From contig JAJEKV010000064.1 of NCBI GenBank assembly GCA_021234155.1, forward strand, positions 4,528,001-4,592,000: a stretch of DNA of 64,000 nt, read 5' to 3'. This stretch comes from Isoetes taiwanensis (taxonomy: Eukaryota; Streptophyta; Lycopodiopsida; Isoetales; Isoetaceae). This document shows, piece after piece, positions 1 to 64,000 of the stretch. A program made the translations under genes and the position numbers. The notes beneath the pieces are model-generated. The model made no database searches and was not told the origin of the DNA. It worked only from the letters and a program-made list of their open reading frames with translations. The first letter of the stretch is position 1; the number at the start of each line of letters is the position of its first letter.

Positions 1-238
1 TGTAATGCTTCAGTTGTGAAGCCTAACTTTGATCATGAATAGTAACTTAATCATCAGGTTTCATAGCTTCTCCAAAAAAATTTAAGTGACTTTATGATAA
101 GAATATGATGAGAATAGCCTGACTCCATTCTCACCTTACCATCCTTGACCTCCTTTGGGTCTAAATAGTATCATTTTTTAATGGAAACTACGAATCTTAA
201 AGAGAAGTAGCAACATTTGCAACAAAGAACAGTTCTTA

Positions 239-424
239 GGGTGCTTTCCCATGGACGGACGGACCTGGATGAGGTCAGATCCAGGTCCAAAAGTAATCGA
301 CGGGATTACTTTCCCAACGAGGTTCTTAACCTCAGACACTCAGGCGCTTAGCTCATGGGAACACCGGAATGGCAGACCAGACCTTCAGGAAACCTGGAGG
401 TTTTCTGCCCATGGGAAAGCGCCC
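239..424. mobile_element. Tourist-like MITE (PIF/Harbinger type), 186 bp
   Basis: Seen: the ends are inverted repeats beginning GGGTGCTTTCCCATGG on the left; the right end, read in reverse, begins GGGCGCTTTCCCATGG, a single difference over 16 bp. TTA flanks both ends (236-238 and 425-427). The interior is rich in small inverted repeats and has no convincing coding frame. Known: 3-bp TTA duplications and termini starting GGG are typical of Tourist/PIF-Harbinger non-autonomous elements. It lies about 370 bp upstream of the VMS1 start codon. Confidence 0.7.
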
Positions 425-796
425 TTAGCTAGTCTTGCTCAAGAACGAACACAGGTAATGGGAACAATGATTGTTAGGGAATGATGCTTAAGTTAGAGGA
501 GCATATTTGGATGGAAATGTTGCAAATGTTGTCACATCCACATTCACTCAAGCAACAATAAACATATGTTCACCCTTGATGCTGCAAATGTTATGGCGTT
601 AACATACACATAATTACTAATTCTTGCCATGACTATACTCCACCTTGTTCCATCCAACTCAATATTCTCTTGTATATTCCTTCCTTACTGAAGCCTGCCC
701 TATCGATAGTTTTCTGGATAAATAAATTTCTACGGCTGTATATACCATGGGTATTCTGCTCCTCGAAATAAGAAGCCAGATCTAAATTTCTGTTTT
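425..796 (+). promoter_or_regulatory. Upstream region of VMS1
   Basis: Non-coding sequence between the MITE and the first VMS1 codon. An in-frame stop at 719-721 with no ATG between it and 797 limits the start codon to 797 or the in-frame ATG at 809. A weak TATA-like stretch (tgtatatacc, about 737-746) is present, but it is too close to the ATG to be called with confidence. No other site could be supported. Confidence 0.3.
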
Positions 797-3700
797 ATGC
801 AAAGCGCTATGGATGGTAGCAAAAGGCAGCGAATTGTTGATTTGCAACCGGAGGCCCTGGAAGGGCTGGTGGTCTATCATCCATCCACTACCCATGTGTT
901 GGATAGCGTTGGGAAGCACATCTCCGGCCATGTACTGGATCAAGGGCAGGAAGAAGAAGAAGCTTCCACGGAAAACGATGGCTTCCTAAAACGATGGAAT
1001 TGCTCCGCTTGCGGGCTGAGGTTTGAGAGTGGGACCGAGCAACGAAGCCATTTCAAAGCTGATTTTCACCGCTTAAATGTAGGTTGTGTAATGTTTAATC
1101 ACTTTGAGTTCGTGTTGTTTTAGCTGGATTTGAATATCCTTTCTTATCAATGATCTTCAAAATCCCAAGCAAGTGCGTGATAACAAACGCCTTCCTCCAG
1201 TTGCAATGCACTACACTTGCATATAGCTTGTAGATTGAGAGTTCTCAAGGAGATGCTATAAGTGAAGCTAGCAAAAGTCGTTACGAACACTGAATATTTT
1301 CCTCTTTGATTTTGTTCTATAAAGCATTTGTCTAGAAAACTGCGGCTCATAGAAGAAAGTAATAACCTTCTAGTAGCTTATGTATAGAGGAAAATAATTA
1401 CCCTTTAGCAAATAGTCAGATTTACCCCCTGGCTCTCCTGGGCCTAAACATTCACAAAAAGAAAGGACCTTCAAACCCATAGGCAAAGTTAGGATGGCTA
1501 TTTTGTTTCCTATTGACAAAGAGGAGGCAATTTGCAAAGCCGCCAAGTATGTTTGGACTGCTTCTTTGCTAAAAGCTTGGGAATCAAGCTGATCAAACTT
1601 AATCAGTGACTGCTATTTCATGCTCTGCAACGCATTCACCACACGTCTGGATGGCAAAGTGTATTTATATTTGAAGATGTCTTAATTGTACATATCTTAT
1701 GCTAGTTTTTTATAGAACAAATGGAAGAAAAGGCGGTTATAGCTAATGCAGTGTTAAGAGTTGTTTATATTTTATGATATAGGTAAAGCGGAAGCTTCTA
1801 AAGAAAAAGGCTCTGAGCGAGGAAGAATTTGAAGCCTTTGCAGAAGGACATGAAAGAGATAGTGATATATCGAGCATTTCTGGCTCTGAAACAGAATCAG
1901 AAGATGACGAGGAAAAGCTAGAAACAAATTTTGCTTCCCCAGTTAAACACCAGGGACGAAAATCTGTTTTGTTTAGATTGAATTCTGGACAAATCATTTC
2001 TGTTTGGCAGTGTGTTCTCAGCGATAAAGATGGATGCAAAGATGTTGGCACCAAAGAAGAGTCAAAAGTGTCTGATACAGTGCTTCTATCTAGACTGACT
2101 GGCTTGGTCGGATCATCTGCTACTTGGGTCGTGCTATTGGCTGTGGGAGGACATTTTGCTGGTATTGTCATGAACTTAAAAGGCAGTGGAGTGATTGCTC
2201 ATAAGACTTTCCACAGGTTTGTTGAATGCTATTGGGACATATGTAACTTTAGTCTTGTGTGGGTGGTGATTTCAAATGAAGTATTTAGTCTTTAGTAAGG
2301 GCATATATTGGAATACAAAGGTATGTGGTACGTGCAAGAGCGGGTGGGAGACAAACGACAAAGGATGCAACTGGCAGAGCACCAAAATCAGCTGGTGCAT
2401 CTCTTAGACGTTACAATGAATATGCTCTTCAAAAGGTCAGAGTTCATTCACATATCCAAAATCATAAAATAACATGTACATGAAGGAATACTACTTGCTG
2501 TTCATAAAGCTTTTGGTATTGCATTCAAGTTGTTGCTTTTCTCTGATTACATATGGAAAATGTTAAGATAGAACATGTAGAATGGCATTTTGAGGGAAGA
2601 AAAAAGGTTCCAAGTCAATGCCCTGTTTATCATCACATTGGAATGTCATTAACTTTGTCATGTGTTGTGATACTCATCTTTGTAGTGGATATTCAGGACA
2701 TTCAATTGTTGCTATCCAGCTGGACTCAACACTTGCAAAATGCGGATAAAATATTTGTGCATGTCCCATCTCGTAATGCGCAAACCTTCTTTGGAGGCAA
2801 AAGTCCACCCTTAGATAAGGGTGATCCACGAGTTCTCCAGATTCCGTTTACCATTAAAAGGCCAACATTTAAGGAAGCAAAAAGGGTTTTTGAGATGTTA
2901 GTGTCATTTGCATTTGTAGAAAAGGAAAGCAAGATTGTATCTGGCGAATTGGTGACAAAAGCAGAAGAACAGGAAAAAACAAAGATGCACTTTGATGGGA
3001 GTAGATCTGACATAGTTCAGGCACCTGTTGTTGACGTAGAACAACACACTGAAGAAGGCCATAAAGGAGACGAAAAAAGTTCTACAAAAGTAGATTTAAC
3101 CCCACTTCATGAAGCATCAAAAGTTGGAAATATAGAGCATGTTCTGGAGCTTTTAGAGCAAGGGGCAGACCCATGTGCCAAAGATGTTGCTGGAAGGACA
3201 CCATACATTGTAGCAGCAAATAAAGAAACAAGGAATGCTTTTCGGAAGTTTATGGCCTGCCATCCAGATCAATGGGATTGGAATGCTGCAAATGTGCCCA
3301 GTGCTTTGACGGAAGAGATGGAAGCTGCTCAAGCAGCAAAGCAGGTATTTTTCTCTTGTCCTTCCTTCACATTGCTAATGTAGATGGCTTTACTTTTAAA
3401 TATCTGAAGGGAGATGCCTGAAGTTCTACATTTAAAGTTCTAGGTTCAGTGGCTGGATACAAATATTAATTGGTAAACAAAAGTAGGAAAGAGTATTTTG
3501 GAAAAGACAATATAATATGAAGTATTCACTTGTACGAAAAAAATTAGATGATAAAACATCTTATGTTCTTGTGTCTCTCCTCTTGATGAATCGTTTATGA
3601 TTCTATTTTACTCTGAGATTGTGCTTGTATTGCTGTCATTTGTCCCCCCTATGTGACACAATTCAGCCTTACAATCTGATCGTCGAGGATCAGATCTTTG

Positions 3701-4534
3701 CCATGTGGGGAAGGGGCTGTATAAGGAAGGCTACCCATTTGTTGTATGTCTTCTAATATATATTACTCGCATTGCAAGTATGATAATATTTTTTTTAGAC
3801 TTCTAATATACATTACTCGCATTGCAAGTATGATCATATTTTTATTTAAAATAAATGTTGAAAGCAATGTTCTCTGTCCTATTTGTGGAAGGCTGAAAAA
3901 AATGCGAAATGGAAGGCAAAGGAAAAAGAGCGGAGGAAACAACGGAAAGCTCAAGAGAAGGTATTTTTTGGTTCAATAGCATTCTAGCAGATAAACTTTC
4001 CGGTTATTTGTATTATTATATTACTTAAAAATGTGGCTCAAGTATTGGACCTTCGTTGTATCAGAGTATTGTTTATTTGCAAATTGTGCAGTAGCTTGAC
4101 TTTTCTTTATTCCATGCAGAATAAAGCTAAAGATAACTTAATCTCGATACCTGCACTGGACCCACAAGAGGTATTGGCGCTTTATTATTATTATTATTTT
4201 TATTTCCGTATATGTTGCCCATTCTCATACAAGTAACTTTTGTTGCTGTTAGGAGTTACGTAAGAAGCAACTGGAAGAGAGAGATTTGCGTGCAGCTGCG
4301 GCTGAGAACCGGCTCAAGGCTATGCTTTCAAGCGGAAGTAAGAATGGAAGTTTACATGTAGAGCAACCTCCAGCTTCTTCAAAAGGTGCTGTATCAATAA
4401 GTAAGGATGATGCCAATGTATGTTCTTGCTGTGGAGTCTCTTTAACTCAGAAAGTTCCATTTTATCGGCTTTCATATCGGTATTGCAGTACGACTTGTGT
4501 ACATGTTCACAGGAAGATGCTTGAAAGAGACTAA
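797..4534 (+). CDS. VMS1: VMS1/ANKZF1-type peptidyl-tRNA hydrolase of ribosome quality control
   Basis: Seven exons with GT-AG junctions give 626 residues: 797-1078, 1783-2216, 2321-2435, 2697-3344, 3892-3960, 4120-4170, 4253-4534. Seen in order: C2H2 finger C69-x2-C72-x12-H85-x5-H91; an acidic stretch; the VLRF1 release-factor-like domain (about 160-330) with motif AHKTFHRYVVRARAGGRQ, whose Gln falls at 250; ankyrin-type repeats (about 408-465, starting DLTPLHEA); a charged coiled region; a VCP-interacting motif R-x5-AA-x2-R at 543-553 (RDLRAAAAENR); and a C-terminal Cys-rich treble clef (C590, C592, C593, C611, C615). Known: Vms1/ANKZF1 cleaves peptidyl-tRNA on stalled 60S subunits in the cytosol and near mitochondria, works with Cdc48/p97, and depends on the GGxQ glutamine. 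The length is close to yeast Vms1 (632). All key residues are intact, so a working gene is inferred. Start 797 or 809 cannot be separated. Confidence 0.93.
3750..3849. repeat. 50-bp tandem duplication inside VMS1 intron 4
   Basis: Two copies of a unit beginning cttctaatatatattactcg start at 3750 and 3800 and differ at a few positions. They lie wholly within the 547-bp fourth intron, so the reading frame is unaffected. Confidence 0.7.
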
Positions 4535-5750
4535 TAAATCTGAGTTATTTTCTTGACGATGCTGTATAATTATGATTAAAAGTAAAAAATTAAATTGCTG
4601 TGTCTTAACGGATACCATAATAATGCATCATGCATGCCTGATAAAGCAAACTTTGCACTTCGTTTCTTGCAAAGCTGATGAAGCAGCAAAGGCGAAGCAA
4701 AGTCTATGAGCTCCTCGTATATTCGTTTCTGTTTTATCTAGATTAATTAACTTATGGCACTTAAGTGTGGCCTCAAACTTTGCTGTAATTGTTTTATCAG
4801 AGACTAAGTGCTTTAGTAACAAAATACGTGAGGGTAATAGAACAAATACGTGCCCCGCACGTGCGGGAGACATCAACAAAAAAAACGTCCAAAAATAACG
4901 TTTTTTTCTTTTTCTTTTTCTGGCCATCGGAAAATTAATTTCCGGCATCCTAAAACACATTTCCGGCAATTCTAAATTTTATTTCCGGCTGCCCTAAACC
5001 TAAACGTAAACCAGATTTTCTGTTGCCGCTCTTAGTCCACATGTAGCTGTTGAAACTGTAGAATCCTTTGCAGTTGAAGCTGATTTCTGTTATCTGGGTT
5101 CTGATTACATCCAAACAACAGCATGTTAAACAGTAATGTTCCATTTTGATCCATCAAAGTCTTATCAAAATTTTCCGGCAGCGTATTTTTTACGTATTTT
5201 TTTGGTTCAATATATGAAATACGTATTTTAAACGTTTTTTAACATTTGAAAAAATACGAGAAATACGTATGTTGTTACCTAAAACATAGAAGACGCAATG
5301 TGAAGTCATCGTTTGTTACAACATGCAAGACAATGGCTATTATAATTGGCGGTGAGGCCATTTGGTTGTGTATAGTGGGTAGAAGGCAGGTCTACACCTT
5401 TAGACCTATTTTGCACGGAACCGTAAAACTGCCTAATGAATAGCCTAAATACGAGACTAGCTTTGGTATGGTCATAACTTTCAAGGGCATTGATAGCTCA
5501 ACAATATGGATAAGAACTATGAAAGCATAGCATATCAATCCACATTAGGTATTTAAAGCTCGGGCTTCGAACATGGCATCTCAATCTTTAACAACCCAAG
5601 TTTTAAGGCTGAGATCGGATCTCAGCCACTAGTAACACATTAAAAAGTGCATAAACACCTAGTTTGTTATGCCAAATGGCTATAAACACTTAGCTTGTTA
5701 TGAAAACCACCATAAAACCACTATAAAACTCTCGGGCCCAGGTTGTTACG
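4535..5750. other. Intergenic region downstream of VMS1
   Basis: AT-rich DNA with short chance frames only. It includes the VMS1 3' end and a perfect 14-bp palindrome CCCGCACGTGCGGG at 4854-4867, which contains a G-box core. Several tacgtattt repeats lie between 5180 and 5270. No gene is supported. Confidence 0.5.
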
Positions 5751-5862
5751 GCGGATAACACCTTAGAACTCAGGTGTTATGCCCTACTATAACAAACTCG
5801 GGCCTCCAGCCCTCGTCTGTTATAATAGGGCATAACACCCTCGTTCCAGGGTGTTATCCCGC
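5751..5862. repeat. Long foldback: about 52-bp arms around a 7-nt loop
   Basis: The left arm (5751-5802) and the reverse complement of the right arm (5810-5862) match over nearly their whole length, including a shared ggtgttatgccct core. Each arm also contains ataacacc and ggtgttat, an inverted repeat within the arm, so a cruciform or double-stranded RNA hairpin is possible. It could be a small foldback element or a small-RNA precursor; the sequence alone does not decide. Confidence 0.7.
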
Positions 5863-5907
5863 TCATATTACATATTTGAAACTAGAGCTGCCATTACGCT
5901 TGCAAAT

Positions 5908-6290
5908 TGCAAATGTTTTTTACAATTTTTTTTTTGGTTGAAAAACAAAGTTTTGATCAAAATAGGAGCTTTTTTACATTTGCAAATGCTTTTTCAACAA
6001 TTTTTTTGTTGAAAAAAAGGTTTTAATCAAAATAGGAGATTTTTGTGTGTGCTAAACCATTGTAAATCATTGTGGAACCTTGCGTCACAAAAATGAAAGT
6101 GCACAAAGTCTAAAAATTAAGACGCAACACAACATCACAAGAGACCTTATAAGCATCATCGGACATTATAAGTGACCTTTTGACACATCATCGGACATCA
6201 TGCATTTAACCAGTGGGCATCAGCTCGATTCAGCCAGCTTTGATTCAACTCCCGATTAGCGAACGTCAGCTCGATTCAGCCAGCTTTGAT
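5908..6290. repeat. Diverged tandem repeat and 25-bp direct repeat
   Basis: Two units of about 73 bp, each beginning tgcaaatg and containing gatcaaaataggag or a one-base variant, start at 5908 and 5981. Further on, a 25-bp segment starting tcagctcgattcagcc occurs at 6220-6244 and again at 6266-6290. No coding sequence is visible from 5863 to 6449. Confidence 0.55.
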
Positions 6291-6449
6291 AGCAATGCTC
6301 AATTGACTTTGAATCGGCTTTGCAACTGGACAAAGCCAGGTCTAAAAGAATGAACTTTGACATTGGTCATATGAAAAACTCGCTAGAGAAGAACAGACTG
6401 CTTTAGAGGATTATTCTTGTCCCACACCCTAGACCAAACTCGCCGGTAA

Positions 6450-6900
6450 TTAACATCTCGAACTACTAGCTACCAGGGAGGCAATGGAGGCTTTATTTAA
6501 GACTATGTTGTTTAAGACTAGCTTGAACAAAGGAATGCTCCCATAAGACAATGTCAGTCCAATCAAGATCTGCCAGACGAACTTTGAGATTAAGATTTTG
6601 CTATGTAGAGATAATCCATCATGCCCAAACCACCATCTTTTGTCAAGCGTAACACTTTTTCCAGGCAACCTTAATCACTGCCCCTGCTTTATTGCCACTC
6701 CAGGCAAGTTACAAACCGTGGCAACAACCTGCTTAAATCTCCTTAACTTTAGAGGATGGGCAAGCAAAGCAGATGCGACATATACGTGGGTATTATTGAG
6801 AATTGACTTAGCTACTTGGATGCGTCCAACCAGTGACAAGGCTACACCTTTCCACCAAAGCATATGTCTCTGCAAACTTAAGATGACCTGATCTCAAGCC
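6450..6900 (-). mobile_element. LINE ORF2 fragment (region after RT)
   Basis: Two adjacent minus-strand frames (6875-6675 and 6668-6450) read like the part of plant LINE ORF2 that follows the RT domain: LSLVGRIQVAKSIL, then LHSKILISKFVWQIL. A related LHSKVLVSKFVW stretch occurs in the LINE at 62108-63450. The RT catalytic core, endonuclease and 3' end are absent and the frame is broken, so this is a dead scrap. Confidence 0.65.
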
Positions 6901-7061
6901 TGTGTGGCTGAAGCTGGTACACCAAAAGGAACACCCAAAAGTTCTGTGCAAGGGCTGCCAAAACTAATGTTGCAATAGAAGTTGAAGAAGAAGATATCGG
7001 AGAAGAGATATAAAGCTTTACTGCTGTAGCTTTGAAGATGTAAATTCTGATACATCTTCTA

Positions 7062-8910
7062 TTGTCAATCATAGGCTCGGTTCAACAAATTACCAAGGAA
7101 GATGAGGTTATAACTGCAAAAAATATTCGTTCAGGAGATGAGAGCTTAAAGAAAGTTGATGCAACAGGATTACTTAGGCTTTTTTATCTTCAAGGGAGAG
7201 CTGTGAACTTGAAAAAAGTTTTGGTTGTAAAAGGGATTGTGAAAAAATTGATTTCAGTCGCTCAGCTACTTGATTCAAGCTATTAGGTGCTATTTGATAG
7301 GCACATTTGTAAGATTCTGAAAAATAATGAAATATTCTTTCTTGCACAAAGAATGGGAGATCTTTTTGAAATGCTTTTATCAGATGCTATTTCTTGTACC
7401 AATAATGCATCAATTGTCTCTACAAAAACGTGGCATGAATGTTTCGCACATACTCATATGCTATGTAAATAAGGGCACATAAATGCTTCAAAAAATATTA
7501 GTGAAGGAAATGAGAAGTTTGTCTGCAAGGGTTGTGTTCTGGGCAAGAGTACAAGATTACCATTTCAAAAAAGGCTACAAGAGTTGAAGCCCCTCTGGAT
7601 CTAGTTCACACGAACATACGTGGTCCTTTAAATGTGAAAAAAAAATAGGTAAGCATTTCTTTATCACCTTTATTGACAATTTTACTCGAAAAGAAAAAGT
7701 CTATTGTTTAAGGAAAAAACATGAAGCCTTACAGGTCTTTAAGCGTTATACTATTGAAGCAGAAAGATATGTAGATAGAAAACTAAGATGTCTAAGGTCT
7801 GATCATGGTGAAGAGTATATTTCAAAGGAGTTTGAGCAGTTTTTGTATTGAAAAAGGTATTAAAAGGCAGCTGACCTGTAGATATTCACCACATCAGAAC
7901 GGAGAGGAGGAAAGAAAGAATAGATCCAATTTAAATGCCATAAGAGCGATGCTCAAGCATACAGGTCTGTCAAAGATGCTTTGGAAAGAAGCTCTAAAAA
8001 TAGCATTTTATGTGCAAAAAATAGTCTTAAGTGTAAGCTTGAAAGGGAATATCCCAAAAGTTATGTGGTCTGGCAGAAACCCTGAATATGAGAAGTTCAA
8101 AGTCTATGGATGTAGGCAATATTCTAGAAGTTATGTGGTCTGGCAGAAACCCTTAATATGAGAAGTTCAAGGTCTACGGATGTTTAGCATATGTACACAT
8201 ACTAGAAGAGTTGAGAAAATAATTAGATGACAGAGCATTTGAAACTTATTTAATTGGATACAATGAGGAGTCAAAAGCGTACAGATTGTGTGAACCAAAG
8301 AAGAATAAAATTTATGTTAGTAGAGATGTCATTTTTGCAGAGAATGAGTTGTATAAGGATAGGCATGCAGCAAGAGCTAAAAAGAATTGAGCAAATTAGA
8401 AGATCTAAGTATAATACTGATGATGATGAGCATATTATTGAAAGAAACGAACTGGAATCTAGTAAAGATCAGTCACATAGGCAAGGTGAACTTAATAATC
8501 AGTAGAATCTTGGAGTTGCATCTCATGATGACAATGTACAAGAGAAAATCAGTCATACTGAACCCATTAGAACATATTTCAGAATTTGCGAACAAAAAAA
8601 CATTCAACTAGAGAATTTTGAAAGAGATATTGATGGCAAAAGTAGAAGGCTGAAGCAATTTGTAGAAGCTGAACCAATGCGGGATAATTCAACACATGAC
8701 ACACTAGCAATGATGATTATGCTTGAAAATAATGTGCCAGTGACATATGATGAAACAACAAGTTGTAAAGATCATAAATTATGGAAAAAAGCAATAGAAA
8801 ATGAGATGACCTCGTTTAAAAGAAAAAACACATATGAAGTTGTGGAAATACCTAAGGACAGAAATGTCATAGAAAATAAATGGATGTTCAGAATTAAGGA
8901 TATAAGATAA
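7062..8910 (+). mobile_element. Decayed Ty1/copia pol (gag-pre-integrase, integrase, start of RT)
   Basis: Pieces in order: a gag-pre-integrase segment (about 7140-7470, ending near TWHECFAHTHMLCK); an integrase core (about 7640-8150, with SPHQNGEEERKN); and the opening of RT (8677-8910, with LWKKAIENEMTSFKRK and NVIENKWMFRIK). Many stops and frameshifts separate them. A 70-bp tandem duplication (8059-8115 copied at 8129-8185) lies inside the integrase tail. The element ends abruptly where the LINE 3' end begins at about 8915. No LTR was found. Clearly non-functional. Confidence 0.8.
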
Positions 8911-8914
8911 GATG

Positions 8915-9912
8915 AATTTTTACGCCCACGAAAACCCAACGGGTTATAGGACGGCACATGCAAGGGCAACAACCCATCTAAAACCTGGAACTAGGGCCCA
9001 TCACCAAACACAATAACCAAATATTAAAAGACTACCAAGAAGAAGATAATGCTAATGCTAGTGGTAATTTTGTGCTTCTAAAATTATCTAGACATAGCCA
9101 ATCCAAGAATTGGAAGGCCATTGGTCTAGAATAATTGCTGCGCCTCCCTTGTACACTGATTCTTCACATCTTCCTCATATAATAATAATAATTATTATTA
9201 TTAAATCGAGCTTCGTGAGACCCAAAAGATCATGAAGCTAAATGTACATCTACTGATTTCAAACTTTGCAGTACTAGTTCACGACGGGTTTCTATTTTTA
9301 ACATAAAAGTACCCAGCTTCAAAGGCTCTATTTGCAGTAAAGTAAAAAAATTCTGGAAACTTTCTTGACTGATCTCAAAATCATCGCGTATCTTCTGGTA
9401 ATGAGGACAATATAAAAAGACATGTTCCTCATCTTCAATGTGTCCCATGTCACAAGAACAGGTTCGATCTTCTCTTGAAATCCCTTCCCAACGACCTGTC
9501 TCAACCCGCAACCGGTGAGAACCCAGTCTATATCATGCAATCACCTTCTTAAGCCATGGTTGCGCCAGTAAATACTCTTGTTCCATATACACAAGCATGG
9601 GATTAACCTCCATCAGGTAGAAATTCATCTTGGTCCCTTTTACCCGCCACAACCTCTCAATTACCTTAGATTGCACTATGTCCCTAACACCTGCATCAGA
9701 ATCCGGCCAATCTTGTACATCCAACCCCCATTTGCTTGTCCATGTTTTAACATCAGAGAACCATCCATTCTCAGAAGACATTTGCATTTCTATGTATGGA
9801 AGCCTGTCATCGTCCAAGCTCTGAACTTGATTAATGTACGTAATTGTTTGGCACAAGACCTCCGCCTCTAGTGGGAGCATTCCAACCTCTGATAAGATCA
9901 TTGCATAAGGCA
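8915..9912 (-). mobile_element. 3' part of a LINE split by the 19-kb LTR element
   Basis: On the minus strand this reads the end of LINE ORF2: YAMILSEVGMLPLEAEV, a linker, then a Cys/His finger within CSCDMGHIEDEEHVFLYCP, followed by a 3' UTR ending near cgtgggcgtaaaaattc. At 9912 it meets the LTR. If one AGGCA copy and the LTR element are left out, the frame runs on from LGVKKQVP at 29047 without a break. Some frameshifts exist (around 9511-9540), so the LINE was probably already decaying. Confidence 0.8.
9908..9912. repeat. Target-site duplication AGGCA, left copy
   Basis: AGGCA directly precedes the LTR at 9913 and is repeated directly after the other LTR at 29047-29051. A 5-bp duplication is the expected length for LTR retrotransposon integration. 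It shows that the two LTRs entered as one element. Confidence 0.85.
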
Positions 9913-11472
9913 TGTGACGGCCCCAGCTCATTTACGATGCCCCGATCGTATACAAACTGAAGATCATCCCTCAAACCAGCATCTGCTCGCTGACATGAGG
10001 CCGTCCACCTAACACCGGGCCCTTGATGGTGGCCAAGAACCCGACGGGGAAGAATGGACGTGTCATTCATCCCGTCTCCCTCGGGATCGACCTAGCTGCG
10101 GAAGCGTAAACAAAACATGAGCACATGACATCAATCAACAATAACATACCCACCTCGAAGGGTGGTCCACCATATCACAATAGCTGCAACAACACATCAG
10201 TACATCAACATAACAGGGGGAAATCCTACCCAGGCTCAGACTCATGGGGAAAGACTGACGGCTTGGGGTCTCGTGTAGCAATGCGCACGTAATTCATGGC
10301 AAATGGATTTGGCTGGCATAGGAACATGGTCGTTGGGTAGTCCACTCCATCCGCCCCTCCTGTGCATACTTTGCAGATATTGGAGCCTGACCGTAGCCTG
10401 CTGGGTGAATAGCCAGAGGGGCTACTACTACTGGGTTGCATCTCCCCAGTCCCGATGAGGCAGGAGGAGATCACTCTCCTCCAGAAGGTTCATGCTAATC
10501 ACGGGCGAGCTAGAGCCCTTTGCCAGATATCGACTTGAACTCACCGGAAGATGACGATCACCCCACAGTATCGAGCCTATACCCCCGCCCCTCACGCAGT
10601 GCAGTGGTATTAGGCCTAGCTCCTGGCGTTCCCGGCCGTCGTTATGCGCCCGGATCAACAGCGTGATTAGACAAGCCCTCCCTTGTCGGCCGGTCTAGCT
10701 CCTCACCCACCCGGCCAAAGCGGGCTCTTATGCACAGGCCGCATTAATTGGGAATTAATGGGCTAAAACTAGGATCATACAACTACTTGGGCTCTGGGTC
10801 TCTACCCCCCTTCCCAATACACAAGAGTGGCGCATAGAATGTCAAAACATCATCACAAAGTAACTCAAAATAATAGAATACATCTATTCTAATCTACCTA
10901 ATCATACATGGTTAGGTTCCTTTGTTAGTGTCTATCATTCTTAGGTTTGTAGGGGTCGCCTATAGCTAAGAATGGATGCTAAACCTCTTTTGAAAGAGGC
11001 CCGATAACTTCGGATCTACCTATTGAATCAACCACCCACCCTCATCTTGGCTGGCTCCCCTCCCTCGAAAGCGTCCATCTTTGCTGATCTCGGCCCCTGC
11101 CTGATCTTGGATCGAGCTGCAACCTGGGAGATCCGACTTCTATGCTCCCGTTCAGACGGAAATGCATCCTCTGCTGCTCCAATCCGAGACTCAGGGGCTG
11201 AGAACTGAAAGGGTTTCCCTTTTAGGGTTTATGCCCCTTTATCCCCACGAATTTAGGGCTGGTCCCTTTTGGTCAATGGGTCATTGCCACGTGGCAAAAA
11301 GGGATTATATTCACATGTTGCTTTAACATGTGCAATATAATGGTTCACAAGGTCGTACCCTAGGGTACTACCCTTTACGGTCGCCGTGTACATGTCGTCT
11401 GAGTCGACATGTACTAGTGACGTGTTAGTATAATATATGTATTCATACCGTATGTTATGCTGGAACGTCACA
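9913..11472 (-). repeat. 3' LTR (1560 bp) of the 19-kb element
   Basis: It aligns along its whole length with 27483-29046. The part at 11220-11460 is almost identical to 28800-29030, whereas 10200-10770 carries many small indels and substitutions relative to 27790-28350. The outer end here lacks nothing: TGTGACGG at 9913 and CGTCACA at 11472. It carries four extra bases (TTCC) close to the 11472 end. Confidence 0.9.
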
Positions 11473-11485
11473 TTCTCCCCACCTT
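11473..11485 (-). other. Polypurine tract of the 19-kb element
   Basis: On the minus strand AAGGTGGGGAGAA abuts the LTR, the place where plus-strand DNA synthesis is primed. Nearly the same run (plus strand tctccccacctt) is repeated at 11514-11525, a possible second tract. Confidence 0.7.
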
Positions 11486-12027
11486 GAATTGATGCTGTCC
11501 GCAGCATCAGGAGTCTCCCCACCTTGGGCTCTTCCTGTCCTGCAACTAACTTGATGCATACAATTTATTACTATTATACTTACATATTTATCAAGATTAC
11601 CTTAAGGTAATATTTTTAAATCATTATTACGCCATTACATTATCAAATAACTTGTTAAAACGTAACTTCTATTAAAACAAGGTACTTATTAGTTTCTGTT
11701 ATCACAACATTTAGTTTATCACAATTTAACACTTTCATATACAATTATTATTTATTTATTTATTTTTTTTTTTGAGGGTAAGAGTATACTTTTATTATTA
11801 TAAGGTATAAGATACATCAAGTCCCCATATTTGGGAAGATAGGAAGAATTATGAGCAAAGATAGGAATTATAGGGATCCTCCATCATCGTGTACTCTGGA
11901 GGCTACCACCTCCTCTTCCCCACCACATGGGTACTATAAGGAGGATCATCTATCTTCTCCACATGGGTAAGTACTATAGAGTAAGGCAGCTTCCGTTCCA
12001 CGGCTGGATCATCCCTAAATTTAACAA

Positions 12028-14816
12028 TTAATCCTGAATAGCTACATCACTTACCACCATTTCAGTTGCTTCCATACTATCCGTACTGAGCCAGTGGCAC
12101 CTGAAGAAGGAATAGAAGCCTTCCAAGGTCCCGACTCTATCAAGTTCTCTATTATACCTCATACCTTTTTGTCTATGGTGTGCAAGAGCCATCATTGCAA
12201 CTTCCAAATTGAAGTAGTTTTTCAATTTTCCAATGCAGATCCCCAGCCCCCCATAGACAACATCGCAGCGGTGTTTCCAGACTACCCATATTGCAATGTT
12301 AACTAGCGAAGCTTCAATGCAGTTTATGTCCGAGGCCTGTATCAATTCTGGCCAGACCAGTTGTTGCATTGATAGACCAATAATGGGACTGACCCAATGC
12401 CAGAATTCTGTAATCTTTGGGCAGAAAATGAGGTGTCCAATAGATTCCCGATCTTGACAACCAAGTGGACATTTATCATCCCCTATGATATCCTTGTTAT
12501 AGAGCTTCTCTTTTGTGCTAAGCCCCTCCTGAAGGGCCAACCATCTGAAGAATTGAATCTTTCTAGAACATAAAGATTTCCAGGAGTTGGCTAAAACTGC
12601 TTTAGCTTCTCCATTATTTAATCCAAGCGTAATCTCAGCCTTTAATGGGGTATCCTCACCAAGAGATCGATATATCCTTGCGACACTGTAGTGCATATGC
12701 CCCTCAAGTAGCCAACTTTCTTGGGGTCCAGTAATCCCTGACACATTGATGACTCTTTCATGAATTTCTTTTAGCACTGCTCTATCTCCTTCCCCTGCAG
12801 AGGGTACTCTCCTTTTAAACTTGGTCCAGCAGATCCATCTGCCATTCTCCCAGAGATGTTGCAACTGTGTTATTCCATGGTTCTTCCATTTAATGAAAAT
12901 ACGAGGATGAGAGAGGGCTAGGGGCAGATCCTCCCGGTCCCAGACATTCGTATTCCAGAAGATACTGAACCCTCCCGCCTCTTTTGGAGGGAACATAGGG
13001 GTGAAGATGTGCTGAACTTCATTCCATGCCTGGAGAATTTTCCTCATCAGGGGACGCCCCGGGGGCGGTTTGAATTTATAAAAGAATGCTCCCAGCTCAT
13101 CTCGAGGGAGAGAGGGCTTACCTAGTAGTTTTCCTTGCTTCAGCCAGTATGATACAAACTTCAAAGCCGGAGACACCTCGCCTCCCTGCAGAGCTCTCCA
13201 GACAAATTTAGCTGCTAAGGCTTGAGGTTGTGTAAGAGGATCCTTGCAACCCAGCCCCCCATCTTTCTTATCACGACACAGCTCATTCCAGGCCACTTTG
13301 GCCATACCTCCCCAAATAAATTTTCTGATGATCACCTGTACTTGATTGTATATTCCTTTCTGTGCCACCAGCACCGAAGAATAGTAGATGTGAGAAGCAG
13401 CCAAAATTGCATTGGCCACAGTGACTCGCCCTGAAGTTACTAAGGCTTTGGAAGTCCATAAGCCCACCTTTTTCTTCAGCTTGTCCAGAATAGGGGCCCA
13501 CAATCCCTTCATAGAGTCGGATAGGACAAGAGGGAGACTCCAGAGTTTCTTGACTCCCCTGGGTGGCACCACTGGAAAGCCCAGACCTCTGGCTCGCGGA
13601 TCAATATCATTGTCTAATGCCCAAAGTACCGAGCACTTGTTGGCATTGAGGCCTATCCCTGATATTATCTCAAAGGAAAGTAGAATGTGTCGAAATGACT
13701 GGAAACTATTATCATCAAACCTGAGGAACATGAATGTGTCGTCAGCATACTGCATAATTGTCAGCTTCTCTGTTCCATCAGGGAAGGTCAGGCCCTCCAG
13801 GTTTCCTTCTGCCTGCTTTAATAGTACCATTCTTGTTAGCAGATTCGCCATGATGAGGAACATGTACGGCGCCAATGGGCATCCTTGCCTAATACCCCTC
13901 CTGAGATTAAAGGAGCCTGTAGGTTGACCATTTACTAGGACCGAAGCAGAGGCTAGATTGTTCATCCCCATAGCCATTTGAATAAATCGGAGGTCAAATC
14001 CTAAGTAGCTCATAACTTCTCGCAACCCTTCCCATCTAAGAGAGTCGTAGGCCTTTCTGAAGTCCATTTTGATAAGGACACAATTTTGCTTTGAGGCGTG
14101 ACACCAATGCAGTCCTTCTCTAGCTGCCAGGTAATTATCCAGAATGTTTCTTCCAGGTAGAAACGCAGATTGCTCTTTCCCGATTACTCTATTGAGAATA
14201 GGCTTTAGACGGTTAGCAATTACCTTCATAACCACTTTATACAGTACATTGGTGAGAGCAATGGGACGCCACTCCCCAATGTCTTGAGGTCTGGGTATCT
14301 TTGGGACTAAAGTAATGAATCCAGCAGCAAGAGATGGGTGTAAAGAACCTGAGATCCAAGCCCCTTGCACTGCTCGGGTGAAGTCATGGCCCAGCACATC
14401 CCAGAATTCTAGAAAGAACTCCGGAGGAAAGCCATCTGGTCCCGGAGATTTTCCTGCTGCCAGGGAACCAAGGGTTTTGTGAATCTCATCCCCCTCAGGA
14501 ATGCGAAGCAGGAGTTGGTTTTCTTCCTGAGTGACACCATCCCTCCAGTCAATTTTGCTCATCCAATCAGCTAGATTGGGATGGAATGAGGAGGGGAGGG
14601 GTTCCTCCTGGAATTGGTTCTCAAAGCTTCTGCTGATGAAGGATGAGATCTCTAGAGGATCCTCCAATATTTTCTGATTATCATCTCTAATTGACGAAAT
14701 ACTATTACCTGCTAGTCTAGCCCCGGCCATTCTGAAGAAGCATTTCAAGTTTTCATGGTCCATCTCAGCATACCATTTAGTTTTGGAGCGAACCGCCGCC
14801 CTCTGGCTTCTACTTC
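12028..14816 (-). CDS. LINE ORF2, C-terminal part: reverse transcriptase
   Basis: About 929 residues on the 3' side of the MITE. Domains in order: a pre-RT region (KTKWYAEMDHENLKCFF); RT with AAGKSPGPDGFPPEFF, EWRPIALTNVLYKVV, KMDFRKAYDSLRWEGL, RRGIRQGCPLAPYMF and the catalytic MQYADDTFMF; thumb and linker; and a C-terminal finger within CPLGCQDRESIGHLIFCP. RT copies element RNA onto nicked chromosomal DNA in the nucleus. The frame is open to its stop at 12028-12030. Its N-terminal join to the endonuclease half is lost because of the insertion at 14817-15076, so this copy is unlikely to make a full ORF2. The first residues of the open frame upstream of 14816 are MITE sequence, not LINE. Confidence 0.9.
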
Positions 14817-15076
14817 GGGTAAAAGCATGAAAGGGTGTACGTACATTGTACTGAATTGATGTACAAATATGGATACTTTTCATGTACATTTTGGTTATTT
14901 TTTATTTGTATAAACATACACTTTTCGATTTTATGTACTTTGCATATACATTTAAGCTAAATTTCGGATATGTTTTGGCTATGCATGTACTTTTTGGGTA
15001 CTTTGGGTGATTTGTGTAATATAGCCACATGTACCAAAAGGGATACATTTATAGACACCCTTTCATGCTTTTACCC
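14817..15076. mobile_element. 260-bp MITE inside LINE ORF2
   Basis: The left end begins GGGTAAAAGCATGAAA and continues for 22 bp as an exact inverted copy of the right end (15055-15076). The interior is AT-rich with repeated gtac-type words and no frame of its own. CTTC occurs on both sides (14813-14816 and 15077-15080), a possible 4-bp target duplication. It separates the endonuclease half of ORF2 from the RT half. The superfamily is not clear from the ends. Confidence 0.85.
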
Positions 15077-16130
15077 CTTCCTCAATCGCCTTAGCTTTCC
15101 CTTCGAATTCTTCCTCCAATTGCTGCATGTCAATATTATGGGGGTGTGCCAGCAGCTCCTGCTTAATTAGTCTCAACTGGTTATAGATCTCATTCTTTTC
15201 TCTTTTAAATTCCATAGCTCGATTCCTGCCCCACTTTTTGGCCCAGTCCTTCATTAAACAGAGCTTTTTTACCCAAGCTTTCATACTCGGGGAGTTTTCA
15301 GCATTGTTAAGAGAGGACACAAACTCTCTGAAGGGTTTGCAAAATGCCTCTTTCCCCAACCAGGATGTGTTGAATTTAAAAGGCACATTTCCAGTCTTCC
15401 TAGCTGTAGGAATACTTTCGAATATCAAACTTTGAGGAACATGATCAGAGTGTGAGAAGGCCAGCTCCCCTTCAACATAGCATTTATCCATGAAACATGC
15501 AGATTTATTAGCTATGTAGAATCTGTCTAATAAGCAATATACCCGGTCCTGACCCTTTTGCTTATTCGACCATGAGAACGCAGCATTAGAGGGAGGAATA
15601 AGAGCAAGCCCAACATTATTTAGCAGAGAGTTCCAAGTAGAGTCCTCAGCATCTGACAAATTTCTGTGCAACCCAATCTTCTGATCCCAAACATCAGTCA
15701 TGTTCAGATCCCCTCCAAGGATCCAATTATCAATAATATCCGCCTGTTGATTAATCCAACATTCAATTTCTTCCCACATAATAGATCTTTCTGCTGGCTT
15801 ATTGGAAGCGTATATGTTGATCATTCCCCATTTACACTCACTGCCTTCAAACATGACTGCTTGCCAGCGTCCATTCCTTCCAGCATATTGCCCAAGATGC
15901 ACAAGACCTTTCCAAAGTATACTGGTGCCCCCTTTGGTTCCTCGCGCCGCACAGCTGAAGGAGGTATAGTTATTGCCTACCCATTTGCCGATTGATCTAG
16001 CCTCAAAATCTGGCAGACGATGCTCCTGTATGAGCACAATATCTACATTCAAGGATCGTATGGTAGCTAGTACCCTGCCACGCTTAAGGACACCTTTTAT
16101 TCCGCGTAGGTTCCAGGAGACAATTTTCAT
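15063..16130 (-). CDS. LINE ORF2, N-terminal part: AP-type endonuclease
   Basis: ATG at 16130 gives MKIVSWNLRG, the usual opening of the apurinic-like endonuclease of L1-type LINEs. Other motifs: IQEHRLPDFEAR (catalytic Glu), GMINIYASN, WILGGDLNMTD, LLDRFYIANK and SHSDHVPQSL (Asp/His pair). All expected catalytic residues are present. The enzyme nicks target DNA to expose a 3' end for the RT. The frame is LINE sequence down to about 15077 and then runs a few codons into the MITE before stopping at 15063. It starts 10 nt after the ORF-E stop. Confidence 0.9.
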   Translation of the reverse strand: MKIVSWNLRGIKGVLKRGRVLATIRSLNVDIVLIQEHRLPDFEARSIGKWVGNNYTSFSCAARGTKGGTSILWKGLVHLGQYAGRNGRWQAVMFEGSECKWGMINIYASNKPAERSIMWEEIECWINQQADIIDNWILGGDLNMTDVWDQKIGLHRNLSDAEDSTWNSLLNNVGLALIPPSNAAFSWSNKQKGQDRVYCLLDRFYIANKSACFMDKCYVEGELAFSHSDHVPQSLIFESIPTARKTGNVPFKFNTSWLGKEAFCKPFREFVSSLNNAENSPSMKAWVKKLCLMKDWAKKWGRNRAMEFKREKNEIYNQLRLIKQELLAHPHNIDMQQLEEEFEGKAKAIEEGVKA

Positions 16131-16140
16131 GGAAGCAGGA

Positions 16141-16680
16141 TCATTGCTGCCATTGCTGCCATTCCTCAATTACTTTCATTGGATAAGGTACTTTAATTCT
16201 CCAACCCGAGTACCCAATGTGACCACCATCATTGTTTTGTACTAGACTTCTAGAAGTACTAGACCATATATGCCAAGGATCATTGGCTTGTGCCATCAAC
16301 ATCATCTCCCCACCCAACATTGTTATGCGCCCACTGAATCTAGCATACCCCCACCTTTGTGTGTACAGAGGCTTCCCATTGGGTCCACCAAATGATGGCC
16401 ACAAGTCTGTCTTATTAGGCACTTTTAGCCCTGCATAACTTCCCTCGACATAACTATTCTTTAGTATTGTAGAGCCTTCAATGCCTTTCATATTCCCATA
16501 AACCCATCTATTGACAGACCTCATTTCTACCCACCAAGGGGAATCTTCTTTTCTGCAGTATAGCTCCATATTTAGTGTAACGTCAACCACCCCTTTGTTG
16601 GTATTTTCATCAAGGTGTTGCGGTTCAAGGTTTATACTGTTGACTTTCTTGTGAGTAACAGATCTAAGCTGTATGTTCAT
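16141..16680 (-). CDS. ORF-E of the multi-ORF LINE, 179 residues, unknown
   Basis: An ATG-started frame that ends 10 nt before ORF2. No family is recognised. It is rich in Trp, Gly and Tyr in its middle (WWVEMRSVNRWVYGNMKG, LWPSFGGPNGKPLYTQRWGY) and ends with a Gln/Trp-rich tail. No signal peptide, zinc ligand cluster or nuclease motif was seen. Its place directly upstream of ORF2 on the same strand, and its being fully open in an element whose other frames are open, argue that it is coding. It could be a structural or RNA-binding accessory protein, or a captured host segment; this is a guess. Confidence 0.55.
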   Translation of the reverse strand: MNIQLRSVTHKKVNSINLEPQHLDENTNKGVVDVTLNMELYCRKEDSPWWVEMRSVNRWVYGNMKGIEGSTILKNSYVEGSYAGLKVPNKTDLWPSFGGPNGKPLYTQRWGYARFSGRITMLGGEMMLMAQANDPWHIWSSTSRSLVQNNDGGHIGYSGWRIKVPYPMKVIEEWQQWQQ

Positions 16681-16731
16681 GAGAAAGATGTAACTATAAA
16701 TTCCGATGCTACTATTACGATATAAAAAGGA

Positions 16732-17016
16732 TTACAAAATACTGATTGGGTCAACCGACCATCTTGAAAAAAGGCCAGCTCCAGCAATCAGAGGAATGAT
16801 ACTGGGACAAAGCCCATACAAAAAGGAACTGATAATCTGGCCAGGAGGCCAATACCTCAAGCCTGTTGCATCATTGGGATGCCAATCCCTCCCCAAACCA
16901 TTTTCGAAAGAGCTGCTCTTGGGTCCAGCACTTCCCTTCACATTACTCTGCACCTTACTTTTCTTGACATTTAGAACTTTCTGTTGAAGTCGGGACCAGT
17001 AGGCCGGATCCAACAT
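16732..17016 (-). CDS. ORF-D of the multi-ORF LINE, 94 residues, one predicted membrane segment
   Basis: The ATG lies only 4 nt after the ORF1 stop. The N-terminal two thirds are polar and basic (LNVKKSKVQSNVKG); near the C-terminus a hydrophobic run, IISSFLYGLCPSIIPLIAG, could span a membrane, and the protein ends shortly after it. No family is recognised. The very short spacing suggests termination-reinitiation from ORF1, as reported for some LINE and viral transcripts. It may also be a chance frame overlapping nothing essential, so confidence is moderate. Confidence 0.5.
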   Translation of the reverse strand: MLDPAYWSRLQQKVLNVKKSKVQSNVKGSAGPKSSSFENGLGRDWHPNDATGLRYWPPGQIISSFLYGLCPSIIPLIAGAGLFSRWSVDPISIL

Positions 17017-17020
17017 TTCT

Positions 17021-18595
17021 CTACACCTCCTTGAATCCTTCCGCTTTTGCATGATCATACAAGATCTTTGCAACAGCCGATTCAAAAGCATGCTTGTTTG
17101 GTTTCTTGTCAACACCTTTTTTTTTCTTCTTAGGACCATTGGCCAGGTATGTTTTGAGGGTCTGTTCATCTTCTGGTATGGACACTGCAGTGGGTATAGC
17201 AAGGGCTAATTGAGCAGACCGGCCCCCAGCTCCACCAGAAGCAGCTCCATCACTTGATTCATCCACCTTGCAGCCAGGTGCAACAGCTTGTGCATTCTTA
17301 GCGTGTTGCAGATCAACAGCGGCTCTTGCAGCCGCCTGAAAACGCTCTTGCAAGAAGAGAGCCTTATGTAGTTGATTTCCCTTAGGGGATACAGTTGGGC
17401 TTCGGATGATTTCCTCCAAAATCATGGCCCTTGGGCTGGGATCTTCAGGCATCGGATCGGCAGCAGAGGCTATTTGAGCAGACCGGCCCCCATCCCCATC
17501 AGAAGTAGCTCCATCACATGACTCGTCCGCCTTGAAGCTGGGAGCATCAGCTTGCATATCCTTAGCCTGTTGCTCACCCTTAGCCTGTTGCTGGTCATCT
17601 CTTGCAGCAGCCAGGGTGTTGGCCCTTAAGCTGGAATCTTCAGGCATCGGATCAGCCTCACAACTCTCTATGATCATAGCAACTATTGCTGAATGAGAGC
17701 TTAGGGGCTGTTGTGACAGCTCCCCCCCTATTGGGGTAAAAGAATGCTGATTTGCAGCTCCAGGAGTCTGAATCTCGGGGGCAGATGTAGGCAGATCTCT
17801 AGGCAGATCTGGGACCACAGGCTGGTCGTTTATGTGGACACCAGAGTTAGAGGTGCTGCCTCTGTACTTGCCATATTTGTTGACTTTAACAAAGCCTTCT
17901 TCATCTGAGATTGCAGCCACTGATTTCCCCTTAATATCCACATCCTTAGCCGCCCCGGAGTCACAGATTGGACCTGCATGAACCATAGCACCACATAGAT
18001 GGCATGGCATAGGGAGGCCAGAGATTTGGAGCTTGAATTCAATTCTCTCATTGTCGAAGCCCATGAAGAACAGAGATTCAGGGATGGGGTTGAAAATATT
18101 GACTGACACACAAATTTTAGGGGCTTCCTCAGTGCAGCCTCCCATGGAGACGAATTCCCCTAAAGGGGAGACAATGATCTTGAAGGCTTTCTCAGTCCAG
18201 AATTCAGAGCTGAGACTAGAAAGCGAGATCCAGATAGGATAAAAAAGAGCATTGGGATTGGTAGGATCAAACTTTGGCCGCCATCTTTGGAACAAAATCT
18301 GCCCATTAAGACATGTTACCACTCCTTTCTTGAAGACGAAGTCTGCATCTCTCTCTGATGAGAAAGAGACAAGTGCATAAAGGTTACCCAAAGGCAGCAC
18401 TCTGAGTTGGTTCTGACCTCGACAAAACCGCTGCAGCACCTTCTTAACTTCTGCCAGCGAAGGACTTCCCCTTATTATCTTGGCTATGAGCCCAAGATTG
18501 TTAAGATGGCGGGTTCTATTCGCCACCTCTGGGATACGAACAGAAAGAGAAGGGGTTCCCTCCGTATTCACTGCTGCATCTCCTGTCTGCTCCAT
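17021..18595 (-). CDS. LINE ORF1: DUF4283-like RNA-binding protein with zinc knuckle
   Basis: 524 residues from an ATG 12 nt after the ORF-B stop. The first 210 residues look like the DUF4283 domain of plant LINE ORF1 proteins (VLPLGNLYALVSFSSERDAD, LFQRWRPKFDP, PIWISLSSLSSEFW), followed by a CCHC knuckle in CHLCGAMVHAGPIC with spacing C-x2-C-x4-H-x4-C. The rest is Ala/Ser/Glu-rich with two related blocks of about 65 residues, each with MPED or IPED and a DGAxSxGxGGRSAQ segment, and ends with a basic KKKKK stretch. Known: such ORF1 proteins bind element RNA and form the particle with ORF2. Confidence 0.85.
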   Translation of the reverse strand: MEQTGDAAVNTEGTPSLSVRIPEVANRTRHLNNLGLIAKIIRGSPSLAEVKKVLQRFCRGQNQLRVLPLGNLYALVSFSSERDADFVFKKGVVTCLNGQILFQRWRPKFDPTNPNALFYPIWISLSSLSSEFWTEKAFKIIVSPLGEFVSMGGCTEEAPKICVSVNIFNPIPESLFFMGFDNERIEFKLQISGLPMPCHLCGAMVHAGPICDSGAAKDVDIKGKSVAAISDEEGFVKVNKYGKYRGSTSNSGVHINDQPVVPDLPRDLPTSAPEIQTPGAANQHSFTPIGGELSQQPLSSHSAIVAMIIESCEADPMPEDSSLRANTLAAARDDQQQAKGEQQAKDMQADAPSFKADESCDGATSDGDGGRSAQIASAADPMPEDPSPRAMILEEIIRSPTVSPKGNQLHKALFLQERFQAAARAAVDLQHAKNAQAVAPGCKVDESSDGAASGGAGGRSAQLALAIPTAVSIPEDEQTLKTYLANGPKKKKKGVDKKPNKHAFESAVAKILYDHAKAEGFKEV

Positions 18596-18607
18596 AGAAT
18601 GAGAGGT

Positions 18608-18988
18608 CTAATAAGTTTCGAGCCAGAAGAGACCTTCTTGCAGCCAAGAGCAGGAGACAAGAAAAGACTGGGTGGGAATGGCCTCTGTATCTGAGAATAA
18701 GAGAAGCCTAACTAGTCTTCTCACAAAGAAAGGATCCCTTATTATGGCAAATCCTCCTGCACAAAGGAACTGGTCGTTGTAGACTATTCTGCTGTCAATA
18801 ATGGACGCCCACAGCTGGTCCACTGGCCCTTGGATGGTCCCCCACCAAATATACTCTGTGTTAACCAAGATAACAGGTCGAGTGATGGAAGGCACTTCCA
18901 GGAATGATGACTGGGATGATAAAGGCGATAGAGAGGATTCTGCAGATAGCTGGGGGCTTGAATCAGTAGAGAAAACCAAATACTCCAT
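18608..18988 (-). CDS. ORF-B of the multi-ORF LINE, 126 residues, related to ORF-A
   Basis: An ATG-started frame 18 nt after the ORF-A stop, ending 12 nt before ORF1. A Ser-rich N-terminus is followed by a domain that can be aligned by eye with ORF-A: matching positions include VI near the start, a Gly pair, D-LWA, D, DP, LR, F and a C-terminal LExY. No known family is recognised. The shared pattern between two adjacent frames points to duplication of a real coding unit rather than chance. Confidence 0.55.
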   Translation of the reverse strand: MEYLVFSTDSSPQLSAESSLSPLSSQSSFLEVPSITRPVILVNTEYIWWGTIQGPVDQLWASIIDSRIVYNDQFLCAGGFAIIRDPFFVRRLVRLLLFSDTEAIPTQSFLVSCSWLQEGLFWLETY

Positions 18989-19006
18989 AATGGGACCGCA
19001 TCAGCA

Positions 19007-19378
19007 TCAGGCTGGTCTGTAGAGCTCCAGCGTTATAAAATCTGCCAGAAAATCAGAATAGAGCATGAACTTGGCAAGAGGAGGACGATCAGAACCCAAA
19101 TATGCTGTTCTGAGCTCTATAGCAGATGCAAGAGGGTCCTCAGTAGGGCCAGATTGCTCCCCAACAAAGAATATGTCAGGGAAATTGCTCTCATCCACCA
19201 GGAAGGCCCACAAATCGACTGTTGCTCCTTCTAGCCAGCCACAACAGATTTGATGACCACTGTAGAAGATGACAAAGTATTTGGAGCTATCTGCTGCAGT
19301 TGAAGTTGATGGAGATGGAGGGGATGAAGAACTAGAGGCCGTGGAACATGCAATAAACAAAGGAAGTGGCAGGCCCAT
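19007..19378 (-). CDS. ORF-A of the multi-ORF LINE, 123 residues, related to ORF-B
   Basis: First frame of the element. It starts at ATG 19378, with a Ser/Pro-rich stretch (residues about 12-30), then a domain with YFVIFYSGHQICCGW, VDLWAFLVDE, EDPLASAIELRTAY and LITLELY-like end (ITLELYRPA). It resembles ORF-B in residue pattern and length. Function unknown. About 535 nt of 5' leader separate it from the predicted element start at 19914. Confidence 0.55.
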   Translation of the reverse strand: MGLPLPLFIACSTASSSSSPPSPSTSTAADSSKYFVIFYSGHQICCGWLEGATVDLWAFLVDESNFPDIFFVGEQSGPTEDPLASAIELRTAYLGSDRPPLAKFMLYSDFLADFITLELYRPA

Positions 19379-19914
19379 CAACTCCAGTCATCTAAACCAG
19401 AGAGAAGAGCAGAATAAGGCTGAAGCTTGATTCAAGTTTGAGCAAAAAAAAGCTTTGATGCAGTAATACTAGCAGAGAACGATAATCCATTCGAGCAAAG
19501 GGGGGATTAAGTAGCCAAAATTCTGCCCCTACAGGCTATTCTAGTAGAGAGGCAGGCATAGCTCTTGTCCTGCCATATCCAGCAGAATCGGCGGGCAATG
19601 ATAGAGAAAAGTCTCGGTCAAAGGGCCTTGAACAGCCGCCCTATTCTTCTGTTCCTAAGAAAAGATTGTCCCCCCCTACAAGGGGCGACATTATAGCTCA
19701 GCAGATCACCAGGCTTTTGCCTTTGGATTCACGAAGAACCAGGGGCAGGACAGCCAGACTTCCAGCCGTTAGCTGCAGTAACCAGACCACTGATTTATTC
19801 CCCTGTAATCATGGACCACAAGGGACCTCGATCATGGCGCGGCAACAGCATCGTCCTTGACCATCGCTTCCGGCTCCTCAGAGGCACTTTTTTCCCACCC
19901 CACAAAAGGAATTC
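19379..19914 (-). other. Predicted 5' leader of the multi-ORF LINE
   Basis: Non-coding on the element strand and richer in G and C than the AT-rich DNA it is inserted in. It should hold the internal promoter if the element is like other LINEs; no promoter motif was identified. The boundary at 19914 rests on the TTATTATTTA match with 11745-11754. Confidence 0.45.
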
Positions 19915-19924
19915 TTATTATTTA

Positions 19925-22500
19925 AGGTATTCTTCATTCCTTGCAACACATTCCAACAAAATTTGTGTTGCAAGTCTTCGCACCTTAAAATCCTGTATTA
20001 ATTTTACAATATCTATAATTACACACTTACTATCTTAATTATTATAATTACTCTAAGGTAATGTTTAAGACATTACTGTACTGTTTTATTATCCAATTAA
20101 CTTATGACTTCATAACTTAATCCACGCAAGGTAATTATTGCCCTTACTTAATACAATATTTAAGTTTATCAAAGTTTATCAATTTCATACAAAATTTACA
20201 CTTCTAAGGTACTCTTCATCCCTTGCAACACATTATAGCAAAATTTGTGTTGCAAGTCTTAAAGAACTTGACCTCCTAAAGCCCTTCTGGAGCTCTATTG
20301 ACATGGTCGTTACTACGTTAGAACCATTTTAATTATTAATAAAATTTTGGTTATATGGTGACCACCCCCTATCTACATGGATGCATGGCTAATCTCTCGT
20401 GGGAAGAGGGTGAATCTTCCATTATGGCCTGGTGGAGACAAAGTGCCTATATGCCTATATGCCGCTCATGCCTACACCCTAGTTGCCCAGCGTGGAGGAT
20501 AGGTCCTTCCCGTATATGGGCGTGAAGGCCAGATTCCTCCTATCAAAGCATATATGGGGCTAGAGGTGCTTTTCCTATCAATGCATTCCTGAATGACCTC
20601 CTTTCTCTCGAGGTCGTCTACCTCCGTGGAACAGAAGTAGACTTTCTAATCTACCTTCCACTCATCCAAGCGGAAACGCGGTCATGCCTACATTGACATT
20701 ACACCACGCCCTAGAGATCACCGTAGTAATCTCATCATCGGTAGCAACGCATGCAACCCTTACCTCATAGGTTGCATGCGTAGATTATACTTAACTACAC
20801 ATGAAATTAATCTAAACACAAATCGACATGCCTGAGCCGATTTTTGCTGGCTCCCTTTAATGCATGTGATTAACATAATTACCTTAACGTAATATTTATG
20901 AATTAACGTTATCGTAGCATTGGATACATTACTTCCGATAGTACAATTATATTTACTCTAAGCTTTACAATATTTAATTACTTTTAGATCACGATTATTT
21001 AAACAATAACCCTGATTTTAGACCTATTGTTACATAGAGAAGGTTTTAGTTATTATACACAAGAATTAGATGTGCTTCTTATTCTCTTCCTTGGGTCTTG
21101 CATTACCCTTGGAAGTATATCCCTAAGATGCGCTTAAGTATATCCGAATTCTATTTTCTATTTATATTTATAAGGACCTCGAGGTCATATAGCTATCCTT
21201 GGAAGGAATTGCATCCCTGCGAAGGATTAATTAACATGCTAACTCACATTATCGTTGTTATTTAACTTATTTCCGTATGATACATATACGCACAACAATT
21301 TCTATGCAGTTATTAGGATCTATATTTAACTTATCTATAAGACACATTAAAGCTTATAATACATGCGCACACCTTAACTAAGGCTAGAACGCATCCACCC
21401 ATTGAGCTGGCATTGAGTAATTTGGAGATGACTTGGTTGTTGCATTGCTCCCATAGTTTTGCTCCACTTCATTGGTGTAGTTAGCTACTACGCCGGGCCT
21501 CAAGACGTTGAAGGCCTCCGAGCCTAAGGTATCTATCTATTTTACGCTCTATTCGCCCGGCCATTGCCGGAGTGAACTCTATTCTGGTGGGTCAATTCGA
21601 TGCAAGAACGCGTTCAATCTCGAGATTGAGCCCTCCCACTTTCTTCGAAAAGAAAATGGTCCTGCACCCCTTCAATGGCGTTGTACACAACATCATATTT
21701 ATTCTCTTCCCTTAAGAGGTTATACGCTTCTTATTTAGCGCATTAATTTACTAGCCTTAGCTGACATATATAACCATCTAAGATGGATATACATATTATG
21801 TTATCATTTATTTCAATATAGCTATGGGTTACCTACTTAGTTAGAACGATTCTAAACCACAAGGTTTTGTCATCATGACAATTCCTTTTGTCTCAAAAGA
21901 CTATTTGATTACTATAATTCTTATTTTAGATGTACCTTACATGTATTATTCTTTTATATTCTAGAGATTCCCCCTTTCTTAGTTATTTAGCTCTTGGAAT
22001 ATTCCTACCAATCGAATTGATGTCATCGTAACAAGTTGGTCGGACTTGTTAGATTACTTCTTTTCTTTCGGTTGGATTATTCTTTTGGAGGTACTAGATT
22101 TATACATGGTCAACAATTATCCTAGTAATGATTCCTTCTTAGCGAGGAGATCAATCTCACCAAGTGGTTTCAATACGTTGGATGTCTGTTAACAATCGTG
22201 TATAATTATAGTTACTCCTATGCATTTCCTTCCCAATCTTGATGCTTAGCTCAATATTGGGGCGATCCTTTCAAATGAGAATATCTGGAAATGCCTTCTA
22301 ATCCCAATATGGATGTTATCATCCCTAAATTTAACCCACTAGGCCCCCTGGCCTTAAATGCTTGAGCTTGCTAGAAGCTCATCCACTCGTTGCCTGCTTG
22401 AATTAGCAAGATAACGTTCTTCCGAGTCAATTTCGATACTGCCAGGTCTCCTTGACGGTGGATCCTCTTGATGTAGAGGTTGACTTTGTTCGTTTAGAAG
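19925..22500 (-). other. Internal region of the 19-kb element next to its 3' LTR, AT-rich
   Basis: Together with 11486-11744 this is the stretch before the polypurine tract of the LTR element, split by the LINE. No frame longer than chance carries a recognisable domain. It holds the paired hairpins at 19940 and 20222 and repeated aaggta/ttaaggtaat words. It is expected to be untranslated or decayed sequence. Confidence 0.5.
19940..20256. repeat. Two copies of an 11-bp-stem hairpin
   Basis: CTTGCAACACA at 19940-19950 pairs with TGTGTTGCAAG at 19964-19974, and the same pair occurs at 20222-20232 and 20246-20256. The flanks (tattcttcattcc and tactcttcatccc) are also shared, so this is a direct duplication of a hairpin about 282 bp apart, in the 3' untranslated part of the LTR element. 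Confidence 0.7.
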
Positions 22501-25500
22501 CCTCTCCTTGCTGGTCTTTGATGGTGTAGTTGGTCACTTGAAATCTTCCATGCCGCTTTTCAAAAGCCTGAAGGTGGCGCCGTTGAAAAAGATCTTTCAT
22601 CTTGAACTCTTTGTCTTGGCGACTAAAGGGGCGACTCTATATCCGATATTGTTTCCTCGACTCCATCGACGTCTCATACATCGAGTCCTCTTGTCGTTAT
22701 CGTGTTGCCCGAAGAGTGTTGAAGATGTTGATTGCTTCACCCCTGCAATTTGCCTGAAATCTCTCCGTTTGATTTGTTACGCTATGGGAGGGAAGAAATA
22801 ACAAGGGAACTATACATGCAAAGCATATAGCTTACATAATTACAATTACTAATAGAGCTATTAAGTCCCCCTTGTGCCTCCGTTCGAGTTGCACACCTAC
22901 TCCTTGGTAATGTCATCGGTGTTCCTCCCGGTGGCATGGTGTTGATGATCTATATCCTCCTATTTGTACGTCAGCTCGTACTCCGGGGTAACTTGTTGAT
23001 ATACTTGGGCCCTCCGATGTTTGTCGGCTATGGCACAACACACTTTGCATCACATTCTAACTAAAGGTGTGCTGGTCGTTGATGCTTCGACATTTACATG
23101 CGCCTCGATTACGTTCTCGGGGCTGTAATTGTTTCACCCTTCATGATACTTGAAGCTATTTGGAGGCGTCTCTTTGAGGCTGTCTTGGCGCTTCCTTTGG
23201 CTATACTCCTCACGGAGTTGTTCTCTTCTGCAGATTGTTCTTTGAATCGCCGATCCTTGGGTTCACCAAGTTGCATGCAAGTCCGCATGCAAGTCATCGG
23301 CTTCGCCTCGCCTTGCCTCACCTAGTTGGTTCTCCATCGAGCTTCCAATCTTCCTTGCTGATCCCCTCAATCACTGGCTTGGGCGTTGTCACGTTCCTCG
23401 GTGCTATGCCGTCTTCTTGTCTTGAGGTACCCTCGGTGGTTTTGATTGTGCCCGTCGGTTTTGATCCTCTGTTGCCTCTAGGAAGCTCTTGGAAGAAGTC
23501 GGTTGCTAACACTTCTCCAGCTTTCGGTTTCGACCTTTGTGCCTCTATGCATGTCGGTCTCTCTGTCAAGTAAAGCTTCATGGCTCTCTCCCTGCTTTGG
23601 CTATATTGTCGGGGTGATGGATCCTTATATTTGCGCAGACTTGACCCTTGAGTTGAAGAAGTACACGCCTTAGATATAGTCTTGTCGTTGAATAGCACGG
23701 CTATTATCTTGAACTCTTTTTTTGCGAAGGTGCTTCAGTTGCTATCCTTGTCATTAAGGTGTCGAGTGCTTCTACCTTGGGCGTTTGATGTCCCTCATGT
23801 CCGAATACGATCGGCTTCTTTTCTTCTAATTCTTGGTAGGAGTACGCACGAAGCCATCACCTAGTTGTTGAAGGCATATCTCCTCGTCTGGTGATTGCCT
23901 TTCGTAAGTGCCTCTCCATCTAATACACGTGTCATAGCGCATCACCCTATATTACCACAAAGTGGAATTATGGTTGTCGAGATGTTGCCTTCCTAGTTGG
24001 CTCATTGATGTCGGGTCGTTCCTCCTTCTATTGTTGAGGCCACTCGTGTCATAAGTTCGTCAAGTGTTGCCACAAGAGGTAGTGGTGCGCCTCGACGCGA
24101 TGTCTGGTGCGTGATTTGATGATCTTGACATGACGGTGTTGTCCGATCCGAAAGCTCGTCACCCCAAGTTGCGTAAGAGTGTTCGTCGATGTGATCCCTT
24201 GAAAAGATGCTCCTCCTTAATGTGTATGTCCGCCGTAAGGAATGCGGTGACAAGCTCAACGCCCCTCGTCGATGTCGCGTTGCAAGGTTGCCGATGTGCA
24301 AGTGCCATTGATCGGTTGATCACCTGGCTATTGCAGTCGAATGTTCTTGAATGTCTTCGAAGCTCTGAGATCGTGGTCGGTAGGCAGACATTGTCAATCC
24401 TCCGTAGGTTGAATTCCCCGAGTCGCCCTCGTTGATTGGGCTTTGCTTCATTCGAGGTGCTCTCTCACGTTGAAGTATGGTCATCTCCATTGCACCTACC
24501 CTACCTTCTTCTGGTTGCCTTTGCGTGATTTGTACCTGCTGGCTAGGTCGTCTCCTCCATCCCTTGGATCCTATCCATTCGAGTCTCGCACTCCTTGGCT
24601 GACGTAGTAAAGTCGTCCTTCCTTTGCTTTCTAGGTGTTTCTGGGTCCGGAATTCTTGTTTGAGCGGAATATTCTCCTCTTTGATCTTGCCCCTAATGCT
24701 GATATAGGCCTTCAAGTCGGAGATGTTCCCTGATATGCGTCTCCTCCCCCTCATGGTCTCCTACCTTTTGGAACCGATGAAAGTTCTCCTGCTTGTGCAA
24801 GGGAGCTGGAAAGCTCGTCCGGGTCAGCCTAAGGTGCTTTGTGGTTGCCTAGCTTGGTTGCTCCTTTTGTTGATGTTGCATGACATTCGCTTGAGCTGCT
24901 GGACTGCAAGGTCGTGGTTGTCTTCCCCCCGGTTTCTATACGCTCCTGTGTCGCCATGACTTCTCTCCTCGATGGAAGATTATGCCCTCTGGCCCTAGCT
25001 CGTGATGCTAATGTGGCATTGCTGTCTAACGTCTTCCTGCACCTGTATTTTGCTGCCTTGCATTCTTCCATTTGAAACTCATGTGCATCGAGCTGGCGAA
25101 GGCGTCGAGATCCTCTTTCTGATGTGAGCTCGTGGACATGGTAGCCGGGAGGTTGACATCTAGAAGATTCTTGATGCCGTTGGTTACCAATTATTCTTCC
25201 CATTTGATGAAGATTGATTGGTGTCCTGTTCTACTCGTTTGTCAGTTGAGGTGTTTGTCGTTGTGCTTTCCTCTCTTGGGTCTGCCTTTTCGGTCTCCTC
25301 TCTATCTGTACATCGGCTGGGACCTTGATGTCTTCAAGAAGTTGCGCTTCTAGCTCTTCTGTGGCTCTGGCCCTGTACCTCGAAAGCAACGCTCGTATAT
25401 TCTAGAGTCTAAGGGTCCACTTGAAGGGCTCTCCTACAATATTTTGGGCTCTATAAGCAAGCAAGATGGCTCGAGCAGCATTACTGGAGACATGTCTATA

Positions 25501-25900
25501 ATCTCCAAGTCTATGGACATTAGGACGTGTGGTATGGTATGACGTGAGGGTTGTTTTTCAAACCTCCATGATGTTTGAGGCATACTCTAAGGTCCTATCA
25601 AAGTTGGTTTGGGGGAGTCCAGTCTCTACACACGGAGTGACTTGGGCAGCTCTAGACTCTAGCTCCTTTCTAGGTATCCCTGGCAATAGGGAGTGTGAAT
25701 GTAATTTTGTATAGGTCAAACTCTATTAGAAGGACACAAAATTAGGTCAATGTTTATGCTTTTGGCATGGCAGAGGTGATGTACCAACAGTTGGACTTGG
25801 TTGCTATCTTTGAGGTTTAGATGACTATAACAAAGGGGTGTTCTTGGGCACTTCTACCTTGGAGTAAGGCATCAGCTTTGGGCCGAGAGCAATACTTGTG
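22501..25900 (-). other. Internal region of the LTR element with short minus-strand frames; possible gag remnant
   Basis: Several minus-strand frames of 70-145 residues (25203-24829, 24754-24320, 24301-24002, 23698-23318, 23321-23109) are rich in Arg, Ser, Gln and Glu, a composition seen in decayed gag regions. None shows a zinc knuckle, protease, RT or integrase motif. Base composition is higher in G and C than the AT-rich part below 22500. I cannot say whether this was ever coding. Confidence 0.3.
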
Positions 25901-26118
25901 AGGTACTAATGGGGTATGCTTCTATTTACAAACAAACCACAGTTTGGAAAAACAATTCAAGGGTTTGAGCAATTTTGGTCATTTTGAGCTGGGGTTTGAC
26001 ATTTCTAGCCTAATTTGAGGTCATAAATGGATTCTAGGGTGTCTAACGGTCCTATTGCAATAAATTTCAAGCGATTTGGAGCTCTGTAGCTCAAGTTATG
26101 GGGTTTGAAAAATTGGAC

Positions 26119-27225
26119 GCCTCTAAGAGTGGGCGAGGGGGGTGTTAGGTTGGGACCTAAGTGGCCTCTGGCGCACTCTTGGAGTCGTTGGCCTATCTCT
26201 GTCTAATGGATGCCAAGAATCCGCTGGGAGGGGTAAATTCCTATTAGTTTTCTTCCTAAATGCAAGTTTCTTTGTTTATTACTACGTTTGGAGCAAGTAG
26301 GGCTAATCAAGGCCCAGGTTGGTTGGATGACTCTAAGAGTCTGAGGAGGAGGGGTTAGGTTGGGACCTAACTATGCTCACAGTGCACTCTTGGAGTCGTT
26401 AGTCAAAATATCGCATTTGCTCGGATCTAATATTGTACCTAATGAATACACATTTTTTAAGCGACTATATATCTTTATTATTGAAATTTTCATACGTCAC
26501 ATATAAAACATTAGTTACAAAAAGCGACTTATGTTCTATTTATCTGTCCTCTTGATGTACCCATGAGTCTCATGTCTTTCGGTGTCTTTTTGCGTGGAGC
26601 GTGCACGCCAATGAGTCTTCAAGTGTTGCACGACCTCCATCTCTGCCTTGCTTAATTTCTTGGTTTGTTGATGAAATCCTCCATATCTCGAATCGAAGCT
26701 AGGTCTTCTTCAACTATTTTCTCTCGAACCCCTCTAAGCATGCGTGAGGAGGGTGTTAGGTCCAGACCTAACTATGCCTTGGCGCACCCTTAGAGGTGTT
26801 GTCCCTTTCCGCTCTAAACTTATCCAATTTACACAATTTAACATGCGTTTCCCACTAATTTAATCATTCTAAACAAGATTCTATTATTACCTTTACCATT
26901 TGAGTAAGTTATGATCAATTTTTGAGGTCACTTTTAGGGATGACTCTAAGAGTGTGCGAGGAGGGGGTTAGGTCGGGGCCTAACTATACTCTGGCGCACT
27001 CTTAGAGGCATTGTTCCAAAAGTGACTTGTACTTAATGTTTTTCGATGTTTTAACATATAATTCTAGCTATTTCGAGCTTTTTGATTGGGATTTCATCTT
27101 TTATTTTACCATTTGGAGTTCCTAAGGCCAAGTTCTAGGGTTCATATGGGGTGACTACTCTAAGAGTGCGCGAGGAGGGTGTTAGGTTGGGACCTAACTA
27201 TGCTCTGGCGCACTCTTGGAGGTGT
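26119..27225. repeat. Array of five two-tier hairpins in the LTR-element leader
   Basis: Units at 26119-26187, 26331-26397, 26730-26798, 26942-27009 and 27156-27225. Each has an outer inverted pair (CTCTAAGAGTGCGC with GCGCACTCTTGGAG in the last unit) and an inner pair GTTAGGT / ACCTAAC around a 4-nt loop, most often TGGG. Start-to-start distances are 212, 399, 212 and 214, i.e. a period near 212 with one unit missing. The spacers between units show little similarity. On the element strand the array begins about 245 nt downstream of the primer-binding site, so it lies in the 5' leader. Confidence 0.85.
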
Positions 27226-27469
27226 TGGCCGAAAAAGGTCTCTGAATTTTGCTAGACTTTCTTAGGTAACTCTTCTTCGATGTACTTTATCTTAATTATG
27301 TTCACTAATTACCCTAATCCTGGATAATTACTAACTCTACCCCGGGAAGAAAAATTTTCCCGCTACTCGAGGTTCGTGCTTGGGCTTTTATCTCCAAGAC
27401 TGAATGTCTAGATTAGTTAGTTCCTATAGGGTTTCGGTCAGTGCTCGATCCTGGTCTGCCAAGATCAGA

Positions 27470-27481
27470 GCTCTGATACCA
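27470..27481 (-). other. Primer-binding site (tRNA-Met type) of the 19-kb element
   Basis: On the minus strand TGGTATCAGAGC follows the 5' LTR after one spacer base. This is the standard sequence complementary to the 3' end of initiator tRNA-Met in plant LTR retrotransposons, and it sets the element's orientation. Confidence 0.88.
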
Positions 27482-27482
27482 T

Positions 27483-29046
27483 TGTGACGGCCCCAGCTCA
27501 TTTACGATGCCCCGATCGTATACAAACTGAAGATCATCCCTCAAACCAGCATCTGCTCGCTGACATTGAGGCCGTCCACCTAACATCGGGCCCTTGATGG
27601 TGGCCAAGAACCCGACGGGGAAGAATGGACGTGTCATTCATCCCGTCTCCCTCGGGATCGACCTAGCTGCGGAAGCGTAAACAAAACATGAGCACATGAC
27701 ATCAATCAACAATAACATACCCACCTCGAAGGGTGGTCCACAATATCACAATAGCTGCAACAACACATCAGTACATCAACATAACATGGGGAAATCCTAC
27801 CCGTGCTCGGACTCATGGGGAAAGACCGGCGGCTTGGGGTCTCCAGGTAGCAATGCGCAGGCAAATTCATGGCAAATGGATTTGTGGCATAGGAACATGG
27901 TCGTTGGGTAGTCCACTCCATCCGCCCCTCTGTGCATACTTTGCGGATAGGCTGAAAAGTATTGGAGCCCCGACCGTAGCCTTACGGGTGAATAGCGGAG
28001 GGGCTACTACTACTTGGGTTGCATCTCCCGGCCCCGATGAGGCGAGGAGGAGATCACTCTCCTCCGAAGGTTCATGCTAATCGCAGGCGAGCTAGAGAGC
28101 CCTTTGCCAGATATCGACTTGAACTCACCGGAAGATGACGCATCACCCCCGAGTGTCGAGCCCATACCCGCCCTCACGCAGCGATTGCTGTGGTATTAGG
28201 CCTAGCTCACTGGCGTTCCCCGGCCGTCGATTCTGCGCGGCGGATCAACCGTGATTAGACAAGCCCTCCCTTGTCGGCCCGGTCTAGCTCCGCCACCCAC
28301 GGCCGGGCGGGCTCTTATGCGAGCCGCGTGGTGGGAATTAATGGGCTAAAACTAGGATCATACAACTACTTGGGCTCTGGGTCTCTACCCCCCTTCCCAA
28401 TACACAAGAGTGGCGCATAGAATGTCAAAACATCATCACAACAGAACTCAAGGTAATAGAATACATCTATTCTAATCTACCTAATCATACATGGTTAGGT
28501 TCCTTTGTTAGTGTCTATCATTCTTAGGCTGTAGGGGTCGCCTATAGCTAAGAATGGATGCTAAACCTACTGAAAGAGGCCTGATAACTCGGATCTACCT
28601 ATTGAATCAACCACCCACCCTCATCTTGGCTGGCTCCCACTCCTCTGAAAGCATCCATGCTGCTGATCTCGGGTCTGCTGATCTTGGATCGAGCTGCAAC
28701 CTGGGAGATCCGACTTCTATGCTCCCGTTCAGGCGGAAATGCATCCTCTGTTGCTCCAATCCGAGACTCAGGGGCTGAGAACTGAAAGGGTTTCCCTTTT
28801 AGGGTTTATGCCCCTTTATCCCCACGAATTTAGGGCTGGTCCCTTTTGGTCAATGGGTCATTGCCACGTGGCAAAAAGGGATTATATTCACATGTTGCTT
28901 TAACATGTGCAATATAATGGTTCACAAGGTCGTACCCTAGGGTACTACCCTTTACGGTCGCCGTGTACATGTCGTCTGAGTCGACATGTACTAGTGACGT
29001 GTTAGTATAATATACGTATTCATACCGTATGTTATGCTGCGTCACA
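27483..29046 (-). repeat. 5' LTR (1564 bp) of the 19-kb element
   Basis: Partner of 9913-11472. It ends CGTCACA at 29046 followed directly by AGGCA. It differs from the other LTR mainly by clustered indels in a GC-rich part (27790-28350). Confidence 0.9.
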
Positions 29047-30682
29047 AGGCACCTGTTTCTTGACTCCCAATGCCTCGCACAAAAACAACTTAAGAACCCC
29101 CTCTATTTTGCTCCAGAGCTTTCCGGAGATAGATGGCCCCCATATGGGAGATCCATAAAGCACAACCGTTTGAACCAAGGTTCGAAAAAGCATTTTACGC
29201 AAGTGCCATTTGCAAACCTGCCTTATGACATCTCCTCAGCATGCTATATAGTGTCGCTTTACCTCCTGCTATTCTCTTCATGATGCACTCCTTCCAACTG
29301 TAATTAGAGCTAACCTCTAAACCCAAATATTTGTATGTATCAACTACCTCCAATTTATCTGTCCCATAAAAGAAGTCTGTTTTTGCCACAGTCCCAAAAA
29401 TCATGCATTTTGTTTTTGACATGTTTACCTTCATACTCTGATCTTTAGAGAACAGCTCCACGCTATCTAGATGTACTTATATGCCCATTGGATTTTCTGA
29501 AATAAGAACCACATCGTCAGCATACATCAATAACTGAATTAAGTAAGTAGTTACCAAGAGGCGCCCCTGTTTGTCCTTTTATACGTATCCATTCTTCTAA
29601 AGAATCAATGTAAAGCCCAAAGAGCGTCGGCGACAAGGGGCAACCTTGTTTCACACCAATTGTACTTTTGATTTTATCTGGAAGTTTTACTGAAACTTTT
29701 GCAATGACCTCTTCATACAGTCGCAAGGATGCCGGGATACCTAATCGTTCCATTCTTTCCTGCAATCCCCCCTTGGAACGGAATCAAATGCCTTTGTGAA
29801 ATCAATGAAGGCCAAATACAACGCTTTTCTAGGACGTTTTGCCCTCTCAATAAGACAGCGGAGTGTCATGATATGGTCATAAGTGTTGTGGTTCCTTCGA
29901 AAACCAGCCTGACATACTGCTCTCTTGCCCTTTTCCTCCGTCCAGTCACTTATTTTACGTTTAAGTAAACCACCAAAAATTTTTGCAAACATGCTACTAA
30001 CCATAATTGTGCGGTAGCTGTGTACATCATGCTTATCACCTGATTTGAAAATAGGTACTACCTTGCAAACTTGCCATGCTCTAGGAAAACTGTCTTTAGC
30101 TGCTCTATTCAAGACTGCAGTTAAACATGAGATCATACAATCCCCTTCCCATTTCAATAATTCGGCTGAGAGCCCATCTATGTCTAATGCTTTACCATTA
30201 GACATTGCCCCCAGGTAATCCTGTACCTCTGATTTGGTGAATAGATCTTCATGCACCTCAATTTCTTTCATGGCAGTAGCCCCAGGAACATAATAAACTT
30301 GCCGGACAAATTCCAGCAACTCACCTACATTTAAAGCCATATGATCATGATCCAATTGAGTGGTAGCCCAGAATCTCATGGGCTCTTCTTCTAACAGTGC
30401 CTCTAGCTTCAATTGACGAGTTCGCTAGAAAGATCTTTTCTTCCTCTTCAAAAACTTCTTATACTAGCTCGGTTTAAATTTCAGATCTTTTGTTAAAGAT
30501 TTCCGCATCTCTGAGCACTCCAGATCCCACCAGGATTTAGACCGCTTTGCTGACCTATGCTTCGTCATTCCAAAACTCTGTTTGGCAGCACCCAAAATCG
30601 CATTGGTTAGCACCATTGCATCAATTTCAGTCCCGCTCTCTACCAAGCTTTTCAATTTGCCTTTCAAAGCTTTCTTGATATA
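29047..30682 (-). mobile_element. RT part of the LINE split by the 19-kb element
   Basis: On the minus strand from about 30670: WWDLECSEMRKSL (pre-RT region), MSNGKALDIDGLSAELLKWE, HSYRTIMVSSMFAKI, AFIDFTKAFDSVPR, GVKQGCPLSPTLFGLYIDS, and VDTYKYLGLEVSSNYSW, which follows the catalytic block. A stop or frame change interrupts several places (about 30412, 29740, 29510), so it is inactive. The endonuclease half is missing because the gypsy element starts at 30683. The other half of this LINE is at 8915-9912. Confidence 0.82.
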
Positions 30683-31007
30683 TGTGGGGCTATCTCCAGG
30701 AGGTTCTAGAATATTCTAGAACCTAAAATGCATGCGTGACACTTGGCGCGATCTCGTCCATTGGAGTGGCGCGATCCTGACCGTTGGCCTAGATATATAA
30801 GAAGGCACCTCCTTCTTGTCGAACCATTCCGGTTCAACGCCGGTCTTGAGCCTTCTAGCATCTGTCTCGTGTTCCTGCTTGCCTTCGGGCCATTGTACTC
30901 TTGATTCCTGCTCATATATCAGATTCTTTGCTGATCTTGGCGTATTTGTTTTATATTTCTTGCATATTTTCCACGTATTTTCCTTGTTTTTGCGTAGGTT
31001 CATGACA
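30683..31007 (+). repeat. 5' LTR of the gypsy element (325 bp)
   Basis: It starts TGTGGGGC directly after LINE sequence and ends TGACA directly before the predicted primer site. TATATAA at 30794-30800 is a good promoter match; transcription would start about 25-32 nt further on. There is no second copy in the window for comparison, so the borders are predicted. Confidence 0.6.
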
Positions 31008-31022
31008 ATTTGAACCGGAATC
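31008..31022 (+). other. Predicted self-priming primer-binding site
   Basis: TTGAACCGGAAT (31010-31021), 2 nt after the LTR, is the exact reverse complement of ATTCCGGTTCAA at 30826-30837, which lies about 32 nt after the start of the TATA box, near the expected 5' end of the RNA. Known: Tf1 and sushi-type elements prime reverse transcription with the 5' end of their own RNA in just this way. No tRNA-Met primer site (TGGTATCAGAGC) is present here. Confidence 0.65.
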
Positions 31023-31088
31023 CCTTACCGGTTCTTGCCTGCTCTGATCCTAAGCATTTTTTTGCTCATATTTGGTGATTTTATATCT

Positions 31089-31981
31089 ATGGAGGAGGTT
31101 TTGACTTTATTACAGCAGGTCCAGCAGCTTGTTCAAGTATGCCAGTAGTTGTAGTTGGACAATAAAGAGCTTAAGGAACGTGTTGCTTCACATGAATCTG
31201 CTTCTACCTCGGGATTGAGGCTATCAGAGCCTAAGAACAGCCTGTCAGAGAAGTTTGACGGCACTCGATCCAAGCTCCGCGGTTTTTTGAATCAGATCAG
31301 GCTTGTGATTGATATCCCACGGCCCAGGAACAAGTTGGGCTGATTGGTTCTCTCCTCACAGGGCTAGCTCTAAGTTGGTTTGCTCCTTTATTGGAGAAAG
31401 GAGCTCCAGAGTTGCAAGATTTTGTTGCTTTCACTGCAGAGCTCGAGGCATGCTTCGGAGACACCGATCGTCAGCGCACAGCAGTCACAAAACTTTGCAA
31501 TCTAAGGCAAGGCTCTCGTCTAGCTTCAGTATATGCATCAGAATTTCATCAAATTGCGGTATGTACTGCCTGGGATGATGTTGCACTTCGAGATTGTTTC
31601 TGAAGGGGGTTACGAGAGGATGTGAAAGATATGCTGTTGTTTTTGGAGGACTCTCATACTTTGGAAGAAGCCATCAGATTTGCAGTTTGATGTGATAATC
31701 GGCTCTTCGAACGTAGGCAAGAGAGACGTAGTCAGGTCTTCCCAATCACGCAAGTGCCTGTAGCTACGCCTTTCCCGGTCTCATCTCTAGAATCTAACAG
31801 GTCCGGACCTGAGCCTATGCAGATTGATCGGGCAGTTCGAGGACCTTTATCTGCCGCCGAGAAACTGCGTCAGAAAGAGGCTAACCTTTGCCTCTACTGT
31901 GGAGGAGCTGGCCGTATTGCTCGTGGATGCCCTGTGAAGCGTCCAAACCATTCGAAAAACTTCAGGGGCCGGTCCGAGTAG
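31089..31981 (+). pseudogene. Gypsy gag with damaged zinc knuckle
   Basis: ATG at 31089 (MEEVLTLLQQVQQLVQ) is followed by two in-frame TAG codons at about 31143-31151, each one base from CAG. Capsid motifs: KFDGTRSKLRGFLNQI, VGLIGSLLTGLALSWF, RQGSRLASVYASEF, CDNRLFERRQE. There is a frameshift near 31325 and stops at about 31601 and 31688. The C-terminal knuckle reads CLYCGGAGRIARGC: the His of C-x2-C-x4-H-x4-C is replaced by Arg. The protein would package element RNA if intact; this copy cannot make it. Confidence 0.8.
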
Positions 31982-32040
31982 TAGGAGTCTCTCGTCGGCT
32001 GGCCGCCTTTTCTCAGACTCCTTCCACATTACTTCACATG

Positions 32041-34868
32041 TTTATTCCATCAGATAAGGTCAGTAAGGCATTCTTCATCCCTATATCATTGAAATCAAAA
32101 GGTGGAGGATTGCAAGTGTTGGCGCAACTTGATTGTGGTGCAAATACTTGCTTTATGGATAGTGCGTTCGCCAGTAAGCACGCCATCCCTAGAAGTAAGG
32201 TTGAGCATCCTGGTTCTGTCGAAGTGATTGATGGATGGGAGATCTCCTCGGGTGCAGTCACAGAATGTACTACGCGTCTTCAGGTTTTGTTCGAGGGAGT
32301 TTCTTGTAGTATTTCCTTCAATTTCATTGCTAGCCCTAATGCGTCAATAGTCTTAGGTCTGCCCTAGCTCGAGCTACATAACCCGCAGATTGATTGGCAT
32401 ACTAGATCATTTCGATTTGCTAGTTCTAGCTCTAGTTTCAGTTCATCTGCAGATCAGATCTCTACACCAACATCGACTCTGATCCATGCAGTATCGTGGG
32501 CCCTTGATTCCGTCCTTGCTGTTCCTGTTTCTGTTCTATGTTCTGATTCGACTCTTGCCTCTGCTCCAGTTCATGCCCCAGATTCTGACCATATCCTTGA
32601 TGATGTCCCGGCTCCAGCTCCAGCTCCAGTCCCTGTTCCTGCTCCAGTTCTGGTTTCTGCTCCTGCTCCGGTTCATGCTCCAGTCCCTGTTCCTGCTCCA
32701 GTTCTTGATCCAATTCATGCTCCAGTTTATGTTCCAGTTGCTCCTGCTCATGTTCATGTTCTTGCTCTGCTCTTGCTTTTGTAGAGGCTTCTTCACGCCC
32801 TTAATTTCGTATCTCAAAGATTTCTCTTCGCGAGTTCGATAAATCTAGAAGACAAGATCCAAGTTCAGTGTTTGCAATCCAGGTTCACCCCCCAGCTAGC
32901 TCGGCACCAGCGAAGTCTGCTCCAATGCTCCCAAATAAATATGGCGACTTCTCTGATGTTTTTGATAAAGTCAAGGCCAGCAAACTCCCAGAGCATCGTC
33001 CATATGATTGTCCTATTGATTTGCAGCTAGGGACAATGCCGCCATATGGTCCGATATATGGTCTATCTCCCGCTGAGTTGAAGGTTTTGCGGGATTATAT
33101 TGAAGAGAATCTCGCCACTGGCTTCATTCGACATTCTCAGTCCCCTGCTGGAGCGCCTATCTTCTTCGTCAAAAAGAAGGGTGATTTGCTGCGTCTGATC
33201 GTTGATTATCTCGGCGTCAATAAAATCACAGTGCCGAATTGGTATCCGCTTTCTCTGATCCCAGAGTTGTTTCCAAGGTGTGCATTATTTTACGAAGATT
33301 GATCTTCGGGGTGCCTACAATCTTATTCGGATCCGGGAGGGTGATGAGTGGAAAACAACCTTTCGTACTTGGTATGGCCATTTTGAGTACACATTATGCC
33401 GTTTGGACATACCAATGCTCTGGCAGTATTCCAGCATATGGCCAATGATGTTTTTCGAGAGTTCTTAGACACTTTTGTTATCATCTATTTGGATGATACT
33501 CTTATTTATTCTAAGACTCTCGAAGAACATAAGAATCATATTCGACAGTCCTTCAGAAGCTTCGTGAGCATGGGTTATATGCCAAACTTGAGTGTCAGTT
33601 CGAGCAGTATAATGTGGAGTTCCTTGGCTATCGCATCACTCCACATAGAGTTTCTATGGACCCCAAAAAGGTCAGCACTGTTCTAGAGTGGCAAACATCT
33701 TCATCCGTTCGAGATGTTCAGTGTTTTTTTGGGTTTGCCAATTTCTATCGGCGTTTCATTCAGGGTTATTCAGAGATTGCCCTTCCCTTTGACACACCTC
33801 ACGGTTAAGGACGTGCCATTTGAATGGACTGTGGAAGCGGAATCTGCTTTCGTTACCCTGAAGCATGCTTTCACCACGGCGCCAGTTCTTGCTCATGCAG
33901 ATCCTTTGCGTCCATATGTTGTTGAAGCAGATGCTTCTGATTTTGCGCTTGGTGGGATCCTGTCACAGGAGGGGGATGACCATGAATTGCATCCAATCAC
34001 TTATCACTCACGAAAGTTTCAGGCTGCTGAAATCAACTATCCCGTTTATAACAAGGAGTTGTTGGCAATAGTGGATTCTTTTGAGGGGTGGAGACGTTTC
34101 CTGGAAGGATCTCCTTATAAGGTCACAATCTACACAGATCATCGAAATCTAGAGTATTTTTAGTCTGCTCGAGTGCTCAACCGTCGCCAGGCCCGGTGGC
34201 ATACTCAAGTATTATCTCGGATTGATTTCGTGATCAAGTACCGTCCTGGATCCCTCCAAGGGAAGCCTGATGCTTTGTCTGGACGCTCCTACCTTGAGCC
34301 CAAGCTAGGTGATCCTGCATTTGACCAGCAATCATAGGTTATTCTAGGGCCTGATCGGTTCTAGCTTATGGCCCTCACTTTGTTCGAGAGGCCTCATGAT
34401 ACGGCCTTGTCGGGGTCTGTTCGAGCATCTCTGCCTTCCGATCCATTGGCTCAAGATATATTCTCACACCTTGGCTTTGCATCATCTTCTCAGCAAATCT
34501 GATCAGACTATGATCATTTTGAGGTTCGAGATGGACTCCTGTTCCATGATGGGCTTCTGTATGTGCCAGATGGTGCTTCTAGGCTTCGGGTTCTCCAAGC
34601 TTGCCATGATTCACCTATGGCTGGACACTTTGGAGTAGCCAAGACTCTTGAACTTACTAGTCGAGAGTATTGGTGGCCTGGGCTTCGTCGTTCTGTCAAA
34701 GCTTTTATTCGATCCTGTGACATCTGCTGTCGAGCCAAGGTTCCAAGGCATCTTCCTCATGGCCTTCTTCAGCCACTGCCGGTACCAGATGGACCTTGGA
34801 AGAGCATTTCTGTAGACTTTATCCCGGATTTGCCAGTCTCTCGGTTGAGAACCCATTGCTTTTTATTT
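32041..34868 (+). pseudogene. Gypsy pol: protease, RT, RNase H, partial integrase
   Basis: Protease with LAQLDCGANTCFMDS (DSGA-type site changed to DCGA). A Pro/Ala/Val linker (about 32520-32780) follows, with repeated PVPAP and APV words. [54 protein letters not shown], catalytic [12 protein letters not shown]. RNase H: YVVEADASDFALGGILSQ, KELLAIVDSFEGWR, YTDHRNLEYF. Integrase zinc domain: HDSPMAGHFGVAK to CDICCRAK. Frames change at about 33280, 33400, 33610 and 33800, and the integrase core is absent. Confidence 0.85.
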
Positions 34869-35783
34869 TAGGCAGTCGGCCAGTGCAAGATAAAGGACGA
34901 CCAAGTTCAATGGAGCTTCGATTTCCATCCTCTGAAATATTTGGCAATTAGTTGCGTCGAAACTTTCCCAACTTCAAAACTTTCTATTCTTATATAGTAT
35001 GTCTTTGACTATGAGCTTTATCTTTATTGAGTGGAAGCATTACTAATTTTTAGAAAACGCATGCTTTAAGATCAGGCACAACATTGAGCGGTCATCTACA
35101 GCTAATAGGGCAGAAATTATGCCACAATGTAATGCCAAGCTTGTATAAGAAGCTGGGACTGAAAATTCTATTTTTTTTTAGCCTTGCACTCTGTTTTTCT
35201 TTAGTGTTATCCTACTTTCTTGAAATGCACATTGCCTAAAATGTACCCTAAAAAACTCATGCATTGAATTTAATCACTGTAGCAATTTTGGATGACCTTT
35301 AATAGAGTTGTTTTTGACATATTATTTAGGAAACATCTCTCTTTAAGCAGAACATTTATTCCTAACAAAAGGACTCATTGTGTCATCGCGCATTAACACC
35401 ATAAATCCAACTACATAACTTAGGTTGTGTTGTGAAAAAAATAGAGCATAAGATTGTATTTAGTTTGTTGTGGCTTCTATATTATTCATAGCCTTATCAC
35501 AAAAACTAGGGCACAAAGTCATATCACGCAATGACATGGGCAAAATTATTGACCAACCATATAAACAATATACATATTCGATGAGCATAAAACTTAATTA
35601 ATTGCAACTAATTGTTGCACACAAGCATTAATTTGATGTGTTGTTCTGTGCAATGTGCTTACAAGATTTTGCTTGCATAGTGCAAAGATTGGCATATTGC
35701 CATTTATCATGTTACCCACAAAACTCAGTAGGTGTGAATTGCCCATTTATGTCTTCATTTCTTTTACTCCAAAATGTTGGAAC
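34869..35783. other. Non-coding AT-rich spacer
   Basis: No frame with recognisable content and no clear repeat borders. It begins where the gypsy element is truncated. Confidence 0.4.
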
Positions 35784-36263
35784 CCATGGCAGTCTTTTTC
35801 TTTATTGGCTCATTCACCTAAACACATGGGTGTTAAAGAGATTTTAGCTTGTAGCTTTTAAGATTCTTGTAGCTTGTAGCTTTTAAGATTCTTATGATTA
35901 AAATCCACTTCCTTCTCTTAATGGATTTATTGGTGCATCCAAAGTGAGTTCTCAAAACCGTGCATGCTTCCGATTAAAAACTTATAGGGTCTCATGACTG
36001 CAACTACTTACACTACATGTCAAATTGATCTTCAGGCTTAGATCCCGTCTCCAGGAACCAAATTTATAATAACTCATTAGTCTTAGAATTATTAAGCTTC
36101 TATGTTACAATTTCCTAGTTACAAAGTTCAACAAAGCAAGTTCTTACATGTATATTCGTGTCTTGTGTTTCACCCAAATCTCTTGCAGCTGTGTCTGAAC
36201 TTACTCTATGGATAGTTTGCACCAGATCCATGCCTTGGTGCTTCCATATTTCCCTTTTTGGAT
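35784..36263. repeat. 480-bp duplicated segment, copy A1
   Basis: It matches 47293-47772 over exactly 480 bp with only scattered substitutions and no net length change. It contains an internal short tandem repeat (gcttgtagcttttaagattc twice, near 35848-35890), which copy B1 also has in slightly altered form. No coding sequence. Confidence 0.85.
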
Positions 36264-39200
36264 CCCCATAAGAATCTTCCAATGGAATGGCTTACCCTCT
36301 ATTAACTGCAATTAATGCAGCACCAACAACTTCATTGCTGTTGTTTTTCCCCCATAACTTTTGATCCACTTGTCAAAATGTTGCGGTGTTTGTTGCATTA
36401 GATGCGGAATGAAAAGATCTTTCCAATGATATATGGTTATGACTAGTAATTGTGCCCAGCGTTGCTGGGCATAAGTTGGGAGCCTAAACACGTTTTGGTC
36501 GCAATGAGAAATGCATGCAGTAATAATCCAACCGTAATAATTTTTTTTCGAAGGTTTAACAATGTTTGTAAGGAACCTAGCTCCTTGATGTTAGATAATG
36601 TTGCACCAGTATCTCTGAGAGCTTTGAGTAGAACAATCTTGTGCTTGTTCATAACAATTTTGAGATCTGCTATTTTTTTCTGTAGGTCCTGTTGGTTGAT
36701 GTTCTTAACTGCTACTATGTTCTCAAATTCCATTGGCATTTACAACAAAAAGGAAAAGATGTGTGTTTTTGTGACTTTTGTTCTTGTTGCACATAGTGTC
36801 TACACTTGGGTTGTCAAATGCTACTTGGGTTGTCTGCAATGCACTAAGTGTTTAGTATCTCTAGCACTAACATTGTGAAGGTAACATTGCCAAATACGCA
36901 ATGCACTAAGTGTTTTGTATCTCTAGCACTAACATTGTAAAAGTAACATTGCCATTTTATAAGTTGTCACCAACATTGTAAAAGTAACATTGCCAACTTT
37001 AACATTGCCAATTTATAAGTTGTCGGTGTTATTGTGACAGTGATGTAGTGCACGATTCCTTGTGCATGGTTTTCCCAATTCCTTGTGCATGGTTTTCCCA
37101 ACTGTCGTAAGTCCTATTAACATTAACATTGTGTACCTTTCAAAGTTTAATATATATTGCAGATGATACGTGATTTCACGTTGTGATTGCAACATTCCAC
37201 ACAAAATAAGGACAGCATATTTGTTTCCCATTAAACCAAGTGCTCTCCTTATGATTGCAACATTCCACACAAAATAAGGGCAGCATATTTGTTGCCCATT
37301 ATCTTAAATTATAATTTACTATTGTGCTTCTGAAGAAGTTGGACTTGGCAAGTCACTCAAGAACAGAGAGCCAGTGGTATAATTCTTAAAAGGGGCCCGG
37401 ATGGCGGAAAGAGATAAATTATGCATGAGATTTATAGCTGGTAGTCATTAACTGCCGGATAGAGGATAGAGGATAGAGGCTAGAGGCTCTGCTAAACAGA
37501 TGCAGAATTTCCAAAATAGTCAAAAGGAGGCATTGCAGGAGGCGTTAAAGGTTTGTGTATTGGAGTTAGAACAGGATGATTGCAACATATTTACATGAGA
37601 AGTAGTATTTTCCACCCTTTATACTCAGATTTTCTCTAGCACCAGATATGAGCATTTCCTGTGAAACCACATTTTCCACCATTAAAGTCTAGTTCTAGAC
37701 AAAAACCCAATTGTTAGAAACGATAAATACAAAATGTGAAAAGAACATATCTACTTTATTAAGCTCCACAGGATAATTTTGTTCTCTGTTTCGTAAGGCC
37801 TAATTATTAAAATCCATGAATATATAACTTAGGTTGCATGCTCAAAGTTACCGCTTTTGCATTTACTGCCTACCAGCTCCAGGATCCTTCTTTTCAAAGC
37901 ACTCCTTTAGAAGGATTGCAATATGTTATGTTCCTAGATATTGATGTCCCTTGCTTTTCCATGATCTCAACAGCTTGAAGTCCTTGCTTTAGTTCTCCAT
38001 TCTCAATGAATTCCCCAGTATTTTCTACACATGCTAAGGATCCTGCCATCCTGGCAGATAAGAGAAGTGTCAAGGATTAATTCGTCTCAAAATCATGGAG
38101 AATGAGGCAAGAATAGTACCTCGCATACACAGATTGCCAGTATCCAGGATGGCCTTTCGACAGTAAAGGAGCCCATATGGTCAGCTAGAAGTATGACAAT
38201 ATATTGTTAAACAATAAGTTGCAGAACTAAAAACAGAAGACCTCATTTGAAAGTGTTTAGAAATGCCTATATACATGTCAAAAGGCAGCAGAGACAGACA
38301 AATAATGCTGGATCTACCAAAATATTTTGTTTCAATAGAAGGCAAAAGTAACCATGGAGAGGTAATTTGTTGTTGATGCTGGCTCCAGCAAGATCCTACT
38401 CTAAATCAAGTTCAATAATCAACCACCCTGGTCAGATTGGACACTTATATCAATCTTTGTCTGCCTCTGCACAATTGTCATGGTCGTAAATGAACTCTAG
38501 CAATTTTATCTTGTCATAGATCCAAATGATAATACCATTATAGCAAATCTGCATGCGTTGTGTGCCTTTCACTGCAGTTCATTTAGCAAACATCATCAGG
38601 CTTCAATCTGAAAAGAGGGTCTGCAACATGAAAGAAAAATAGCAGCTCACTTGAACAGAATGTGGCATTGATTTAGCCAGCATATTTGCTACCAAATAAG
38701 AAATAATTACCTAAAGCAAATACCACAAAACTGAAGGCTGCTTGTTACTCAGAATGCTTTCACAATGACATACTTACAACATATTGCAGCGGGCTGGAGT
38801 CTCACCAAGGCTCTTACAAGTGTTCCAAGTGTTGTCTGCCAAACAACTAATTCTAAGGCAAAATCTGGCATCTTGCATTTTGTAGATTCGTTGTTAGAAG
38901 TTCTTGTATTTTTTAGCATTAGAGCTCAGAAAACCCAGACGTGCCTTTTTCTTCAGGTCTGAGTGGTCTGTGTGCAGCTAGGGACCTACGAAGAAGCTTG
39001 AGCGGTCTGTGCGCAGCTAGGGTTCTAAAGACGAAGCCTGAGCCACCATTGCCAAGCAGGAGTTTCGCCAGATCTGCCACAGTCACGAAAAGCCCTTCTT
39101 TGTTTTATTTTAGCTCTTTTCCTTTTTGCCCTTTTTTAACTGATCGTGATCGTCCAATCAAAGAGTCAATGTCGACCGCCCGATCTAGGGCGTGATTCAA

Positions 39201-39576
39201 GACACACGGTAAAACTTTATTATATAGGATGTATTTCAATATGGTCATATGCATTAACCTTAAAAAAATATGATTTTTTGCTTATTTCTTATATATTTAT
39301 ATCGTAAAAGATGTATGAATGGGTTATCACTAGACAGATCTTGTGAAGACGAACACATTGCTACAAAAAGTTTTTGAATCGGAGTTCTGGATCAAAAGTT
39401 ATAATGAAAAAATGATACTACAGAAGTTAGTTGTAGCTGCATTAATTACAAGCTGCCACATAATACTGGAATGAGATATACTGGAGCTCTTCTCTTATTG
39501 GACAGTTTAAAAAGCTGACATGGCATTTTAAGCATCCCTTAATGGGACAAAATGTGATCTCATTTTTCCTCTAATG
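36264..39576. other. Non-coding region with several small tandem duplications
   Basis: Direct duplications: a 62-bp unit starting gcaatgcactaagtg at 36836 and 36898; a 23-bp unit starting attccttgtgcatgg at 37055-37077 and 37078-37100; a 68-bp unit starting tgattgcaac at 37184 and 37252; a gatagag run at about 37458-37485; and a unit of about 50 bp with gtctgtg(t/c)gcagctaggg near 38968 and 39008. A minus-strand frame at 36739-36443 shows no known domain. No gene is supported. Confidence 0.5.
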
Positions 39577-40680
39577 TCTATGTGGACTATTGGCAGTATC
39601 GGATGTAATTCGATATTGTTTTTGGCCACGCCCTTCCACCCATGTCTACTGCAAATTCCGTGGTGGTCAGTACCACTGCCACCAAAACCTCTCGATACCT
39701 CCACTTGCTACATCTATCCATCCCCTTACACAGAGATGATGGGTCCTTGTAGGTTTGTTTTGATTCAAGAATGGTATGGAGGTGATCATCTACTGTCTTG
39801 GTCAGACAAAATTTTCACTCTTCTATTAGGACGTGTCCATCTAGGAGAGGAGAAGGTAGCATAAAATCTGCCTCTTATAGTAGAGGTAGGTGTCGCAGAA
39901 AGGCTGGCTTGTGGCTTCCACAAGGATATTTGTAAAGGCACGGACCTTGTCAGCTCCATATATCATATCCTCTTAGCTTTGGCTCCGCAGCCCCTTTTCC
40001 ACTGCCAAGTGGGTTGCACTTGCAGATTCTAGAACCTAATCGGATCGTACATGTTGTTGGCTTTGGGATAAGTTTCTCCATCGCAAAGTGTCTGTGTTTT
40101 GATGGTAGGTTATCCATAGGTGCCTGCGCATTAATGCCTTGAGGAATCGCTATGATCTTGGCACATCTGCAATATGCCCACTTTGCTTTTCAGAGGTTGA
40201 GACTATTGAGCATTGCCTCTTTGCTTGTTCAAAATTCTAACCAGCATGCTCCTGGTCGACAAGGTTTATTTAACAGTGCACTAGATTCCAATGTGCTCTC
40301 TTGACGTCCTATCCTACCGCATTGCCCACAGCTAAGCAAAAGGCATCTCTTTTTGGTTTTGGTTGGCTGCTCTGGTCAATCTAGTAGCGTCAAAGATGCC
40401 ACATTTTCCACGGCATTTATTCATTTGCTCATAGAGTCATTGCCGTCGCCCAGACTAAGATGCTAATGGGTTATAGATGTTCTTCCCTAGAGTCAGACGC
40501 GAACGTTCGTATTTGGGTTTAGTGCCTTTAAATTAAGTCTTACAACTAGTCTCCTCTATTAGAGTAAGACAAGGTCTTCATGCTCGTGTTCTAGAGGCAT
40601 CTCCTTGTGCTTACATAGATAGATGAGATACTTACATTCTTGATTGCTAACCTTCTTTTTCGGTCCTTCAAAAAAGGGTT
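39577..40680 (+). mobile_element. LINE 3' remnant in copy A2
   Basis: Corresponds to the LINE tail described at 52075-53400. The Cys/His finger region here reads in broken frame around 40120-40240 and is more damaged than the B2 copy. It ends near a T-rich run at 40680-40690. Confidence 0.65.
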
Positions 40681-41149
40681 TTTTTTTTTTAGGGGGAGAA
40701 GAGGGAGGGGGGATGAAAGCAAGCATACTATTCAAACAAGTATTTTAAATAGATAAATCTAACTAAATTAGACCGCGTTATTTAGATTAAGTTACTATTT
40801 CTTGTTCATTCAAACTAAAATATACAAAATTTGTCATCATTCAAAAATTAAAATTTACTTTTTAGTAAAGAAATAGGCGTCTCATGCCGCATAATCATTG
40901 GCCTACTCATCTTTAGGAAGGTTCATGAAATCAAATATCGAAAAGTCGCATTATCAAAATTCACACTCTAGATCTTGCTCATTTATTGGTCCAATGGTAT
41001 AGCTTGCATATCCACAACAAACACATCTTTCAGTCAACTTCATTTACAACTAAAAAAAGGCACACGTTTTTGTATTAGTAGTATTCATTAAAATGCTCAT
41101 ATTTTATACCCTTTTGAATGGCTTAAGATAACTTTGTGCTGACATTCAG

Positions 41150-41475
41150 TGTATTTGGAACTGGACTCGGACTTGTTTTCGCTATCACCTTAATAGCCAG
41201 CAGTTGACATTGTGTTTGTTTCTTGCAAATTGGCTGAAGAAGCTTGCTTTTAACATCTACAGGGCTATCATTTGTTGGGTAGAAGAGAAGAAATCAGCTC
41301 ATCTTTAGAGGAAGTTCTCTAATGCTTACCCTTTACTCAAAGAAGTTAACTTTAGGTTGCACAATTACTCAATTTTCTACGTTATGGATGAGGAGGACAT
41401 GATTTAGAGGGTTATCTTCGCCTCTTCTAATCCTTTCGTGTTGTACATTTTTTTTCTATAAAATTAGTTTTTGAT
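41150..41475 (+). mobile_element. Second LINE 3' remnant in copy A2
   Basis: Reads KLAFNIYRAIICWVEEKKSA and RKFSNAYPLLKEVNFRLHN, the kind of sequence at the very C-terminus of LINE ORF2, followed by a 3' end with cttttcgtgt-like and tataaaattag words. Frames are broken. The same remnant is at 53880-54215. Confidence 0.5.
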
Positions 41476-42083
41476 GCCTCCACCCCCCCCCAGTCAAAAT
41501 GCTTGCATTTTCCACTTAAAGGGATTTGAAGAGTTTTACTATTTTGTTGGACGGTTTCTTCTTCAATATTCAACCTTTTCATTTCGCTCCACTTCATCAA
41601 AATAGAATGCGTCATAAGAATATGTAAGATCGAAGAGAAAATGAACTAAAGTGCTTCTAGTTTGAATTGAGCCAAAAATTGATGAAGACTGCTTACCAAT
41701 GGAATCCCCACTTTTCGAGTAGGAATAGCTTGAGCCGTATTTGTATAACATACCTATTATGATTTCTAAAAGTTGTTGGAGGCAGCTAAAGCATATATAG
41801 CCAAACTATGTTTAATAGTTTGTCCTAGAGGCAAGTTATATTGGGGTAGGTGGATATAAAAACAAACATCTTAATTCAAGGGCCAATGTAGGAAATAAAG
41901 CATGATGGGTGGACCCCTGCTATGTTGTTCCCTTAAAAGTAAATAAATAAATAAAGTCTATTTTTTATCCCTAAAAAAAATAAAAAATAAAGCATATTTT
42001 TGGGTAGGAAGTAAAGCATAAGTGCTGGAATTGAAAATTCACAGGAATTTTTGTGAAGGAAATATTCGTGCTCTAAAAACATT

Positions 42084-43894
42084 TCTCCTCTACAGTTCTT
42101 CCTGCAGTTCTTCCTGCTGTCCATATTCAGCCATCCTCTTTATCTCCTCCTGCTGTTCATGATTCTTCAGTTTCTTTATCTCCTGTTTCTCCCACCTATT
42201 CACCTTCTTCCAATCCTTATACTGATTTTGAGCCTCTGGATTTACAAGATCACTTACCGACTTCACCATCATTGTCTCCTTTAACAATTTCTGAACTAAA
42301 TCGAGTTGATGAATTGGAGTATTCAACTCAGTCTCTGCCAATTGTACCCAGACGATCTCGCCGACTTGCTGATCTGTCTTTGCGTGCTCGTGATGATTCT
42401 AATATGTGTAACTATGCTTTGATGGTTAAAGTTCTTAATGACAGTGACCCTATTTTCTATGGTCAAGCAGCAAAAGTTGATCATTGGATTAGTGCAATGA
42501 AGGAGGAATTAGATATGTTACATAAACAAGGGACTTGGGAGCTTGTGCCTAAACCTCCAGGCAAGAATATCATTGGAGCAAAGTGGGTATATCGCACCAA
42601 ATATCGATCAGATGGTACGATTTCTAGGCACAAAGCCAGACTTGTTGCTAAGGGATTTACACAACAAGGTTATGACTATAATGATGTTTTGCTTTTGTGG
42701 TTCGGCTTTGACACGCTTCACGTCTTTGTTCTTGCTTTAGCAGCACAAAATTCTTGGCCTGCTCATCAGCTAGATTTCAAATCAGCATTCTTAAATGGTG
42801 ATTTAGAAGAGGAGTTGTACATGCAGCAACCTCTGGGTTTTGTGAATAAGGAGTACCCTGGTTATGTTTGTAAGCTGAAGAAAAGTTTGTATGGACTTCG
42901 ACAAGCACCTAGATGCTGGAATCAGAAGATAAATGCCTATCTTATCAATATGGGATACCTTAGATCTCGAGCAGATCCTAGTCTTTATTTTAAGTTTCAA
43001 GACTCCAAAGTTTCTATCATTCTTCTTTATGTTGATGATACAATTATGACAGGTAGTGCATTCTCTCTTATTGAGCACACTAAGGCATCTATTGCAGCTG
43101 ATTTTGAGGTTACAGACCTTGGTCTTATGCACTATTGTTTAGGTCTTGAAGTATGGCAAACTTCTTAAGGTATCCATTTAACTCAACAAAAGTATGTCTC
43201 AGAAATTTTGGATAAATTCCATATGACAGATTGCAAACCTGCGCTTATTCCTTGGGATCCAGGTCAGAAGTTGACCCTTCAATCAGATGATGAAGATACT
43301 GATGCTACTCTCTATAGACAGTTAGTTGGTGCATTACTCTATCTTACCATTACACGTCCAGATATAAGATATAACATATGCTGTTGGAGTTCTTACCAGA
43401 TTTATTTATGACACACCCAATCTCACTGGAAGGCACCAAAGCAGGTGGTTCGTTATCTTAAAGGTACTCCTAATGAGGGTCTTTTTTATGGCAAGGTTTC
43501 AGAACCCAAACTTCTGGTCTATTCAGATTCTGATATGGCTTCAACAGATTTGGATTCCAGGAAATCTCTTACAGGTTTTGTGTCTTTCTTTGGCAACAGT
43601 CCTGTTAGTTGGAGTTCTAAAAATCAAAGTACTACTAGTATTAGTACTACAGAAGCTGAGGGTGTCACAGTCAAACCTGCTCAACTCTTTTGTGATAATA
43701 GTGGAGCTATTTCACATGTTAAGGACTTCAAGATGCATTTACAGATCAAGCATTTGGATATTAAACTCTGTTTTATTAGGGAGCAGCTGCAAAATGGTTC
43801 TCTTACTCTTTCCTATTGTTCCACTAAAGATCAGTTGGCGGATGGTTTCACTAAACCACTAAACCACTCTCAGGAAGATTGTTTAAACAACTGA
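42084..43894 (+). pseudogene. Ty1/copia RT and RNase H, 5' truncated
   Basis: A Pro/Ser-rich linker (VHDSSVSLSPVSPTYSPS) leads into RT: WISAMKEELDMLHKQGTWEL, GAKWVYRTKYRSDG, QLDFKSAFLNGDLEEELYMQ, KKSLYGLRQAPRCWNQKI and catalytic LLYVDDTIMTGS. RNase H: VRYLKGTPNEGLFYG, SDSDMASTDLDSRKSLTGF, STTEAEGV, then LFCDNSGAI and IKHLDIKLCFIREQL. Defects: a stop at about 43168, a frame disruption around 43385-43445, and a deletion of about 30 residues between STTEAEG and CDNSGAI. Gag and integrase are missing. It begins exactly at the border of duplicated block A2. Confidence 0.88.
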
Positions 43895-43919
43895 AAGCTG
43901 TTTTGGGGCTTCAGTCTTA

Positions 43920-44213
43920 TGTATCTGAGGGGGGATAATATCTTTCAGGGGGGATGTTTGTTCTCAGCCATGTTAGTCATCAGGGGGGATATTAGAAGAT
44001 TGTATACGTGTCTAGATGACTATACATGCTGAGTCACACTGCTGACATGGCACTATGCACGCCTGCACGCTAGTCATCATTTGTTGCTGACGTGGCATGT
44101 CTATATAAGCCACAGTCACGCTCCATTCAGTTAGTGAGTCTTTCAGTCAGTGTGAGTCAGTGTGTCGGATGCTCTTGTATCTTCTTCATTCTTCAAGTAA
44201 TACATTCTATTCA
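43920..44213 (+). repeat. Polypurine tracts and 3' LTR of the copia element
   Basis: Three aggggggat tracts (near 43929, 43950, 43982) precede a predicted LTR of 43990-44213. The LTR has tgacgtggca and a TATA box ctatataagcc (about 44102-44112), and ends in attctattca. Its start reads TATTAG rather than TG, probably a mutation. No 5' LTR is present in the window. Confidence 0.6.
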
Positions 44214-47200
44214 GAAGTCCTTTTTGGTTCAATTATAGAGCCATGCACTCCTGCATAAATAGGCAGGTTACTGTCTTTGGTGTCATGCCCTCCAATTTCA
44301 TGGCTTTTGATAACCAGATGAGCCTGTGCGTCATTGTCAATACGGCCTTCACCATCCTCATGGCCAGCTTCTTTATCATATGGCTGCACCTATTGATCTT
44401 CATCAAAATCCATGGTTTTTCAACACCTTGATTGCCCATGTGTCATTAGTGTCTGAATCATTCGTATTTTTTTTTTCTTCTTTTTTTGAACGACTCTTGA
44501 GCTCGTTCCAGCACTAGTAAACAAAGTATGACACACTTTTTCTCATCTCCACCATTCCCCACCATGATATCAATCTGTCGTAAAGTATTATAAAAGTAAT
44601 TTGCTAAATTCATTAGCATAGCATTTATGCATAGCTCATGACGTCCTCAGTGATCTCAGTATGATACTCAAGACAAAGCAACAGAACTGAAACATAGTAG
44701 GAGACAAAGTTTGTCCATACTTTTAGTGCCATATCTATTTCTTCCCATGTAACACTTTTATCCTAGACATCTAGTCTAAGAAATTAATAGCAGCATACTA
44801 CTTAAGCCAGAAGTACATAATGTACCCATATATACATGCACAAGCGTGTGCAAAATTATAATGCCAAAAAGCCTGGGCTAATTTATTGGAATCAAATATG
44901 AACATACGTATGTGGAACATAAGCAAAATGTGGTCTAAGGATCACTGCCAGTTTGTTCCTTGGATCAAGCCAATTTTCATAAAATGCAAACCATCATGAA
45001 GAAGTTAGTGCTCTTAGCAATTTCCAAATGAAAACAGTACAAGAGATACGTTGTGAAACTCTAGACTGTCATCAAATGCACTCGGCTGTGCATCACCAGA
45101 TCATCAAGTTTCTGCATACATGAAGGAGATGATTGTCAGGCTAAAAGTCAGGTTAGAATTTAGGCATGCGCAGCACCCTTTGACTATGCATACACAGGAT
45201 CCCATTAGCTCAAAACCAGGCGTTGGCTTGATTTATCCCAGTAGCAGGCTCTTTCAAATTTAGTCTTCCACGTCACAACCTTCTAAAAATCTTCAATTCT
45301 ATGTTGTCTAAAGCAAGTCCTTCGGTGCAGAACCCATTGGAGAAATATTTATAATAGTAGTATGGTCAGTAGAAGGGATAAACAGCATGCCAAACCCCTT
45401 TTCCTGGTTTGAATGTGGCGAGCTATGGTTATGGTTCCTATCTACAAATTTGGGCATTTCGCATATAGTACTAACTTGGGCATTTGGCAAAGCGTGGGCA
45501 AAGTTTTAATCTGTTTATGTTCTTCAAAATTTGAAGCCTAGCCTAATTTTAAAGCATTTTCTTTCTCAGGTCATGACTATCGATAGCCAACTTCGAGGAC
45601 CAAGTCTGGACACTGTAACAATCAATGATGACGCATAAATGTGCACGATGGATTGAACAAAACCTCACCCTAAAAATGCAACTGCAGCAGCAAACCTCGA
45701 CTTTGATCATACCTGGATCAGAAACTAGAAGCAAACACCCAGTCGGCGCCATAGAAACACTGCACAGGAAAGTAAGCTTGCACTAAGCCAGTCGGCGCCG
45801 ACTCATTCCGTTTGTCCCATTCCGTCAGCTGTGTATTTTATAAACTGTGATAGGAGTTCTTTGGCGAACTCCCTCTGAGGTTAGTCGGCGCCGAGTACCC
45901 AGTTCTGCCCTCCGACCTCTGCCTCGTTATTTTTTTGCATTTTTTTTCCCATAAAGCAAAAAAGATATGTAACATTTATTAAAGCTACCCTTATTTTTGT
46001 TGAAATACAATCTATCCTTCAACTGATGAAGGACGACTCTTAAACTCTAATTTAGAGCATATGCTAACGTTAGAGAACTCTAATTTAGAGCATATGTTAA
46101 CGTTAGAGAATTTTTAAACATGAAACCGTAAATTTCACTGCACCTTTAAGTAACGGGTAAATTATTTTAATGTTCATCTAATTGCGCCTAATGTTTTAAA
46201 ATTGTGGCATCTTTCTTAGAATTTTCGTACTTCATGTGTTGTTCAAAATGGCTATGGTCCAAAATTCCTCCGTAACGTGTTCAGGAAACTAGGAATGGAG
46301 GGAAACCGTCTTTATAAGATTGAAGAATGCTTTCGTAAACGTTGCAACTCATATTCTATGAGAGATTGCAACTCAAAAAGTTGTTGTGAAAGGGTAACAA
46401 GAAGCTAAAAAAAAAATATTCATGGAGTGAAGAAGCCTAAACAAATCACGTGTTGCCTTTTCATATGATGGCAAAATCGTGCTTCGCCAACAAGAGGCAA
46501 GGAGTAGCATGCATCCTCACATGTGGACAACTTACAACTCCTTCATTGGATGGCTTGCTTATTGTGGTGGCCATTTACCATGTCAAAATCCCTGTTGATT
46601 ACTTGCTAAGTAAAATTGATCACAATTGCCTACAATAGAGAGGCTCTATTTATGCTATGCAGATGTTGGCCCAATAGATGATGAGCATGGTTTGGTTACT
46701 TTTGCATATTGCAAAGAACAACCATATTGTATTGGGTTGTGATGCACTAGACTACTCATACACATGAGCGTCCATTTCCATCTAATAAGGCGAGCACTTT
46801 CTAGAATGGATATACAAAAGTTGTAGAATGCAATGGACAACACTACAACTTCATTTGCTCATACGGGACCCAAATTGCTACAAAATAATCTGATCATATA
46901 AGAAATACGTAAAAATATAATGATGGAACTTGGACGTTGAAGATATGGATAAAAATACTCCAAAACAAGTGGATATTCTTCTACTGCACTTAAAACCACT
47001 ATATAATCAAAGAAGGTGAAGAGAAATAGGCAGTACCAAGGTGAGCTCAGCACCATATTATATCTAAGAAGAAAATGTCATTATGAATCTAATTACATGT
47101 TTCAAAATGAAAGATGTTATGTCTTCAAGGTATCTTCAATGTTCTAGATTTGATATAGGAAACAAATGCACCCCTCTGGAGACCTAGCAGCATTGTATTC

Positions 47201-47292
47201 CTTCAGGATAGTAGATTCATTGTGTTTTACTTTTTAACTATCGAAAAAAGACCAAAGTGCCCATGAAAAAAGACCCTAGATAAATTTACACT
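44214..47292. other. Non-coding region with short repeats
   Basis: No supported gene. agtcggcgcc occurs three times (45741-45750, 45790-45799, 45883-45892); the middle copy extends to the palindrome gtcggcgccgac. Between them lies an inverted pair ggagttc/gaactcc (about 45853-45872). A 33-bp tandem duplication with ctaatttagagcatatg starts at 46043 and 46076. Confidence 0.5.
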
Positions 47293-47772
47293 CCATGGCA
47301 GCCTTTCTCTTTATCGGCTCATTCACCTAAACACATGGGTGTTAAAGAGGTTTTAGCTTGTAACTTTTAAGATTCTTGTAGCTTGTAGCTTTTAAGATTC
47401 TTATGATTAAAATCCACTTCCTTCTCTTAATGGATTTATTGGTGCATCCAAAGTGAGTTCTCAAAACCATGCATGCTTCCGATTAAAAACTCATAGGGTC
47501 TCATGACTGCAACTACTTACACTACATGTCAAATTGATCTCCAAGCTTAGACCCCGTCTTCAGGAACCAAATTTATAATAACTCATTAGTCTTAGAATTA
47601 TTAAGCTTCTATGTTACAGTTTCCTAGTTACAAAGTTCAACAAAGCAAGTTCTTACATATATATTCGTGTCTTGTGTTTCACCCAAATCTCTTGCAGCTG
47701 TGTCTGAACTTACTCTATGGATAGTTTGCACCAGATCCATGCCCTGGTGCTTCCATATTTCCCTTTTTGGAT
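47293..47772. repeat. 480-bp duplicated segment, copy B1
   Basis: Partner of 35784-36263, at an offset of 11,509 bp from first base to last. No coding sequence. Confidence 0.85.
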
Positions 47773-48529
47773 GCCTTGTATATCAATTTATATCCTTAAA
47801 TAATAATTTGTTAACAAAAGGCAAACATGACAAAAGAACATTAACAAACTAGACAGGAAAAACCAAGAAATGGCAAAAAAGGATTGAGCTCTTCCTCAAT
47901 CGACCTTGGCTTCTCAGAGTTGCCCCTAATAAATTGGCACTTTTGAAGTCTCGAAGCGATTTAGACATGTTTTCCTTTGGATCCGAGCTCAACCTGATAA
48001 CTCCCAAAATATATACACAAGGTCCTTGATTCATCCAAGTCGTCCTTTCCTCTAATCTTCTGTCGCTAACAGCCCAATGTCTCTGATTAAATGCATGCAA
48101 TGGCAAAAACCTGCCTGAGAATTTCTTCATGGATGGATCTCTGGATCTCTTGCAATTGCATGCGCCACAAGAGACCGGCTTCTCGCTCCAAGAATCAAAC
48201 TGCAGAAAAAGATACATAGTGTAGTCAATTCTGACTTAGCATCACTATTTCTGTCATAACTCTCTCATACATCTGAACAGACCCAATCCGAAAAGCTTGC
48301 TCTAGATTATTTCCATAAAAATACAAATCACCTAAAAAGGATCTCTAATCGCCGAGATATGATGCTCCAAATTCTGGCCACCAAAACTGCCGAGAAATTG
48401 TTCCTTCTGCCTTCATGCTCTACAAAAGCTCTTGCTAAAATTCTTTTCCAAAGAGGCAAAACCCTTGCTTATATGCTCTTCATGTTGCATGCATGTCAAG
48501 CACGTGTATGTATGTATATAAATATGTAT
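47773..48529. other. Non-coding spacer
   Basis: A 122-residue minus-strand frame (48217-47849) has a Cys pair (CGACNCKRSRD) but no family is recognised and no splice context was found. Not called as a gene. Confidence 0.35.
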
Positions 48530-50864
48530 TTTGGCCCTTTAAGTGGCCAGGTCCGTTACTTTTCAGATTACAATCAAATCTCCATTCGACCTAAAAATCA
48601 ACTCAAGACAATTTCTACCATCCCTTGGGCCATTTTTGCCTACAAAGTGGTATCCTTTTTCCTCCAATTCTTCTTCGACCTTTCAATGCATTATGCTTTT
48701 TGTTTTTCAAGATTACATGAAAAAAAAATGCATTTCTTTAAGTTTTTCAAGATGATTTCTCAACATACAACACCATGGATTATCACCTTTTCAAGCTGCT
48801 CTAGTCTTTCAAAAATGTGACGAATCAAACATTAGCTTAAATCCAGAAAAGTGTCACTTCTGGAGTTTTCTTGGGCCATGTTGCCAGTCGACATGACATT
48901 ACAACTGATCCTGCCAAAATCATATGTGTTCTCAAAGCTCAGGCACCTATGAACATCAAGGAAACTAGATCCTTTCTGGAAAAAGTCAACCATTATTCTA
49001 CTTTCATTTGGGACTTGGCTGCAAAAGCTGATCCCATCCACAAACTCATGGGTGATGAATCCTCTTAGACTTGGAATCCCCAAGTTGTAGCAACTTTTCA
49101 AGAGTTAAAGATTCTTCTTATGCCGATCCTGCTCTTGTTTCCCTTCAGTGGGGTAAACCTTTTCATGTCCACGTTGATGTATCGGCCTCTGCCATTGGTG
49201 CTGTCTTGCCACAAGAATATGCACCACATCACGACAAACCCATACGCTTTGCCAGTAGAAACTCAATCCTGTTGAGGAAAATTACTTTGCAATGTATGTG
49301 AAGCTTTAGATCTCATCTTCTGTGTTGAAAGTTTTTGCCATTATCTTCTGGGTAGTCATCACATGTTTTTTTGGACCATCAAGCACTCTTGTATTTGATT
49401 AAGAAGACTACGCCTACAGGATGCATTGTATGTTGGGTGCTCCTTGCAGGAATTTACTTATTTTGAGATCATACATAAACTAGGCAAATTACACACGGTT
49501 CTTGATTATCTTTCATGCATCCATACACATGATCCTTCTTCATGTGTTTCAGATAGTTTTCGATGCTCAACTTTTTATGGTCATGGCCATTAATTCCATA
49601 ACTATCAACAGTACCTCATCTCTGGCATTTTTTTCTCATGCAGACACCATGCTTCCCCCTGAAAAACTCAGAGCACGCCGACAACAATCTCTCCGTGAAG
49701 TCTATGACTACACCATGGTTGCTGGACATCTTTTTAAATGAGATAATATATGGTCTTAGTCAGATACGTTCTTTCTCATGAAATTTTGGATATTTCGCCA
49801 AGCCCATGAAGACTTGGGCAAAGGCCATTTTAGCAATGATAATCTTTTGGCAGGATATTTTTGGTTCATGTTGTTCAAAGATGCTCACACTCACGCCCGC
49901 ACTTGTGATGCATGTAGGTTGACCCACGACCTCTTCCATTAACACCCATTGCCATGCCCACGCGTTCAGCAAATGGGGTATAGATTTTGTTGATTCCACT
50001 GACCCTCCAACTCGAATATATGTGGTCGGTATATTCTTGTCCTCATGGACTATGCCACTAAATGGACTAAAGCATGTGCTCTATAGGATAACACCACGGC
50101 AAGCATGGCACATGTGCTTTTCATGCACAACATCATTTTGGATCACCACAAAATTTATTAGTGACAAAGGAGTTCATTTTGTCAATCACACTATCAAAGA
50201 GCTCGCGGACTATCTGCATATTCATCATCAGAAAAGCACACCCTATTATCCATAAGGCAATGGCCTTGCTGAGAGTACAAATAAAACCTTAATCACCATA
50301 TTAAAGGAGATTTGTGATGCTTTAAGGCAAGATTGACATGAAAAATTACCTATTATTTTATGGGCTTATAATACGACCTATAAAATTTGTACAGGGCAGG
50401 TACCATTCAAGCTAGTCTACGGGCAAGCGGCACTGATGTCCTTTGAATATGTTCTACCCACTCTTTGTTTCCAATTTGCTACAATTCGCAACCCGCCAGT
50501 TGTGCTGTAGGAACGAGTGTATCAACTTCAATACTTTGACGAGATCCACAGAGATGCCTATCTCCGCATACTTGCTGGCAACAAATTGAGAACATCTTGG
50601 CACAATCACAAGATCAAGACAAAAAAGTTTCAACAAGACGATTTAGTTCTATTCTATAATTTCATATACAAATATCATCCTGGAGAACTAAAGTTCCGAT
50701 GGTTAGGACCTTATTAGATTGATCAAATTTTCCAACCCAGTGTTTTTCAGTTAGCAAAACTGGATGGCATATCATTACCATCACTAGTGAATGGATTTGG
50801 ACTCAAACCATTTTACACAGATGCAAATCAAGTAACTACAGACGACACAGATGATCAAGATGGT
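48530..50864 (+). mobile_element. Decayed Ty3/gypsy pol (RT, RNase H, integrase)
   Basis: RT remnant SDYNQISIRPKNQLKT and TPWAIFAYKVV-like text at about 48560-48660; RT thumb GHVASRHDITTDPAKI and ETRSFLEKVNHYSTFI (48871-49068); RNase H pieces (49140-49300, 49690-49740); integrase with WGIDFVDSTD, ISDKGVHFVNHTIKELADYL and STPYYP (49975-50255), then NGLAESTNKTLI; and a C-terminal region to GLKPFYTDANQVTTDDTDDQ ending at 50864. More than a dozen frame breaks. It is not the same family as the element at 30683, since the RT thumb and integrase text differ. It sits between duplicated segments B1 and B2. Confidence 0.82.
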
Positions 50865-52074
50865 TGAGCAAATTGCTATTTCATTATATATATATAAAAA
50901 AGAAGCTTTACAAAAAGGTGCTATAGTTACATATTCGCGATTTCTAATCTAATTCAGCTACACCCCTATTCAGGATTTGGCGTAGTGCAAGCCAAGAGGA
51001 CGAACTAACCCTACCATCACAGATGAAGAATTACATTGATGTAGCCAGAGTTTGGATTAGGGCCTTCAGCAACCCCCATCGGCCAGCCTTCCATTGGGAT
51101 ACATATGTCCATATGTCCAATTCTTCATCTTCCATATGTCCATATGATTCATGCGACAGGTCGGTCATTCTAGGCACTGGAAGGGCATAGTATTTGATAG
51201 TATTGTGCTCCATGGCGCAGCTGTTGTGTGCACTTGCTCTATCGAAGAGTTCTTTTTATAGGCTTACTGCCTGACATGCTTGCAAAGATGGGCTGTCGTG
51301 GATAAATATCCCGCGTCCAATCAGATTTGCACCATAGATTTGCTCATTAAGGAGAAATCTCAAAGGATTTCCATACCATGCCGCATATTTAATTGCTATC
51401 CATAATTTTTCTTCATCAATATTAGTCAGCCACTGTTTCTCATTATGACATTTGCCTTCTTGAATTACCGTTCTTAATTATGCCAAAGATACCTTTGATT
51501 TCACGCACTGTCAAATCATGCTTCGTACTTGTGAATATGTCTCACACTGAATCATTGATTCTTCATCGGAATCTCACACAATTAAGATGTCTCTCGAGAT
51601 CAGGCCACTTGTCACGATTAATGACCTTGATCACTCTTTACTACTATGTCTATAAGTACTCTTCTAAGCACCGACGAAAACCCTAATGTATTTTTCGTCT
51701 TCTTGCACTTCCATCTTCACCTGCCAAAACCTTGCATCTTTCTACTATTGCCTCTTCTTCCCGTCCATCTTCTCTGCATGCTACTGTTTCCATGGAGACT
51801 ACTTTTGTTCCAGCACATCCGATTTACTACAAAGTTCTGAAGCTTCCCTCAATGAGGTTAATTCCAAGTTGCTATGCAAGTAGGACTTGAACCGTGATAG
51901 ATCATATTCTTATATCTCCTAATCCGAGCTATGCCAATTTATCGACAATTTGGTTTTCTCAGACGTGAGTTATAAAACTTCAGTTGGAGGTGCAGATATT
52001 TGTCCCAACCAAGAGCTTGGCTTCCCGATGTGTTTATATGGCTTCATTATTGCTAACCCCCTATGGTTGTGGCT
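50865..52074. other. Non-coding spacer
   Basis: AT-rich with a short tatatatatataaaa run (about 50886-50900). Short frames carry no recognisable domain. Confidence 0.4.
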
Positions 52075-53400
52075 AAAATGGTTTGGTCCAAATGCATTCT
52101 TCTAAGTCTTGATATGATGGACTCCTCACTGCAGAGCAAGGTCCTCATTTCAAAATTCATATGAAGGATCTTGAATGATGAAGATGACTCTCCTATTTTC
52201 TCTTAAACATTATAATCCTCTAAGCAAGAATGTTGTTAAACTAGTTTTATCTTGGGCATTGTTTTGTCCTTTGCAGCCTTTCCCAAATGCTTCTCCATTT
52301 CTACGTGGACTATTGGCAGTATCGGATGTAATTCAATATTGTTTTTGGCCACGCCCTTCCACCCATGTCTACTGCAAATTCCGTGGTGGTCAGTACCACT
52401 GCCACCAGAACCTCTCGATACCTCCATCCATCCCCTTACACAGAGATGATGGGTCCTTGTAGGTTTGTTTCGATTCAAGAATGGTATGGAGGCGATCATC
52501 TACTGTCTTGGTACGAGTTTCAGACAAAATTTTCACTCTTCTGTTAGGACGTGTCCATCTAGGAGAGGAGAAGGTAGCAGAAAATCTGCCTCTTATAGTA
52601 GAGGTTGGTGTCGGAGAAAGGCTGGCTTTTGGCTTCCACAAGGATATTTGTAAAGGCACGGACCTTGTCAGCTCCATATATCATATCCTCTTAGCTTTAG
52701 CTCCGCAGCCCCTTCCACTGCCAAGTGGGTTGCACTTGCAGATTCTAGAACCCAATCAGATCATACATGTTGTTGGCTTTGGGATACGTTTCTCCATCCC
52801 AAAATGTCTGTGTTTTGATGGTAGGTTATCCATAGGTGCCTGCGCATTAATGCCTTGAGGCATCGCTATGATCTTGGCACATCTGCAGTATGCCCACTTT
52901 GCCTTTCAGAGGTTGAGACTAATGAGCATTGCCTCTTTGCTTGTTCAAAAGTCTAACCAGCATGCTCCTGGTCGACAAGGTTTATTTAACAGTGCATTAG
53001 ATTCCCAATGTGCTCTCTTGACGTCCTATCCTACCGCATCGCCCACAGCTAAGCAAAAGGCATCTCATTTTGGTTTTGGTTGGCTGCTCTGGTCAATCTG
53101 GTAGCGTCAAAGATGCCACATTTTCCAGGGCATTTATTCATCTGCTCATAGAGTCATTGCAGTCGCCCAGACTAAGATGCTAATGGGTTATAGATGTTCT
53201 TCCCTAGAGTCAGACGTGAAAGTTCGTATTTGGGTTTAGTGCCTTTAAATTAAGTCTTACAACTAGTCTCCTCTATTAGAGTAAGACAAGGTCTTCATGC
53301 TCGTGTTCTAGAGGCATCTCCTTGTGCTTACACAGATAGATGAGATACTTACATTGTATAATTTTTACTCTTGATTGCTAACCTTTTTTTTTCGTCCTTC
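52075..53400 (+). mobile_element. LINE 3' part: end of ORF2 with Cys/His finger
   Basis: LQSKVLISKFI (after the RT domain), NASPFLRGLLAVSDVIQ, a long linker, and a finger reading CLRINALRHRYDLGTSAVC, then PLCLSEVETNEHCLFAC, stopping at a TAA soon after. Relative to the related LINE at 62108-63450 the motif order is the same. Several frameshifts (near 52465 and 52860) make it inactive. From 52300 on it is shared with the A2 block at 39577. Confidence 0.7.
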
Positions 53401-54904
53401 AAAAAAAAGGGTTTTGATGGGGTTGGGGGATGAAAGCAAGCATACTATTCAAACAAGTATTTTAAATAGATAAATCTAACTAAATTAGACGGCTTTATTT
53501 TATTTTGTCCACCTTAGATTAAGTTACTATTTCTTGTTCATTCAAACTAAAATATACAAAATTTGTCATCATTCAAAAATTAAAATCTACTTTTTAGTAA
53601 AGAAATAGGCGTCTCATGCCACATAATCATTGGCCTACTCATATTTAGGAAGGTTCATGAAATCAAATATCGAAAAGTCGCTTTATCAAAATTCACACTC
53701 TAGATCTTGCTCATTTATTGGTCCAATGGTATAACTTGCATATCCACAACAAACACATCTTTCAGTCAACTTCATTTTACAACTAAAAAAAGGCACACAT
53801 TTTTGTATTAGTAGTATTCATTAAAATGCTCATATTTTATACCCTTTTGAAGGCTTAAGATAACTTTGTGCTGACATTCAGTGTATTTGGAATTGGACTC
53901 GGACTTGTTTTTGCTATCACCTTAATAGCCAGCAATTGACATTGTGTCTGTTTCTTGCAAATTGGCATCGTCTGAAGAAGCTTGCTTTTAACATCTATAG
54001 GGCTATCATTTGTTGGGTAGAAGAGAAGAAATCAGCTCATCTTTAGAGGAAGTTCTCTAATGCTCACCCTTTACTCAAAGAGGTTAACTTTAGATTGCAC
54101 AGTTACTCAATTTTCTACTTTACGGATGAGGACATGATTTAGAGGGTTATCTCTCATCTAATCCTTTCGTGTTGTACATTTTTTTTCTATAAAATTAGTT
54201 TTTGATGCCACCCCCCCCACCAAAAAAAAAGGGGGGGTAGTCAAAATGCTTGCATTTTCCACTTAAAGGGATTTGAAGAGTTTTACTATTTTGTTGGATG
54301 GTTTCTTCTTCAATATTCAACCTTTTCATTTCGCTCCACTTCATCAAAATAGAATGCGTCATAAGAATATGTAAGATGAAGAGAAAATGAACTAAAGTGC
54401 TTCTAGTTTGAATTGAGCCAAAAATTGATGAAGAGTGCAATAAGCTTGTAACTTTGGCCATGCAGGCTGGTCCTACTATCTGCTAAAATCCCACAAGTTG
54501 TATAGTTTGTCGGTATCATGCTTATCAATGGAATCCCCACTTTTAGAATAGGAATAGCTTGAGCCATATATGTATAACATACCTATTATGATTTCTAAGA
54601 GTTGTTGGACGTAGTTAAAGCATATATAGCCAAACTATGTTTAATAGTTTGTCCTAGAGGCAAGTTGTATTGGGGTAGGTGAAAATAAAAACAAACATCT
54701 CAATTCAAGGGCCAATGTAGGAAATAAAGCATGATGGGTGCACCCCCGTTACGTTGTTCCCATAAAAGTAAATAAAATCTATTTTTTATCCCTAAAAAAA
54801 ATAAAAAATAAAGCATATTTTTGGGTAGGAAGTAAAGCATAAGTGCTGGAATTGAAAATTCACAGGAATTTTTGTGAAGGAAATATTCGTGCTCTAAAAA
54901 CATT
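52300..54904. repeat. 2.6-kb duplicated block, copy B2
   Basis: Partner of 39577-42083. The offset is 12,723 bp at the start and 12,821 bp at the end. It contains the same two LINE 3' remnants and the same AT-rich sequence between them, plus an insertion of about 78 bp near 54434-54520 absent from copy A2. It ends 243 bp before the LRR gene start. Confidence 0.85.
53880..54215 (+). mobile_element. Second LINE 3' remnant in copy B2
   Basis: Same sequence as 41150-41475 with small changes; LKKLAFNIYRAIICWVEEKK is readable here because this copy has four bases (gcatcgtc region, about 53965) that copy A2 lacks in part. Confidence 0.5.
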
Positions 54905-55147
54905 AGAGAAAGAGAATGAGATCTAAACTAACACAATGAGTAAAAGACTTGGGCCCGACGCATTGATGACCGATGTAGACCAGAGTGGAGTATTAATTGG
55001 AATGTGTCAACAACGAAACAAAACGTCCCAAGTTAGCAATTGATTGATTACACAGTTTTGGCAGCTGATTACACAGTTTTGGAGTGGCTAATTTAAGTTC
55101 GTGGTCCCAGCCCAGTATGTAGCTTATTTCTACTGTGAAAGTTGCAG

Positions 55148-55430
55148 ATGATTGTTGCGAGGAGCAAAATGCCTATGATCTATTTGGCCGTCTTATTACT
55201 TGGATGGATGGCAGGTTTGGGCGTTGCAATGACAGAAGGTACTAATGCAATGTGGAATTGTGTGTGGAGATGGCGTGTACTAGTTTTTTTGGTTGTGCAG
55301 CGGATGCATTGCTTGCGATAAAACAGCAAGTTGGGACAAACAATCTTAATATGGAAAGTTGGAGCGGCACCGATCCCTGCAAAGGCTGGTATGGAGTTAA
55401 ATGCGATACTGCAGGCAACGTTATCAGTCT
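55148..55430 (+). CDS. First two exons of an LRR protein gene (signal peptide and LRR N-terminal cap), partial
   Basis: Exon 1 (55148-55238) starts MIVARSKMPMIYLAVLLLGW, a signal peptide. A 62-bp intron (55239-55300) with a T-rich tract and cag acceptor follows. Exon 2 (55301-55430) reads DALLAIKQQVGTNN, then WSGTDPCKGWYGVKCDTAG, the LRRNT_2 cap with its Cys-x6-Cys pair, and ends at a strong donor, CT/GTGAGT. Known: this layout opens many plant LRR receptor kinases and LRR receptor-like proteins. No LRR repeats, membrane segment or kinase were found in the rest of the window. So it is either a 5' remnant or the gene continues past 64 kb through a TE-filled intron. Confidence 0.75.
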
Positions 55431-56449
55431 GTGAGTTTCCAGTCCATGCCCTTTACCTAGAGCTCTGTATTTTTCATTTTCAAAATGCTCCTTCCCAAAT
55501 TATAAAATTTCCAGGCAGATTTCCCGCATATAAAACGCCAAAATAGTAGGCTGTGGTTTTTTTCGTTAGATTGTAAATTGTTGCCTTGTGCATCTCACTA
55601 AAATCCTCCATTGTTTTTGCTAGTATTATCATATGTATTATTGTTATCGTGGCACATTTCTTAGGATATTCCCCCTCCAGAAATCTTGTTTGCCCATCTG
55701 GGGTCTTTCTTGAGCCAAACTGGGCCTTGTTGACCCTCTTTTAAAGGGGACACTAGAAAACCATCAACCATTGGCTAAAATAGTATTTTGGCAGTATCAC
55801 AATAATACAATACAATACTTTACAACTCAAATACATGAACATAATTCCACCATCAGATGAGCCTAGGGAATCGAACCTAGTTCCAATCCAATCCAATGCT
55901 CAATGCTTTCCTGAAGCTTAAGTACGGGCTAAGTACGGGCAGACCAAAGAACATAGAAAAAACAAAGGGTAATTGAACCATGGCATGGGGCTTGTTCAGA
56001 ATGGTGACTATGGATGGAGTCGAGTTTATCAGAGATTGTGCAAAGATAAAAAAAAATATGTTTCAAACAAAATAGGCCTAGCAGTAAATACTTCCTTACA
56101 GATTTTGTATTTGCACCAAACGCCAAGAACAAGAGGCGACAGAATCATTGCGGGCCATCTTTGGCAGATGAGAATGAAATATTTGACATTACCGTCAAAT
56201 AATTTCAGCCAGAAGATATGTGCCTGCCTTTTCCTTCCGCCAAGTTTTATTCGAAATCTCGCCTGCTGCCATATGTTCGGCCCTCTTCTGTAACTGTGAA
56301 ATTTCCTTTCCTTCTGACTGTGGAAGAACACTTGAATTTTGACTTTCTTTTTGTCATATGTGGACGCTTGATCAGACATGAAATGACTAGAGGCTACTGG
56401 ACATTTGATCATAGACGAAATGACTAGAGGCCACTAGGCACAGTTGAAG
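55431..56449. other. Intron or intergenic sequence after the LRR exons
   Basis: No LRR-coding exon could be read in any plus-strand frame. The chance frames have no domain content. Confidence 0.4.
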
Positions 56450-56749
56450 GCGAAGTCACATGGACGCGCTTTTTTGGCAGCGCGGGAATCTTCAAGGCAG
56501 CAGCTGCCGACCCAAACAGCCGCGGCCATCGTTCCACAGGTTGCCATACGCGGCTTCGGCTGTTGCTGTTTATGGCATGCGGCCTACGTGGCTGCTCCAA
56601 GTCCACACCAGCTGTTGAGTACATTCACATGAGCACCTGCTTCTTCGATCTGATAAAGCTTCTTCGATATAATACCTCGACCCATCCACAAAGCTCCTCA
56701 TTGAATCCTGTAATTCTCTTTCCTCTAGTTTCCTATCTCTTTGCAATCC
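56450..56749 (+). promoter_or_regulatory. GC-rich stretch upstream of the trihelix-like pseudogene
   Basis: About 56450-56620 is noticeably richer in G, C and CpG than its surroundings and lies just upstream of the ATG at 56750. It could be the old promoter or 5' UTR. No specific binding site is claimed. Confidence 0.3.
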
Positions 56750-57617
56750 ATGGATTTGAATAGCATCCCATCAGACCTGTATGAAGAAGATGCAATGGAG
56801 TTTGTTCCTTCCACCCTGAAGATCACGCATCTGACGAAGGAGATGGAGATGACGAAGAGGATAATAGCCAGCCAAATGCCAGCAAGAAGAGGGACCTGTG
56901 GCGTGATGCTGCAGTTGAAATGCTGGTGGAGCAGTTACTGTGATGTGAAAGTTAATAAGCTCCAATTGGGCAATTTTAGAATCAAGGACTATGCAGCAAT
57001 CGCATTACGTATCAATGAGTCTCTGGGCACTGTTTATACTGGCAAACAGGTCAAGAATAAGGTAGAGTGTTTGGTTAAGAAGTACAAGAAGGAGAAGGAC
57101 AGAGAGTCTAGAACTGGATCCACTCCCAGTGAGTGGAAAATTTTTGACCAATTCGATGCAGTTCTTGGGGAATCCTCAAAGGTGTGGATCAACGGATATT
57201 GGGTTCAGAAGTGGGACGAAGCGAAAGCAGACAGCTGCAAGTTTGAATGCTTCAAAGGCTAATTTGAAAACCAAGAAGTTTTGCAATCCTACTTCAGTCG
57301 CCAGTTCTCAGGCCCCAGTTTCCGAGTATGTTGTGATGAAACCACCAGAAACATCCAAATCAGCTCCTGTTTATTTAGATGACAGTGATGAGAATGATGA
57401 GCAAGAACCGGGCATCGAGGTTGATTCCCCTCCAGCAAAGCAGGCTCCACAGGAGCGCAAGAAATCTGGATCTAGCCTTCGTGGGAAGAAGACGAAGGCC
57501 AGACGGAATGAGGAGGGTGCCAAAGCTGCAGCTACCATTTTAGCTCAGGCCATGAAAGATGTGACTAATGTTCATAAGGACCTGAAGCTGATGGAACTAG
57601 CCCAGCGAAATGACTAG
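56750..57617 (+). pseudogene. Trihelix / Myb-SANT-like DNA-binding protein, frameshifted
   Basis: It reads MDLNSIPSDLYEEDAMEF, an acidic stretch (DEGDGDDEEDN), then KRDLWRDAAVEMLVEQ and LGNFRIKDYAAIALRINESL, GKQVKNKVECLVKKYKKEKD, SEWKIFDQFDAVLGESS. This is the W...Y/F...W pattern of trihelix/Myb-like domains. It ends in a Lys-rich region and a coiled tail (MKDVTNVHKDLKLMELAQRN). Three frame changes are needed (near 56815, 56933 and about 57185-57215), each a single base, so it is called a pseudogene unless they are sequencing errors. A Myb-like protein of a PIF/Harbinger transposon is an alternative origin; no transposase is nearby. Confidence 0.65.
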
Positions 57618-58500
57618 GAGAATTATGGGGCTACTAGGCACATTGGGCTGCTTAGTCTAGGAGTCTGACTCCATCGTAACCAACACAACATGGCAATGAA
57701 CTATGGACTCTAGTCTCCTGCAGGAAAAATCAATGGACTCCAATAATGATAGATTCTAAGATCCGAATGACAATTCTAAAAACAGAAGAATAAGCAAGGG
57801 TACCATGCCTGCCTAGAATCCGACGGAAAATCCTGAAAGAAAAAGTAGAATCGTTCGAAAATTCAATGCTCTAAGATGGTTTAGGGTGCTGTCCAGATTG
57901 TCGGACCATCCGCCATCGCTAGCCCCCCTCTAAAACCTTCAGATATCTCTTAGTTGCTTACACAGAAATTCGAAGGCGGTGCTGGCAAAAAAAGAAAAGA
58001 AAAAAACAAATATGTCGAGCGGATCTTGCTTGCTTGCAGAGATCCGATCATCTCTTCTTCTCATTTTTTACTTTGCCTCTTCTCTGTACGTCCTGTTTCT
58101 TCCGTGTGCGTCGACCATGCCGAATTTGCAAGAGCGACAGCTACCTGCAAGAGCCGAATTTGGCCTCAGCGACACCTACAGAGACCGGATTTGGCATCAA
58201 GCTCTCTGGGCGCCAAGTGCCCCACAAGCATGTGAACTATTTTCCGGCTCAGAAGCTTCATTCAAAAAGAAAATACCCTTTCTTTCCAAAACCGAAGTGC
58301 CAACAGACGTATTTATATACGAATACCTCAATAAACCTTTATTTCCAAAACCGAAGTGCCAACATCATCATTAGACGTATTTATATACGGATACCTCAAT
58401 AAACCTTTAAAAACCTTAAGTTATAAACATACAGCATGTGATTGTGGAAACATTATTGCTTTCTAGTTACCCTTGCCAACAAGGACTTCGTAATAGTAAA
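57618..58500. other. Non-coding region with a tandem duplication
   Basis: A unit of about 60 bp starting tttccaaaaccgaagtgcc and containing tatttatatacg and ctcaataaaccttt occurs at 58283-58341 and 58342-58408. No gene supported. Confidence 0.5.
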
Positions 58501-58591
58501 GGCCAAGAGCAAGCCATTTCGCCTGTAAGGGCCTGGCGAGCCCGTTAGGGTGAGCCAAGTCCGAGCCAGGCAAAATGGCTTGCTCTTGGCC
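58501..58591. repeat. Foldback with 25-bp arms
   Basis: The left arm 58501-58525 (ggccaagagcaagccattt...) and right arm 58567-58591 are inverted copies with one mismatch. The 41-nt loop holds a further inverted pair (gcctggc with gccagg). It directly precedes the SINE-like sequence. Confidence 0.8.
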
Positions 58592-58715
58592 TCTCTCTTT
58601 GTTCGGTTTATTGGCTAGTCCATTGGGTTAGCAACTAAGAGATCTTGTGTTCAAGTCTCTGGGGGTCCGTCAAATGTCCTCATGGACGTCACCAATGTGG
58701 CATGACGTAAAAATA

Positions 58716-58745
<30 letters not shown>
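58592..58745 (+). mobile_element. tRNA-derived SINE with (TATC)n tail
   Basis: A tRNA-like head with an A-box-like tggctagtccattgg (about 58610) and ttagcaactaagag, then a B-box-like tgttcaagtctc (about 58649-58660) at normal tRNA spacing, a short body, and a tail of seven TATC units (58717-58744). It lacks a complete tRNA cloverleaf, so it is not a tRNA gene. Family unknown. Confidence 0.6.
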
Positions 58746-58746
<1 letters not shown>

Positions 58747-60000
58747 ACATAAAGGAACAGATGACGATATTTTGGCGCTCCTCCTTGATCGTTGAAGCTG
58801 AAACATCCAAGAAATTCCTCGGCCCTGATGTTCGAAATCAAGTGATCATCAAGAGGACTATTGCTGGATATAAAATGGGTTGTAATCTTAAGAAATATCG
58901 CCATTTGTTTTTGAGATCTGTGGGCTCTGATAATACTGAACCATTTGACAATTGCAATGAGTACATGGTAGAGATCATGCAACGTCACTTAGTTATCCTA
59001 AAGAAAAAATTTGTGCATTGATCACCCTCACAAAACTACTGCAGCTCTGCCTTAATCTTGGCATATTAGATTTGGTCTTCCTCCAGGGTCTTAATTTGTG
59101 GTAGGATATCTCTTTTCTAGACTCCAGATAAGATCCTCTGCCGAGAAAGAAGGAGGTCATAATATAGGGTATCCAATGTAGCATGACTCGCTATCACAAG
59201 TTGCCAACTCTGCTCCTTAGCAAATTGTTTCACTGATGTACCTACATTTACAACTCCTACCATATCTTGACATCGACCAACGACTATTGACCAAATGCCA
59301 TGACAATAATCCTGGAAATTCTCATCCCTCAACAACCTTACATTTATACAGAAGCATGTGCAACCCAGACGGAACACAGGCAAAGCTGAAAGGAACTGTA
59401 GGTGATGATCTGCATGTGAGTTGTCACAAAGGCACGACCAGAAAAGTCCTGGAAATGACAAGCAAAGTTCCACCATTCCAATAAACCCTGTCAAGAGGTA
59501 AGCTCCGAGGACCATCACCAATGAGGCTATTACACCAAGTGAAACCTCCCCTCACCATCTACCTCAAACTGATTGCAATCATGAAAAAGATGATGCCATT
59601 GCTAGTGCCATTGCTAGTGCTAAAACCCAGACACAATGTTAGAAGTGGCTCCCAGCCGATCGGCCTCTACCTCGACCATGTTAAAATCCCTCAGAAGCAA
59701 CCAAGAGATATGCAGATTCTGCTAAGCATATTATACCTCAAAGAGGCCATAACAAAGCTCTTTGGCAGGTCTGTTATGTGCCTACACATTCATTAAGCCA
59801 TATTGAAACTTATGTTCAGACCATAAAATAATAGTCCACCTACCAACGCAGTCGACCTGCGTAGTAGTAACCTAGATGGAGAGAGTCCAGGCTATAACTA
59901 CATCAACACTAGAGACTGCAGCTGCAACTAAGGTATTGAATCGCCGATGAATCATGTTTGCCAACTTCGAAACATCACCTCTGCAACAATTATGTCCTTG
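58746..60000 (-). mobile_element. LINE ORF2 fragment: endonuclease and pre-RT region
   Basis: Minus strand, in order from high to low coordinates: YGLMNV and HNRPAKEL (endonuclease), WLLLRDFNMVEVEADRLG (GDFNM-type site with G to R), FTWCNSLIGDG, LDRVYWNGGTLLVI, a site where SDH reads ADHH, then RLLRDENFQDYCHGIWS, LLLSRQRILSGV, EGDQCTNFFFRITK and MYSLQLSNGSVLSEPTDL, the typical stretch before RT. RT itself is absent. Stops and frameshifts are common. Two of the endonuclease catalytic positions are changed, so it is inactive. Confidence 0.72.
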
Positions 60001-61265
60001 GAGATACATTCTTCTTTAAGGGGACAGAGGCCACCTCCTGAATATTCCATGAAACTAACGGCATTGACTTTTTAAGGAGATAGGATCAGGAGTAGGATCA
60101 GAAGCAACCATTGGCGGTACATGAGCATCTATAAATCTAGTCTAGACCTGTGCTAGTAAGCTAATCGCATCGACAATATTCGCCCATTGCATTGGCACAA
60201 AGCAACCATGATGACAGTAGAAGGAGCATGTAGCTATGAGGCACCATGTCGGAGATGCTGAGGGGCCAAGGACTCAAAATCCTTAGCTGTCTTGCAAGGT
60301 TGACAAAAATATGGTGGATGCACAGGCGGGTGGTTAAAAACCACAAAGGTCAATCTCCATGGCATGAGCACATGCCTCCTCTATATTCTCTTGTCACCTT
60401 TGAATTTCTCCTAACCGTTCCCTTTGATGATCAATGAAGAGTCGGAAGGACCAACACAGGGTAGTCACAGAGACATCCATTGAAGCAGGGACTGAGAGGG
60501 CATAAAATGAGGGCCAAAAGTTGAAGGAACCATTGGCTGGGATGAAATAGACATGTGGTACTGAGAAAAAAGCGACGCATCAGGAATATAAGAGCCAACT
60601 CAAGGCTACTAAGCAACCTCAACTTAAAAGGAAAGAACATTGGCCCACTTTGAACGTTAATTTTTCAGGGCAACTCACGATCAATGGGCCTGGCAACATA
60701 AACCTTTGTAAGAACCACTAGTGGTAGAATGTCGAATGTAGAGGTCAATTTCATGAGCCACGGCAGAGATGAATTCAAAATCCTATTTCATGAAGAAAGT
60801 CATCAAGAGCAATCTAAAAAGGGGCTCGTAAAACATCTGGCTTGTCTGGAAAGGAACCTGGCAAATAATTCTGATATAAAAGAAAATACCTCACAAAGGA
60901 TCAACACCCCATTCAATGCGTTGTACAGCTGGCTCTAGAGATCCAAACATGAGCACAAAATAACATTTCTTTTTTGCCACCAACTTAGTAAATTGATATG
61001 CAAGGAACCAAAGCGCTTGAAAGCAGATCGACACTCTTGCATCTCATGAAAGCCATCCTTGAGTGGGAGCTAAGCATCCAAGGCATCTTGCTTCAACTTC
61101 TGCAGGTATGATACCACCTCCTTCTTGTTGTTATCCACCCTGGTGGAGATAGCATCTGAAACTCGAGAGGAAGTGGCAGGGAAGGATATGCCTTTGCAGA
61201 GCCATTGAGAAAAATGGGTTCCAGCAATACGAGCTACTATATCAAGGAATCTCCAATGAGCAGAG
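60001..61265 (-). mobile_element. Probable ORF1 region of the same minus-strand LINE
   Basis: An open minus-strand stretch (about 61265-61070) reads WRFLDIVARIAGTHFSQWLC and RVSDAISTRVDNNKKEVVSY, ending at a TAG. With the hAT element removed it joins in frame to coding text at 61943-61990. Further down the frames are broken and no DUF4283 motif can be named. The call rests on position and strand, upstream of the LINE endonuclease. Confidence 0.35.
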
Positions 61266-61935
61266 CAGGGTAGCCCTTAAGGACGAAAGTTCGCCAAAAG
61301 GCTATTTTTTAAGGGTATCGAAAAATTTTGACACTATGGTTTAGTAGGGCCCGTTATAGATGAAAAAAATAAAATTAGCCAACTTTTCTACAAACAAATC
61401 TCGCTCCACTTAAAAATTCGCCACATCCACTAAGCATCATAACTATGGATTCGCCTTATCCTCTACCCTCTTCTCGAAGATTTCTTAAGGAATCGCCTAA
61501 TATTCTAGGCTTTCTTCATAACCTAATCTATTCTCCATATACATCCAAGTACATATGATAGTTTTAAGAGTTATTCTTGTAGCTATTGGGTTTTAAATAT
61601 TTCTAAGATTGCACTGGAGAGCAGTTTTTTACAAGCCACATTCTCATTTGCAAAGGTTAAGTTGTGGTATTGCATCATGCGACTATAGTTATAATGTGTT
61701 TGTGTCTTTGATTAAATATGGATGTCAGTGAATAAAATTTCACCACAGAAATTGCACTTGAAAAATAAAGACACATAAATCTTGGCAAAATAATATTGGC
61801 CATGATTCGCCTAGATTTCTATAAAAAACATTCAAGTCTAGAAAATATTCGCCAGCATAACTAATCTTGCAACTCTATTATTCGCCCGACCTTCTAAATT
61901 ATGCTTAAATAAATTGGGCCTTAAGGGCAACCCTG
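61266..61935. mobile_element. Non-autonomous hAT transposon (670 bp)
   Basis: The ends are inverted repeats of 17 bp with one mismatch, starting CAGGGTAGCCCTTAAGG on the left and CAGGGTTGCCCTTAAGG on the right read in reverse. GAGCAGAG flanks both sides (61258-61265 and 61936-61943), an exact 8-bp duplication. CAGGG ends and 8-bp duplications are hallmarks of hAT elements. TTCGCC occurs six times inside, all in the same orientation (61290, 61417, 61450, 61806, 61848, 61881), plus a variant at 61491: possible subterminal transposase-binding repeats. No transposase frame. Confidence 0.9.
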
Positions 61936-62107
61936 GAGCAGAGGCGGTCATAGCTAGAGTAGAGACCAGTAGGAAGGCAGCAGGAGACGTAAAAGCAAGT
62001 GTTGGAGAGCAAGTGTTGGAAGCGGAGGAAACTCATCTAGTCTTGATGGAGATTGATGCAAAGAGGCCTCAAAAGATATCATTGTAGAGGCTATAATAGA
62101 AGAAGAT
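61936..62107 (-). mobile_element. Minus-strand LINE segment between two insertions
   Basis: Open on the minus strand (LHQSPSRLDEFPPLPTLAL), and readable across both insertion sites: into 63467 and above on one side, and into 61265 and below on the other. Likely the N-terminal part of the LINE ORF1; unproven. Confidence 0.35.
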
Positions 62108-63450
62108 GGGCTTGGCCATTCTGGATTTGGCGCTGCATAGTAAGGTGTTGGTCTCCAAGTTTGTTTGGAGCACTCTGCAGGATAGAGCATCTTCTCCTGG
62201 TGCGGCGTTGTTGTTGCAGTCTCTTCGCCATTGTGTGGCATTTGGGAAGTCGTCTGTGCATGTGGAGTTGCCCTGGGCACTGTTGTATGGTCTCCGGCCT
62301 TTCCCACATGCATCCGCTTTTCTCACGGGGGTGTTGCGGGCTTGGGATCATGTGCGTGTGCTCTTCCAGCTAGATTATACCTCAGTTTATCACCACTCTT
62401 CTCCTTTCCGTGGGTTCCTCTACCCCTAGCAAGACTTGCCCTTGGTCGCCACATGCATGCATGCTCGGGACGCAGAGCCGTTGGAGGCGAAGCTGTCGTG
62501 CTCACCCTTGGAGGATTGGTATTGGGGTGGTCGACTAGCTTTGTGGGAGTTTCTTCGAGCTTCGCTTTCGCCGAGGGGCGTGATCGGGCTATCACGGGAA
62601 CAAGTGGGGAGTATTCCGCTACACATACCTATAGTCCTTCGGGATGATGTGGTGGTGCGGGGTTTGAAAGGTTCATCCGGATGTTGTGTCTTCTTGTTTT
62701 GTGCGGTCTTGTTACCGAAAGTGCGGCTATTCATGACACTCTGCTTGCCGGGCAAGTGGTCTCTGCGACTTCCGTGTTCTCGATGGCTTTCGGTTTGGGC
62801 GTGGACATGGAGCTCGCTTCCCCACCAAAGGTTAGGGTGCTTCGCGGGTGGCGGTGGTGCACCGTGATCGTGGTGAATGTCCTTGTGAGTCGGGTTTAGG
62901 GCGGTGTGAGTCCTCTCGCCCCTTGTTGTGGCCTTCATCGTGAGACTGTGGAGCATTGTGCGGTTTTATGCCCTCACTTGCAGCCTACCCGGATTGGGTC
63001 GGGGGCTCTGTTTTAGGTGAGATTGACTAGCAAACAATTCGCTTCATGTGTATCCTGGTGCTTGGCCGCTCTTGCGGCAGCAAGCCTTGCATCTGTGCGT
63101 GGCTCGGTTGGTGTGGCTGATTTGGAAGGGGCGGCGATTGTGGATCTTTCAGGGGATTCAGCAGCCTGCAGCCTCTCTGATTCCTCGACTCAGGTACAAG
63201 CTATTTCAAAGCTTTCTGGTGTTCCCGGGATTAGTAGAGCGGAAGTTTGCCATTTGGCGGGACTTCTTGGGTGTTGTAGATGGTGATGGTCGGTTTGTAC
63301 AGCAGTAGAGTTGCAGTTTTTCTGTGAGTTTGTTGTGGAGTGTCGAGGTATCGCTGTCTCTTTGGGGCAGTTCTCCTTCCTCCTCACTTGCTTTGTAACA
63401 TTACCATTCTTTTAATATATTGATGGCACAGTTCTTCAAAAATATATATA
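62108..63450 (+). mobile_element. 5'-truncated LINE with 16-bp target duplication
   Basis: tataatagaagaagat occurs at 62092-62107 and again at 63451-63466, exactly bordering this 1343-bp segment, whose 3' end is A/T-rich (ttcttcaaaaatatata). It begins inside ORF2 after RT (LALHSKVLVSKFVW), continues ELPWALLYGLRPFPHAS and SAFLTGVLRAWDHV, has a Cys/His finger near 62920-62970 (ETVEHCAVLCPHL) and the last part WLIWKGRRLWIFQG. It is GC-rich compared with its flanks. The finger and some frames are damaged. A truncated insertion by target-primed reverse transcription explains all of this. Confidence 0.85.
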
Positions 63451-63466
63451 TATAATAGAAGAAGAT

Positions 63467-64000
63467 AGAGTGGGAGCAATAAACTGAGTAGAAGAAAACT
63501 TCAACAATGCTATGGTCAAGATGCACAGAGGAAACCTTTCCCTTTCATCAACGCCCAAAGTAGTTATGCTATTATTAGTTACATTTGGGCCTTCACAAAG
63601 CAGTCTATGAGTGGCAGTAACACCCACACACGGTGAAGCCACAATGGAATTCTTTTTAGCATTCAATTCTCTCATGCTTAATATACCCGATACGACTAGA
63701 ACTTGTCATCTCTGCCAAAAGCCAAAAGGGGGCCGAAATGTTAAAGATGTTTTAAAAGTGTTGTGGGCAAGATAATTATCGATGGAGATCCCTTCTTCAA
63801 GCTTTCTAAATGCCCGAGCATGCCCAAAATCGACACTGATTGCGAGAGCTATGGAAAAAAAAGAGGGGAAGAAGCTGCAGCCATACCCTACCATCGCCAA
63901 TGAAGGTCGAAGTGATCAGACATGTTCTTGCTAATAGTTAATTGAGGAATCTTAAAGTTCAATATGATATGTCAAATATTTTCACTTCCACTAATGGAAT
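63467..64000 (-). other. Flank of the truncated LINE; possible start of the minus-strand LINE ORF1
   Basis: A minus-strand frame at 63675-63467 (MRELNAKKNSIVASPC, VTNNSITTLGVDERER) would continue into 62107 and below if the LINE insertion were absent. A second frame (63900-63706) is in a different phase. No domain can be named. Confidence 0.3.

Follow-up and report, generated by a model that had tools for sequence, protein, structure and literature searches.

Introduction

A LINE is considered to require one or two proteins. For plant L1 elements two ORFs have been described, and Celine from poplar, a plant L1 LINE with DUF4283 in its ORF1, likewise has two in the part of its report considered here (PMC11288735). 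Here we analyzed a window of 64,000 nucleotides from Isoetes taiwanensis (contig JAJEKV010000064.1, positions 4,528,001 to 4,592,000, the whole stretch being called the window), which harbours a LINE copy with further frames packed before ORF1 and between ORF1 and ORF2.

Results and Discussion

A sequence-only reading of the window had described this element as a LINE with six frames instead of two, and all six, with stop-to-start gaps of 18, 12, 4, 51 and 10 nt, were found at the positions claimed (Table 1). The ends it had assigned, 11755 and 19914, coincide with the inner ends of the target-site duplication. ORF2, which it had treated as a single frame, is not open throughout but split by an insertion; the final codons of part 1 fall in the inserted element and the start of the listed ORF for part 2 is located within it. 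ORF-A, ORF-B and ORF1 of this copy share one reading frame with stops alone between them, and ORF-D and ORF-E share another with a single TAA between. Among other copies, target-site duplications of 14 bp (L019) and 12 bp (L009) were identified and none was found at L010, L021 and L027, while at L026 a 17-bp repeat is present but does not adjoin an A run. ORF-A adjoins a 5' end that is shared between copies and sits inside target-site duplications.

Table 1: Features of the LINE copy (positions within the window).
Feature	Position	Strand	Remarks
LINE copy	11755..19914	-	bounded by inner ends of 10-bp target-site duplication
Target-site duplication, 5' side of element	19915..19924	.	TAAATAATAA, 10 bp repeated exactly at the two ends
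Target-site duplication, 3' side of element	11745..11754	.	TAAATAATAA
5' UTR, 536 nt, 9 ATGs	19379..19914	-	partly common to L014, L009 and L010
ORF-A, 123 codons, accessory protein, paralogue of B	19007..19378	-	copies, w, A-B homology
ORF-B, 126 codons, accessory protein	18608..18988	-	genome matches, w, ATG count
ORF1, 524 codons	17021..18595	-	Pfam PF14111, E 3e-18
DUF4283 within ORF1	18119-18463	-	PF14111; place confirmed
CCHC knuckle C-X2-C-X4-H-X4-C within ORF1	17963-18004	-	read by eye
ORF-D, 94 codons, opening part of ORF1-ORF2 stretch	16732..17016	-	candidate frame only
ORF-E, 179 codons, putative readable bridge leading to ORF2	16141..16680	-	amino-acid sequence apparently not conserved
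ORF2 part 1, endonuclease (domain about 15537-16121)	15063..16130	-	Pfam Exo_endo_phos, E 3e-10
Inserted 260-bp element, perfect 22-bp terminal inverted repeats	14817..15076	.	splits ORF2
ORF2 part 2, reverse transcriptase about 13624-14286, zf-RVT about 12400-12600	12028..14889	-	RVT_1, E 6e-31; zf-RVT, E 5e-10
3' UTR and A-rich tail	11755..12027	-	3' UTR partly common to other copies

The element carries the features of a plant L1-like LINE: an ORF2 with Exo_endo_phos, RVT_1 and zf-RVT domains, an ORF1 with DUF4283 and a CCHC knuckle, and an A-rich 3' end combined with a target-site duplication of variable length. Homologues of ORF2 were found among plant LINE proteins with 22–38% identity among the matches listed, and a search of genome contigs with ORF2 gave six pattern matches, none of them a relative. 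In a tree that took in solely proteins retrieved with ORF2 itself, ten loci with A and B group together with a support of 100/100. The element departs from the plant L1-like type in that it is not confined to two ORFs, with A and B being additional selected frames.

The mobile unit includes ORF-A and ORF-B, on which strong purifying selection acts and which are paralogues of each other (profile match E 6e-9). A search of the same 1.66-Gb genome gave at least 150 scored matches to ORF-B, with identities down to 36%, and of 20 full loci representing other copies in this genome, 19 have A next to B. In close pairs dN/dS (w) amounts to 0.06–0.17 for A and 0.05–0.28 for B, compared to medians of 0.59–0.71 in neutral simulations; two further rows are higher (0.30 and 0.39) and the decayed copy L014 shows a w of 0.90 for A. 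Comparison with other copies, which the sequence-only reading had itself named as its test, thus marks both frames as coding, since they are present there with dN/dS far below 1. Its idea of a LINE lineage with extra packed frames therefore stands as far as selection on A and B is concerned, but not with regard to six protein genes. That the element is an ordinary two-ORF LINE whose additional frames are chance products or decayed remnants is very improbable, even though plant L1 elements are described in this way and single-sequence codon statistics, which were trained on ORF2 and are not independent, do not favour A (z 0.0), B (z 0.8) or D (z 0.5) and support E weakly (z 2.4). Conservation in the copies together with the low w rules out chance frames for A and B, and their homology to each other likewise refutes this explanation for them; in a weak sense it applies to E at the amino-acid level. 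It was also considered whether A, B and ORF1 are one long protein broken by decay. This was rejected because the starts and C-terminal ends of A and B are conserved (alignment of 27 A and 31 B sequences) and because the gap lengths vary, which shifts the frames relative to each other from one copy to the next.

In order to find known relatives, Pfam was searched and no family was obtained for A, B, D or E of the window copy, nor did any of 16 members each of A and B give a match. Matches in the PDB, by profile for B (E 0.88) and A (E 0.17) and for ORF-E at best E 0.041 over 29 residues, were regarded as chance. In the protein database four candidates for ORF-B all failed to reach E 10, and nine for ORF-E failed to reach E 1; as the ORF2 matches listed there are just 22–38% identical, this database seems to lack the present genome and its blanks say little about close relatives. 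Among viral contigs ORF-B had no match, and one partial match of ORF-A (40% over residues 27–57) was regarded as chance. AlphaFold2 single-sequence models were too poor for use (mean pLDDT 49.2 and 41.5). One might speculate about a role of A and B in the ribonucleoprotein or in countering host silencing.

ORF1 was matched in all 20 full loci, and the wider set of DUF4283 loci in the genome separates into groups with and without A and B. B was found 447–717 bp upstream in 46 of 150 such loci. From the remaining ones 36 were sampled: seven have a divergent A/B, while 28 encode an unrelated region X upstream, without A or B, and in some copies X and DUF4283 are in one open frame. A and B are thus present in one LINE group and absent from another of the same genome that shares the DUF4283 domain.

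A different picture emerged for the stretch between ORF1 and ORF2. Neither D nor E of the window was matched at E 1e-3 in 19 of the 20 other full loci; in the last one, the closest relative L014, solely the final 17 residues of E are matched, leaving D without a match in all 20. For the counterparts of E, dN/dS is within the range of the neutral simulation in 10 of 10 comparisons and the codon positions change about equally. Stops are avoided in 8 of the 10 (P up to 0.0085), the pairs for both the simulation and the stop-avoidance comparison having been chosen for long open frames. Judged by these comparisons, ORF-E is not a conserved protein and appears to change like neutral DNA, yet with stops avoided. 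That D and E are protein genes is not supported by these comparisons. An element in which a single LINE RNA carries six independent protein genes, D and E being fast-evolving and perhaps constrained in composition only, is unlikely: it could account for open frames of up to 433 codons that avoid stops in the E counterparts, for pairs of them that align in one frame across long distances and for the weak codon bias of window E, but the neutral w, the near-equal change across codon positions and the 19 loci without a counterpart of D and E all speak against it. Counting against a stretch kept readable, for 6 of 15 loci the open part before ORF2 does not leave the 99% range obtained by resampling the sequence. 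Short D-like frames of one clade have a w of 0.32–0.97 over 50–74 codons.

For the junctions we analyzed the 32 of 35 copies having a B of more than 110 codons, in which the median distance from the B stop to the following ATG is 2 nt, with values from -4 to 44, the close stop-start arrangement of the SART1 type; in L051 B and ORF1 are joined by TAATG. ORF-B of the window has no ATG inside in any frame, and the same holds for 14 of 16 copies of its group and for 4 of 15 distant copies. Of 27 copies of ORF-A, 21 have ATGs inside the frame and six do not. ATG is depleted in B, less so in A, and not in the 5' UTR and ORF1, with 79 ATGs seen in the 5' UTR against 77.2 expected. As GTA is depleted in A even more than ATG, this test is noisy. 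A structured leader, as in shunting of the rice tungro bacilliform virus type, is not supported by the two leaders folded (z -1.62 and -1.34 versus shuffles), and with about eight ATGs per copy in a 5' UTR that is not unusually structured, plain cap scanning would need a way past them. The proposed translation by reinitiation is plausible from the stop-start gaps, but the ATG shortage in B argues for leaky scanning as at least part of the mechanism. The undiminished ATG number in the 5' UTR would suit an origin of A and B from separate or spliced RNAs or by an internal ribosome entry site, the packing merely reflecting compactness. We regard this as rather unlikely, as it leaves without reason both the gaps of a few nucleotides in B copies from many lineages and the ATG shortage in B.

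We therefore favour a plant L1-like LINE, present here as a full-length copy, that probably encodes four conserved proteins, namely ORF1, ORF2 and two small accessory proteins, A and B, which are paralogues, with a putatively readable bridge before ORF2. From the arrangement of the frames we infer one polycistronic RNA. Ribosomes missing the weak start of A and that of B would scan through the nearly ATG-free B to ORF1, while those finishing B could restart at the ORF1 ATG a few nucleotides away. The stretch between ORF1 and ORF2, represented here by D and E, would stay readable while its protein sequence is not fixed, and ribosomes might in this way cross it, stop close to the ORF2 ATG and restart there. 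Going further, it is conceivable, and proposed here tentatively, that this lycophyte LINE follows a virus-like polycistronic programme with a duplicated A/B pair without known relatives, leaky scanning to ORF1 across an ATG-free second frame and, on the way to ORF2, a bridge that drifts in its amino acids but is held translatable by selection.

With two more selected proteins at no fewer than 150 places of one genome, it may be asked what a LINE needs them for. Intact and broken copies together offer a large number of stop-start junctions, a natural series on which reinitiation and leaky scanning could be tested in a plant. If the bridge is real, it would be an open reading frame useful for being read and not for a particular protein. 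Should it be confirmed, a frame that stays open although its amino acids are unconstrained would clearly exemplify selection acting on ribosome transit itself.

Comparison with known systems

Rice tungro bacilliform virus and badnaviruses resemble the element in their tight junctions and in placing two small ORFs ahead of a longer one, with internal ATGs few or absent, a likeness seen most clearly for B in the window's group. It differs from them in not being a pararetrovirus, in a leader that is not unusually structured and in an ORF-A that keeps internal ATGs in most copies, and no protein similarity to these viruses was found. Silkworm SART1 and mammalian L1, as far as the sources considered describe them, also have stop and start codons that overlap or lie close together, but they possess two ORFs, and the coupling reported there is inferred for the element of the window. 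A likeness in architecture exists to Celine, which in the part of its report considered shares the DUF4283 ORF1, an ORF2 with endonuclease and reverse transcriptase, the A-rich tail, the target-site duplication and a 5' UTR of about half a kilobase (PMC11288735), whereas the element from Isoetes taiwanensis adds two conserved proteins before ORF1 and a putatively readable stretch before ORF2.

Results and Discussion

The six frames on the minus strand of the window and the gaps between them are present as the sequence-only reading had given them. The element is flanked by a 10-bp duplication, and its ORF2 is split by an insertion that, as DNA, folds much more stably than its shuffled versions (z -4.7). 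Using Pfam we found DUF4283 in ORF1 and endonuclease, reverse transcriptase (RT) and zf-RVT in ORF2, and no match for ORF-A, ORF-B, ORF-D and ORF-E (A, B, D and E) of the window. A, B and ORF1 have one reading frame in common, D and E another. As single-sequence codon statistics gave no support to A, B and D, other copies were needed. Elsewhere in the window lie three pairs of long direct repeats, probably nested retrotransposons, and a remnant of another retroelement.

Features of the window and of one further copy
Feature	Positions	Description
Element	11755-19914, minus strand	8,160 bp, insertion counted in
Flanking duplication	19915-19924 / 11745-11754	10 bp
Insertion in ORF2	14817-15076	260 bp, perfect 22-bp terminal inverted repeats
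N-terminus of A	from 19378 downwards	MGxPLPL, conserved
Direct repeat, ORF1 linker	17198-17309 / 17462-17573	112 nt, 81% alike
Long direct repeat	35784-36263 / 47293-47772	97% alike
Long direct repeat	39574-41692 / 52297-54438	92% alike
Long direct repeat	9913-11462 / 27483-29039	93% alike
RT-like remnant	29565-30229	weak match to ORF2, 21-29% identity, E 1e-5
Tandem 5' part, locus L021	298-1009, 1407-2187 (oriented)	A, B and part of the 5' UTR twice in a row before ORF1

A search of the genome (1,658,258,908 bases, 1,110 contigs) with ORF-B gave at least 150 scored matches among 327 candidates, with identities from 100 to 36%, and by hand count about 111 of these 150 contain no stop. From the best 24 matches outside the window we took 20 full loci of about 9.9 kb each. 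In 19 of them an A match stands immediately before B (exception L022), ORF1 is matched in all 20, and ORF2a, the endonuclease-bearing first part of the split ORF2, in 18 (no match in L020 and L024; at 26% identity only in L017). We also picked 20 distant loci by hand, each about 1 kb long; 15 of them have a B frame, and in 12 there is an A frame that is untruncated and no shorter than 70 codons. In A and B, close copies show a dN/dS (w) of 0.05-0.28. Two rows of the nucleotide alignments are higher, 0.30 and 0.39 (hardly any changes; a frame-shifted copy), and A of the decayed L014 reaches 0.90. Off-frame values are mostly above 0.5, and neutral simulation using the observed changes gives medians of 0.59-0.71. 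The A profile (27 sequences) matches the B profile (31) with a probability of 95.9 and E 6e-9 over 85 columns, and recovers every one of the 31 B sequences, with E values from 2e-10 to 0.005 calculated for that small set. By these comparisons A and B are genes, and paralogues arranged in tandem. Of the extra frames proposed in the sequence-only reading, A and B recur in other copies, whereas at E 1e-3 the window's D and E are without a match in 19 of the 20 full loci; the exception, L014, aligns with the 17 C-terminal residues of E.

In A, M1, G2, P4, L5 and P6 of the start MGxPLP are invariant in 16 members; the conserved residues of B include W49, G50, G54, W60 and D65. Pfam and PDB profile searches matched nothing to these residues. 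The N-terminus of A may recall the F-box-like motif that certain viral suppressors of silencing carry. One might guess that A and B serve the ribonucleoprotein or counter silencing. A viral contig (IMGVR_UViG_3300028829_003722) holds one partial match to A, 40% over residues 27-57, which is probably due to chance. Seven distant B copies (L036, L040, L041, L042, L043, L044 and L046) carry a long Pro/Ser-rich N-terminal extension, giving a total of 143-181 codons.

A and B are carried along by the element. Likeness among the clade-1 copies L019, L026, L024, L027 and L023 starts about 430-450 nt before A, that of L021 to other clade-1 copies somewhat later. Duplications stand at the unit ends in L019 (14 bp) and L009 (12 bp); L026 has a 17-bp repeat, but not adjoining an A run, and in L010, L021 and L027 end duplications were sought and not found.

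A DUF4283 search of the genome gave 4,271 first-look candidates, 150 of which were scored, and for at least 46 of these a B match from the list of 150 lies on their own strand, 447-717 bp upstream. From the other 104 we sampled 36 (16 of high rank, 20 hand-picked) with about 1.5 kb upstream each: seven show divergent A/B, 28 an unrelated coding region X and one neither. Six of the 36 went into building the X profile. The A and B profiles, in their widened form, take in four sampled loci already found by the original profiles. X spans about 230-450 codons (L052, L056, L060, L067 and L072 among the 28 loci), and a Pfam search of two members gave no family above cut-off. Since X and DUF4283 form a single open frame in some copies (662 codons in L052, 649 in L072), the sequences suggest that this second group is a conventional LINE with a long ORF1. 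Ten A/B loci cluster together on a long stem, with support 100/100, in an RT tree of 55 rows; as its remaining rows are proteins that ORF2 itself had retrieved, the tree bears on this grouping. A and B mark one LINE group.

Between ORF1 and ORF2 other copies carry open frames of up to 433 codons, alike within clades, with w of 0.47-0.92 and codon positions changing about equally, like off-frames. Clade-1 D-like frames (62-75 codons) have w of 0.32-0.97, and the one simulated pair (0.97) falls into a neutral range of 0.31-2.44; for E-type frames w is inside the neutral range in ten of ten simulated comparisons. Even so, stops are avoided in this presumed bridge to ORF2. Seven of eight pairs have 0-4 stops in frame (terminal stop counted) against 9-32 in other frames, the eighth (L026/L024) having lost the frame with 13 and 9 stops; simulation gave, as expected/seen, 6.0/0, 5.8/0, 2.8/0, 8.3/1, 9.9/0, 5.8/0, 7.1/1, 2.4/1, 5.3/0 and 9.9/3, with P <=0.0085 in eight of the ten comparisons, while the two with the least divergence gave 0.042 and 0.30, whereby these comparisons have sequences in common and most pairs were chosen for long frames in both members. 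As an unselected check, the L024 frame meets three stops in total in the six other clade members, though local alignment may skip some stops. In nine of 15 loci the open stretch leading to ORF2 lies above the 99% level obtained by resampling the sequence; in four further loci the longest frame is ORF2's own. In 14 of the 15 the stretch stops between -38 and +32 nt relative to the ATG of ORF2, a weak sign because ORF2 starts ATG-A, which always offers TGA.

The junctions are tight. The B ATG follows the A stop at a median of 12 nt (between -4 and +45 in 25 of 26; A runs on in L017). After the B stop the next ATG, whatever its frame, comes at a median of 2 nt (between -4 and 44; 32 copies with B above 110 codons, three shorter ones left out), with B-to-ORF1 junctions of TAATG in L051, 7 nt in L062 and 53 nt in L065. 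Dinucleotide resampling predicts 64.6 ATGs for the B stretch of ten copies, where only 12 occur, of which ten are start codons; A of ten copies has 31 against 70.4 expected, and ORF1 of seven copies 219 against 217.5. A protein-preserving test of out-of-frame ATGs gave 24 against 63.8 in B and 32 against 48.4 in A; it is noisy, as GTA in A is also depleted (13 against 42.9), and the copies are related. Within the window's group, 14 of 16 copies have a B that lacks an internal ATG in any frame; the same holds for B in four of 15 distant copies and for A in six of 27. At position -3, 18 of 26 A starts have T and 21 of 31 B starts A or G. This would fit ribosomes passing A and B, yet the 5' UTR of ten copies retains 79 ATGs against 77.2 expected (5' ends approximate in several copies), and two leaders folded against shuffles are not unusually structured (z -1.62 and -1.34), which argues against plain scanning and leaves shunting unsupported. 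We favour a model in which B and ORF1 would be reached by leaky scanning together with stop-start restart, and ORF2 by restart after the bridge.

Comparison with known systems

Searches of the accessible parts of the mainly open-access literature, directed at LINEs with additional ORFs or polycistronic RNAs and at those of Isoetes or other lycophytes, brought up no LINE of such layout, and plant L1 elements are described with two ORFs (PMC9033089, PMC11288735). For the proposed translation there are parallels in two reviews: one describes for RTBV leaky scanning across two ORFs that lack internal AUGs, and predicts it for badnaviruses (PMC5902531), and in the other SART1 and mammalian LINE-1 are cited for termination-reinitiation (PMC5972666).
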